DNA from: an uncultured Opitutia bacterium
GTDB taxonomy: Bacteria > Verrucomicrobiota > Verrucomicrobiia > Opitutales > Opitutaceae
Assembly: GCA_903896015.1 (NCBI GenBank)
Contig: CAITWF010000024.1
Location: 1 to 43,376, forward strand
Length of the DNA stretch: 43,376 nt
Direction: 5' to 3'
Below the pieces are notes generated by a model, which ran no database searches, was not told where the DNA came from, and was given only the letters and a program-made list of their open reading frames with translations. Positions 1 to 43,376 of the stretch are shown here, in pieces. Positions within the stretch are counted from its first letter, which is position 1, and each line of letters opens with the position of its first letter. A program made the position numbers and the translations under genes.

Positions 1-1
1 C

Positions 2-1369
2 TTCGGTGGCGCCCTCGGCTTCACCAATGCAGGCACCTATAACAAGAACGCCGCCGGCACCACCACGATTGGTCTCTCCTTCGCCAACTCCGGCACCGTC
101 AACGTCAACTCCGGCACCCTCAACCTCAACGCTGGCGGCTCGAGTTCGGCGAACTTCGCAACCGCGAGCGGAGCCACGACGATTTTCAGCAACAGCTACA
201 CGCTCTCAAGTGGGGCCACGCTCACCGGCCTCGGCCAGTATACGCAGACAGGCGGCACCCTCACGATCGCCGGCGCGACAACGGTGACGAATTTCGCCCA
301 GTCCGGCGGTACGATTGCGATCAACGGCACGCTCAGCCTCGGAAACTTTTTGATGACCGGCGGAAATGTTTCCGGCACTGGGACGTTGAATGTGAGCGGG
401 CCCTTCACGTGGTCGGGCACGACCCTCAATGGTCCCGGAATTTTCAACGCCAACGGCGGCATTTCGCTTATAGGGAACGTCAGCATTTACAACGCGCAGA
501 CCCTCAACCTCGCGGGCACTTCCACGTGGAGTGGCGGCACGATCTATGAGGGCACCGGCGCGATTCTCAACAACGCCGGCACCTTCAACCTCACCAGCAA
601 CGACAGTTTCTACAACTACTACGGTGGCACCCGGATGACCCTCAACAATTCCGGCACCCTCACCAAGTCCGGCGGCACCGGCACCTCCAACATCGACGCT
701 GTTTTCAACAACACCGGCTCCGTCTCCGTTTCGACCGGCACCCTCGAATTCGCCGGCACGTTCGCCCAATCCGGCTCTTCGAGCACGCTCAAGGTAAGCA
801 ACGGCGCCACCCTCCGCTTCGATCAATCGGGCGGCCTCGCCCTCGCCGCTGGTTCTCTCATCGGCAGCGGCAACGTCGTCGGCAACGTCACCTCCTCCGG
901 TGTCATCTCGCCTAGCAGCAGTTCGTTCAACCCCGCCGCCACCCCTGGCCAGCTCAACCTCACCGGCGATCTCAGCCTGCTCGCGGTCTCGTCGCTGCTC
1001 TTCGAACTCGGCAGCGGCACCAAGCCCGGCACCGACTACGATTTCATCGCGGTGTCCGGCGCAACAGCGCTCGGTGGTGCGCAGCTCAACGTCGGCCTGA
1101 CCAGCGGATTTTCCGCAGCGGCTGGCCAAACCTTCACCCTCCTGACCGCCTCGGGCGGATTGAGCGGCACGTTCGCCAACGTCCCGAACGGCCAAATCCT
1201 TTTCGTCAACGGCGGCTCCTTCCTCGTGAACTACGGCGCCGGCAGCGCGTTCGCCACCAACAGCCTCGTCCTCTCCAATTTCGTCCCCGTGCCCGAACCC
1301 GCCACGTGGACGCTTCTGCTCGCGGGCTGCGGCACGCTCCTGATTTCGCTTCGCCGGAGAAAAAGCTGA
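2..1369 (+). CDS. PEP-CTERM sorting domain protein, repeat-rich exported protein (5' partial)
   Basis: The frame is open from base 2, so the start lies upstream of the window. The visible 455 residues are rich in Gly, Ser, Thr and Asn and consist of loose beta-strand repeats of the type 'NNSGTLT..GG', as in extracellular beta-solenoid proteins. Near the C-terminus is a conserved stretch (YDFIAVSGATALGGAQLNV) common in PEP-CTERM and autotransporter-like proteins. The end is a textbook PEP-CTERM signal: VPEPATW, a hydrophobic helix (LLLAGCGTLLISL) and a basic tail RRRKS. In this family the tail is recognised by an exosortase and the protein is anchored to or released from the envelope; no exosortase gene is in the window. 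The likely role is structural or in the exopolysaccharide matrix. No catalytic domain is visible. Confidence 0.85.
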   Translation, partial: FGGALGFTNAGTYNKNAAGTTTIGLSFANSGTVNVNSGTLNLNAGGSSSANFATASGATTIFSNSYTLSSGATLTGLGQYTQTGGTLTIAGATTVTNFAQSGGTIAINGTLSLGNFLMTGGNVSGTGTLNVSGPFTWSGTTLNGPGIFNANGGISLIGNVSIYNAQTLNLAGTSTWSGGTIYEGTGAILNNAGTFNLTSNDSFYNYYGGTRMTLNNSGTLTKSGGTGTSNIDAVFNNTGSVSVSTGTLEFAGTFAQSGSSSTLKVSNGATLRFDQSGGLALAAGSLIGSGNVVGNVTSSGVISPSSSSFNPAATPGQLNLTGDLSLLAVSSLLFELGSGTKPGTDYDFIAVSGATALGGAQLNVGLTSGFSAAAGQTFTLLTASGGLSGTFANVPNGQILFVNGGSFLVNYGAGSAFATNSLVLSNFVPVPEPATWTLLLAGCGTLLISLRRRKS

Positions 1370-1431
1370 CGCACGCAACCAACGCCGTCACGACGGCGTC
1401 TCGCCTGTTGCCGGTTACACCTGGCGACCCC

Positions 1432-3315
1432 ATGCGCTTACTTCTCGCCTCGCTATTTTTTCTCACCTCCGTTTTTGCGCGCGCCGCCGACGCCGACGCC
1501 GACGTGCTCGCGCACCTGCGCCCCGGCCATCCGCGCCTGCTCTTCACCGACGAGCAACTCGCGGCCGCCCTCGCCGCCGCGAAAACCGATCCGCTCCGCG
1601 CCCAGCTCCATGCGCGCCTGATCGAGGTCGCCACAGCCGAGCTTACCACCACACCCATCAAGCACGTGCTCATCGGCCCGCGGCTCCTCGATCAATCGCG
1701 CCGCGCCCTCGGCCGCGTGATGACGTGCGCGATGGCGTTTCGCCTAACAGGCGATCTGCGGTTCGCCGAGCGCGCGAAGAAGGAATTGTTCACCGCCGCC
1801 GCCTTCGAGGACTGGAACCCCTCCCATTTCCTCGACGAAGCCGAGATGAGCCTCGCCTTCGCGATCGGCTATGACTGGCTCTACGCGCAGTTCTCGCCGG
1901 ACGAGCGCGCCACGCTCAAAGCCGCGTTGCTGAAAAACAGCCTCTCGTTCGCCCGCGCCGCGTACGCCGCCGGCGGTCCGACCGACAAGCGCGTGTGGTT
2001 CGTCACCGCCAAGCACAACTGGAACCAAGTCTGCAACGGCGGCCTCCTCGCCGCCGCTCTCGCCCTCGCCGACGAAGAGCCCGACCTCGCCCGGCTCGTC
2101 ATCAACGGCGCGCGCAAATCGCTCCCGCTCGCGATGGACGCCTATCAACCCGACGGCGCATATCCAGAGGGCCCAGGCTACTGGGGCTACGGCACGAGCT
2201 ACAACGTAATCGCAATCGCCGAACTCGAAAGCGCGCTCGGCACGGATTTCGGTCTCAGCTCCGCGCCCGCCTTCGATCGCACCGCGCTCTATCGCCTCTA
2301 TGTGCAGAGCCCCGCGGGACAGGCCTTCAACTATGCCGACGGCGGCGCGAACATGGGTGCGCAGGCCGAATACACGTGGCTCGCCGACCGCTACCACCAC
2401 GCGACCGCGCTCGCGCACAGCCGCGAATTGATCGCCGAGGCCCTCGCGAAAAAGCTGCGCAACTCCGAAACCGATCGCTTCGCCGCACTCCACGCCGTGT
2501 GGTTCCCCGTGCTGCCGCGCGCCGACATCGCCGACGCGCCGCTCGACGCCCGTTTCCGCGGTCACGCCGAGCTCGCGATCTTCCGCAGCGCGTGGCACGA
2601 CCCCCGCGCGCTCTTTATCGGTCTCAAGGTCGGCCGCAACGACGTCAACCACGCCCACCTCGATCTCGGATCATTCGTGCTCGACGCCGACGGCGTCCGC
2701 TGGGCGCAGGACCTCGGCCCCGATGACTACAACCTCCCTGCCTACTTCGGCAACAAACGCTGGACCTACTACCGGCTGAACAACCGCAGCCACAATACGC
2801 TCACCCCCGGCGACGCCCTCCAGGATCCGAAAGCCGCCGCGCCGATCGTTGCGTATGAATCGGCGCCAGCCCGCGCGATCGCCGTCGCCGACCTCACCAG
2901 CGCCTATCCCGGTGCCGCGAAAAAAATCCTCCGCGGCGTCGCGCTCCTCGATCGCGCCCGCGTCCTCGTGCAAGATGATCTGACCGGCGTGAAACCCGGC
3001 ACCGCCCTCACGTCCCGAGTGCTGACGGGCGCAAGAGTGTCGCTCTCCTCCGACGCGCGCACCGCCACCCTCACGCAAAACGGCCGCACGCTCCGCGCCG
3101 AAATCCTCGCGCCCGCCGGCGCGAAATTTTCATCCGCGCTCGCCCGGCCGCCCACGGCCGCGGAGAAACAAAACAACGGCGTCACCGCACTCACCGCCGA
3201 ATTTTCCGCGGATGCCCCCGACGTGCGCCTCGCCCTTCTCTTCACGCCAGTTGGCGATCATTGGCCCGCCTCTCTTCCCGCCCCCACGCTGACGGCGCTC
3301 GCCAGCCAGCCCTAA
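1432..3315 (+). CDS. Heparinase II/III-family polysaccharide lyase, secreted
   Basis: The start is the ATG at 1432, giving 627 residues with a signal peptide (MRLLLASLFFLTSVFARA). An upstream in-frame ATG would run through the end of the PEP-CTERM gene and is unlikely. The N-terminal half (about residues 30-350) is an alpha-helical toroid with heparinase/alginate-lyase-like motifs: HPRLLFTDEQ, a NWNQVCNGG segment, and GAYPEGPGYWGYG. The C-terminal half carries the Hepar_II_III beta-sandwich signature around NDVNHAHLDLGSFVLDADG, followed by NRSHNTL. Such enzymes cleave uronic-acid polysaccharides by beta-elimination in the periplasm. The true substrate (alginate, heparin-like or ulvan-like) cannot be read from sequence. 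It lies 62 bp after the PEP-CTERM gene and 78 bp before the kinase. Confidence 0.85.
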   Translation: MRLLLASLFFLTSVFARAADADADVLAHLRPGHPRLLFTDEQLAAALAAAKTDPLRAQLHARLIEVATAELTTTPIKHVLIGPRLLDQSRRALGRVMTCAMAFRLTGDLRFAERAKKELFTAAAFEDWNPSHFLDEAEMSLAFAIGYDWLYAQFSPDERATLKAALLKNSLSFARAAYAAGGPTDKRVWFVTAKHNWNQVCNGGLLAAALALADEEPDLARLVINGARKSLPLAMDAYQPDGAYPEGPGYWGYGTSYNVIAIAELESALGTDFGLSSAPAFDRTALYRLYVQSPAGQAFNYADGGANMGAQAEYTWLADRYHHATALAHSRELIAEALAKKLRNSETDRFAALHAVWFPVLPRADIADAPLDARFRGHAELAIFRSAWHDPRALFIGLKVGRNDVNHAHLDLGSFVLDADGVRWAQDLGPDDYNLPAYFGNKRWTYYRLNNRSHNTLTPGDALQDPKAAAPIVAYESAPARAIAVADLTSAYPGAAKKILRGVALLDRARVLVQDDLTGVKPGTALTSRVLTGARVSLSSDARTATLTQNGRTLRAEILAPAGAKFSSALARPPTAAEKQNNGVTALTAEFSADAPDVRLALLFTPVGDHWPASLPAPTLTALASQP

Positions 3316-3393
3316 CAGACAGCCAGCTGGCGCCGACAGCCGGCTTGCGCCCGGCACGGCGGGCGGTTTTGTGGGTCCAGCCCACGCTTCGCC

Positions 3394-4788
3394 ATGCTTT
3401 CGCCCCTAGAGTTGTCTCGCTCGCTGCGTTTCACCGACGCCGCTCTCGAGGCCGACTACCAAAAGGACCGCAGCGATCGCGACGCACGGCGCGCCGCCGG
3501 GTTGTTACTCACCCTCGCCGCCCTCCTGGTGCCACTCGGCGCGATTCTTATCTTTACGAACGCCCGCCAGCATACGCCCACTCCGACGGCGTGGCTGGTG
3601 CTGCGGTTCGGCGTGCTGGTGCCGTCGTTGCTCTTGTCTGCTGCGCTGTGTCGCTCGGCGTGGGGCCGCGCCCACTTGCAACCGCTCATCGGTTTCGCCG
3701 TGGCGATTGCCGTCGGCACACACTCGCTCGAATGGTTCCTCGAGTGGACTCCCGCCATGTCGCTTCGTTCGCTGTGGCTCACGCCCATCGCGATGTTGTG
3801 GGCCGTCGCGATGACACTGCCGCTGAACGCCCGCGCCACCGCCGGCGCCTCGCTCGGCGTGCTAGTGATCGCGCTGGTGGGAATCGGCGCGTTGATCGCT
3901 CCCCGCTACGGCGCACCTGCGCTAGTCACAACAGCGATCGCGTATGCGCTGTGCGGCAGCGGCCTGTTTCTCGTCGCCCGCTGGCGCGAGCACGAGCAAC
4001 GCGCCCTTTACGCCCACCGCCGCGAGCGCGATCGGCTCCTCGCGGAACTTCGCGCCCAAAACGACACGCTCCAGCAACTCATCGCCCAGCGCGACGAGTT
4101 CGTGGCCGGCGTCCTCCACGACCTGCGCTCGCCGCTCACCGCCGTGCTGCTGGGCACCGATCAGTTGCGCCTCGGCGAAGCGCTTTCTCCTCAAAGCCGG
4201 GCGGCGGTGCTCGACGACATCACGCGCTCGGCGAAACGCGTCGACTCCTTCGCCAACCGTTTCCTCGAACGACGCTCCCTCGAACGCGCCGCCGCCCGCC
4301 CCAACTTCGCCGACGTGACGCTCGATCCGATTGTCGAACGTGCCGTCGCCCACGCCCAGATCGGTGCCGCCCACAAACGGCAATCCATCCAGCTCGCGGC
4401 CGTCGTCCCCGGTCAGACGATCGTCGTCGACGAACTTCTGCTCGACCGCGCGCTCGGCAACCTCCTCGACAACGCCATCAAATATTCGCCGCTCGGCGCG
4501 ATCGTCACCGTGCGGATCGACGTGGCGCCCGGCCTGGCCCCGCGCGCGCTCGTGTCCGTTACCGACACTGGTCCCGGCTTGTCGGGCGCCGAGCAGGCGA
4601 ATCTCTTCCAGCCCTATCAGATGCTCGGCAAAAAAACGACCGGCGGCGAAACCTCCACCGGACTCGGACTCTCGCTCGTGAAACACTACATCGAAGGCAT
4701 GGGCGGTGCGGTCGGTTGCCAAAGCGAGCCCGGCCATGGCGCGACTTTCTGGCTGACGCTGCGGCGCGCCGCCACGTCGGCTGTCTAA
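3394..4788 (+). CDS. Membrane-bound sensor histidine kinase (orphan)
   Basis: This 464-residue protein has an N-terminal membrane region of about five or six hydrophobic segments (residues 35-205), then a coiled coil and a HisKA/HATPase_c core. The H-box is LHDLRSP with the phospho-acceptor His at about 242. The N-box is NLLDNAIKYSP (N356/N360), G1 is DTGPGL (391-396) and G2 is GLGLSLVK (423-430). All key ATP-binding motifs are present, so it should be active. There is no PAS, HAMP or receiver domain, and no response regulator gene next to it. The signal is unknown; the membrane-embedded sensor may read a lipid, an ion or a cell-envelope state. It lies between a lyase and xylose isomerase, so a role in sugar sensing is possible but only inferred. 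Confidence 0.9.
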   Translation: MLSPLELSRSLRFTDAALEADYQKDRSDRDARRAAGLLLTLAALLVPLGAILIFTNARQHTPTPTAWLVLRFGVLVPSLLLSAALCRSAWGRAHLQPLIGFAVAIAVGTHSLEWFLEWTPAMSLRSLWLTPIAMLWAVAMTLPLNARATAGASLGVLVIALVGIGALIAPRYGAPALVTTAIAYALCGSGLFLVARWREHEQRALYAHRRERDRLLAELRAQNDTLQQLIAQRDEFVAGVLHDLRSPLTAVLLGTDQLRLGEALSPQSRAAVLDDITRSAKRVDSFANRFLERRSLERAAARPNFADVTLDPIVERAVAHAQIGAAHKRQSIQLAAVVPGQTIVVDELLLDRALGNLLDNAIKYSPLGAIVTVRIDVAPGLAPRALVSVTDTGPGLSGAEQANLFQPYQMLGKKTTGGETSTGLGLSLVKHYIEGMGGAVGCQSEPGHGATFWLTLRRAATSAV

Positions 4789-4851
4789 CGGTAGACCAAC
4801 TTCGCGCTCGTCGCGCGCCCGCCCGGCCGCCTAGCGTCTGCCCTCTTTCGC

Positions 4852-6180
<1,329 letters not shown>

Positions 6181-6201
6181 GTTCGATTCCGCCTGCTTCG
6201 C

Positions 6202-7260
6202 ATGATCGGCCAGCCCATCCGCTGGGGCATCCTCAGCACCGCGCACATCGCACGGAAAAACTGGCGCGCCATCCAGCTCTCGGGCAACGGGGTCATCGCT
6301 GCCGTCGCAAGCCGATCGCGCGCGAGCGCGGAGAAATTTATCGCTGAGAACCAGGCTGTCGCACCGTTCGCGATCGCGCCGTGTCCAATCGGGAATTACG
6401 CCGAGCTGCTCGCCGCGCCGGACATCGATGCAGTGTATATTCCACTACCCACCGGTCTGCGCCAAGAGTGGGTCCTCCGAGCGGCGGCGGCCGGCAAGCA
6501 CATCGTTTCCGAAAAGCCCTGCGCGACGAGCGGCGCCAATCTGCGCGAGATGCTCAGTGCGTGCGAACGGCACCGCGTGCAATTCATGGACGGCGTGATG
6601 TTCATGCACAGCGCGCGGCTTCCGCGGATGCGAGCCGTGCTCGATGACGGCACGAGCATCGGCCCGCTCAAGCGCATCACGAGTCACTTCAGTTTTCAGG
6701 CGCCGGAAAATTTCTTCACCTCCAACATCCGCGCGCATAGCGCGCTTGAGCCGCTCGGCTGCCTCGGCGATCTCGGCTGGTATTGCGTGCGGCTCTCGCT
6801 GTGGGCGGCGGGCTGGCGACTGCCGCGCGCCGTCACAGGCAGGATTCTTGCGCAACTCGGCCGCACCGACAGCCCCGCGCCCGTGCCAACGGATTTTTCC
6901 GGCGAACTGATTTTTGACGACGGGCTCACGGCGGATTTCCGCTGCTCGTTTCTCGCCGAATTTCACCAATCAGCCGAGATCACGGGCGCGCTGGGAAACC
7001 TCAGCGTCGACGATTTTGTTTTGCCGCGGGCCGAAAGTGAAATTGCGTTTCTGACGAACGGCCGGCGCATCGCCGTAGCGGAGCACGGCTCACCGCACAC
7101 GACTGCACAGGAGACAAATCTGTTTCGCAATTTCGCCGCTCAAATCAGCCACGGCTCGCTCAACGACGAGTGGCCGGCCCACGCGCTGAAAACCCAGCAA
7201 GTCATCAACGCGTGCTGGCAATCAGCCCAAGCCAACAGCCAGCCCGTGGCGCTGCGATAA
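6202..7260 (+). CDS. Gfo/Idh/MocA family sugar oxidoreductase
   Basis: This 352-residue protein has an N-terminal Rossmann fold (IRWGILSTAHIARKN, then a strand ending ASRSR) and the family's EKP motif at 104-106 (SEKPCATS), which carries the catalytic lysine. The C-terminal half is the usual alpha/beta substrate domain. Members oxidise or reduce sugars, inositols and sugar acids with NAD(P). The sequence resembles the xylose/glucose-fructose dehydrogenase branch (GILSTAHIA, PLPTGLRQEWVLRAAAAGKH). Following xylA by 21 bp, it may act on xylose or a related pentose, but the substrate is inferred. It converges on the quinoprotein gene on the opposite strand, with only 21 bp between the stop codons. 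Confidence 0.88.
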   Translation: MIGQPIRWGILSTAHIARKNWRAIQLSGNGVIAAVASRSRASAEKFIAENQAVAPFAIAPCPIGNYAELLAAPDIDAVYIPLPTGLRQEWVLRAAAAGKHIVSEKPCATSGANLREMLSACERHRVQFMDGVMFMHSARLPRMRAVLDDGTSIGPLKRITSHFSFQAPENFFTSNIRAHSALEPLGCLGDLGWYCVRLSLWAAGWRLPRAVTGRILAQLGRTDSPAPVPTDFSGELIFDDGLTADFRCSFLAEFHQSAEITGALGNLSVDDFVLPRAESEIAFLTNGRRIAVAEHGSPHTTAQETNLFRNFAAQISHGSLNDEWPAHALKTQQVINACWQSAQANSQPVALR

Positions 7261-7281
7261 GCCGGCGCGCCGTGCCGCCGC

Positions 7282-9462
7282 TCACTTGACCGCGGTCGGC
7301 AGCGCGAAGGCCACCCATGCGTCGCCGGTCGGCGTGGCTATCTTGCCTCCGCCGCTCGCGGTGATGACGACGAACTCGCGTCCGTCCACTTCGTAGACCG
7401 CCGGGGGCGCCGTGCCCGCGCGAGGGAGTTTCGCTGACCACAACTCCTCGCCGGTGTCCTTGTCAAACGCGCGAATTTTTTCGTCCTTCGTGCCCGCGCA
7501 GAAAACCAAGCCTCCCGCCGTCACGGTCGGACCGCCAAAATTCTCCGTGCCGGTTTTCGGGATGCCGCGCTTCGTCAGCTCCTCATATTCGCCAAGCGGC
7601 ACGCGCCACAAAAATTTCCCCGTGTTCAGATCGAGACAGTTGAGCTGGCCCCACGGCGCCTTCACGCCCGGATAGCCCTCGTCGTCTTCGACGAATTTGT
7701 AGGGCACCGTGAAATAGGCCGGCCGACCGTCGGTCGATGCTGTTGCACGGCGGGGCAGCGGCTGGTTTCGCCGCATGAGAAAGTCCAATAGGTCGCGCTG
7801 CTGCGCCTCGGTCATCGCCGGCTGCGGCGGCATGGCGCCTTTGCCGGTTTTCAACTGTGCCACCACCTCCGCGTCGCTCATCCGGTGGCGCAGGCCGACG
7901 AGCGGCGGCACCATGCCGAGACCGAGCCGCGCCGGTCCGTGGCACATGGCGCAGGTTTGCTGATAAAATTTTTCTCCCGCCGTCGGCGGCATCACCGGAT
8001 CGCGCTCAAGTTCATCGAGCGGATAAACCGTCGCCTTCGACAGCACGTCGTTCGATGTGATGTAGAGCCGGCCCGTCGGCACGTCGATGCTCGCGCCCGT
8101 CCACTCCGCGCCGCCGCGCGACGATCGGTAGAGCATCGGCTTCGCAAGTTCCGGCGGCGCAAACCAGCCGATCGTCGAGCGCTCAACCTGTTTCATCACG
8201 AAGTCGTGCGCCGCCGGCGTGCGGGTCGTGATTTCGCTCAGTTTGATCTCGGGGTTCGTCAACCACTCGGGCAGCTCGTTGTCCGGTTGATACGGCGCGG
8301 TCACTTCGCCGGGCAGGGTCGAGGCCGGCGCCCGTCGCAGGCGAAACGGAAAAATCGGCTTTCCGCTCATGCGATCGAGCAGGAGAAAATTCCCGAGCTT
8401 CGTTCCCGCCACGACCGCATCCACTTTCCTGCCTTCGCGCGTAATTGTCACGAGCGACGGCGGTGCGGGACAGTCGACGTCCCACAAATCGTGACGGACG
8501 TTTTGAAAATGCCACAGGCGTTTTCCCGTGGTAGCATTGAGCGCGACGATGCAGTCACTAAACAGGTTGTCGCCGAGTCGATCGACACCGAGAAAATCCG
8601 GCCGGGCTGCGCCGACTGCGACAAACACGATGCCTCGCTGATCGTCGAGCGAGAGACCGCCCCACGGGTTCGCGCCTTCATGGCTCGAGCCACGCCATTC
8701 TTCCGCGCCAAATTCGCCGTCGCGCGGAATCGTGTGAAAGCGCCAGCGTTGCGCTCCCGTCTTTAAGTCGATCGAAAACACGTCGCCCGAAAATCCCGCC
8801 ACCACATACGAACCGCGCCAGATCACGCCCACACCCGAGCCGCCTGTCGGCAGCGGCGTGCGCCCGTGCGTCCCAAAATCTTCGACGACCTTCCCTGCTT
8901 TAGGATCGATCGCGTAGATCCATTTTCCGCAGGCAAAGACGATGCGCGGCGCGGCGCCGCCCTCGCCCGGCCAAAAGACGAGTCCACGGCGGGCAGGTGC
9001 ATCGTCGAGCCCGGGCCGCGCGGGAATCTCCGGACGAAATCGCCACCGCTCGGCGCCCGTCGCCGCATCGAGCGCTACGAGCGCACGGCCCACGGTCGGG
9101 AAGTAGATCACATCGCCGACCACGATCGGGTTGCACTGGATGTTGGCGCTGCCGTCGCCGGAGTGAAACGTCCACGCCTCGGCGAGCTGCTTCACGTTGG
9201 ACTTGTTGATCTGCGAGAGGGCCGAGTAGCGGCGCGCGCCGGCGTCGCCATGCGATACCGTCCACGTGCGCAATGCATCCGCGATCGGCAGTCCATTTGT
9301 CGGCGTGAGTTCGGCGGACGTCGCCGCGGGGATGATTTTGAACTCGGGAAGCTGTGCACGCGCGGAGGCGTCCTCGATTTGGCTGCGGGCGCCAGCGGCC
9401 GTGAACAATAATGCGCCGCCAATCCGGATCAGCCACGCGGGCAAGGGGCGGAGGGATACCAT
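7282..9462 (-). CDS. PQQ-dependent quinoprotein dehydrogenase with inserted cytochrome c domain
   Basis: This 726-residue protein begins with a signal-like hydrophobic stretch, so it is probably periplasmic. It shows several tryptophan-docking motifs of the eight-bladed PQQ propeller: ALDAATGAERWRF, SIDLKTGAQRWRF, ALNATTGKRLWHF, CLDLNTGKFLWRV and AFDKDTGEELWSA. The segment FQNVRHDLWDVDCPAPP is typical of membrane glucose and alcohol quinoproteins. A heme c site CAMCH lies at 504-508, followed by a Met ligand region (KGAMPPQP). The cytochrome domain is inserted before the last propeller blades rather than at the end. The family oxidises sugars or alcohols and passes electrons to a respiratory chain; the substrate is unknown. 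It lies 54 bp downstream of a LacI gene on the same strand. Confidence 0.88.
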   Translation of the reverse strand: MVSLRPLPAWLIRIGGALLFTAAGARSQIEDASARAQLPEFKIIPAATSAELTPTNGLPIADALRTWTVSHGDAGARRYSALSQINKSNVKQLAEAWTFHSGDGSANIQCNPIVVGDVIYFPTVGRALVALDAATGAERWRFRPEIPARPGLDDAPARRGLVFWPGEGGAAPRIVFACGKWIYAIDPKAGKVVEDFGTHGRTPLPTGGSGVGVIWRGSYVVAGFSGDVFSIDLKTGAQRWRFHTIPRDGEFGAEEWRGSSHEGANPWGGLSLDDQRGIVFVAVGAARPDFLGVDRLGDNLFSDCIVALNATTGKRLWHFQNVRHDLWDVDCPAPPSLVTITREGRKVDAVVAGTKLGNFLLLDRMSGKPIFPFRLRRAPASTLPGEVTAPYQPDNELPEWLTNPEIKLSEITTRTPAAHDFVMKQVERSTIGWFAPPELAKPMLYRSSRGGAEWTGASIDVPTGRLYITSNDVLSKATVYPLDELERDPVMPPTAGEKFYQQTCAMCHGPARLGLGMVPPLVGLRHRMSDAEVVAQLKTGKGAMPPQPAMTEAQQRDLLDFLMRRNQPLPRRATASTDGRPAYFTVPYKFVEDDEGYPGVKAPWGQLNCLDLNTGKFLWRVPLGEYEELTKRGIPKTGTENFGGPTVTAGGLVFCAGTKDEKIRAFDKDTGEELWSAKLPRAGTAPPAVYEVDGREFVVITASGGGKIATPTGDAWVAFALPTAVK

Positions 9463-9516
9463 ACCTGATTTCTTTTCCAGCCCATCGCGTGTGTCGAGCG
9501 CGGTCGCGTGGATCGG

Positions 9517-10557
9517 CTAGGTTTTTCGCGGCGCCTTGTGCACGGTCGGGCCCTCGACCCAGTGCGCGGGCACTGTCGTCGTCATCGGCCAGGCGGGCAC
9601 GCCGAGTTCGTTGCGCTGTAGCTGCGCGATCACGAGTTCGACGGCGCGCGCGCCGAGTTCACGCGGCTGCTGATCAAGGCCGGCGCAAGGCCGGGTGCGG
9701 TAGAGGACGTTGAGACTGGCGAATCCGTGCGTCTGCGGCACGCGAGCCCCCGCCGCCTCCATCCAATCGATCACGTCTGTAAAATGGCTGAGCACGACAT
9801 CCGGGCGGTGTTTCTTGAACCAGACCTCGAAATCGCGTTGCCGACGCTCTTCGACGACGAGCATCGGCACCTTCTCAACTTCACTGTGCGTCTCCTGAAA
9901 CGTGCGAAACGCCGCGCCAAAACGATGCTGCGTGCGCTCGTCGCGGCCGTGCTCGATGTAGAGGCCGGGGCGCCGGTAGCCGCATTCCATGAGGTGCGTG
10001 AGCACCGCCATCATCGAGCGGTAGTGGTTGCAGCAAACGCAGTGAAGCGCGGGCCGCTCGATCAGATAGTCGGTGTAAACGGCGGCGTAGTTCGACCAGT
10101 TGAGTTCCGACCAGTTGGGCGCGAACCACGACGGCAACAGCACCACGCCGTGAATGCCGCGCGACTGGAGGATCGAATCGAGCCGCGGCACCGTGATGCC
10201 GTCGCGCAGGACAAACTCCTCAAGCTTGAACCCCAGCTCGACCGCGCGCGCCCGCCCACCCGCGATCAACTCCCGGTGAAACACGCCATGCGGATCGCGG
10301 CGTTGCGGCTCCACGAGATCGAGTGCCGCGAGCACTCCGCGAAACGTGCCGCCGCGCGAGCGCCGCAGCTCTGACATCACCGCGGCGGCGAGCGGATTGC
10401 GCCGGTAGCCGGCCTCGCGCGCCGCGCGCTTCACGCGCTGCACCGTCGCCGGATCCACCCGGCCGCGGCCACGCAGCGCATCCGACACCGTCGTGTGCGA
10501 AAGCCCGAGCGCACGGGCGAGTGAACGAATCGTCGGCTGGGTGGACGCGGGTTTCAC
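9517..10557 (-). CDS. LacI-family transcriptional regulator
   Basis: This 346-residue protein starts at a GTG (10557-10555). An N-terminal helix-turn-helix (residues 8-30: TIRSLARALGLSHTTVSDALRG is the region) is followed by the hinge and a periplasmic-binding-protein-like sensor domain (about 65-340). The C-terminal signature CAGLDQQPRELGARAVELVIAQL is conserved in this Opitutaceae-type subgroup. LacI proteins usually repress adjacent sugar genes and release DNA on binding a sugar or sugar phosphate. It is divergent from the TonB-dependent receptor at 10693 and upstream of the quinoprotein gene, so both are likely targets. The 135-bp gap has no strong palindrome; the best I see are short ones such as TTGC-N4-GCAA near 10583. 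Confidence 0.92.
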   Translation of the reverse strand: MKPASTQPTIRSLARALGLSHTTVSDALRGRGRVDPATVQRVKRAAREAGYRRNPLAAAVMSELRRSRGGTFRGVLAALDLVEPQRRDPHGVFHRELIAGGRARAVELGFKLEEFVLRDGITVPRLDSILQSRGIHGVVLLPSWFAPNWSELNWSNYAAVYTDYLIERPALHCVCCNHYRSMMAVLTHLMECGYRRPGLYIEHGRDERTQHRFGAAFRTFQETHSEVEKVPMLVVEERRQRDFEVWFKKHRPDVVLSHFTDVIDWMEAAGARVPQTHGFASLNVLYRTRPCAGLDQQPRELGARAVELVIAQLQRNELGVPAWPMTTTVPAHWVEGPTVHKAPRKT

Positions 10558-10692
10558 GCCTGACTGTCAAGCACTCCGATCCGTTGCTATGGCAAGCTTT
10601 CATTTTTGGATATCGGCTAGATACCCCGCCCCGTTCCCAAGCATTGTCGCGCCCCCACGCGGCGGGATCGCCCCTTGAAACCGATCGAACCC

Positions 10693-13600
10693 ATGAACCT
10701 ACCCCGAATCACTTCACTCCGCGTCGCCGCCTGTCCGGCGATCGCGTTGTTGGTACTGCCGCTTGCGGTCCCCTCCGTGTCGCACGCACAAGCGGTCGCC
10801 CAACCCAAAGTCGCCGATACTCCGCCGGCCGATAAGTCAAAGGACATCGTGGAACTCTCCCCCTTCGAGGTGAAAACCGAAAAGGACACCGGCTACTTCG
10901 CCGAGAACACCCTCGCCGGCAGCCGTCTCAACACCAACCTCGCCGATCTCGCGTCCTCGATCACGGTCGTCACCAAGCAGCAACTGGAGGATACCGGTTC
11001 GCTCGATATCAATGACGTGTTCAAATATGAGGCGAGCACCGAAGGTTCCAACACCTACACGCCGGTCGTCACGGACCGCGGCACGGCCAAGGACACCATC
11101 GGCGGCTACAGTCTGGGCAACGACGGATCGACCCTCACGAACGCCCAAGCGAACCGCGTGCGCGGCCTGACCGCCCCCGACGCCGCCATCAACAACTTCC
11201 CGACCAACAACCGCCTCCCGTTCGACGCCTACAACGTCCAGTCGATCGAAATCACGCGCGGTCCCAATTCCCTCCTCTTTGGTCTGGGTACTCCGGGGGG
11301 CATCGTAAATCAAACCGCGGCCCAGGCGGTGCTGAATCGTGACACCAGCACCGTGGCGGTTCGCACCGACAATTACGGGTCGTTTCGCAGCTCGCTCTCG
11401 ATGAACCGCTCCCTGTTGAAGGACAAACTCGCCGTCTTCGGCGCGTTTCTCTACAATGACCAGCAGTTCGCCCGGAAGCCCTCCAGTGATCTTACCCGTC
11501 GCGAATATGCCGCCCTCACCTACAAGCCCTTTAGTAAAACGGTCATTCGCGGTTTCGCAGAGAATTATCAAAACAACGCCAACCGCCCGAATTCGATGAC
11601 GCCCCGCGACTGGGTGACCCCGTGGCTCCAGGCCGGCCGTCCCTCCTATGATCCCGTCACGCGCATGGTGACGATGCTCGATACCGGCAAGACCATCGGG
11701 CCCTACACCACTTCCACGAGTTCGCCCGGCTTCGTCACAGGCAGCTTGACCGGCACGGGATCCATTTCCAACGTCGCCAATTCCCTGTTCGTGCCTGGCA
11801 TCCAGTTTGCCGACAGCAGCGCCCGGGCCATCCGCGAAATCGACGGCAGCAACACCGTCGCCTATTTCCAAAGCGTCCCGACGCTCTATGCTCCGGCTCA
11901 AACGAACCCCGCCACGGCGACCCCGACGCTGGCAAGTCTTGGCATCCTCCCGAGCGACCCGCGCTACGTGGTGATGGATCGGATGTGGGCCCAATCCACG
12001 GCGCTGCCGCAGCCCACCACGGTGATCAACGGCAAGACCTACACCTACGGCAGTTGGCAGAATCCCGGCGTCACCAACAAGTCGCTCTACAACTGGACAA
12101 AATACAACGACGTCCAAACCAACTTCGGCTCGCTCCGTGCCGGCAACTACAGCCTCGAGGTCGAACATCAAATCCTCCCCGATTTGTATTTCAACGCGGG
12201 CTGGCTGCGGCAGGACATCGACTCGGCTGAGAATTACACGATGGGTTCACTGACGGGCAACACGGTGCAGATCGACGTCAACAAAAACAATATCGACGGC
12301 ACGCCGAACAAATATTTCGGGCTGCCCTATATCAACGAGGGCATAGGCGGCGGCATGGATACCTTCTACCATCCGCAGACGGACGACAACTACCGCGCGA
12401 TGCTCGCCTATAATCTCGACCTCACCAAGCAACAGAACTTCCTGAAATATTTCGGCCGCCACCGCGTGCTCGGACTATGGTCCTATCAGGGCTCGAAAAG
12501 CGCGGTCGAACGCTGGCGCAACGGCTATGTGAGTGGCGATGCCGACGGCACGCTGCGGTTTGTGCCCAACCTCACCCTCCCCGGTCAGCAGTCGGCGCTC
12601 AACGGACTCACTTTGATGCGCAAATACTACCTCGCGAGTCCCGGCGATCCGCAGGCCACCGTCACCCACTCGTCCGGTTTTTACGGCAATCAAGGATGGA
12701 ACGGCCCGGTCACATCCCAAGTGCAGGTTTATAATTACAACACCGGCCAGTTTCAGAATGACACCGTGGTCGAACAGGCGCTCTTCTCCAGCTCGGGCAG
12801 TTTCCGCAGTGAACGCTATTTGAACAGTAAGACGATGGCGGTGCAGAGCTACCTCTGGAATGACCGGCTCGTCACCACGCTGGGCTGGCGCCATGACGAC
12901 GTAAAGATTCGGATTACTTCAGTCGGCGCATTGACTGACACGAACGGTGTCGTCTACGCGCCGGCGATGACCAACGCGCAGCTCTACCAAAACGGCAACA
13001 CCGGTCTAATCAATCATGATGCCGTCATGAGTCGCTGGTGGCGCTGGGATCGCTACACCGGCAACACCAAGACGATGGGCGGAGCTCTTCACCTCTTCAA
13101 GGACATGGAATTCGCACGCAAGTTTGGCGGCCAGGGTTCCCTCGCCTCGGAGTTCCTCAGTGGGCTGACACTGTACTTGAACAAGTCCGACAATTTCAAT
13201 CCCCCGACTACTTTCCAGACTGACTATTTCAAGAAAGCGTTGCCCAAGCCGACCGGCAGCGGCTCCGACCAAGGCATCGGCTTCTCGCTGTTCCAGAACA
13301 AACTCGTGGTGCGCGTCAACTGGTATAAAACCGACAATCAGAACGAGCGCACCTCCGCAGCCAGCACCCTGCTCGGACGCCTGGCCTATTCGGACACGAC
13401 CACGGGCCTCGCGTGGGCGAGCGCCGTACAGCGCATCCGCAACGGCGCGAACACGGCCGTTGCCACTTGGAACACCGACGCCGTCAATAACGTAAGCGAT
13501 CCGGTCAACCAGCAAAAAATCTATGACCTGATCAAACTTCCCCTGAACTACTATAGCGGCATCGTCACGGGCGGCACGCAGAACAGCCAGGCCAAGGGCA

Positions 13601-14337
13601 CGGAAATCCAGCTCACCTATAATCCTACCCGTAACTGGACCATCAAGTGGACCGGTGACCACGCAAAAACTTCCTACACGGATGTGGCGCCCCAATACGA
13701 CGCGTGGCTCGCCGTGCGCCTCCCGGTCTGGCAAACGATCGGCGCGCCGGAAATCGCCGACTTCACGGACGGCGGCGGCGTGCAATACTCGCTCAAGAAT
13801 TTCTGGAACGGCTACGGCTTCACCAACGTCGCCCAGAAAAACGGAAACCCGGGCAACACGAGCCCCCAAGATTACTTCAATAGCGTCGTCGTTTCGCAGG
13901 TCGCGCTCGCCAAGGCCCTACAGGGCGTCACCGCGCCGGATCTCCGACAATATCATACTTCCATCCTGACCAACTACCGGTTCACGGAAGGCCGGCTGAA
14001 GGGCTTCGGCATCACGTTCAACGAACGCTGGGAATCGAAAGCCGCGGTCGGCTTCCTCGGCAAGGTCGGCGATCCGGTCAACGCGCCCACCGTCATCAAC
14101 GTCGCCGATCCGACCAAGCCGGTCTACGACCATGGCAACTACTACACGGATATCGGCTTTTCCTATTCGCGCAAAGTATTTGGCGACAAGATCGGCTGGC
14201 GGCTCCAGCTCAACATCAACAACGCACTCGAAAACGGCCGGCTCATGCCCACCGCGGTCAATTTCGACGGTTCGCCGTGGTCGTTTCGTATCATCGATCC
14301 GCGTCAGTTCGTGCTCACCTCCACGTTCACGTTCTGA
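10693..14337 (+). CDS. TonB-dependent outer-membrane receptor (Opitutaceae type)
   Basis: The ATG at 10693 gives 1214 residues with a clean signal peptide ending SHA/QA; a TTG six codons upstream is a weaker alternative. The mature N-terminus has IVELSPFEVKTEKDTGY, the TonB-box-like signature common in Opitutaceae receptors. The plug domain spans roughly 65-215 and contains IEITRGPNSLLFGLGTPGGIVNQ. The rest is a 22-strand barrel ending in the usual aromatic residue (STFTF). It should import a carbohydrate or other ligand across the outer membrane using TonB energy. No SusD-like partner is present. It is divergent from a LacI regulator, which probably controls it, and is followed by a strong terminator at 14382-14413. 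Confidence 0.93.
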   Translation: MNLPRITSLRVAACPAIALLVLPLAVPSVSHAQAVAQPKVADTPPADKSKDIVELSPFEVKTEKDTGYFAENTLAGSRLNTNLADLASSITVVTKQQLEDTGSLDINDVFKYEASTEGSNTYTPVVTDRGTAKDTIGGYSLGNDGSTLTNAQANRVRGLTAPDAAINNFPTNNRLPFDAYNVQSIEITRGPNSLLFGLGTPGGIVNQTAAQAVLNRDTSTVAVRTDNYGSFRSSLSMNRSLLKDKLAVFGAFLYNDQQFARKPSSDLTRREYAALTYKPFSKTVIRGFAENYQNNANRPNSMTPRDWVTPWLQAGRPSYDPVTRMVTMLDTGKTIGPYTTSTSSPGFVTGSLTGTGSISNVANSLFVPGIQFADSSARAIREIDGSNTVAYFQSVPTLYAPAQTNPATATPTLASLGILPSDPRYVVMDRMWAQSTALPQPTTVINGKTYTYGSWQNPGVTNKSLYNWTKYNDVQTNFGSLRAGNYSLEVEHQILPDLYFNAGWLRQDIDSAENYTMGSLTGNTVQIDVNKNNIDGTPNKYFGLPYINEGIGGGMDTFYHPQTDDNYRAMLAYNLDLTKQQNFLKYFGRHRVLGLWSYQGSKSAVERWRNGYVSGDADGTLRFVPNLTLPGQQSALNGLTLMRKYYLASPGDPQATVTHSSGFYGNQGWNGPVTSQVQVYNYNTGQFQNDTVVEQALFSSSGSFRSERYLNSKTMAVQSYLWNDRLVTTLGWRHDDVKIRITSVGALTDTNGVVYAPAMTNAQLYQNGNTGLINHDAVMSRWWRWDRYTGNTKTMGGALHLFKDMEFARKFGGQGSLASEFLSGLTLYLNKSDNFNPPTTFQTDYFKKALPKPTGSGSDQGIGFSLFQNKLVVRVNWYKTDNQNERTSAASTLLGRLAYSDTTTGLAWASAVQRIRNGANTAVATWNTDAVNNVSDPVNQQKIYDLIKLPLNYYSGIVTGGTQNSQAKGTEIQLTYNPTRNWTIKWTGDHAKTSYTDVAPQYDAWLAVRLPVWQTIGAPEIADFTDGGGVQYSLKNFWNGYGFTNVAQKNGNPGNTSPQDYFNSVVVSQVALAKALQGVTAPDLRQYHTSILTNYRFTEGRLKGFGITFNERWESKAAVGFLGKVGDPVNAPTVINVADPTKPVYDHGNYYTDIGFSYSRKVFGDKIGWRLQLNINNALENGRLMPTAVNFDGSPWSFRIIDPRQFVLTSTFTF

Positions 14338-14381
14338 GCCGCGCGATCAATTTGTGCTGACTTGACCGAAAGCGGCACGCG

Positions 14382-14413
14382 AAGCTCCCTCGACTCCGAG
14401 GGAGCTTTTTTTT
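14382..14413 (+). terminator. Rho-independent terminator after the TonB-dependent receptor
   Basis: A perfect 11-bp stem, AAGCTCCCTCG (14382-14392) and CGAGGGAGCTT (14397-14407), has a four-base loop ACTC and runs into a tract of eight T residues (14406-14413). It lies 44 bp after the receptor stop codon. It ends only one base before the ATG of the next gene, so the two transcription units should be separate. Confidence 0.93.
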
Positions 14414-14414
14414 G

Positions 14415-16442
14415 ATGTCGTCCTCTCCATCCAGCGCCGCGCGCACATTCGAGCGCGCCCACTCCCGCGGCTCCGCGCGCTGGCTCGCGCCGGCGCTGCT
14501 CCTCGTCGCGGTTGCGCTCGCCTACGCCAACAGCCTTCACGCCCCCTTCCTCTTCGACGACACCGGCGCCGTCGTAAACAACCCCACGATCCGGCGCCTC
14601 TGGTCGCCCGATATTTTCAACCCGCCGGCCGATGGCAGCACCGCGACCGGCCGGCCGCTCGTCAACCTCACGTATGCGCTCAACTTCGCGCTCAGCGGCG
14701 AACGCGTGTGGAGCTATCATGCGCTCAACCTCACGCTCCACGCGCTGGCCGCCCTCGCTTTGTTCGGCGTCCTCCGTCGCTCGCTAGTGCTTCTCAAGTT
14801 CACATCGCCCACCGCCGTCGCCTTCGCGACCGCCGCGCTGTGGGCGCTTCACCCACTGCAAACTGAAACCGTCGTCGGCATTGCCCAACGCACCGAATTG
14901 CTTTGCGGATTTCTTTACCTGCTGACGCTTTACGGCTTCGTTCGCGGGACCGAAACCGCCGCGCCACGGCGCTGGATGGCGCTCTCTCTCGGGGCCTGTC
15001 TCGCCGGCATGGCCGCCAAGGAAGTGATGGTCACCGCACCGCTCGTCGTGCTGCTCTACGATCGCACGTTCGTTGCCGAATCCTTTTCCGCCGCGTGGCG
15101 CGCCCGCCGCGGCTACTACTCGGCACTCGCTGCCACCTGGCTGCTCCTCGCGTGGCTCGTGGCGCGCAACGGCGGCGCGCGCGGCGCGGCAGCCGGCTTC
15201 GGCCTCGGCGTATCGGGTTGGGCCTATCTACTGACCCAGTGCGAGGCCCTCGTCCTCTACCTGCGGCTCGCGCTTTGGCCCCACCCGCTCGTGCTCGACT
15301 ACGGCACGGCGGTGGCGCACTCCATCGCCGAGGTGTGGTGGCAGGGTCTTATCGTGCTCACGCTGCTGGCTGCGACGATCTGGGCGCTCGTGCGAAAACC
15401 TGCTCTCGGTTTCGTCGGCGCATGGTTTTTCCTCATCCTCGCGCCGAGTTCGAGCGTCGTGCCCTTGGTGACTCAAACCATCGCGGAACACCGCATGTAT
15501 TTGCCGCTCGCGGCGCTGATCGGACTCGCGGTCATAACGGCGCACCGCCGGCTCGGCTCGCGTTCGCGGTGGCTGTTTGCCGTCGTCGCGCTCGTGCTCG
15601 GCGCCGCGACCGTCGCCCGCAATCACGATTACCGCGACCCTGTCGCGATTTGGACCGAAAACGTCACCGCTCAACCCGAGGTCGCGCGCGGCCACAACAA
15701 CCTTGCGTGGGCACTGCAGCAGCAGGGCAAATCCGCCGAGGCCAACGCGCATTTCGCCCGCGCGATCGCGCTTCAGCCGGAATATATTTCCGCCCACTAC
15801 AGCTGGGGCGTAGCGCTATTCGATCAAGGCCGTGCCGCCGAGGCGATCGCCGAGTTCGAGACCGCGCTCCGGCTCGCACCAAACCATGCCGACGCCCAAC
15901 TCAATCTCGGCAACGCCCTCATGCAGGTGCGGCGCTCCGCCGACGCCATCCCGCACTACGAGGCGGCACTGCGCCTCAAGCCCGCCGCCGACGCCCACTA
16001 CGACCTCGCTGTCGCGCTGATGGATGTGAGCCGCGACGACGATGCGGTGGGACACTTTCGCGCGGCGTTGGAAGAAAATCCCGCGTTGCCCGAGGCGCAT
16101 TACTGGCTCGGACGCCTCGCCGAGCGCGCCAGCCAGTTCGCAGACGCCGAGCGTCACTACGACGAAACCCTGCGCCTCGCCCCCGATCACGCCGCCGCGC
16201 ACGCCCAACTCGGCGTGCTGCTCGCGCGCTCCGACCACCTGCCTGCCGCCGCCGAACAGCTGCGCAGCGCGGCCCGCCTAGCGCCCGCGGATGCCGATGC
16301 CCACGCGAACTTGGGCAACGTGTTGCTGCTGCAAAATCTCCCGCGCGAGGCCCTCGCCGAATATGAAGCAGCGCTCCGCCTGCGCCCCAACGATCCGCAC
16401 CTGCGCGAAAGCGTTCAGCTCGCGCGCGATTCGATCCGCTGA
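14415..16442 (+). CDS. TMTC-like membrane protein with C-terminal TPR repeats (putative GT-C O-glycosyltransferase)
   Basis: The ATG at 14415 gives 675 residues. The N-terminal 410 residues hold about ten membrane segments with motifs shared by eukaryotic TMTC proteins and their bacterial relatives: PFLFDD (residues 44-49, the acidic pair expected in a GT-C catalytic loop), GRPLVNLTY, HPLQTETV, AAKEVMVTAPLVVLLYD and AEHRMYLPLA. The last 260 residues are about seven TPR repeats. Eukaryotic TMTC1-4 transfer mannose from dolichol-phosphate-mannose to proteins; whether bacterial homologues do so is unproven. It is a close paralogue of the 17209-19155 gene, and its 3' end overlaps the convergent GT2 gene by 28 bp. 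The start codon directly follows a terminator, leaving almost no room for a leader. Confidence 0.82.
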   Translation: MSSSPSSAARTFERAHSRGSARWLAPALLLVAVALAYANSLHAPFLFDDTGAVVNNPTIRRLWSPDIFNPPADGSTATGRPLVNLTYALNFALSGERVWSYHALNLTLHALAALALFGVLRRSLVLLKFTSPTAVAFATAALWALHPLQTETVVGIAQRTELLCGFLYLLTLYGFVRGTETAAPRRWMALSLGACLAGMAAKEVMVTAPLVVLLYDRTFVAESFSAAWRARRGYYSALAATWLLLAWLVARNGGARGAAAGFGLGVSGWAYLLTQCEALVLYLRLALWPHPLVLDYGTAVAHSIAEVWWQGLIVLTLLAATIWALVRKPALGFVGAWFFLILAPSSSVVPLVTQTIAEHRMYLPLAALIGLAVITAHRRLGSRSRWLFAVVALVLGAATVARNHDYRDPVAIWTENVTAQPEVARGHNNLAWALQQQGKSAEANAHFARAIALQPEYISAHYSWGVALFDQGRAAEAIAEFETALRLAPNHADAQLNLGNALMQVRRSADAIPHYEAALRLKPAADAHYDLAVALMDVSRDDDAVGHFRAALEENPALPEAHYWLGRLAERASQFADAERHYDETLRLAPDHAAAHAQLGVLLARSDHLPAAAEQLRSAARLAPADADAHANLGNVLLLQNLPREALAEYEAALRLRPNDPHLRESVQLARDSIR

Positions 16443-17197
16443 ACACGCCGGTCCGCGGGAAACAAGCGCGAGCGAATCAACCGCCACCGCGCCAGCCGAA
16501 AGCGCAAACCCGTGCCGAGGCAGCCGAATCCGTAGCGCACGCTCCGCCCAAAATCGATCGACGAGGCCTCTGGAAAATAGCGCGTCGGGCAGCTCACCTC
16601 CGCGATCGCGAATCCGCACCACAGCACCTGCGCCAGCATTTGGTTGTCGAAAACGAAGTCGTCGGAGTTTTCCGCCCACGGCACTTGTTCCAGCACCTCG
16701 CGCGCAAACGCCCGGTAGCCCGTGTGCCATTCGGCGAGCTTCGTTTCGCAAAGGATGTTTTCCACGAAGGTCAGCCCGCGGTTCGCCGCGTATTTCCACC
16801 ACGGCATCCCGCCTCCCAGCGCCTGCCCACCGAGGATGCGGCTGCCAATCACGCAGGGGCAAAACCCATCGGCGATCATCGCGGCCATCGCGGGAATCAG
16901 CCGCGGCGTATATTGGTAGTCGGGGTGGACCATGATCACGATGTCCGCACCCGTCGCAAGCGCCGCCCGATAACACGTCTTCTGGTTTCCTCCGTAGCCG
17001 AGGTTGCGCGCATGCACGATAACTTCGGTCTGCGGCAGTTGCCGGGCGAGGCCGACCGTCTCGTCACGACTACCGTCATCCACCACGATCACGCCGTCAA
17101 CCACGCCCTGAGCCATCACTTCGTCGTAGGTGCGCCGCAGTGTTTTCGCGGCATTGTAGGCGGGCATCACGACCACGATTTTTTTGCCGAGATGCAT
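16415..17197 (-). CDS. Family 2 glycosyltransferase, polyprenyl-phosphate sugar synthase-like
   Basis: This 260-residue GT-A enzyme has MPAYNAAKTL at the N-terminus, the nucleotide-binding VVDDGSRDET (39-47), ARNLGYGGNQKTCYRAAL and MVHPDYQYTP (the DxD-equivalent region). This pattern is that of dolichol/undecaprenyl-phosphate mannose or glucose synthases. There is no C-terminal membrane anchor, though the tail is very basic, which may bind membrane lipids. It lies 11 bp downstream of a TMTC-like gene on the same strand, so the two are almost certainly co-transcribed. The inferred role is to make the lipid-linked sugar donor used by the TMTC-like proteins. Its 3' end overlaps that of the convergent TMTC-like gene. 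Confidence 0.88.
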   Translation of the reverse strand: MHLGKKIVVVMPAYNAAKTLRRTYDEVMAQGVVDGVIVVDDGSRDETVGLARQLPQTEVIVHARNLGYGGNQKTCYRAALATGADIVIMVHPDYQYTPRLIPAMAAMIADGFCPCVIGSRILGGQALGGGMPWWKYAANRGLTFVENILCETKLAEWHTGYRAFAREVLEQVPWAENSDDFVFDNQMLAQVLWCGFAIAEVSCPTRYFPEASSIDFGRSVRYGFGCLGTGLRFRLARWRLIRSRLFPADRRVQRIESRAS

Positions 17198-17208
17198 GGG
17201 GCGATAGA

Positions 17209-19155
17209 TCAGTTGGCGCCCAACATCCGCTGCGCGCGCGCTGCGTTCTGGCGCGCCGACTCGTGCGCCGGATTCAGGCGCAAGGCCTCCTGAAACTGCT
17301 CCAGCGCCTGGCGCACCTGCCCGGCGCGCCCCAGGGCGGTGCCGAGCCGGTTCCGCAAATCCGCCTCGCGCGGCTGCAACCGCACCGCCGTTTCCAATTC
17401 CGCGATCGCCTCGTCCCGCCGGCCGAGCGCCTGAAGCACGTTGCTGAAATTCGCATGCGCCTCCGCGTCGCCGGGCCGCGTCTTCAGCAAAATCTCAAAC
17501 TCCTCCACCGCCTCCGTCATACGCCCGCTTTGCGCGAGCGCGTTCGCGAGGTTCCCGCGCGTCGCCGCTAAATTAGGCGCAAACTTCAGCGCTTCCTTAA
17601 TTTGATCGATGCCTTCTTCCACGTGGCCGGACAGCACCAGCGCGTTGCCGAGATTGTTCAGCGCCGTGGCATCGCCAGGCTTCAGCGCGAGCACTTGTCG
17701 AAAATATCCCGCGGCCTTGCCGGCCTCGCCGAGTTCCTGCCAGACATCGCCAAGATTGTTCAAAACCGGGACGACTCCCGGTTGCACCGCCAGCGAACGC
17801 TCCAGCCACAGGCGCGCGTCATCCAGTCGTCCCGCCCGCCGGCAATAATCGGCAAGCAGCGCCATCGCGCGCGCGTTGTCGGGCCGTTTCGTCACCGTGT
17901 CCTCGCAAATCGTGATCGCCGTCGCGTAGTCGGCGTTGCGGCGCTCCGTGGCGATCGCCAGCACAACCGCCGCGCACGCGAGCAACGCGAGCCCTTTTCC
18001 CGCGAGTAGCCGATGGGTCAAAAGGACGACGCCGACCACGACCGCGGCGAGCGGCAGATACATCCGGTGCTCCGCCATCGTCTGGCCCACGAGCGGCACT
18101 ATGCTCGAACTCGGCGCAAGGATCATGAAGAACCACGCGCCGAGGCAGCCGAGCGCGGGCCGCCGCGCGAGTGCCCAAACCGTTCCCGCAAACAGGGCGA
18201 TCAAGAGAATTCCCTGCCACCACACGTCGGCGGCGGAGTCCACGAGCCCCGTGCCGTAGTCGAGCACGAGCGGATGTGGCCAGAGCGACAGCTTCAAATA
18301 CATCACGATGGCCTCGCATTGCGTCAGCAGGTAGCTCCACGCCGAGACGCCGAGTCCGAAGCCCGCCGACACCCCGCGCGCACCGCCTTCCTGCCACACG
18401 AACCACGCGAGCACCAGCCACGTGCCCGCGAGCGTGAGCAACAGCTTCCGATGGAGCCTCCATACCTCGCGCCACGAGTCCGAGGCAAACGCACGGACAT
18501 AAAGCGCGACGAACAGCGGCGCCGACACCATCACCTCCTTCGTCGCCATACCTAGCGCGCACACCGAGCAGGCCAACCAGTGCCACTTGGCCACCGCACC
18601 CGGTTCCAAGGCCCGGATCGAAAACCACAGCGTGAGCAAATAGAGCAGCCCAAGCAGCGCCTCCGCTCGCTGTGAAATGTAGGTTACCGATTCCGTTTGC
18701 AGCGGATGCACCGTCCAAATCGCTGCGACGAGCAGTGCGATCTCGAACGCCTGCGCGCCAAACCGGTCCACCAACACCGGCTGCAACAGCGTCCGCCACG
18801 TCACGCCAAACAAAACCATTCCCGCCGCCACGTGGATCAGGAGATTGATCACGTGGTAACTCCACACACCGCTCCCGCTCACCGCGTAGCTCACGCCAAA
18901 GGAAAAATTCACCACAGGCCGCCCCGAGATCGGCAGACCCGTCAACTCCGGCGGCGGCGACAGCGCGGCCCACAAATCCCGCACCGAAGGATTCGTCACG
19001 ATCGCGAGTTCGTCATCGAATACGAACGGCACCGCGAAGCTGTTGTGATATGCGGCCAGCGCCGCCACCGCGATTGCCAGCGCTGCAAAACGCGGCGTCC
19101 GCCAGAACGGCAGCTTCACCTTCGTTGGGGCGGGCGCCAGGCGCGCAAAAACCAT
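17209..19155 (-). CDS. TMTC-like membrane protein with C-terminal TPR repeats, paralogue of the 14415 gene
   Basis: This 648-residue protein matches its neighbour at 14415-16442 along most of its length: PFVFDD (residues 43-48), GRPVVNFSFGVSYAVSG, VHPLQTESV, ATKEVMVSAPLFVALY, GFGLGVSAWSYLLTQCEAI, WPHPLVLDYGTG and AEHRMYLPLA. About ten membrane segments occupy residues 20-405, and about six TPR repeats occupy residues 415-645. The conserved acidic pair in the first external loop is kept, so both paralogues may be active. It heads a two-gene unit with the GT2 gene. An alternative reading is an uncharacterised membrane TPR protein without transferase activity. The two copies may have arisen by local duplication followed by inversion. 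Confidence 0.82.
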   Translation of the reverse strand: MVFARLAPAPTKVKLPFWRTPRFAALAIAVAALAAYHNSFAVPFVFDDELAIVTNPSVRDLWAALSPPPELTGLPISGRPVVNFSFGVSYAVSGSGVWSYHVINLLIHVAAGMVLFGVTWRTLLQPVLVDRFGAQAFEIALLVAAIWTVHPLQTESVTYISQRAEALLGLLYLLTLWFSIRALEPGAVAKWHWLACSVCALGMATKEVMVSAPLFVALYVRAFASDSWREVWRLHRKLLLTLAGTWLVLAWFVWQEGGARGVSAGFGLGVSAWSYLLTQCEAIVMYLKLSLWPHPLVLDYGTGLVDSAADVWWQGILLIALFAGTVWALARRPALGCLGAWFFMILAPSSSIVPLVGQTMAEHRMYLPLAAVVVGVVLLTHRLLAGKGLALLACAAVVLAIATERRNADYATAITICEDTVTKRPDNARAMALLADYCRRAGRLDDARLWLERSLAVQPGVVPVLNNLGDVWQELGEAGKAAGYFRQVLALKPGDATALNNLGNALVLSGHVEEGIDQIKEALKFAPNLAATRGNLANALAQSGRMTEAVEEFEILLKTRPGDAEAHANFSNVLQALGRRDEAIAELETAVRLQPREADLRNRLGTALGRAGQVRQALEQFQEALRLNPAHESARQNAARAQRMLGAN

Positions 19156-19269
19156 GCCTCATCGCAGCGCGCCGCCGCCGCCTTGTCCAGCGTGCAGCCC
19201 GCCGGAGCGTCCGAGCGATTGCGTTCCCGCATCCTTGCAGCCACCCTGCGCGTCTTGCCTACAACGTTG

Positions 19270-19695
19270 ATGAAAATCCTCCGTCTCGCTGCTCTCATCG
19301 CCGTCGCCTTCCTCGCCAGCTGCTCCTCCGTCAGCACCCGCGCCGTCGTCGATGTCACGCCGTTCAAAACCATCTACGTCGTCCATCGCCTCACCGATGA
19401 CCGTCACATAGACGAAATGTTCGTCGCCGAACTCCAGCGCCTCGGCCACATCGCGTCGTGCGGCCCGCTGACGATGCTGCCGGACAACACCGACGCCATC
19501 CTCACCTACGAGGATCGCTGGGAGTGGGATTTCAAAACCTACCTAATCGAGCTCACCTTCACCCTCCAGACCGCGCGCACCGAAAAAAAGATCGCAGATG
19601 GACGCTTCTATCAGCCCACCCCGAAGGCAAAACCGCCCGCCGAGGTCGTCCACGAACTGCTCGGCACGCTCGTGCACACGAAGGTCGCGAAATAG
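19270..19695 (+). CDS. Small putative lipoprotein
   Basis: The ATG at 19270 opens 141 residues. The N-terminus is a lipoprotein signal, MKILRLAALIAVAFLASC, with the lipobox LASC and the acylated Cys at 18. The mature part has alternating strands and no catalytic motif (FKTIYVVHRLTDDRHIDEM, ILTYEDRWEWDFKTYLIEL). The pattern resembles small envelope lipoproteins with a nucleotide-binding-like alpha/beta fold, but I cannot name the family. It is divergent from the TMTC-like gene and stops 4 bp before the convergent LacI gene ends. Frames extending upstream of this ATG run antisense to the TMTC-like gene and were not used. Confidence 0.75.
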   Translation: MKILRLAALIAVAFLASCSSVSTRAVVDVTPFKTIYVVHRLTDDRHIDEMFVAELQRLGHIASCGPLTMLPDNTDAILTYEDRWEWDFKTYLIELTFTLQTARTEKKIADGRFYQPTPKAKPPAEVVHELLGTLVHTKVAK

Positions 19696-19699
19696 ACGT

Positions 19700-20746
19700 T
19701 CAGCCTCGCCGACGCAGGCCGGTTGCCGTGCGGCCCGCTACCCAACGGCCTTCAATCAGCACCGTCTTAGGATTCGCCGGCACGCCATAGTGGTTGCCGT
19801 GGAGTTGCTCGACCACCAGATCGATCGCCGCGGCCCCGACTCGCTCGTTGTTTTGATCGATGCCCGCGCAACCGCTCCCGCGCTCTGCGAGATGAAGGTG
19901 GGCGAATCCGATCGGCCGCTTCGCGCGCAACGCCGCCGCCTGCACGACCCCCTGGACCCCCGGCTCCGTGCTGACAACCGCCTCTGGCCGCTCGCGCCGC
20001 AGCCACGCCAGCAGTGCCTCCCGCTCCACGTGCTCGACGAAAAACAGCGGAAACTCCCGATCTGTTTCTGCGTGCTCGTGCTGCGCCAGCAGCGCGGACG
20101 AGATCCAATTGCGCTCCACCCGCTGGTCCTCGTGCCGGCTCATCACGAGCCCGATCCGCCGGTAGCCCAGCGCGAGCAGTTGCGCCAGCGCGAGTCGGAA
20201 CGAGTGCACCTGATGATTTACCGCCCGATGCAGCGGCGGCCGCGCGAGCGAGAAGCCCAGCGTCGCCAGCGCATGATCGTCCCAGGGCAGAGTCAACGCG
20301 GAGCCTGTCAGTGGAAACGGCGCAAACACCACGCCGCGAATCCCGCGCGCGCCCAGCACGCGTTTCAACTGCGCCTCGGACAGGCCCTCTTCGCTCATGC
20401 GAAACACCTCCAGCCGGTAGCCGTGCTGCGCCGCGCCCTCGCGGGCGCCGTCGCGAAACCGGCGCAATGTCGCGTGTTGCTGCCTCGTCAGGGCGCCGGC
20501 GTAGCTCTCCACATAGGCGATGACATGGGCGTCGTTTCCCCGCGGATGCCAGCCGCGCAGACCGGCCATCAGCGCCGAAACGAGCGGATTACGCCGGTAA
20601 CCCAGTCGCGCCGCCGTCGCCAGCACCCGCTCGCGCGTGTCCGCCGGGATGCTAGGATCGCGCCGCAGCGCCAGGGACACAGTCATCACGGAGACACCCG
20701 CGGCCTGCGCCACATGCTTCATCGAGGGTCGGATCGCGTGTTTCAC
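19700..20746 (-). CDS. LacI-family transcriptional regulator of the fucose-type locus
   Basis: I chose the GTG at 20746, giving 348 residues starting VKHAIRPSMKHVAQ, because this matches the GTG-started N-terminus of the other LacI protein (VKPASTQPTIRSLA) and supplies the full first helix. An ATG at 20722 is possible. The helix-turn-helix spans about 9-32 (VAQAAGVSVMTVSLALR), then RRDPSIPADTRERVLATAARLGYRRNPLV. The sensor domain follows and ends with GCAGIDQNNERVGAAAIDLVVEQL. It is divergent from the TonB-dependent receptor at 20856. A 20-bp palindrome covers its own start region, so autorepression and control of the receptor operon are likely. The inducer may be fucose or a fucose oxidation product, by context only. 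Confidence 0.9.
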   Translation of the reverse strand: MKHAIRPSMKHVAQAAGVSVMTVSLALRRDPSIPADTRERVLATAARLGYRRNPLVSALMAGLRGWHPRGNDAHVIAYVESYAGALTRQQHATLRRFRDGAREGAAQHGYRLEVFRMSEEGLSEAQLKRVLGARGIRGVVFAPFPLTGSALTLPWDDHALATLGFSLARPPLHRAVNHQVHSFRLALAQLLALGYRRIGLVMSRHEDQRVERNWISSALLAQHEHAETDREFPLFFVEHVEREALLAWLRRERPEAVVSTEPGVQGVVQAAALRAKRPIGFAHLHLAERGSGCAGIDQNNERVGAAAIDLVVEQLHGNHYGVPANPKTVLIEGRWVAGRTATGLRRRG

Positions 20747-20762
20747 TTTACGATTAAAGTGA
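20743..20762. promoter_or_regulatory. Palindromic operator candidate between LacI and TonB-dependent receptor
   Basis: Perfect 8-bp arms TCACTTTA (20743-20750) and TAAAGTGA (20755-20762) flank the spacer CGAT. The site is A+T-rich within G+C-rich DNA and lies in the 109-bp divergent gap, as expected for a LacI operator. It overlaps the preferred GTG start of the LacI gene, which fits autorepression or favours the ATG at 20722. Confidence 0.6.
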
Positions 20763-20786
20763 TAAAGCCCTCGCGGCGGTTGTCGA
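20759..20786 (-). promoter_or_regulatory. Possible promoter of the LacI gene
   Basis: On the minus strand, TCGACA (20786-20781) and TATCAC (20764-20759) are separated by 16 bp and resemble -35 and -10 boxes. The -10 box touches the palindrome at 20743-20762, so a bound repressor would block it. The match is moderate and no transcript start is known. Confidence 0.3.
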
Positions 20787-20855
20787 GCTGCGTCTTTCCT
20801 AACGTCTCTTCCCGAGCCCCGCGGCACCGATGCCGCCCAACCCCGCCTACCGCCC

Positions 20856-23435
20856 ATGACTACCCCCCGTATTCCTCTGCTGACTATCGTCAGCCTCTTC
20901 ACGGTTCCGTCTTCACTCCTCGCTCAAGCCGCCGCGCCCGAAGGCGACATCGTCAAGTTGAACGTCTTCGAGGTCAGCGCGCAGGAGGACGACGCCTACC
21001 GCGCCGCTAACACCACCACGGGGACGCGCTACAACACGCCCGTCAAAAACCTCCCCATGGACATCGAGGTGCTGACTCCCGCTTTCTTGCGCGATATTGG
21101 GGCGAATGACCTGCGCGATGCGCTCGCCTACGTGAGCGGAATTCAGCTCGACAATACCACGTCTGCGAGCGCCTCGACGGGGAATCCGGAAAATTCAACC
21201 CTGCTTGTCCGAGGCATCTCGGCGGCCAACAAAAAGGACGGCTTCGCTCGATTCGTCCCGGTAGACCCCGTCACGATCGCACAAGTGGACATCATTAAGG
21301 GCCCTGGCGGCGCACTGTATGGACAGAATGGAACGGGTGGCGTCGTGAACAACGTCGGTGTTACGGCCGGGAGCAAACCGACCATCCGAGCGAGCAGCAG
21401 CATCGGCTCCTTCGGTTTTCGCCGAGAGGAATTGGTGTTTTCCACGCCACTACCAAAGGTCAGCAGTGTGGGCTTCGCGATGCCGATGGCATATCAGGAA
21501 ACCGGCAGCACTTGGATGTATTATCGCATTCATAATTTTGTCATGGTCCCGACGCTGACAGCCAAGGTCGGCGACAAACTGCGGCTGCTCGCGAGCATCG
21601 AATCACGGTTCAATGAACGCAACGACTTCAGCACATTTTTCCTGACCGACACCGCGCTCAACCCCGCCGGGCAGCCATATGGAACCCTTATTCCTGGTCG
21701 TCCAGGATCCGCGGTGCTTACAACGCCAAGCCAGCGCGACTTCCGATTCGACGGTCCCGACACTTACCGGCGCGAGCGCGACTACGTCACGACCTTCCGC
21801 GTCGATTATGCGTTTTCTGATCATCTCCAATGGTGGGGTGGCTTCAGTTCCGAGGACATCAATGTCCACGAGCAGGGCTGGAACATTGCGTTGCGCAACG
21901 CGAACGACAGCTCCATACCGCTCGCGATTCGAAGCGATCCCCGGTTCCTTGCTTTACTCCGGCCGTCCTTAGGCACGGCACAACCCCAGGTGCTCGACAT
22001 ACGCCCGAACAACATCACGGAGTCTGCTCGGACGGTTCGCCCAACCTGGAAATCGGAACTCTACTACGCCTTCAACTTACCCCATGTGAGCAACCGCCTG
22101 ATCGTCGGCGTGAGCTACGGCCCCCTTCGCTCGGGCAACAACGCCCCGAACGATAATTTCTACTATGGCAACACTTCCTCGCCGACTGACGCCATCACCA
22201 AGGCATGGGAAGCGCTGCCGGCCAGCGTGGTGTTATCGCGTTTTCGGAGCCCGACCGACTACGTTTCTGTCCAACATTGGGACCCGGCAATTATCAGGCA
22301 GTTTCCCCAGGGGCCTCAGGCAATCAATGGCACAAACGCCTCGTATGTGACGTCGCTTTTCTGGGATCGAAACCTCTATGCCAATCTCCAGAGCGGTTTC
22401 TTCAGCGATAAGATCCAGACGATCCTCGGGGTCTTCGACACTCGCAACGACCGCGGCGGTAACGTCTACGACTCGCAGGGAAACTTTTTGTGGAGCAGCG
22501 CGCCGCCCGCGGGAAGTCCTTCCGGCACACCAGCCGGAATTCGGCGTCCGCAGCCAGTCCGCAACACGGCTCCCAGTGCCACCCTCATTTGGTTACCAAA
22601 CAGCTCCGTTCGCCTCTACGCCAATGCCATGAGCGCGCTCGACCCGGGACCGTCCTACTCGGGCTACGACGGCAACGGCGTTCCGCTGAACGCAGCGCAA
22701 GTCACCAATGCGGAGGCCGGGATCAAACTCGACGTGTTAAAGGATACCCTTTTGGCGAATCTTTCCGTCTTCAAAATGGAGGACAAAAATCGACCCGTGA
22801 GCTACGGGGCCGCGATCCAAAATCTGCTCTTCGCCGCCGGCTCCGGTGCCACTCTTACCTCCGGGTTTGGAGCCTTCGTCAAGACGACGACCGATTCCAA
22901 AGGGTTCGACCTTAAGCTCGACTATCTCCCGACCAAGAACCTGCGACTGAACGTCGGAGTTTCTGAGAACAATGCCATTATCGTCGCGATCGATCCGTTT
23001 GTAACCCCAAACAATCCCAATCCAACGTTCCTTGCCGCCCAGAAGCAGTTCGTCGCCAATGGCGGAAGTTCGAGCAAGTATCTGGGCCAGCCAGCCACGG
23101 ATATTTCAAAATATACCGGCACCGGGTATCTTCGCTATGATTTTACTTCCGGGCCGCTCAAGAGCTTCTGGTTACTCCTTGGCACGAAATATTTGGGTTC
23201 GCGCCAAGCGGAGATTGTATCCGTGAGCACCTCGACTGGCATCGCGACCGTCACGGATTGGCAGGTTCCGTCCCATTACGTATACGACGCCGCGTTCGGC
23301 TACCGGACTCGCTTGGGCAATTACGCCGCTGAGTTTAAACTAAATCTCAAGAATCTCGCCGACGACGAACGCTTTTATGCGGCGAACTGGCAAGTCGGAC
23401 GGAGCTATCAGTTTACCGGGACGTTGCGGTTCTGA
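20856..23435 (+). CDS. TonB-dependent outer-membrane receptor
   Basis: This 859-residue receptor starts at the ATG at 20856 with a signal peptide ending LLAQA. The mature N-terminus GDIVKLNVFEVSAQEDDAY is a variant of the Opitutaceae TonB-box region. The plug (about 45-190) contains PMDIEVLTPAFLRDIGA and VDIIKGPGGALYGQNGTGGVVNN. The barrel ends YQFTGTLRF, with the terminal Phe needed for outer-membrane assembly. It probably imports the glycan fragments processed by the downstream genes. By eye its third codon positions are less G+C-rich than those of neighbouring genes. Divergence from a LacI gene and the shared palindrome suggest sugar-dependent induction. Confidence 0.92.
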   Translation: MTTPRIPLLTIVSLFTVPSSLLAQAAAPEGDIVKLNVFEVSAQEDDAYRAANTTTGTRYNTPVKNLPMDIEVLTPAFLRDIGANDLRDALAYVSGIQLDNTTSASASTGNPENSTLLVRGISAANKKDGFARFVPVDPVTIAQVDIIKGPGGALYGQNGTGGVVNNVGVTAGSKPTIRASSSIGSFGFRREELVFSTPLPKVSSVGFAMPMAYQETGSTWMYYRIHNFVMVPTLTAKVGDKLRLLASIESRFNERNDFSTFFLTDTALNPAGQPYGTLIPGRPGSAVLTTPSQRDFRFDGPDTYRRERDYVTTFRVDYAFSDHLQWWGGFSSEDINVHEQGWNIALRNANDSSIPLAIRSDPRFLALLRPSLGTAQPQVLDIRPNNITESARTVRPTWKSELYYAFNLPHVSNRLIVGVSYGPLRSGNNAPNDNFYYGNTSSPTDAITKAWEALPASVVLSRFRSPTDYVSVQHWDPAIIRQFPQGPQAINGTNASYVTSLFWDRNLYANLQSGFFSDKIQTILGVFDTRNDRGGNVYDSQGNFLWSSAPPAGSPSGTPAGIRRPQPVRNTAPSATLIWLPNSSVRLYANAMSALDPGPSYSGYDGNGVPLNAAQVTNAEAGIKLDVLKDTLLANLSVFKMEDKNRPVSYGAAIQNLLFAAGSGATLTSGFGAFVKTTTDSKGFDLKLDYLPTKNLRLNVGVSENNAIIVAIDPFVTPNNPNPTFLAAQKQFVANGGSSSKYLGQPATDISKYTGTGYLRYDFTSGPLKSFWLLLGTKYLGSRQAEIVSVSTSTGIATVTDWQVPSHYVYDAAFGYRTRLGNYAAEFKLNLKNLADDERFYAANWQVGRSYQFTGTLRF

Positions 23436-23518
23436 GGACTCGTAACCAGCCGCGTTGCGAAGCGTCACACCCACCTGACTTTTTGCATGACGCTATCTCC
23501 CAGGCCTCGTGCGGCATC

Positions 23519-25183
23519 ATGAGTCGCCTCGGATCTGCCCTCGCAGCAATCGTCGCCTTCGCCGTGGTCGGCCGCAGCATAGCGGTAGTCCGGCTGCCAC
23601 GCATTTTTGCCGATCACATGATCCTGCAAAGCGGACAGCCCCTTCCCATCTGGGGTTGGGCCGAACCGCGCGAAAAAATCACCGTTAGATTTGCCGATCA
23701 GCAAAAGTCGACGGTCGCAGATTCGACCGGTCAGTGGGAGTTGAAACTTGATCCGCTGGCCGCCACCGCCGCCCCGCGTGAACTGATTGTGCGTGGAAGC
23801 AATACCGTGACGTTCACTGACGTGGTCGTAGGCGAAGTCTGGATCGCCTCGGGTCAATCCAACATGGCCTTGCCCGTTTTCGCCGCGCACAACGCCACCG
23901 AGACTCTCGCCGCCGCCAACGATCCGCTGCTGCGTTTCTTCACGGTCCAGCACGCCACCGCCGCCGAACCGCAAACCGATCTTGGTGGAAAATGGGAACT
24001 CGCCAACCCCGCGAGCGCGAAAAATTTTTCCGCTGCGGCCTACTTTTTCGCCCGCGAATTGCGCGCGAAGTTGGCTTGCCCCGTCGCCATCCTGCACTCG
24101 TCCTGGGGCGGTACGTCCGCCCAAACGTGGCTCAGCCTCGACGCCCTGCGCAAGAATCCGCCGTTCACCGCCCACCTAAAACAATGGGAAGAGGCGCTCG
24201 CGCAGCATCGTGCCGTGCTCGCCGATCCCGCGCGCGCGGTCACCTATAAACAGGACTTGAAGCAGTGGCAGAAGGACGTCGCGCCCGCGTTCAACTCCAT
24301 GATGAAGGACTACAATGCCGCCAACTCCCCCGGCCCGAAACCCGTGCCCGCGCGCCCCGAACCCATCAACCCCGATCCGATCGGCATGCCGAGCCCGTCA
24401 GCCCGTCCGTCAGTTCCGAGCGTGATCTACAACGCCCAGATCGCCCCGCTCGCCCCCTACGCGATTCGCGGCGCGCTGTGGTATCAGGGCGAGGCCAACG
24501 GCGCCGCTGGTGTCGAGTATCGCACGCTGCTTCCGCGCCTGATCGGCGACTGGAGAGCCCGCTGGGGCCAAGGAGACTTTCCGTTTCTGATCGTGCAGTT
24601 GCCTGGTTGGAATCACGATACCCGGGCTGCCGAGTTTCACGACTGGCCGTGGCTCCGCGAAGCGCAGGCGCTCACGGCGCAACACGTTCCCCACACCGCC
24701 CTCGCCGTCACGATCGACCTTGGAAACCCGAATGACGTTCACCCGAAGGACAAACTCGACGTCGGCCACCGTCTCGCGCTGCTCGCGCGCCGCCTCGTCT
24801 ATGGCGAACTGATCGTCGCGTCCGGCCCGGTGTTTCGAGGTGTGACCTTCGACGGCCCGAGTGCGCGCATAACCTTCGACGAAGCCGGCTTTGGCTTCGC
24901 AATCAGCGAGGCCCCATGGCGCGCCGACGGAGTAGTTCCGTTGCCCACCGATCGCCTCCTCGGCTTCGCACTCGCCGGCCCCGATCGGGAGTGGCACGAC
25001 GCCGATGGGCGCATCGAGGGCGACGGCGTGATTATTTCAAGTTCCGCCGTGACGGCACCCGTCGCCGTGCGCTATGCGTGGGCCAACTCCCCCCGCTGCA
25101 ATCTCTACAATCGCGACGGCCTCCCCGTCGCACCCTTCCGCAGCGACGACTGGCCCCTACCCACTCTTCCAAATAAAAAATAG
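23519..25183 (+). CDS. Sialate O-acetylesterase-type carbohydrate esterase (SASA/SGNH family)
   Basis: The ATG at 23519 gives 554 residues with a signal-like N-terminus (SRLGSALAAIVAFAVVG). The order is typical of the family: an N-terminal beta domain (LPRIFADHMILQSGQPLPIWGWA), then the SGNH hydrolase with WIASGQSNM (catalytic Ser114), the ALWYQGEAN block and DVHPKDK (the Asp-x-x-His-like segment) near residue 405, then a C-terminal beta domain. These esterases remove O-acetyl groups from sialic acids, xylan or other glycans. Because the following genes include an alpha-L-fucosidase, deacetylation of an acetylated fucose-containing glycan is the likely job here, as an inference. It lies 83 bp after the receptor gene and 25 bp before the next gene. 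Confidence 0.92.
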   Translation: MSRLGSALAAIVAFAVVGRSIAVVRLPRIFADHMILQSGQPLPIWGWAEPREKITVRFADQQKSTVADSTGQWELKLDPLAATAAPRELIVRGSNTVTFTDVVVGEVWIASGQSNMALPVFAAHNATETLAAANDPLLRFFTVQHATAAEPQTDLGGKWELANPASAKNFSAAAYFFARELRAKLACPVAILHSSWGGTSAQTWLSLDALRKNPPFTAHLKQWEEALAQHRAVLADPARAVTYKQDLKQWQKDVAPAFNSMMKDYNAANSPGPKPVPARPEPINPDPIGMPSPSARPSVPSVIYNAQIAPLAPYAIRGALWYQGEANGAAGVEYRTLLPRLIGDWRARWGQGDFPFLIVQLPGWNHDTRAAEFHDWPWLREAQALTAQHVPHTALAVTIDLGNPNDVHPKDKLDVGHRLALLARRLVYGELIVASGPVFRGVTFDGPSARITFDEAGFGFAISEAPWRADGVVPLPTDRLLGFALAGPDREWHDADGRIEGDGVIISSSAVTAPVAVRYAWANSPRCNLYNRDGLPVAPFRSDDWPLPTLPNKK

Positions 25184-25208
25184 TCGCCTGCTCTTTCCCC
25201 GCTCTCCT

Positions 25209-27845
25209 ATGGCTTCCCGCATTTCCCTCCGCTCTCTCATCATGTACGCCGCCTTCGCCGCCGCTACGTGCGCACGCTCGCAAACGCCGCCGGCGCCCAC
25301 CGACACCGCGCCGGCCGACGAGCCCAAACTCCCCAAGCAACCGCGCCCACCGCTCCTCTCGCCGGCCGAAAGCCAGAAATGTTTTCAACTGCCCGCCGGC
25401 TACCACCTAGAACTCGTCCTCAGCGAACCGGATATCCGCGAGCCCGTGCTGACGGTCTTCGACGGTAACGGCCGCATGTTCGTCGCCGAGATGCGCTCCT
25501 ACATGCAGGATGTCGACGGCACCGACGAGAAAGCCCCGATCAGTCGCATCTCGCTGCACTGGTCCTCGAAAAACGATGGCGTCTACGATCGCCACTCCGT
25601 CTTCATCGATCACCTCGTTTTGCCCCGGCTCATCCTGCCGCTGCGCGACAGCATTCTCGTGCAGGAGACCGACACCGGCGACATCTACGAGTATCGCGAT
25701 ACCGACGGCGACGGCGTCGCCGACGAGAAAAAGCTTTTTTTCTCCGGTGAGGAGCGCAAGGCGAACCTCGAGCACCAAACCAGCGGACTCATCTGGTCTG
25801 TCGACAACTGGCTTTACACGACCTACAATTCATACCGCATCCGCTGGACACCGCGCGGTGTCGTCAAGGAGCCCACCGCACCGAACGGTGGCCAGTGGGG
25901 CCTCACGCAAGACAGCTACGGCAAGCCTTGGATCGTCAACGCCGGCGGCGAACTCGGCCCGATCAATTTTCAGGAGCCGATCGTTTACGGCGCGTTCCGC
26001 ATCCGCAACGAGCTCGCCGAAGGCTACAAGGAAGTCTGGCCGCTCGTCCCCATTCCCGACGTGCAGGGCGGCACGAGCCGCTTCCGTCCGCAGGAGAAAA
26101 CCCTCAACCACATCACCGCCGCGTGCGGCGCCGATATCTACCGCGGCGATCGCCTGCCCGCTGATCTCGTCGGCGATCTCCTCTACTGCGAGCCCGTCGG
26201 CCGCCTCGTCCGCCGCACCAAGATCGAGGTCCGCGACGGCCTGACCTACCTAACAAACGCCTACGACAAATCCGAGTTCATCCGCTCGACCGACGCCTAT
26301 TTCCGGCCCGTAAATCTGGCGACCGCACCCGACGGCACGCTCTATCTCACCGACATGGCGCGCGGCATCATTCAGGAAGGAAACTGGACCAAACCCGGCT
26401 CCTACCTCCGCGGCATCATCAAGCAATACGACCTCGATCAAACAATCGGCCGCGGCCGCATCTGGCGGCTTGTGCACGACGGCGAGAAACCCGGTGTGGC
26501 GCCGCACCTCCTCAACGAAACGTCCGCGCAACTCGTCGCGCATCTCGCGGATCCAAACGGCTGGTGGCGCGACACCGCCCAGAAGCTCCTCGTGCTCGCG
26601 CAGGATAAGTCCGCCGCGCCCGCGTTGGAAGCGATGGCACGCACCCACTCCAATCCACTCGCCCGGCTCCACGCGATCTGGACGCTCGAAGGCCTCGAAA
26701 CCCTCACTCCTGATCTCGTGCAAGAAAAAATCCGCGATACCGATTCGCACGTGCGCGTCGCCGCGTTGCGCGCCAGCGAATCCCTGTTCAAATCGGGCGA
26801 CAAATCGCTGGTCGCCGACACACTAAAACTGTTCACCGACGCCGATCCGAACGTCGCGATTCAGGCGATGATGACCGCCACGTTGTTGAAGTGGCCCGAA
26901 GCCCGACCGCTGATCCAAAAATCCGCCGTCGCCAGTCCTTCCGTCGGCGTGAAGCAAATCGCCGCGCAACTCCTCAACCCGCTCTCCACGCAGATCTCCG
27001 CCGAATATGGCGGCGCCGAGCGCACGCAGCTCGAACACGGCCAGCAGATTTTCATGGAGCTGTGCTTCGCGTGCCACGGCATCGACGGCAAGGGCACGCC
27101 GCTCGACGGCAAGGCCACCACGCTCGCGCCGCCGCTCGCCGGCTCCGCCACTGTGCTCGGTCACCGCGACGCCATCATCAACGTACTTCTGCTCGGCGCC
27201 GCCGGCCCGATCGCGCACCACAACTACGACGCGCAGATGGTCCCGATGGGCGCCAACGACGACGACTGGATTGCCGCCGTCACCTCCTATGTGCGAACGA
27301 GCTTCGGCAACAAGGCATCGATCATCACGCCGAAGGATGTCGCCCGCGTGCGCGCCGCGTGCGTCGGCCGCAAGGAGCCGTGGCAGCTCGCCGAGTTGGA
27401 GCAGCGCGTGCCGCAGCCGCTCACCGATCGCGCCGCGTGGAAATTCTCCTCGAACCGCGGCAAACCCGAGGCCGTGAAAATCGGGTTCACGATCGACCCG
27501 AAGGAGACACGCGATGCGTGGTTCCAAGTCGAGCTGCCAGAGCCGACCACGCTCGCTGCCGTGCGCCTCGGCGCGCTGAAAACTCCGCGCAACTCGCCCC
27601 GCGAATACAAAATCGAACTCTCAACCGACGGCACGACCTGGCTTCCTCCCGTCTTCCGCGGCAAAAGCAACGGCCCGATCGCCGAAGTGTCGTTTGCGCC
27701 GACGTCCGCCCGCTTCATCCGCATCACGCAACTCGCCCCCGCGACGGGCGCCGGCTGGAGCATCGACGAGCTACTCCTGTTCCGCGCTGCCGAGTCACCG
27801 CTGCAGGCGTCGAATGAAAAACCCAGTCCGTCCGCCACGCAGTAA
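25209..27845 (+). CDS. PVC-type membrane-bound dehydrogenase with HEAT repeats, cytochrome c and discoidin-like domain
   Basis: The ATG at 25209 gives 878 residues with a signal peptide. The N-terminal domain (about 55-420) is the beta-propeller found in PVC 'putative membrane-bound dehydrogenase' proteins: LPAGYHLELVLSEPDIREPV, DGNGRMFVAEMRSY, EYRDTDGDGVADEKK and LTDMARGIIQEG. HEAT-like helices follow (about 430-600). A heme c site CFACH lies at 619-623 with the downstream Met ligand region (AQMVPMGA). The last 140 residues resemble an F5/8-type C (discoidin) carbohydrate-binding domain (WFQVELPEPTTLAAVRLG, FIRITQLA). The role is inferred to be periplasmic oxidation of a sugar, with electrons passed through heme c. 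Confidence 0.85.
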   Translation: MASRISLRSLIMYAAFAAATCARSQTPPAPTDTAPADEPKLPKQPRPPLLSPAESQKCFQLPAGYHLELVLSEPDIREPVLTVFDGNGRMFVAEMRSYMQDVDGTDEKAPISRISLHWSSKNDGVYDRHSVFIDHLVLPRLILPLRDSILVQETDTGDIYEYRDTDGDGVADEKKLFFSGEERKANLEHQTSGLIWSVDNWLYTTYNSYRIRWTPRGVVKEPTAPNGGQWGLTQDSYGKPWIVNAGGELGPINFQEPIVYGAFRIRNELAEGYKEVWPLVPIPDVQGGTSRFRPQEKTLNHITAACGADIYRGDRLPADLVGDLLYCEPVGRLVRRTKIEVRDGLTYLTNAYDKSEFIRSTDAYFRPVNLATAPDGTLYLTDMARGIIQEGNWTKPGSYLRGIIKQYDLDQTIGRGRIWRLVHDGEKPGVAPHLLNETSAQLVAHLADPNGWWRDTAQKLLVLAQDKSAAPALEAMARTHSNPLARLHAIWTLEGLETLTPDLVQEKIRDTDSHVRVAALRASESLFKSGDKSLVADTLKLFTDADPNVAIQAMMTATLLKWPEARPLIQKSAVASPSVGVKQIAAQLLNPLSTQISAEYGGAERTQLEHGQQIFMELCFACHGIDGKGTPLDGKATTLAPPLAGSATVLGHRDAIINVLLLGAAGPIAHHNYDAQMVPMGANDDDWIAAVTSYVRTSFGNKASIITPKDVARVRAACVGRKEPWQLAELEQRVPQPLTDRAAWKFSSNRGKPEAVKIGFTIDPKETRDAWFQVELPEPTTLAAVRLGALKTPRNSPREYKIELSTDGTTWLPPVFRGKSNGPIAEVSFAPTSARFIRITQLAPATGAGWSIDELLLFRAAESPLQASNEKPSPSATQ

Positions 27846-27924
27846 GCCCTAGCTCGATTTCGATTTTCACGCGCTTGCTCCATTCGTATTGTCGATTTTC
27901 TCCAACCCCAGCACTGCTCTCCCC

Positions 27925-28911
27925 ATGCGCCTCGTCTTTCGCCTCTCCCTGCTCAGTGTCGCTTTCGCAGCATCCATCCTCGCCGCCCCTGAAAAGATCA
28001 AAGTCCTGATCATCGACGGCCAGAACAACCACCAGTGGGCCACGACCACGCCGCTGCTGAAGCGTATCCTCGAGGACACTGGGCGATTCACGGTCGACGT
28101 TTCGACCACACCGCCTTCCGCGCCCGCTGCGCCCCGCCTCGCGAAAGATGCCACGCCCGCGCAAAAGACCGCCTATGAGGAAGCACTGAAGAAAAATGCG
28201 ATCGCCGTTGCCGAGCACAAAGCTGCCGCCCCCGCGCTGTGGGCGAAATGGCGTCCGAATTTTTCCGCCTACGCCGTCGTCGTCTCCAACTACAATGGCG
28301 AGCGCTGGCCCGCCGAGGTCGAGAGCGCGTTTCTCGCCTTCGTGAACAACGGCGGCGGCTTCGTCTCCTACCACGCTGCAAACAATGCCTTCCCCGACTG
28401 GCCCGAGTATAACAAAATGATCGGGCTCGGCGGCTGGGGCGGTCGCAACGAAAAGGCGGGGCCCTATTTGCGACTGCGTAACGGCGCTTGGACGCGCGAT
28501 ATCACTCCCGGTCCCGGCGGCGGCCATGGCGCGCAGCACGAATTTCTCGTCGAAGCGAGCCTCCCCGATCATCCGATCCTGCGCGGGCTGCCCGAAAAGT
28601 GGATGCACGCAAAGGACGAACTCTACCACGGTCTCCGCGGCCCCGCCGACAACGTGACCGTCCTCGCCTCCGCGCTCTCCGACAAAACCAACGAACGCGA
28701 GCCCATGCTCATGGTAATCCCCTACGGCCGGGGCCGCGTCTTCCATACCACGCTCGGTCACTACGTCGACGCCGTGAACGGGCTCGGCTTCCAAGTCACA
28801 TTCGCCCGCGGCACCGAGTGGGTCGCCACCGGCAGTGTCACCCTGCCCACACCGCCCTCTGGCGCGCTGACCGCGGATCACGCCGCGTTGCGCGAAGTGA
28901 AAGCGCCCTGA
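27925..28911 (+). CDS. ThuA domain-containing protein
   Basis: The ATG at 27925 gives 328 residues with a signal peptide (MRLVFRLSLLSVAFAASILA). The ThuA-like fold, related to class I glutamine amidotransferases, is shown by IKVLIIDGQNNHQW at the N-terminus, VVVSNYNGERWPAEVESAF, NGGGFVSYHAANNAFPDWPEYNKMIGLGGWGGR, the HEFLVEASLPDHPILRGLP stretch, and VIPYGRGRVFHTTLGHY near the C-terminus. ThuA proteins are common in PVC sugar loci and are linked to trehalose and disaccharide 3-keto metabolism, but the reaction is not established. A long insertion near residues 60-110 (Ala/Pro/Lys-rich) is unusual. It lies in the same run of genes as the fucosidase, with gaps of 79 and 22 bp. Confidence 0.9.
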   Translation: MRLVFRLSLLSVAFAASILAAPEKIKVLIIDGQNNHQWATTTPLLKRILEDTGRFTVDVSTTPPSAPAAPRLAKDATPAQKTAYEEALKKNAIAVAEHKAAAPALWAKWRPNFSAYAVVVSNYNGERWPAEVESAFLAFVNNGGGFVSYHAANNAFPDWPEYNKMIGLGGWGGRNEKAGPYLRLRNGAWTRDITPGPGGGHGAQHEFLVEASLPDHPILRGLPEKWMHAKDELYHGLRGPADNVTVLASALSDKTNEREPMLMVIPYGRGRVFHTTLGHYVDAVNGLGFQVTFARGTEWVATGSVTLPTPPSGALTADHAALREVKAP

Positions 28912-28933
28912 GTTTCCCTCCGTCGTCACCCGC

Positions 28934-30565
28934 GTGAAAACGCCCCGCATCGTTCTCCCCGCGATCGCCCTCGCGCTCGCGGTCACACTCTCCGCCGTGC
29001 AAGATCCCACCGAGGGTTCGCTCAACAAGCCCGAGCGCCTCGAATGGTTTCGGGATCAGGGCTTCGGGCTTTTCATCCACTGGAACGTCGACTCGCAGCT
29101 CGGCACCGTGATCTCCCACTCGCTCGTCGGCGCGTCCGACGATTACGTCGCGCGCTACTACGCGGAGCTTCCGCGGACGTTCAACCCGCGCAAATTTCAT
29201 CCCGAGGATTGGGCCGCACTCGCGAAGCTCGCGGGCATTCGCTATGTTGTGCTCACGGCGAAACATCACTCCGGGTTTTGCCTCTGGCCGTCGCAAACGA
29301 CCGACTTCACCATCGCCAACACGCCCTTCAAGCGCGATCTCACCGGCGAAATCGTGGACGCGTTCCGCGCCCAGGGCATTGCGCCCGGTTTCTATCACTC
29401 TCCCGACGATTTTTGGTGGCTCTGGAAAAACAGCATCCCAATCCAGCGCGGCGTCCCCGGCGTGCAGCCTGCGCAAAATCCCGGCCTGTTGAAGCACGAC
29501 CAACAGCAAATCCGCGAGTTGCTCACGAACTACGGCCCGATCGATCTGATTTTTTTCGACGGCGAGCCGCAGGGTCTGCGCGAGGTCGCGTGGCAAACCC
29601 AACCCAACATCGTCGTGACCCGCGGCGCCATTCCGACGCCCGAGCAAAATATCCCCGGCGTTCCGCTCGACGGCGCATGGGAGTCCTGCATTACGATGGG
29701 CCATGGTTGGGGATATCAGCCGACGCTTGAGACCTACAAGTCCGGCGGGCAGTGCATCTCGCTCCTGATTGAGACGCGCGCGAAAGGCGGCAATCTCCTC
29801 CTCAACGTGGGCCCGAAACCCGACGGCGAACTCCCGATCGAGCAGGAGGATCGCCTCCGCGAGATCGCGCTGTGGATGTTCGTCAATCAGGAGTGCATCT
29901 ACGCCGTGCGTCCGTGGGTCATCACCAACGAGCGCAACCTCTGGTTCACGAAGCGCAAAGACGCCGACACGCTCTACGCGATCGTCCAACGCGCGACGCC
30001 GTGGCCTGACGGCACGTGGCAGGATTTCGTTTTGAAATCCGTCCGGGCCACACCACAAACCGAAGTCTCCGTCCTCGGCCAGAACGACAAGGTGCTCGAA
30101 TACCAGCCCACCGTCGATCCGAAGACTACCTACGAGCAAAAGACCGACGGCCTGCACGTCCGCGCCATGCACACGCAGCGCCTCCACGACGATCGCAAAT
30201 GGCCCAACCCGATCGTGCTCAAGCTCACGCACGTGCAGCCCGCACTCACGCCGCCGCGCATCGACACCACCAAGGCCGGCTTCGACGCAAAAACGCGAGC
30301 CGTCGTCTGCGAGGGCAACCTCCTCGATCTCGGTGATGCCGCTTCGCTCACCGTCGGCTTCGAATACCGCGACATTACCGGCCTCGACCTCAACGACCGC
30401 CCCGATAAGTGGACTGCGGTGCCCGTCGGCGCGCGATCCGCAAAGGGAAAATTCACAGCCACCGCGGAAGGCTTAGCCCCGGGGCACACCTACGAATTCC
30501 GCGCCGTTGCGCAGCACCCGTTGCTGCCGCTCTACGGCCGCGACTTGCGCGTGCGCGTTCCGTAA
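28934..30565 (+). CDS. Alpha-L-fucosidase, GH29, exported
   Basis: The gene starts with GTG at 28934 and encodes 543 residues with a signal peptide. The GH29 barrel shows EWFRDQGFGLFIHWNVDSQLG, FHPEDWAALAKLAGIRYVVLTAKHHSGFCLWPS and NYGPIDLIFFDGEP, where Asp209 is the expected catalytic nucleophile. Further typical segments are WESCITMGHGWGYQP and KGGNLLLNVGPKPDGELP. The C-terminal 200 residues form beta-sandwich and fibronectin-like domains. GH29 enzymes release terminal alpha-L-fucose from glycans with retention of configuration. The usual KHHDGF motif reads KHHSGF here. The product would feed the sugar dehydrogenase encoded 19 bp downstream, which supports an L-fucose catabolic role. Confidence 0.93.
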   Translation: MKTPRIVLPAIALALAVTLSAVQDPTEGSLNKPERLEWFRDQGFGLFIHWNVDSQLGTVISHSLVGASDDYVARYYAELPRTFNPRKFHPEDWAALAKLAGIRYVVLTAKHHSGFCLWPSQTTDFTIANTPFKRDLTGEIVDAFRAQGIAPGFYHSPDDFWWLWKNSIPIQRGVPGVQPAQNPGLLKHDQQQIRELLTNYGPIDLIFFDGEPQGLREVAWQTQPNIVVTRGAIPTPEQNIPGVPLDGAWESCITMGHGWGYQPTLETYKSGGQCISLLIETRAKGGNLLLNVGPKPDGELPIEQEDRLREIALWMFVNQECIYAVRPWVITNERNLWFTKRKDADTLYAIVQRATPWPDGTWQDFVLKSVRATPQTEVSVLGQNDKVLEYQPTVDPKTTYEQKTDGLHVRAMHTQRLHDDRKWPNPIVLKLTHVQPALTPPRIDTTKAGFDAKTRAVVCEGNLLDLGDAASLTVGFEYRDITGLDLNDRPDKWTAVPVGARSAKGKFTATAEGLAPGHTYEFRAVAQHPLLPLYGRDLRVRVP

Positions 30566-30584
30566 GTTTTGCTCGCGGCCGCCC

Positions 30585-31538
30585 ATGCACTACCGCGCGC
30601 TCGGCCACACCGGCCTCGAAGTCTCCGTCCTCAGTTTCGGCGCGTCGTCGCTTGGCGGCGTGTTTCACGCCACCGACGACGACGAGTCGATCCGCACCGT
30701 TCGCACTGCGCTCGATCTTGGCGTCAACTTCCTCGACACGTCTCCTTACTATGGCGCGACACGGTCCGAGTCGGTCCTCGGCCGCGCGCTTCGCGGCGTG
30801 CCGCGTGAGAGCTACATCCTCGCCACCAAGGTCGGCCAATACAACAACGGCGAATTCGATTTCTCGGCCGCCCGCGTCACCCGATCGCTCGACGAAAGCT
30901 GCGCCCGCCTCGGTACCGATTACATCGATCTGCTGCAGTGCCACGACATCGAGTTCACCGATCTCAACCAGATCGTAGATGAAACGCTGCCCGCCCTCGT
31001 GAAACTACGTGAGGCCGGCCGCATCGGCCACATTGGCATTACGGGCCTGCCGCTGAAAATTTTTTCTGGCGTGCTCGATCGCACCGCGCCCGGCGTCGTC
31101 GAAACGATTCTTTCGTTCTGCCGCTACGAACTCAACGACACCGCGCTCGATTCGCTCGTGCCCTATCTCCGCGAAAAGAAGGTCGGCATCATCAACGCCT
31201 CACCCACCGGCATGGGCCTGCTCACGCCGCGCGGCGTCCCCTCGTGGCACCCCGCCCCGCCCGCGATGGTCGCCGGCGCGCGTCGCGCCGTGGAGTATTG
31301 CCAGTCAGTCGGCGCCGATATCGTGAAGCTCGCGCTGCAATTCTGCGTCGTGCATCCGGCGTTCGCCACGACACTCGTCGGCACCGCGAACCCCGAGACC
31401 ATACGCGAGAACGTCGCGCACATCGAGGCGCCGCTCGATTTTGCGCTCATGGCGAAGGTGCTCGAAATCCTGCGCCCGATCCACAATCACAACTTCACCC
31501 GCGGCCGCCCAGAGAACCGCGATCCGATCATCGCCTGA
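30585..31538 (+). CDS. Aldo/keto reductase, L-galactose / L-fucose dehydrogenase type
   Basis: The ATG at 30585 gives 317 residues. The AKR tetrad is visible: Asp51, Tyr56, Lys82 and His120 (DTSPYYG, ATKVG, LQCHDIEF). Long stretches match the plant L-galactose dehydrogenase pattern from memory: the LLQCHDIEFTDLNQIVDET region, IGITGLPLKIF, and ASPTGMGLLTPRGVPSWHPA. These enzymes oxidise L-galactose, and bacterial relatives L-fucose, to the lactone with NAD(P). L-fucose and L-galactose differ only at C6, so next to a fucosidase the substrate is probably L-fucose. It is 19 bp after the fucosidase and 4 bp before the next dehydrogenase, a clear operon position. It acts in the cytoplasm. Confidence 0.9.
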   Translation: MHYRALGHTGLEVSVLSFGASSLGGVFHATDDDESIRTVRTALDLGVNFLDTSPYYGATRSESVLGRALRGVPRESYILATKVGQYNNGEFDFSAARVTRSLDESCARLGTDYIDLLQCHDIEFTDLNQIVDETLPALVKLREAGRIGHIGITGLPLKIFSGVLDRTAPGVVETILSFCRYELNDTALDSLVPYLREKKVGIINASPTGMGLLTPRGVPSWHPAPPAMVAGARRAVEYCQSVGADIVKLALQFCVVHPAFATTLVGTANPETIRENVAHIEAPLDFALMAKVLEILRPIHNHNFTRGRPENRDPIIA

Positions 31539-31542
31539 CGCT

Positions 31543-32556
31543 ATGCTCCAAATTACGCTCGACGAACCGCGAATATTTTCCGCGCGCACCGATGCGCCCG
31601 ACCCAAAGCCCGCGCCCGGCGAGGCGCTCGTGCGCGTGCATCGCATCGGCGTCTGCGGCACCGACCTCCACGCGTTCGCCGGCCGGCAGCCGTTCTTCAA
31701 CTATCCGCGCATCCTCGGCCACGAGCTCGGAGTCGAAGTCATCGATCCCGGCAGCGATCCGCACGGTTTGAAGGCAGGTGATCGTTGCTCGCTCGAACCC
31801 TATCTCAACTGTGGCCACTGCATCGCGTGCCGGCGCGGAAAACCGAACTGCTGTACGTCGCTCAACGTGCTCGGCGTCCACAGCGACGGCGGCATGCGCC
31901 CGTTCTTGGCCGTGCCCGCGCGCAAACTCCACCGCTCCGCGAAACTTGACTACGAGCAACTCGCGCTCGTCGAAACGCTCGGCATAGGCGCCCACGCGGT
32001 CGAGCGCGCCGAAATCAAGCCGGACGATTTCGTCCTCGTCATCGGCGCCGGTCCAATCGGTTTAAGCGTAATCCAGTTTGCACTCGTTACCGGCGCGACG
32101 GTCGCGGTGATGGACGTGAGCGAGTCGCGCCTCACGTTTTGCCGCGATCAACTCGGCGTGAAGCACACCCTCACACCCACTGAGTCACCGGCCAAGTTGA
32201 AGGAAATCTTCGGTGGCGATCTACCGACGATCGTGCTTGATGCGACCGGCAACGCCGGCTCGATGGCCGGCACGTTCGACCTCATCGCACACGGCGGGCG
32301 GATCGTATTTGTCGGTCTGTTTCAAGGCGACGTCTCGTTCAACGATCCAAATTTCCACCGCCGCGAAATCACCGTCTGCGCCAGCCGCAACGCCGTGCCT
32401 CAGACATTCCGCGACATCATCGCGCTGATCGAAGCCGGCCGGATTGACACGCGCCCGTGGATCACTCACCGCTTCGCTCTGGTCGATACGCCGAAACTTT
32501 TTCCCGAAAAAATCGCCGGCAACCCCGCCGTCCTGAAAGCGATGATCGAAGTCTGA
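31543..32556 (+). CDS. Zinc-dependent alcohol dehydrogenase (MDR superfamily)
   Basis: The ATG at 31543 gives 337 residues. Catalytic-zinc ligands are in GVCGTDLH (Cys38) and GHELG (His60, Glu61). Structural-zinc cysteines are at 90, 93, 96 and 104 (NCGHCIACRRGKPNCC). The coenzyme fold shows VIGAGPIGLSVIQFA and then VMDVSESRL, where the Asp after the second strand suggests NAD rather than NADP. It is close to sorbitol, threonine and galactitol dehydrogenases. Placed 4 bp after the L-fucose-type dehydrogenase, it probably oxidises a hydroxyl of a fuconate-derived intermediate, such as 2-keto-3-deoxy-L-fuconate, but this is inferred. No lactonase or fuconate dehydratase is nearby. Confidence 0.92.
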   Translation: MLQITLDEPRIFSARTDAPDPKPAPGEALVRVHRIGVCGTDLHAFAGRQPFFNYPRILGHELGVEVIDPGSDPHGLKAGDRCSLEPYLNCGHCIACRRGKPNCCTSLNVLGVHSDGGMRPFLAVPARKLHRSAKLDYEQLALVETLGIGAHAVERAEIKPDDFVLVIGAGPIGLSVIQFALVTGATVAVMDVSESRLTFCRDQLGVKHTLTPTESPAKLKEIFGGDLPTIVLDATGNAGSMAGTFDLIAHGGRIVFVGLFQGDVSFNDPNFHRREITVCASRNAVPQTFRDIIALIEAGRIDTRPWITHRFALVDTPKLFPEKIAGNPAVLKAMIEV

Positions 32557-32573
32557 AAAATCCATTTTTCGCC

Positions 32574-33449
32574 ATGAGTTCTCCGCGCGTCGCGTTTCTC
32601 GGTCTCGGCATCATGGGCACCAACATGGCACGCCGGCTCGTCGACGCGGGTTGCGCGCTCACCGTCTACAATCGCAACCGAGCCAAGTCCGCAGCGATCG
32701 CGGGAGCACGCGTGGCCGCCACGCCGCGTGAGGCGGCGGCGGGAGCGGAATTCGTGATCTGCATGGTGGCGGACGATGTCGCCTCGCGCGCAATGTGGCT
32801 CGGCGCGGACGGCGCACTCGCCGGCACGGCGCATGGTGCGGTGCTGGCGGATTGCAGCACGCTCACCGTCGCGTGGGTGAACGAACTCGCCGCGGTGGCA
32901 TCGGCGCACGATTGCGATTTTCTCGATGCACCGGTGACCGGCAGCAAAGTTCAGTCGGCAGCGGGCGAGCTTAATTTTCTCGTCGGCGGCTCCGCCGAGG
33001 CCCTGGCAAAACTTCGCCCGGTGCTCGCGCCGATGAGCAAGAGTGTCATGCACCTCGGCCCAACCGGAAGTGGCGCGCTTATCAAGCTCATCAACAATTT
33101 TGTGTGCGGCGTGCAGGTCGCCGCGCTGGCCGAGGCGCTCGCCTGGATCGAGCGCAGCGGGATCGAACGTGCGCAGGCGCTCGCCGTCCTAACCGAGGGC
33201 GCACCGGGCAGCCCATTGGTGAAGGTGCTTTCGGCACGAATGACGGCCGCCGACTATACGCCGAATTTTCTGCTCAAGCTGATGGCGAAGGATCTCGACT
33301 ACGCGCTCATGGAGGGCCGCGCGGCCGGGCACGCTCCGGCCACGGCCGCGGCTGCGCTTGGGCTGTTCCGCGGCGCGATCGCGGCGGGCCACGGCGATCA
33401 AGATATGTCGGCGGTGATCGAACCGTTGCGAAAAAACTCTCCAGGCTGA
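32574..33449 (+). CDS. Beta-hydroxyacid dehydrogenase (3-hydroxyisobutyrate dehydrogenase family)
   Basis: The ATG at 32574 gives 291 residues. The Rossmann motif FLGLGIMGTNMARRL is at 8-22, followed by VYNRNRAKS, which suggests NADP preference. The substrate-binding motif DAPVTGSK (118-125) and the catalytic Lys171 in GALIKLINNF are present. The family includes tartronate semialdehyde reductase, 3-hydroxyisobutyrate dehydrogenase and glyoxylate or succinate semialdehyde reductases. It follows the zinc dehydrogenase after 17 bp. A role in reducing a lactaldehyde or semialdehyde product of fucose breakdown is plausible but unproven. Confidence 0.93.
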   Translation: MSSPRVAFLGLGIMGTNMARRLVDAGCALTVYNRNRAKSAAIAGARVAATPREAAAGAEFVICMVADDVASRAMWLGADGALAGTAHGAVLADCSTLTVAWVNELAAVASAHDCDFLDAPVTGSKVQSAAGELNFLVGGSAEALAKLRPVLAPMSKSVMHLGPTGSGALIKLINNFVCGVQVAALAEALAWIERSGIERAQALAVLTEGAPGSPLVKVLSARMTAADYTPNFLLKLMAKDLDYALMEGRAAGHAPATAAAALGLFRGAIAAGHGDQDMSAVIEPLRKNSPG

Positions 33450-33517
33450 ACTGCGGGCGGATTTCCGGAAAGCGGTGTTGCCATCGCCGCGGCGACCGCG
33501 CTGCATCGGCGTACCCC

Positions 33518-34870
33518 ATGCGCCTCACCCCGGACGAGCTGAGTTCCGCGCGCGCCGCCGCGTCGATCAATCCCGGGCCATCGCGCGCGCGGCATGTGGT
33601 CGTCGGATTCGTGTTGTTGCTCGCGATCATCACGTACGTCGATCGCGTGTGCATATCCCAGACTGCGGGCAATATCCGGCACGATCTGGGGTTAAATGAG
33701 AAGCAGATGGGCTGGGTGTTCGCGGCGTTTGGGCTGGCATATGCGCTGTTCGAAATTCCCGCCGGCTGGCTCGGCGATCGGTTCGGGCCACGCGGCGTGC
33801 TGATGAAAGTCGTCGTGATGTGGTCGATGTTCACCGCAGCGACAGGTGCCGCATGGAATTTTACCTCGCTGATCGTTTGCCGGATTTTATTTGGAGCCGG
33901 CGAGGCGGGCTGTTTTCCGAACGCGACCAAAATTTTTTCGATCTGGCTGCCAACGACCGAGCGCACGCGCGCGCAATCGTTGCTCTGGCTGGCGGCGCGG
34001 TGGGGCGGCGCCTTCACGCCGCTGATCGTGACGGCCGTGCTGGCGGTGCTGAACTGGCGATGGACCTTCGCATTTTTCGGCATCGTGGGTGTGGTTTGGG
34101 CGGTCGCGTTTTACCGCTGGTTTCGTGATCGGCCCCGCGAGCACCCGTCCGTCAACGCCGCCGAGCTCGCGCTCATGGACGGCGCGGAGCGCAACGCGCC
34201 GTGCCACGCGCCGATCCCCTGGGGAACGCTGCTGCGCAGCCGCACAGTCTGGCTGCTGTGGCTGCAATATTTCGGCCTGTCGTATGGCTGGTATTTTTAT
34301 GTTACGTGGCTGCCGACCTACTTGCGCGAGGCGCGTCACGTGCCGCTTGAGAAGAGCGCCGTCCTCGCGGGCCTTCCGCTTTTTTTCGGCGGCTTCGGCT
34401 GCCTCGCCGGCGGCTGGGCGGCTCGCCGCCTCGGAGAAAAATGGCGCGATGTCGGACGTGCCCGGCGCGCAGTGTGTTCTGCGGGCCTCTTCGGCGCCGC
34501 CGCGATGATTGTGGTCGCCAGCAAAATCGATCAACCGCTCTGGGCGATGGTCGCGCTCGGCCTCGCGAGTTTTGCCAACGACGTGACCCTCGCTCCTTGC
34601 TGGGTGTCATGCATGGATGTCGGCGGCCGGCTCGCGGGATCGCTTTCGGGGAGCATGAACATGATGGGAAACTTTGGCGGCGCGCTCGGGCCGCTCGTCG
34701 TCGGCTACATCCTCGATCGCGCCAAGCCGTCGCTGACCGCACCTCCGTCGATCGAAGGTTGGACGAATGCATTTCTCCTCGCCGCCGCCGTTTATGTCGT
34801 CGCCGGTCTCGCTTGGATTTTTCTCGATCCGGTTACGCCGCTTGAGCCGTCGACCAAACAAATGGCTTAA
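33518..34870 (+). CDS. MFS transporter, anion:cation symporter-like
   Basis: The ATG at 33518 gives 450 residues with about twelve membrane helices. Features of the ACS (hexuronate/sugar-acid) branch are YVDRVCISQTAGNIRHDLGLNEKQMGWVF in the first helix region, motif A as GWLGDRFGPRG, RILFGAGEAGCFPNATKIFSIWLPTTERTRAQ, and the second-half motif FGGFGCLAGGWAARRLG. These transporters usually import sugar acids such as hexuronates or aldonates with protons. In this context it could import L-fucose, fuconate or an oxidised sugar made in the periplasm by the quinoproteins. It closes the same-strand run that starts at the receptor, 68 bp after the previous gene. Confidence 0.92.
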   Translation: MRLTPDELSSARAAASINPGPSRARHVVVGFVLLLAIITYVDRVCISQTAGNIRHDLGLNEKQMGWVFAAFGLAYALFEIPAGWLGDRFGPRGVLMKVVVMWSMFTAATGAAWNFTSLIVCRILFGAGEAGCFPNATKIFSIWLPTTERTRAQSLLWLAARWGGAFTPLIVTAVLAVLNWRWTFAFFGIVGVVWAVAFYRWFRDRPREHPSVNAAELALMDGAERNAPCHAPIPWGTLLRSRTVWLLWLQYFGLSYGWYFYVTWLPTYLREARHVPLEKSAVLAGLPLFFGGFGCLAGGWAARRLGEKWRDVGRARRAVCSAGLFGAAAMIVVASKIDQPLWAMVALGLASFANDVTLAPCWVSCMDVGGRLAGSLSGSMNMMGNFGGALGPLVVGYILDRAKPSLTAPPSIEGWTNAFLLAAAVYVVAGLAWIFLDPVTPLEPSTKQMA

Positions 34871-34890
34871 GAATATGTCAGGCCAATTCA

Positions 34891-34909
34891 TGTAGGTGTT
34901 CGTCCTACA
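34891..34909. promoter_or_regulatory. Short inverted repeat between the MFS gene and the acyl cluster
   Basis: TGTAGG (34891-34896) and CCTACA (34904-34909) are exact inverted arms around a 7-base loop, in the A+T-richer 127-bp gap after the MFS gene. There is no T tract, so a classical terminator is unlikely. It may be an operator or weak hairpin. The gap also holds TACAAT (34979-34984), a possible -10 box just upstream of the acyl carrier protein start, without a convincing -35 box. Confidence 0.3.
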
Positions 34910-34997
34910 AAGGTATAGGACCGCAAAAACGCAGCCGATGCTTGTCTTTTCATTCGGATAGGAACACCGAGTGGTAGTTACAATTTATCGAATCGGT

Positions 34998-35369
34998 ATG
35001 ATCAACGCTCCGGTCGCTCAGAAACGCGTGCAAGAGTCGCTCGTGGGATTTCCCCCGCGAGTAACTTCGTCCTATCTCGCCTTTGCCGAGAGCGGCGATC
35101 TGACGAATCTCGACGTCGTCGTCCTCGGTGTGCTCCAGTTTTATCTCGCGAAAAAACCTGCGGTGCCCCTCGAAGAAATGGCCGGCACCACCCGCCTCGT
35201 CGAAGATCTTGGCTGTGACTCGCTGACCATGATGGACACCGTCTTCATGGTCGAAACACTCTTCGATATCAAACTCGACGACACCGAACTCACGCAGCTG
35301 GGCACGCTCGACGAGTTGCGCGCACACCTGCGCCGCCACGTCCAAGGCCACACTGCATCGGCTGCGTAA
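34998..35369 (+). CDS. Acyl carrier protein with N-terminal extension
   Basis: The ATG at 34998 gives 123 residues; a GTG at 34971 is an alternative. The C-terminal 80 residues are a normal acyl carrier fold with the phosphopantetheine site LGCDSLTMMD (Ser75) and the acidic helix VETLFDIKLDDTEL. The first 45 residues (INAPVAQKRVQESLVGFPP...) are extra compared with the usual 75-85-residue carrier proteins. It should be modified by a phosphopantetheinyl transferase and carry acyl intermediates in the cytoplasm. It lies 10 bp before the ketosynthase and opens the eight-gene cluster, so it is probably a dedicated carrier and not the housekeeping AcpP. Confidence 0.88.
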   Translation: MINAPVAQKRVQESLVGFPPRVTSSYLAFAESGDLTNLDVVVLGVLQFYLAKKPAVPLEEMAGTTRLVEDLGCDSLTMMDTVFMVETLFDIKLDDTELTQLGTLDELRAHLRRHVQGHTASAA

Positions 35370-35379
35370 GGCTCGCGCC

Positions 35380-36651
35380 ATGTCAGCGCCGCGCGTCGTC
35401 GTCTCGGGACTCGGCTTCGTCACCAGCATCGGCAACGATCAACGCACGGTCGCTACGAGCCTGCGCGAACTTCGCTCCGGGATTGAGCGGGTCGACTTTT
35501 TGCCCGGCACCGATCTGCCGGTAAAAGTGGTCGGCACGCTCAAGGGTTTCGATACGGCCGCCGCGCAATGGCCCGGCTGGACCTGGCCGGAAGGTTACAC
35601 CTTCCCACGCGATCTCCTGCGCGGCATGGCCCCGCACGGCCTCTATGCCCTGTGCGCGACCGAGCAACTGATCGCCGATGCGAAGCTGACCGCGAATGAA
35701 CTTACCGCGGACGACACTGGGATGTTCTGCGCCTCGGCCGGATCGCCGCGCATGCTGCGCCAATTCGTCAATCAGATCCACGATTCGTGCGGCGCGCGCA
35801 TCCCGCCGATGGGTGTCGTCAGCACGATCGCGGGCACGCTGAATTTCAACCTCGCCGCGCACTACGGCGTCCGCGGCGCCGTCGCCGGATTCGTCTCGGC
35901 CTGCGCCTCCGCTACGCAGGCGCTCGGCTACGCTTGCGACGAAATCAAACTCGGCCGTCAGCGCCGCGTGCTCGTCATCGGCGGCGAGGATGTAAATTTC
36001 GAATCGATCTTTCCGTTTCACGGGATGCGAGCGCTGTCACGCAACCCCGATCCCGCGCGCGCCTCGCGGCCCTTCGATCGCGCGCGCGACGGCTTTGTCG
36101 GCACGGGCGGCTCGGCGGCGTTGCTCCTCGAAGAGGCGGAGGCCGCCCAGGGGCGCGGCGCGCCGATTTACGCCGAACTCGTGGGCTGGGGCCAGTCCGC
36201 CGACGGTTACAACGTCGCCAACTCTGACCCCGACGGCCGCGGGCTTGCCGTCGCGATGCAGCGCGCCCTCGCCTCCGCGCACGTCGCCCCCGCAGAGATC
36301 GACTACATCAACGCCCACGCCACCTCGACGCCTGTCGGCGATGCCTCCGAGGCGCGCGCACTGCACACCGTATTCACGAGCGGCGGCGCTCACCCGGCCA
36401 TCAGCAGCACGAAGGCGCTCACCGGGCACGGACTGTCGTTCTCCGGCGCGATGGAAACCGCCTTCTGCGCGCTCGCGCTTCGTGACGGCTTCACACCCGG
36501 CGCCGCCAATCTCGACGATCCTGATCCGGTGTGCGAGGGACTTAACTTGCCGCGCGCCACGCTTCCCACCGGACCGCGCATGGTATTGAAAAATAGCAGC
36601 GGCTTCGGCGGCAGCAACGTCTGCCTCGTACTACGCCGCTGGGAAAATTAA
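35380..36651 (+). CDS. Beta-ketoacyl-ACP synthase, FabF-like
   Basis: This 423-residue condensing enzyme has the full catalytic triad of the FabB/FabF family: Cys175 (VSACASATQAL), His313 (NAHATSTPVGD) and His350 (STKALTGHGLSFSGAMET, with Lys345). The gatekeeper end KNSSGFGGSNVCLVLRR is also typical. It would add a two-carbon malonyl unit to an acyl-ACP. Differences from housekeeping FabF, such as a Trp-rich loop at 64-73 (WPGWTWPEGY) and the GLSFSG in place of the usual LLGAAG, point to a special substrate. With a dedicated carrier protein upstream and no ketoreductase, dehydratase or enoyl reductase in the cluster, the product may be a beta-keto acyl chain or a borrowed fatty acid intermediate. 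Confidence 0.93.
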   Translation: MSAPRVVVSGLGFVTSIGNDQRTVATSLRELRSGIERVDFLPGTDLPVKVVGTLKGFDTAAAQWPGWTWPEGYTFPRDLLRGMAPHGLYALCATEQLIADAKLTANELTADDTGMFCASAGSPRMLRQFVNQIHDSCGARIPPMGVVSTIAGTLNFNLAAHYGVRGAVAGFVSACASATQALGYACDEIKLGRQRRVLVIGGEDVNFESIFPFHGMRALSRNPDPARASRPFDRARDGFVGTGGSAALLLEEAEAAQGRGAPIYAELVGWGQSADGYNVANSDPDGRGLAVAMQRALASAHVAPAEIDYINAHATSTPVGDASEARALHTVFTSGGAHPAISSTKALTGHGLSFSGAMETAFCALALRDGFTPGAANLDDPDPVCEGLNLPRATLPTGPRMVLKNSSGFGGSNVCLVLRRWEN

Positions 36652-36688
36652 CTGGCACACCGCGCCACGAAGCAAAATCCTCTCCCGC

Positions 36689-37561
36689 GTGTCCGTCGTC
36701 TTCGCTTTTCGCACCGCCCTGAAATCGGCTACCACCGAACCCAAGCCGGGGCACTTCCTGCCCGGTCGGAACGGCCACGCCGTCCTCCTCGCGCACGGCC
36801 TCACCGGCACACCGACGGAAATGCGCTTCATCGCGTGGTTCCTGAACAACCAGGGCTACACCGTCTCGTGTCCGCGCCTCGCGAATCACGGCCAGTCGAT
36901 GGACGTGCTGAAGGTCACGCGCTGGGAGGAATTTTACGCCAGCGTGCGGCAGGCCTACGAAGAGTTGCGCCCGAATCATGAAAAGATTTTCGTCGGCGGA
37001 CTCTCGATGGGCGCGTTGCTCGCGCTGCTCCTCGCCGAGGAGTTTCCCAAAATCGCCGGCGTCAGTTGCCTTTCACCAACGCTTTTCTACGATGGCTGGA
37101 ACGTCCCGTGGTATCACTTCTTCCTGCCGCTCGGCTCACATACTCCTCTCCGAAATTTCACCTACTTCAAGGAGGAGCCGCCCTACGGCCTCAAGAACGA
37201 GCGCATCCGCGAAAAGGTCCACGAATTCTACCAACATGCGGACATCCACGACATGCATGACGTCGATCGCTTCGGTTATCCGTTTTTTCCCGTGCGCCTC
37301 CTCGCCGAACTCCAACGCCTCGTCACGCACATCGAAAAACGCCTGCCCAACATCGCCAGCCCCTGCCAGATCATCCAGGCGCGCCATGACGACATGAGCA
37401 GCGTGAAAAACGCCCAGCGCATCTACGACCGCGTCGCCTCGTCGCGAAAAGAGATCGTTTACCTAGAGAATTCTTACCATGTGATCACCGCCGATCAGGA
37501 GCGCGCGAAGGTCGCCCAAAGCATGCTGGATTTTTTCAACGCGGAGGTGCCGCATGCCTAG
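36689..37561 (+). CDS. Alpha/beta hydrolase, carboxylesterase or thioesterase-like
   Basis: The gene starts with GTG at 36689 and encodes 290 residues. It has the oxyanion segment LLAHGLTGTPTEMR, the nucleophile elbow GLSMGA (Ser106), an acid region ARHDDMSS (Asp234 or Asp235) and the catalytic His264 (NSYHVIT). The pattern is that of small carboxylesterases and monoacylglycerol lipases (Est30-like). There is no signal peptide, so it should act in the cytoplasm. Between a ketosynthase and a phosphatase gene, it most likely hydrolyses an acyl thioester from the carrier protein or an ester of the product. It overlaps the next gene by 8 bp, suggesting translational coupling. Confidence 0.9.
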   Translation: MSVVFAFRTALKSATTEPKPGHFLPGRNGHAVLLAHGLTGTPTEMRFIAWFLNNQGYTVSCPRLANHGQSMDVLKVTRWEEFYASVRQAYEELRPNHEKIFVGGLSMGALLALLLAEEFPKIAGVSCLSPTLFYDGWNVPWYHFFLPLGSHTPLRNFTYFKEEPPYGLKNERIREKVHEFYQHADIHDMHDVDRFGYPFFPVRLLAELQRLVTHIEKRLPNIASPCQIIQARHDDMSSVKNAQRIYDRVASSRKEIVYLENSYHVITADQERAKVAQSMLDFFNAEVPHA

Positions 37562-38261
37562 TCCCACCGCCGCCCGCGTCGGCCCCGTTCGCGCCCACTC
37601 GCGCGACGGCTTCCGCATTTTCATCGACTTCGACAACACGATCACGATCGGCGACGTGCTCGACGGCGTGATTGAAAAATTTGCGGTCGGCGACCGCTGG
37701 CGCGAGCTCGAGATCGAATGGGAAGCCGGAAAAATCGGCGCGCGTGACTGCCTCGACGGCCAGCTCCGCAGTCTCCGCGCCGAATGGCCTGAACTCACGC
37801 GCCATCTCGACGCCGTGCAACTCGATCCCGGTTTCTCCGCGCTGCTCACTCTCGCTCGCCGCGAACAGATCGATCTCACAATCCTCAGCGACAATTTCGA
37901 TCTGCTGCTCGGGTATATTCTGCAGCGGCGTGGTCTCGGCGACGTGGCCTTCTTCGGAAACCACCTTGAGCGCGCGGCCGATCGCTTTCTCCCTTCTTTT
38001 CCGTTCAGCAACCCCGACTGCCCCGGCTGCGCGCATTGCAAGAAGACGCACTTTCTCCCGCCCAACGACGATCCGCGACACGTCGTCTACATCGGCGACG
38101 GTCGCTCCGATCTCTGTCCGGCGCGGCACGCGGACATCGTGTTCGCCAAGGCCGGCCTGTTGAAACAACTTCGCGCCGAGCAGGTCGCGTGTCATGCGTT
38201 CGACGGCCTCGCCGACGTGGCGCGCGTGCTCGAGAAAATTTTTCATGAAAGCCAACTCTGA
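37554..38261 (+). CDS. HAD-superfamily phosphatase, MtnX/SerB-like
   Basis: This 235-residue protein has the HAD motif I IFIDFDNTIT (Asp25, Asp27), motif II TILSDNFD, a Lys region, and motif IV VVYIGDGRSDLCPARHADIVFAK. It is close to MtnX-like HAD-IB phosphatases, which remove phosphate from small phosphorylated metabolites. A Cys cluster NPDCPGCAHCKKTHF, at about residues 152-166, is present in a place where MtnX relatives also carry CxxCK. The substrate is probably a phosphorylated intermediate of the cluster product or a phosphorylated amine. It overlaps the upstream hydrolase gene by 8 bp and the downstream aminotransferase gene by 17 bp. Confidence 0.9.
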   Translation: MPSPTAARVGPVRAHSRDGFRIFIDFDNTITIGDVLDGVIEKFAVGDRWRELEIEWEAGKIGARDCLDGQLRSLRAEWPELTRHLDAVQLDPGFSALLTLARREQIDLTILSDNFDLLLGYILQRRGLGDVAFFGNHLERAADRFLPSFPFSNPDCPGCAHCKKTHFLPPNDDPRHVVYIGDGRSDLCPARHADIVFAKAGLLKQLRAEQVACHAFDGLADVARVLEKIFHESQL

Positions 38262-39657
38262 TTCCACCTTCGCCGTCGGCACGCTCGACGAAAAAGCCCT
38301 GCTCGATCTCGAGAGCCGCTACTGCTCGTGGGGCGACACCGTCCACTACGCGAAGGAACTCACGTTCTTCCGCGAAGCCAAGGGAAGCTTCCTCTACGAT
38401 CGCGCCGGCACCGAATACCTCGACCTCCAGATGTGGTATTCCGCGGCGAATTTCGGCTACCGCAACGAGCGGCTGAACAACGCGCTCAAGAAGCAGATCG
38501 ACACGCTGCCGCAGCTCGCCTGCCAATATCTGCATGAAGAGCGCGTGTTGCTCGCCACCAAGCTCGCGCAGCGAATTGAGAAAACGTTCGGCGTAAAAGG
38601 CCGCGTGCACTTCAACGTCGGCGGTGCCTCCGCGATCGAGGATGCGATGAAAGTCGTACGCAACCACACGGGGAAAAACCACACGTTTGCCTTCATGGGC
38701 GGTTACCACGGCCGCACGCTCGGTGCGACGTCGATTACCTCAAGTTACCGCTACCGCGAACGCTTCGGCCACTTCGGCGACCGCGCCAACTTCATCCCGT
38801 ATCCCTACTGCTTCCGCTGCCACCTGAGCCTGAAGCCCGAGACGTGCGGAATGGCGTGCCTGCGGCAGTTCGAAAAAATGTTCGAGTCGGAATACTATTC
38901 CGTCGTCAACCCGAAGAACAACAAGAGCGAGTATGGCGCGTTTTTCATCGAGCCCGTGCAGGCGACCGGCGGCTACATCGTCCCGCCGAAGGACTACTTC
39001 AAAGAGCTCAAGCAAACGCTCAACAAATACGGCATTCTCCTCGTCGTGGACGAAATCCAGATGGGCTTTTTCCGCACCGGCAAATTCATGTCGATCGAGC
39101 ACTTCGATGTCGTCCCCGACGTCGTCGTCTTCGGCAAAGCAATGACCAACGGTCTCAACGCGATCTCCGGCATCTGGGCGCGCGAGGAATTGATCTCTCC
39201 GCAGGTCTTCCCGCCGGGTTCGACCCACTCCACCTTCTCCGCCAACCCACTCGGCACCGCCGCCGGTCTCGCGGTGATGGACCTAATCGAGGATGAGAAT
39301 TTCGAGGAAAGCGTGCCGGCGAAGGGAGCTTACTTCCTGAAAAAGCTCGGCGAGCTCAAAAAGAAATACCCGTGCATCGGCCACGTCGAGGGCCTCGGTC
39401 TCGCCCTGCGGATGGAGATGTGCCAGGACGATGGCTTCACCCCCAACCGAGAGCTCACTGACGCCATCATGAACATCGGCCTTTCGGGCACGCTTACGGC
39501 GGGCGGCAAGAAGCGTGGCCTGATCCTCGACATCGGCGGCTACTACAAGAACGTCTTCACTCTCGCGCCGTCACTCTACATCACCGAGGAAGAAATTGAT
39601 CTTGGCGTCGCGCTATTTGAGGAGGCACTACTGCGCGCGCGGGCTGCGCGCAAGTAA
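38245..39657 (+). CDS. Class III PLP-dependent aminotransferase
   Basis: The ATG at 38245 gives 470 residues. Key features are GGYHGRTLGATSIT (152-165), the PLP-ring contact VVDEIQMGFFRTGK (Asp269), and the Schiff-base lysine in VVFGKAMTNG (Lys298), then GSTHSTFSANPLGTAAGL. The family transfers amino groups between omega-amines or 2-amino acids and keto acids. An insertion after HFGDRANFIPYPYC carries four cysteines (C189, C192, C201, C205, pattern CxxCx8CxxxC) that could bind a metal; a related insertion is known in some archaeal-type aminotransferases. In this cluster it probably aminates an aldehyde or ketone made from an acyl-ACP. It overlaps the phosphatase gene by 17 bp. Confidence 0.95.
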   Translation: MKANSDSTFAVGTLDEKALLDLESRYCSWGDTVHYAKELTFFREAKGSFLYDRAGTEYLDLQMWYSAANFGYRNERLNNALKKQIDTLPQLACQYLHEERVLLATKLAQRIEKTFGVKGRVHFNVGGASAIEDAMKVVRNHTGKNHTFAFMGGYHGRTLGATSITSSYRYRERFGHFGDRANFIPYPYCFRCHLSLKPETCGMACLRQFEKMFESEYYSVVNPKNNKSEYGAFFIEPVQATGGYIVPPKDYFKELKQTLNKYGILLVVDEIQMGFFRTGKFMSIEHFDVVPDVVVFGKAMTNGLNAISGIWAREELISPQVFPPGSTHSTFSANPLGTAAGLAVMDLIEDENFEESVPAKGAYFLKKLGELKKKYPCIGHVEGLGLALRMEMCQDDGFTPNRELTDAIMNIGLSGTLTAGGKKRGLILDIGGYYKNVFTLAPSLYITEEEIDLGVALFEEALLRARAARK

Positions 39658-39681
39658 CGCGCCCTCCGCCCCACCGCGATC

Positions 39682-40089
39682 ATGGCGTCGTCTGCGACCA
39701 AGCTGCCCGGCAAAGTTCTGGTCGCACTCGCGCTCGCGGTCGTGCTGGACACGGTCACGCATATCGCGTGGAAACTCGCGGTCGCCCATCTGCCGGAGGG
39801 AGAAACGCTCGCGGCGGTCGCCCGCACCGCGCTGGCGAGCCCGCTCTTCCTCGTCGCCATGGTCGCGTTTCTCGCGCAATTCTACAACTGGATGCGCGTC
39901 CTGGAGCACGCCGATCTAAGTTTTGCCCAACCGATCACCGCGCTCGGCTACATCGCCGTGCTCGCGATTTCGGCGCGTGCGCTCCATGAGCCCGTTTCAG
40001 CCACGCGGATCGCCGGCGTGGCGTTGATTCTCGCCGGCGTCTATTTCATCAGCCGCACGCCGCACCGCACGACTGCTCTCGCGCCATGA
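39682..40089 (+). CDS. Small EamA/SMR-type membrane transporter subunit
   Basis: This 135-residue protein has four predicted membrane helices, the size of SMR or ArnE/ArnF-like subunits: residues about 10-30, 50-72, 78-100 and 106-125. The third and fourth helices contain ADLSFAQPITALGYIAVLAISARALHEPVS and RIAGVALILAGVYFIS, typical of the second EamA half. It has an extra Arg-rich C-tail. Such subunits pair to move lipid-linked amino sugars, polyamines or drugs. It starts 24 bp after the aminotransferase gene and overlaps the next membrane gene by 4 bp (ATGA), which favours a heterodimer with that protein. Confidence 0.85.
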   Translation: MASSATKLPGKVLVALALAVVLDTVTHIAWKLAVAHLPEGETLAAVARTALASPLFLVAMVAFLAQFYNWMRVLEHADLSFAQPITALGYIAVLAISARALHEPVSATRIAGVALILAGVYFISRTPHRTTALAP

Positions 40090-40466
40090 CGCCCACGCTC
40101 ACCGGACTCATGCTGGTCGCCGCCGCCGCCGCCGTGGAAAGCTTCGCGCAAATCTTTCTGAAGATCGGCGCCGCGGGCGGGCCTGGCATTCTGATGCCGC
40201 CGTTCCGCCATCACGCCATGCGACTGCCGGCCGGCACGTCGGGCCTACTCTGGCTCTCGCTCGGCATCCTCGCCTACCTCGCCGAAATATTCCTCTATAC
40301 GCTGGCCCTGTATTTCCTCGATGTGAGCGTCGCCTTTCCGATGGGCAGCCTGTGCTTCATCGGAATTGCCCTGCTCTCAAAATGGGTGCTCGGCGAAACC
40401 GTCGGCCGCACCCGCTGGCTCGGCATCGGCTGCATCCTGGGTGGGACCATTCTGGTGGCGCTGTGA
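40086..40466 (+). CDS. Small EamA/SMR-type membrane transporter subunit, partner of 39682-40089
   Basis: This 126-residue protein also has four predicted membrane helices: TGLMLVAAAAAVESFAQIFLKIG, LLWLSLGILAYLAEIFLYTLAL, VSVAFPMGSLCFIGIALLSK and WLGIGCILGGTILVAL. The segment FLDVSVAFPMGSLCFIGIALLSKWVLGETV is the ArnE/ArnF/EmrE-like core. It shares a four-base ATGA overlap with its partner, and its stop overlaps the GTG start of the next gene (GTGA). The pair resembles ArnE/ArnF, the subunits that flip undecaprenyl-phosphate-aminoarabinose. The cargo here is unknown; a flipped amino-lipid would fit the neighbouring aminotransferase and acyl enzymes. Confidence 0.85.
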   Translation: MTPTLTGLMLVAAAAAVESFAQIFLKIGAAGGPGILMPPFRHHAMRLPAGTSGLLWLSLGILAYLAEIFLYTLALYFLDVSVAFPMGSLCFIGIALLSKWVLGETVGRTRWLGIGCILGGTILVAL

Positions 40467-41608
40467 ACCCCAACGAGGCTGTGCACGTCGAATTCGTCCG
40501 GCGCGTCGAGGACATCGACGACGCACTGTGGCACGCCAGTTTCCCGGCCCCGCTCGAAGGCCGCTTCTGGTATCACACACTCGAAACCAGCGACCTCGAA
40601 GATCAGTTCACTTTCCACTACGCCCTCATCTCGCTTGGCGGACGCGCCGTCGGTATCGCACCGTGTTTTCTCCACGACGTGCCCATCACGCTGGTCGCCC
40701 CCGCACCCGTCGCTCTTGTCCTGCGTGGACTCTCGAAATTTTTTCCGCGCGTCGGCTACCAGCGGACATTTTTCATCGGTTCGCCCTGCTCCGACGAGGG
40801 CACGGTCGGTCTCGTGCCGGGCATAAGGCCTGCCGAAATCATCGCTCCGCTGCGCGCGGCGATTCTCGCGAAGGCTCGCGAGCTCGGCGCGCCAATGATC
40901 GTTTTCAAAGACTTCCCCGAGCCAGACCACCCGTTGCTCGCGGCCGGCGGATTCGTTTCGACCGTCAGCTATCCGGGAACCGTCGTCGCGCTGCCGCCAC
41001 CGGACAAAGACGCCTATTTTCGGGCGCGCTCGCAAAATCAGCGACATAACTTCCGGAAGAAACTGCGCCGTTCGCATGAAGCCATCGCGTTGACGACAGC
41101 CGTGGTGGCGCATCCCTCCGACGCGGAACTCAAGGAAATCTTCGCGCTGTTTCTGCAAACCTACGAGCGCGGCAAAACCGAATTCGAGCGACTCGGCCTG
41201 AGCTTCTTCGCCCAAATCCGCGAGCACGAGCCCGCGCGCTTCATCCTGCAGCGCGATGCCGCTACAGGTGAACTGGTGACGTTCATGCTCGTCTTTCACC
41301 TAGGCGATCGCGTGGTCAACAAGTTCATCGGGCTCGACTACCGGCGAGGTGGAAACACGTTTCTCTACTTCCGGCTCTTCGACGCGGCGCTTGATTACGC
41401 CTACGCCGTTGGGGCCAAGGAACTCCAGAGCGGCCAGACCGGCTACCGCGCCAAAGTTGATCTCGGCCACCGACCCATGCCGCTGTTCAATCTATTCCGA
41501 CACCAGAACCCGCTCGTGCACGCAATTTTTAGTGCGATCGGCCGGCGCGTGACGTGGCGATCACTCGATCCGGAATTGGCCGCGATTACGTCGATGCCCT
41601 CATCTTAG
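40463..41608 (+). CDS. FemAB/GNAT-like acyltransferase (peptidogalycan biosynthesis-type)
   Basis: The GTG at 40463 gives 381 residues and a 4-bp overlap with the preceding stop. The protein has the two-GNAT-fold arrangement of FemAB/DUF482-like proteins: an N-terminal half with RFWYHTLETSDLEDQFTFHYALIS, a middle RSQNQRHNFRKKLRRSHEA segment that is typical of this family, then a second GNAT fold with FMLVFHLGDRVVNKFIGLDYRRGGNTFLYFRLFDAALDYAYAVGAKELQSGQTGYRAKVDLGH. Family members transfer an acyl or aminoacyl group to an amine. It would acylate or aminoacylate the aminated product of the cluster, or use an acyl carrier protein as the donor. It ends the tight run of genes. Confidence 0.85.
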   Translation: MNPNEAVHVEFVRRVEDIDDALWHASFPAPLEGRFWYHTLETSDLEDQFTFHYALISLGGRAVGIAPCFLHDVPITLVAPAPVALVLRGLSKFFPRVGYQRTFFIGSPCSDEGTVGLVPGIRPAEIIAPLRAAILAKARELGAPMIVFKDFPEPDHPLLAAGGFVSTVSYPGTVVALPPPDKDAYFRARSQNQRHNFRKKLRRSHEAIALTTAVVAHPSDAELKEIFALFLQTYERGKTEFERLGLSFFAQIREHEPARFILQRDAATGELVTFMLVFHLGDRVVNKFIGLDYRRGGNTFLYFRLFDAALDYAYAVGAKELQSGQTGYRAKVDLGHRPMPLFNLFRHQNPLVHAIFSAIGRRVTWRSLDPELAAITSMPSS

Positions 41609-41704
41609 CGATCGGTTGCCAACGCGACTTCATCCTCGCCCGCGGCGGGTAACTTCGGCTTGGTCGGCAGCACTCCGATTCACCCCGCCACTCATTCTCG
41701 CTCG

Positions 41705-42958
41705 ATGAAAACCCGTCGTGATTTCGTCAAACTCGCCGCCGCCGCCGGTCTCTTCGCCACGGCGCGCGCCCGCGCCGCCTCGACCCCCGCCCCATCGCCA
41801 TCCACCGGCACCGACGATCGCACAGCATGGTGCGCACTCGCGGCCCGGCTCGGGACGCCGGTCCTGAACGCACTCGCCGAGCGACGCCTCAAGGCGACAA
41901 TGCCCGTTGAGGCCGCGCCCGGCGTCAAAGACCGTCCCCAATTCACGCACCTTGAGGCACTCGGTCGCCTCCTTTGTGGACTCGCACCTTGGCTCGAACT
42001 CGGAGGCGACGATTCCGCCGAGGGCCGGCAGCGCGCGCGGTTCGCCGACCTCGCACGCCGCGCGATCGAGTCAGCCACCGATCCGGCGTCACCGGACTTT
42101 CTCAATTTCTCAAAGGGATCGCAGCCGCTCGTTGACGCGGCATTTCTCGCGCAGGCGATGCTCCGAGCGCCGAGCGAATTGTGGAAAAAACTTGCGCCAC
42201 CCGCCCAGGCCAGCGTCATCGCCGCGCTCTCGTCTTCGCGTCACATCCAGCCGGGCGAAAATAACTGGAAGCTTTTCGCGGCGACAGTGGAGGTTTTTCT
42301 TTTCCGCGCCGGTGCAACGCGCGATGACACGCGACTCTTTGAAGGCATCCGCAAGCACCGCGAGTGGTATGTTGGCGACGGCATGTATGGCGATGGCCCC
42401 GAGTTTCACTGGGATTACTACAATTCCTTCGTGATTCAGCCCATGCTCGTCGAGGCGCTCGATGTCGTCGGTGAAGAAGCGCCCGAGTGGCGATCACTCC
42501 GCGAAAAGTCGCGCGAGCGCCTCACCCGCTGGGCGGCGATTCAGGAACGGGTCATCGCGCCCGATGGCACCTACCCGATCGTCGGCCGCTCGATCGCGTA
42601 TCGCTGCGGCGCGTTTCAGGGACTGGCGCTCGCGGCGCTACGTCACGCGCTGCCCGAATCGGTGACGCCCGCGCAAGCGCGTGGTGCACTCACCGCCGTG
42701 ATCCGACGCACGCTCGAAGCGCCAGACACTTTCGACGATCGTGGTTGGTTGCGGATTGGTGTGGGCGGACATCAGCCCGCGCTTGGCGAAAGCTACATTT
42801 CAACCGGGAGCCTCTATTTGTGCAGCGCCGCGTTTCTCCCGCTCGGCCTGCCGGCCAACGATCCATTTTGGAGCACGCCCGCGGCACCGACGACCTGGTC
42901 AAAAGTCTGGTCCGGCACAAACTTCCCCGCCGATCACGCGCTTAGGAGTCCGCGCTAA
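41705..42958 (+). CDS. DUF2264 family protein, Tat-exported
   Basis: The ATG at 41705 gives 417 residues. The N-terminus MKTRRDFVKLAAAAGLFATARARAA is a twin-arginine signal (RRDFVK). The mature protein shows DUF2264 features: TRLFEGIRKHREWYVGDGMYGDGPEFHWDYYNSFVIQPMLVEALD, then RERLTRWAAIQERVIAPDGTYPIVGRSIAYR, and GGHQPALGESYISTGSLYLCSAAFLPLGLP near the end. The fold is an alpha/alpha barrel, like glycoside hydrolase or lyase toroids. Some members have been linked to glycan degradation, but the activity is not certain. It follows the acyltransferase gene after 96 bp and is probably not part of that cluster. The gene ends where the repeat-rich non-coding region begins. Confidence 0.88.
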   Translation: MKTRRDFVKLAAAAGLFATARARAASTPAPSPSTGTDDRTAWCALAARLGTPVLNALAERRLKATMPVEAAPGVKDRPQFTHLEALGRLLCGLAPWLELGGDDSAEGRQRARFADLARRAIESATDPASPDFLNFSKGSQPLVDAAFLAQAMLRAPSELWKKLAPPAQASVIAALSSSRHIQPGENNWKLFAATVEVFLFRAGATRDDTRLFEGIRKHREWYVGDGMYGDGPEFHWDYYNSFVIQPMLVEALDVVGEEAPEWRSLREKSRERLTRWAAIQERVIAPDGTYPIVGRSIAYRCGAFQGLALAALRHALPESVTPAQARGALTAVIRRTLEAPDTFDDRGWLRIGVGGHQPALGESYISTGSLYLCSAAFLPLGLPANDPFWSTPAAPTTWSKVWSGTNFPADHALRSPR

Positions 42959-43229
42959 AACGCCCACCCAGTTTCCCTCCCACTGGCTGCCCGACATGGA
43001 TCAAATCGATAACTTTTGAAGCGAATCCCGCGTTTTCAGAGGGAGAGCCGCAGGGGAACTTGAAGGTGAGTCAACGCATGGCGCTGTCGTGACGGGCCGC
43101 CAACTGGGTTTCAGGTCATCAATTCGCTTCATTCGCTTCAACCGCCGTGGATGAAACCACGAACTTTTGAAGCGAATCAAACGGTGGTGGCCAGAACCAC
43201 GCAGCCGCAGCCGAATTTTTGAGAGGCGA
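42959..43229. other. Intergenic region with short repeats, no convincing gene
   Basis: This stretch has no frame with recognisable protein features on either strand. It is less G+C-rich than the genes. It holds direct copies of a 17-mer, inverted copies of its core and a nested hairpin, listed separately. A short hairpin CCAGT (42968-42972) with ACTGG (42982-42986) follows the DUF2264 stop, but it lacks a T tract. Confidence 0.6.
43011..43178. repeat. Direct and inverted repeats around the core GAAGCGAAT
   Basis: The 17-mer AACTTTTGAAGCGAATC occurs at 43011-43027 and 43162-43178. The reverse complement of its core, ATTCGCTTC, occurs twice in tandem at 43122-43130 and 43131-43139. The inner part, CGTGG (43146-43150) and CCACG (43157-43161), forms a hairpin inside the larger inverted pair 43131-43140 and 43168-43177, so the RNA or single-stranded DNA could fold into a long imperfect stem. 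Confidence 0.7.
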
Positions 43230-43376
43230 TGACAGCTGTCACCGGTCACCCAAAACCAGCCAGGTAGGGTCGATTCAAAACCAGCCACCTTGAGAGGGTA
43301 ATTTACGTCGTCGGCGAAGATCGCTTCGCCGGTGGGCGTAATGAACCAACTCAACGTGAGCATTCAACAATCGATA
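43230..43376 (+). mobile_element. Possible left end of an IS21-family insertion sequence (continues past the window)
   Basis: A perfect 12-bp palindrome TGACAGCTGTCA (43230-43241) begins with TG, as IS21-family ends do. It is followed by two copies of CAAAACCAGCCA at 43251-43262 and 43276-43287, 25 bp apart. Multiple short internal repeats near each tip are a known feature of IS21 elements. A reading frame starting at 43341 could be the transposase gene. The other end is outside the window, so the call is an inference. Confidence 0.4.
43341..43376 (+). CDS. Possible start of an IS21-type transposase (istA), cut by window edge
   Basis: ATG at 43341 opens a frame of 12 visible codons (MNQLNVSIQQSI) running off the window. 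IstA proteins often begin with a short basic or polar segment of this kind, before a helix-turn-helix. The distance of about 110 bp from the putative left tip is suitable. The fragment is too short for a family assignment by itself. Confidence 0.3.
   Translation, partial: MNQLNVSIQQSI

Follow-up and report, generated by a model that had tools for sequence, protein, structure and literature searches.

An altered class III PLP enzyme, a FemAB-like transferase and paired EamA subunits in a co-inherited gene set: a candidate amino-lipid pathway

An eight-gene block on an Opitutia contig

We analyzed a 43,376-nucleotide stretch of DNA from an uncultured Opitutia bacterium (assembly GCA_903896015.1, contig CAITWF010000024.1), here called the window. 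An earlier note on this DNA had described eight same-strand genes at positions 34998 to 41608, and all of them are present as open reading frames (ORFs) on the plus strand (Table 1). The overlaps of 8, 17, 4 and 4 bp that it gave agree with our measurements, and the ORF coordinates also show spacings of 10 bp between ACP and KS, 37 bp between KS and the hydrolase gene, and 24 bp between AT3 and EamA-1. Seven of the proteins matched Pfam profiles above the cut-off, with the FemAB-like protein just below it.

Table 1. Genes of the block, with the profile matches and locus counts on which their assignments are based
Gene	Position	Strand	Evidence
ACP, acyl carrier protein (accessory)	34998..35369	+	PF00550, 31.3 bits; ACP in 12/88 loci
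KS, FabF-like ketosynthase (accessory)	35380..36651	+	PF00109/PF02801, 94.7/107.5 bits
Alpha/beta-hydrolase (core)	36689..37561	+	PF12146 Hydrolase_4, 81.6 bits; 61/88 loci
HAD, MtnX-like HAD-IB phosphatase (core)	37554..38261	+	TIGR01489, PF12710, PF06888; 78/88 loci
AT3, class III PLP enzyme (core)	38245..39657	+	PF00202 Aminotran_3, 267.8 bits
EamA-1, EamA/SMR subunit 1, ArnF-like	39682..40089	+	PF00892, 30.8 bits; hydropathy
EamA-2, EamA/SMR subunit 2, ArnE-like	40086..40466	+	PF00892, 30.2 bits; hydropathy
FemAB-like tandem-GNAT transferase (core)	40463..41608	+	PF04339, 26.6 bits (cut-off, 27)

The window's genes flanking the block (about 7 kb upstream and 1.8 kb downstream) had no homologue at any other locus in our BLAST survey, including those of four close Opitutae relatives, pointing to ACP and FemAB as the outermost genes of the block. 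A promoter scan returned 0 sites, and terminator-like sites were no commoner than in shuffled sequence (7 versus 6.9). ARAGORN reported a tRNA-??? at 41167 to 41262, inside the FemAB gene, which we took as a false positive. None of the eight proteins matched a PADLOC anti-phage family at E ≤ 0.001, so that an anti-phage system finds no support.

Gene content and co-inheritance across genomes

Among 100 genomes of the window's family, seven gave strong matches to AT3, HAD, the hydrolase and FemAB alike, and the remaining 93 gave none to any of the four. EamA-EamA-FemAB lay on a separate contig in two of the seven positive genomes (G058 and G093). The HAD match in G017 extended beyond its stop codon (one TGA).

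We surveyed relatives (the best 80 of 195 confirmed) and counted gene families at 88 AT3 loci with HMMs, an approach that replaced Louvain gene families because these had missed genes in GC-rich contigs. The survey counts a match anywhere in a stretch reaching about 10 kb at most to either side, or 15 kb at plasmid loci, and the 88 loci leave out L013, L014, L015 and L017, which repeat L021, L022, L024 and L044. HAD was the most constant neighbor of AT3 (78 loci), making these two the most constant pair, followed by the hydrolase (61), EamA (47) and FemAB (42). KS (15), ACP (12), an AMP ligase (9) and a PEMT-like protein (4) were much rarer, and two families outside the window's block recurred, an arginase-family hydrolase (34) and a DegT aminotransferase (26). 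Lipid-enzyme and regulator neighbors are common families, given here as raw counts with no background rate: histidine kinases at 18 loci (a 2CSK_N sensor domain in one representative), response regulators at 19, and, among annotated plasmid loci, a desaturase in 4 of 8 and a cyclopropane-fatty-acid synthase in 3 of 8.

Flanks of 7 kb or more on each side were available at 43 AT3 loci, and a recount of the core families restricted to 8 kb showed AT3, HAD, hydrolase, FemAB and EamA together at 25 of them. Up to 13 gene orders were seen, a few set apart by nothing more than a single EamA match. Where a full-flank locus had any EamA match, it nearly always had two (31 of 32). FemAB and EamA were both missing within 8 kb at 10 of the 43 loci, so that the AT3-HAD-hydrolase module may work without the FemAB-EamA-EamA module, or the latter sits elsewhere. 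The unit is a core of AT3-HAD-hydrolase plus FemAB-EamA-EamA, and ACP-KS is a replaceable accessory. Conserved synteny, which the earlier note had proposed to look for in all eight families, is found for this core. The families of the core are inherited jointly and remain linked in different phyla; the scattering of homologues in relatives that the earlier note had named as a refutation is not what we observed.

The set is spread over Opitutae, Omnitrophota, Acidobacteriota, Melainabacteria and Pseudomonadota and is carried on plasmids in rhizobia; the Aquificota and Myxococcota are represented by one metagenome-assembled genome (MAG) each, and several source bins are MAGs that may be misassigned (e.g., L057 and L058). 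The plasmid loci L113 to L115, placed outside the 88, were read from annotation.

Active sites and predicted folds

AT3 matches PF00202 far above the cut-off of 30.5 bits. We aligned 87 of the 88 AT3 sequences, dropping one with too little profile coverage, and built a tree from 72 of these (15 were left out, several from short contigs); mean column identity was 69% among 24 members. The PLP residues Lys298 (codon 39136 to 39138), Asp269 and Thr330 are kept in all 87 members, as are Thr241 (38965 to 38967) and Thr439 (39559 to 39561). In GabT and ornithine aminotransferase, an Arg with a switch Glu/Asp binds the carboxylate of the amino donor. The solved relatives displayed have Arg at the Thr439 site in all four that cover it and Glu or Asp at the Thr241 site in five, and five control class III enzymes have Arg in three (L127, L128 and L012), Ser in L130, which may be of the GSA-aminomutase type, and Glu in two. 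AT3 lacks the Arg and switch Glu/Asp expected of alpha-amino-acid-dependent class III aminotransferases. Because Thr occupies both donor-carboxylate switch positions in every member, plain Glu-dependent transamination is doubtful, and the residues speak against Ala as the donor too. The nearest solved folds to the AT3 model, a middling one (pLDDT 79.5), were Ala/Ser and aminocaprolactam racemases. From an active site altered in this way, unusual PLP chemistry is predicted.

Ser75 of ACP (codon 35220 to 35222) lies within GCDSL, and the Cys-His-His set reported as intact in KS is present in SACAS, NAHATST and KALTGHG. KS fails the TIGR03150 (FabF) equivalog cut-off (337 versus 493.75 bits), and both proteins scored below the cut-off on cispentacin models (ACP, 23 versus 80; KS, 164.1 versus 325). 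In the KS tree, the window's KS groups with resident paralogues on C7/C43 and not with the KS of other AT3 lineages; the window's clade carries a different KS type. The hydrolase has its Ser nucleophile in GLSMG, and among 16 aligned members, Asp234 and His264 are invariant while the nucleophile is Cys in three. No signal peptide was visible by eye in the window's hydrolase. HAD carries the motifs DFDNT and GDGxSD, passes the MtnX-like TIGR01489 cut-off (84.8 versus 81.55 bits) and matches PF12710 and PF06888 at 49.5 and 39.6 bits.

The FemAB-like protein gave an AlphaFold2 model with a pLDDT of 91.9. Its best fold matches were aminoacyl-tRNA-dependent peptide synthases (Z 22), FemX/FemA (Z 20 to 21) and MprF/L-PGS (Z 18 to 20); these FemX/MprF-type folds (Z 18 to 22) aligned over 260 to 299 residues with an rmsd of 2.9 to 5.1. 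It also matched N-myristoyltransferase (Z 16 to 17) and acetyltransferases, with 6 to 16% identity among the rows listed. By its model, the protein has the tandem-GNAT fold of FemX/MprF, common to N-myristoyltransferase and acetyltransferases, and Lys331 may correspond to the catalytic Lys of FemX. Within its family, 27 of 29 members matched PF04339 at E ≤ 0.01, 26 matched PF13480, two touched ATE_C, and one matched PF02388 (E = 0.0048). A sequence-profile search of solved structures with FemAB gave Nop56, eIF2-alpha and FliG fragments, which we took as chance matches; meaningful solved relatives came from the fold search alone.

EamA-1 and EamA-2 are small multi-helix membrane proteins by hydropathy. 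EamA-1 scored best on the ArnF model (37.8 bits; cut-off, 99) and EamA-2 best on the ArnE model (40 bits; cut-off, 92).

A candidate amino-lipid pathway, its alternatives and related systems

The best explanation, to which we give roughly even chances, is a two-module envelope-lipid pathway for the synthesis, capping and flipping of an amino-lipid. Module A (AT3, HAD and hydrolase, here fed by ACP and KS) would make a free-amine lipid or precursor in the cytoplasm: KS would build a beta-ketoacyl chain on ACP, AT3 would set or move the amino group by PLP chemistry in which an alpha-amino acid is not the ordinary donor, HAD would remove a phosphate, and the hydrolase would cut a (thio)ester. In module B, FemAB would add an acyl or aminoacyl cap to the amine, and the EamA pair would flip the product over the inner membrane, in the way that ArnE/ArnF handle aminoarabinose-undecaprenol. 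The lipid nature of the product, AT3 as the amine maker, the order of steps and the EamA pair as a flippase are all predicted features. The explanation is favored by the joint inheritance of the core families, also where the two modules sit on different contigs, by the lipid enzymes and two-component regulators that recur at the loci, and by the regular pairing of EamA with its best matches to ArnF and ArnE.

The single pathway proposed in the earlier note is kept in revised form, probably lipid-linked and with a paired EamA transporter, and its eight-gene unit gives way to a core with accessory ACP-KS. Chain extension on a carrier was its first step, and this does not hold in general; ACP-KS is replaceable and missing from most loci, so neither chain extension nor an ACP-bound beta-keto step can be general. 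Its amination step is uncertain, since AT3 lacks the residues that would bind the carboxylate of the amino donor. The acylation step is likewise uncertain, as aminoacyl-tRNA-dependent and acyl-CoA-dependent transfer are both compatible with the FemAB fold.

AT3 may instead be a single-substrate PLP enzyme (an aminomutase, racemase, lyase or decarboxylase), with the amine supplied by an amino compound already present and AT3-HAD remodeling a phosphorylated head group of the amino-alcohol or amino-sugar type. We regard this as a tentative but real possibility. The invariant Thr pair, the Ser of L130, the racemase-like fold and the constancy of HAD are consistent with it. However, the substitutions do not prove that transamination is lost, class III transaminases that use an amine or SAM exist, the Glu position varies in the controls too, and the AT3 model is middling. 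Arg loss is also no mark of racemases, since the solved ones keep Arg. A split MprF-like system is in our view unlikely. There, FemAB would take an amino acid from aminoacyl-tRNA and attach it to an amine or hydroxyl of a lipid, the EamA pair would flip the aminoacyl-lipid, the hydrolase would take the amino acid off again, and the arginase-family enzyme, where present, would convert an arginyl head group to an ornithyl one. The top FemAB folds, the ATE_C contacts, the hydrolase gene adjoining FemAB at several loci and the arginase-family proteins, whose metal-ligand motifs are kept, all point this way, but under this reading the two most constant families, AT3 and HAD, have no role. The seven positive Opitutae genomes gave 0 arginase-family matches at E ≤ 1e-5, and the FemAB fold is shared with N-myristoyltransferase and acetyltransferases. 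LpiA/AcvB (PMC13197417) offers a precedent as a transferase and hydrolase system for lysyl-phosphatidylglycerol, but its AcvB is periplasmic, whereas the window's hydrolase shows no signal peptide by eye.

We consider it improbable that the genes make a soluble amine-containing small molecule, such as a polyamine conjugate or secondary metabolite, for export by the EamA pair. In favor of this reading are the ability of EamA proteins to export small metabolites, the ABC/HlyD/TolC efflux genes next to some loci and the arginase-family enzyme, a hint of guanidine or polyamine chemistry; the repeated pairing with acyl-chain enzymes and the likeness, weak as it is, of the EamA subunits to the lipid flippase ArnE/ArnF argue against it. 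That the genes are chance neighbors from separate pathways is extremely improbable, even though every family is common and gene order varies, given that four families share one group of 7 genomes out of 100 and that all five core families occur at 25 of 43 full-flank loci.

If the two-module pathway is right, lipid catalogues lack a whole class of envelope molecules. The pathway could possibly define a new class of membrane amino-lipid, though we put this forward with reserve: a switch-less class III PLP enzyme acting on a lipid or phospho-head, a FemX/MprF-fold cap and an EamA flippase, with no alpha-oxoamine synthase and with the acyl-chain supply swapped, shared from Opitutae through Omnitrophota, Acidobacteriota and Melainabacteria to Pseudomonadota. 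In the open-access literature, we found no description of this gene set among the matches listed for it or its parts. The co-inheritance extends over several phyla and includes culturable rhizobia, agrobacteria and Oleiagrimonas, and the two-component systems and efflux pumps nearby in some lineages suggest a role in envelope stress.

The Caulobacter ceramide pathway (spt, cerR, acpR, aasR, cerS; PMC11324152, PMC9386255) shares with the pathway predicted here a dedicated ACP, a lipid N-acyltransferase and an envelope lipid product. Unlike that pathway, the window's set has no PF00155 serine palmitoyltransferase and includes the class III AT3, a phosphatase and paired EamA proteins. No match to PF00155 at E ≤ 0.001 was found for any of the eight proteins, in line with the earlier statement that this is not a capnine or sphingolipid set; with no alpha-oxoamine synthase among the eight, such a set finds no support. 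We searched the OR37 genome to see whether the Caulobacter ceramide synthase belongs to PF04339 or PF13480. The full-length PF04339 protein there (L116/L118), which may or may not be CerS, is encoded about 4 kb from a PF00155 protein.

The beta-amino-acyl routes (the AMT domain of iturin/mycosubtilin and cispentacin AmcB/AmcF) also join a KS or ACP to a class III PLP enzyme, but the window's set is stand-alone, with no NRPS among its eight proteins. AT3 shares its fold and PLP residues with class III racemases and aminotransferases such as the Ala/Ser racemase 9wqz, GabT and ArgD, but its family has Thr439 and Thr241 where the solved relatives displayed have Arg and Glu/Asp. MprF and LpiA-AcvB share the tandem-GNAT transferase fold, a membrane transporter and a hydrolase with the window, which differs in its separate genes, its additional AT3 and HAD and its hydrolase without a visible signal peptide. 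Compared with the arn operon, the window's EamA proteins score far under the ArnE/ArnF cut-offs, the PLP enzyme is another one, and no glycosyltransferase is found among the eight proteins. The likeness lies in two small EamA subunits side by side, each best on a different Arn subunit, and, in some relatives of the window's set, in a DegT aminotransferase and two-component regulators.

Gene block and flanking genes

The window corresponds to contig C24; its genome totals 4.96 Mb at 97.9% completeness. We place the organism in the Opitutae (Verrucomicrobiota) because its class III PLP enzyme, AT3, grouped with four Opitutae loci (L021 to L024) in the AT3 tree. ORF and profile searches bore out the earlier note's description of eight plus-strand genes, which encode an acyl carrier protein (ACP), a ketosynthase (KS), an alpha/beta hydrolase, a HAD phosphatase, AT3, two small membrane subunits (EamA-1 and EamA-2), and a FemAB-like tandem-GNAT transferase (FemAB). 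The overlaps that it gave (8, 17, 4, and 4 bp) were correct, and the other neighboring genes are separated by 10, 37, and 24 bp. In the window sequence, the KS has its Cys-His-His catalytic triad, ACP carries Ser75, and the catalytic residues of the hydrolase, HAD phosphatase, and AT3 are all present. The flanking genes are probably for sugar use and unrelated to the block. A minus-strand tRNA call within the FemAB coding region is taken as a false positive.

Features of the window and of two other contigs of its genome
Feature	Location	Strand	Basis
Eight-gene block	34998-41608	+	ORF and profile searches
MFS transporter (PF07690), DUF2264 protein	within 28934-34870 / 41660-42958	+	Pfam
Fucosidase-like, aldo/keto reductase-like, zinc-alcohol-dehydrogenase-like, 3-hydroxyisobutyrate-dehydrogenase-like ORFs	within 28934-34870 / 41660-42958	+	by eye
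tRNA-???	41167-41262	-	ARAGORN
UbiE-like methyltransferase, ACP, KS, second KS-like protein, acyltransferase	G000:C7 (L019), ~3354-9517		
ACP-FabA, KS, SDR, MGDG-synthase-like, group 1 glycosyltransferases	G000:C43 (L020), ~8106-13898		

Conservation of the AT3 neighborhood

A scan of genome contigs anchored on AT3 confirmed 195 relatives, and the best 80 of these (60 to 92% identical) were combined with two window-family loci, the window, and five annotated plasmid loci in an 88-locus HMM survey. HAD was found at 78/88 loci, the hydrolase at 61, EamA at 47, FemAB at 42, an arginase-family protein at 34, and a DegT aminotransferase at 26. The survey also gave raw counts for response regulators (19/88), histidine kinases (18/88), KS (15/88), ACP (12/88), AMP ligase (9/88), PagL (8/88), and PEMT-like proteins (4/88). 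Short contigs are common among these loci, and we defined a full-flank subset of 43 loci, each having 7 kb or more to either side; the window falls outside this subset. Within 8 kb of AT3, this subset had HAD at 41 loci, the hydrolase at 36, EamA at 32, and FemAB at 27. All four were present at 25/43 loci, and we read the neighborhood as a conserved unit. These 25 complete loci have up to 13 gene orders, a few of which differ by a single EamA match only. That the order is repeatedly reshuffled while the genes stay close together argues for a shared function.

We searched 100 genomes of the window's family with E limits of 1e-60 for AT3, 1e-20 for FemAB and the hydrolase, and 1e-15 for HAD. Strong matches (<1e-220, <1e-120, <1e-110, and <1e-75, respectively) coincided in seven genomes (the window's own, G000, and G017, G021, G025, G038, G058, and G093), which represent five genera and are not independent, given their shared descent. 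Between the limits and the strong class lay one AT3 (G009), one hydrolase (G088), two HAD (G016 and G052), and no FemAB match. FemAB of G058 and G093 adjoins two EamA matches on a different contig from AT3, and we therefore read the gene set as two modules, AT3-HAD-hydrolase and EamA-EamA-FemAB, co-retained even when unlinked.

AT3 active site, FemAB, and the EamA pair

The AT3 family (69% mean column identity, n = 24 members) retains the PLP residues. Positions 439 and 241, which in GabT and ornithine aminotransferase form the donor-carboxylate switch, are Thr in 87/87 members. Position 439 is Arg, in an NVIR-type motif, in all four displayed solved relatives covering the site, and position 241 is Glu or Asp in all five displayed. 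Five control class III enzymes retained Arg in three cases and Glu in two; at the Arg site, the presumed glutamate-1-semialdehyde aminomutase-type control has Ser, and the presumed BioA-like control has Tyr, in a poor alignment. Judged from these sequences, plain Glu-dependent transamination by AT3 is doubtful, and a mutase, a lyase, or an enzyme with an unusual donor would fit better. The closest solved folds (fold search; model pLDDT, 79.5) are Ala/Ser and aminocaprolactam racemases. Arg loss as the mark of a racemase was ruled out, since the displayed racemases retain Arg.

The FemAB model is confident (pLDDT, 91.9). Its fold is closest to aminoacyl-tRNA-dependent peptide synthases (Z, 22), with further matches to FemX/FemA (Z, 20 to 21), MprF domains (Z, 18 to 20), and N-myristoyltransferase (Z, 16 to 17). 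An aminoacyl and an acyl group as the amine cap would fit the modeled fold equally. EamA-1 best matched ArnF and EamA-2 best matched ArnE, both under the cutoff, and two EamA matches were present at 31 of the 32 full-flank loci having any. By analogy, the natural reading of the pair would be a heteromeric flippase.

Accessory genes, KS origin, and known systems

The ACP-KS pair is an accessory of the AT3 set. The window KS shares 66 to 79% identity with its counterparts in four Opitutae relatives, and 61% (contig C7, the closest paralogue) and 56% (contig C43) with KS of its own genome, versus 32 to 35% for the KS of the remaining AT3 loci compared; the KS tree likewise sets these two types apart. 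In the AT3 tree, made by a quick method, the sister of the window clade is L025 to L027 (Omnitrophota) plus L028 (an unplaced bacterium). Because L025 to L027 have the order KS-ACP-hydrolase-HAD-AT3, while the window KS resembles own-genome KS, we infer that KS was exchanged for the resident type in the window clade with its position retained. A second Opitutae clade (L016, L018, and L044) is placed elsewhere, and branches starred in the tree require two changes for Verrucomicrobiota. Transfer between phyla is likely from this tree. The C7 cluster resembles those for aryl polyenes or resorcinols, and an MGDG-synthase-like family, as on C43, was also found in Acidobacteriota AT3 loci L086 and L088.

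Some AT3 loci are linked to lipid enzymes. Plasmid records matching AT3 at an E of ≤1e-100 numbered 34, and our operon readings cover eight of these. The annotated operons of Rhizobium acidisoli and Phyllobacterium plasmids contain regulator-kinase, HAD, AT3, arginase family, and EamA, continuing with fatty acid desaturase, hydrolase, GNAT (FemAB), EamA, and cyclopropane-fatty-acid synthase. R. leguminosarum 23B has this layout, with no kinase annotated beside the regulator. By annotation, Sinorhizobium sp. B11 has the desaturase and no cyclopropane synthase, and two Agrobacterium plasmid operons have neither. In Xanthomonas sacchari, the genes lie on mixed strands and read HAD, AT3, KS, ACP, GNAT, arginase family, DegT, EamA, EamA, and hydrolase. 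The locus on a Bartonella sp. plasmid contains AT3, GNAT, and an arginase-family protein (the last by HMM), with neither an MtnX-like HAD nor EamA within 15 kb. AMP-ligase, PEMT-like, and MGDG-synthase-like genes are present at further AT3 loci. MacB/HlyD/TolC-type efflux genes lie beside the operon at L099, L102, L103, and L114 (Caulobacter, Agrobacterium, and Xanthomonas loci).

The arginase-family protein retained its metal-ligand motifs in 15/15 aligned members. It matched in 1 of 20 searched genomes (G006) and is lineage specific, because no member was found in the seven positive Opitutae genomes. Of 16 aligned hydrolase sequences, 3 (L089, L099, and L101) have Cys in place of the Ser nucleophile (GLCVGG or GICVGG).

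Among the titles and abstract beginnings listed in open-access literature searches, none described the eight-gene set; the nearest described systems found are LpiA/AcvB (PMC13197417, PMC13135905) and the ceramide pathway of Caulobacter (PMC11324152, PMC9386255). The component families are already known, and the novelty is in the combination of genes and the altered PLP enzyme AT3.
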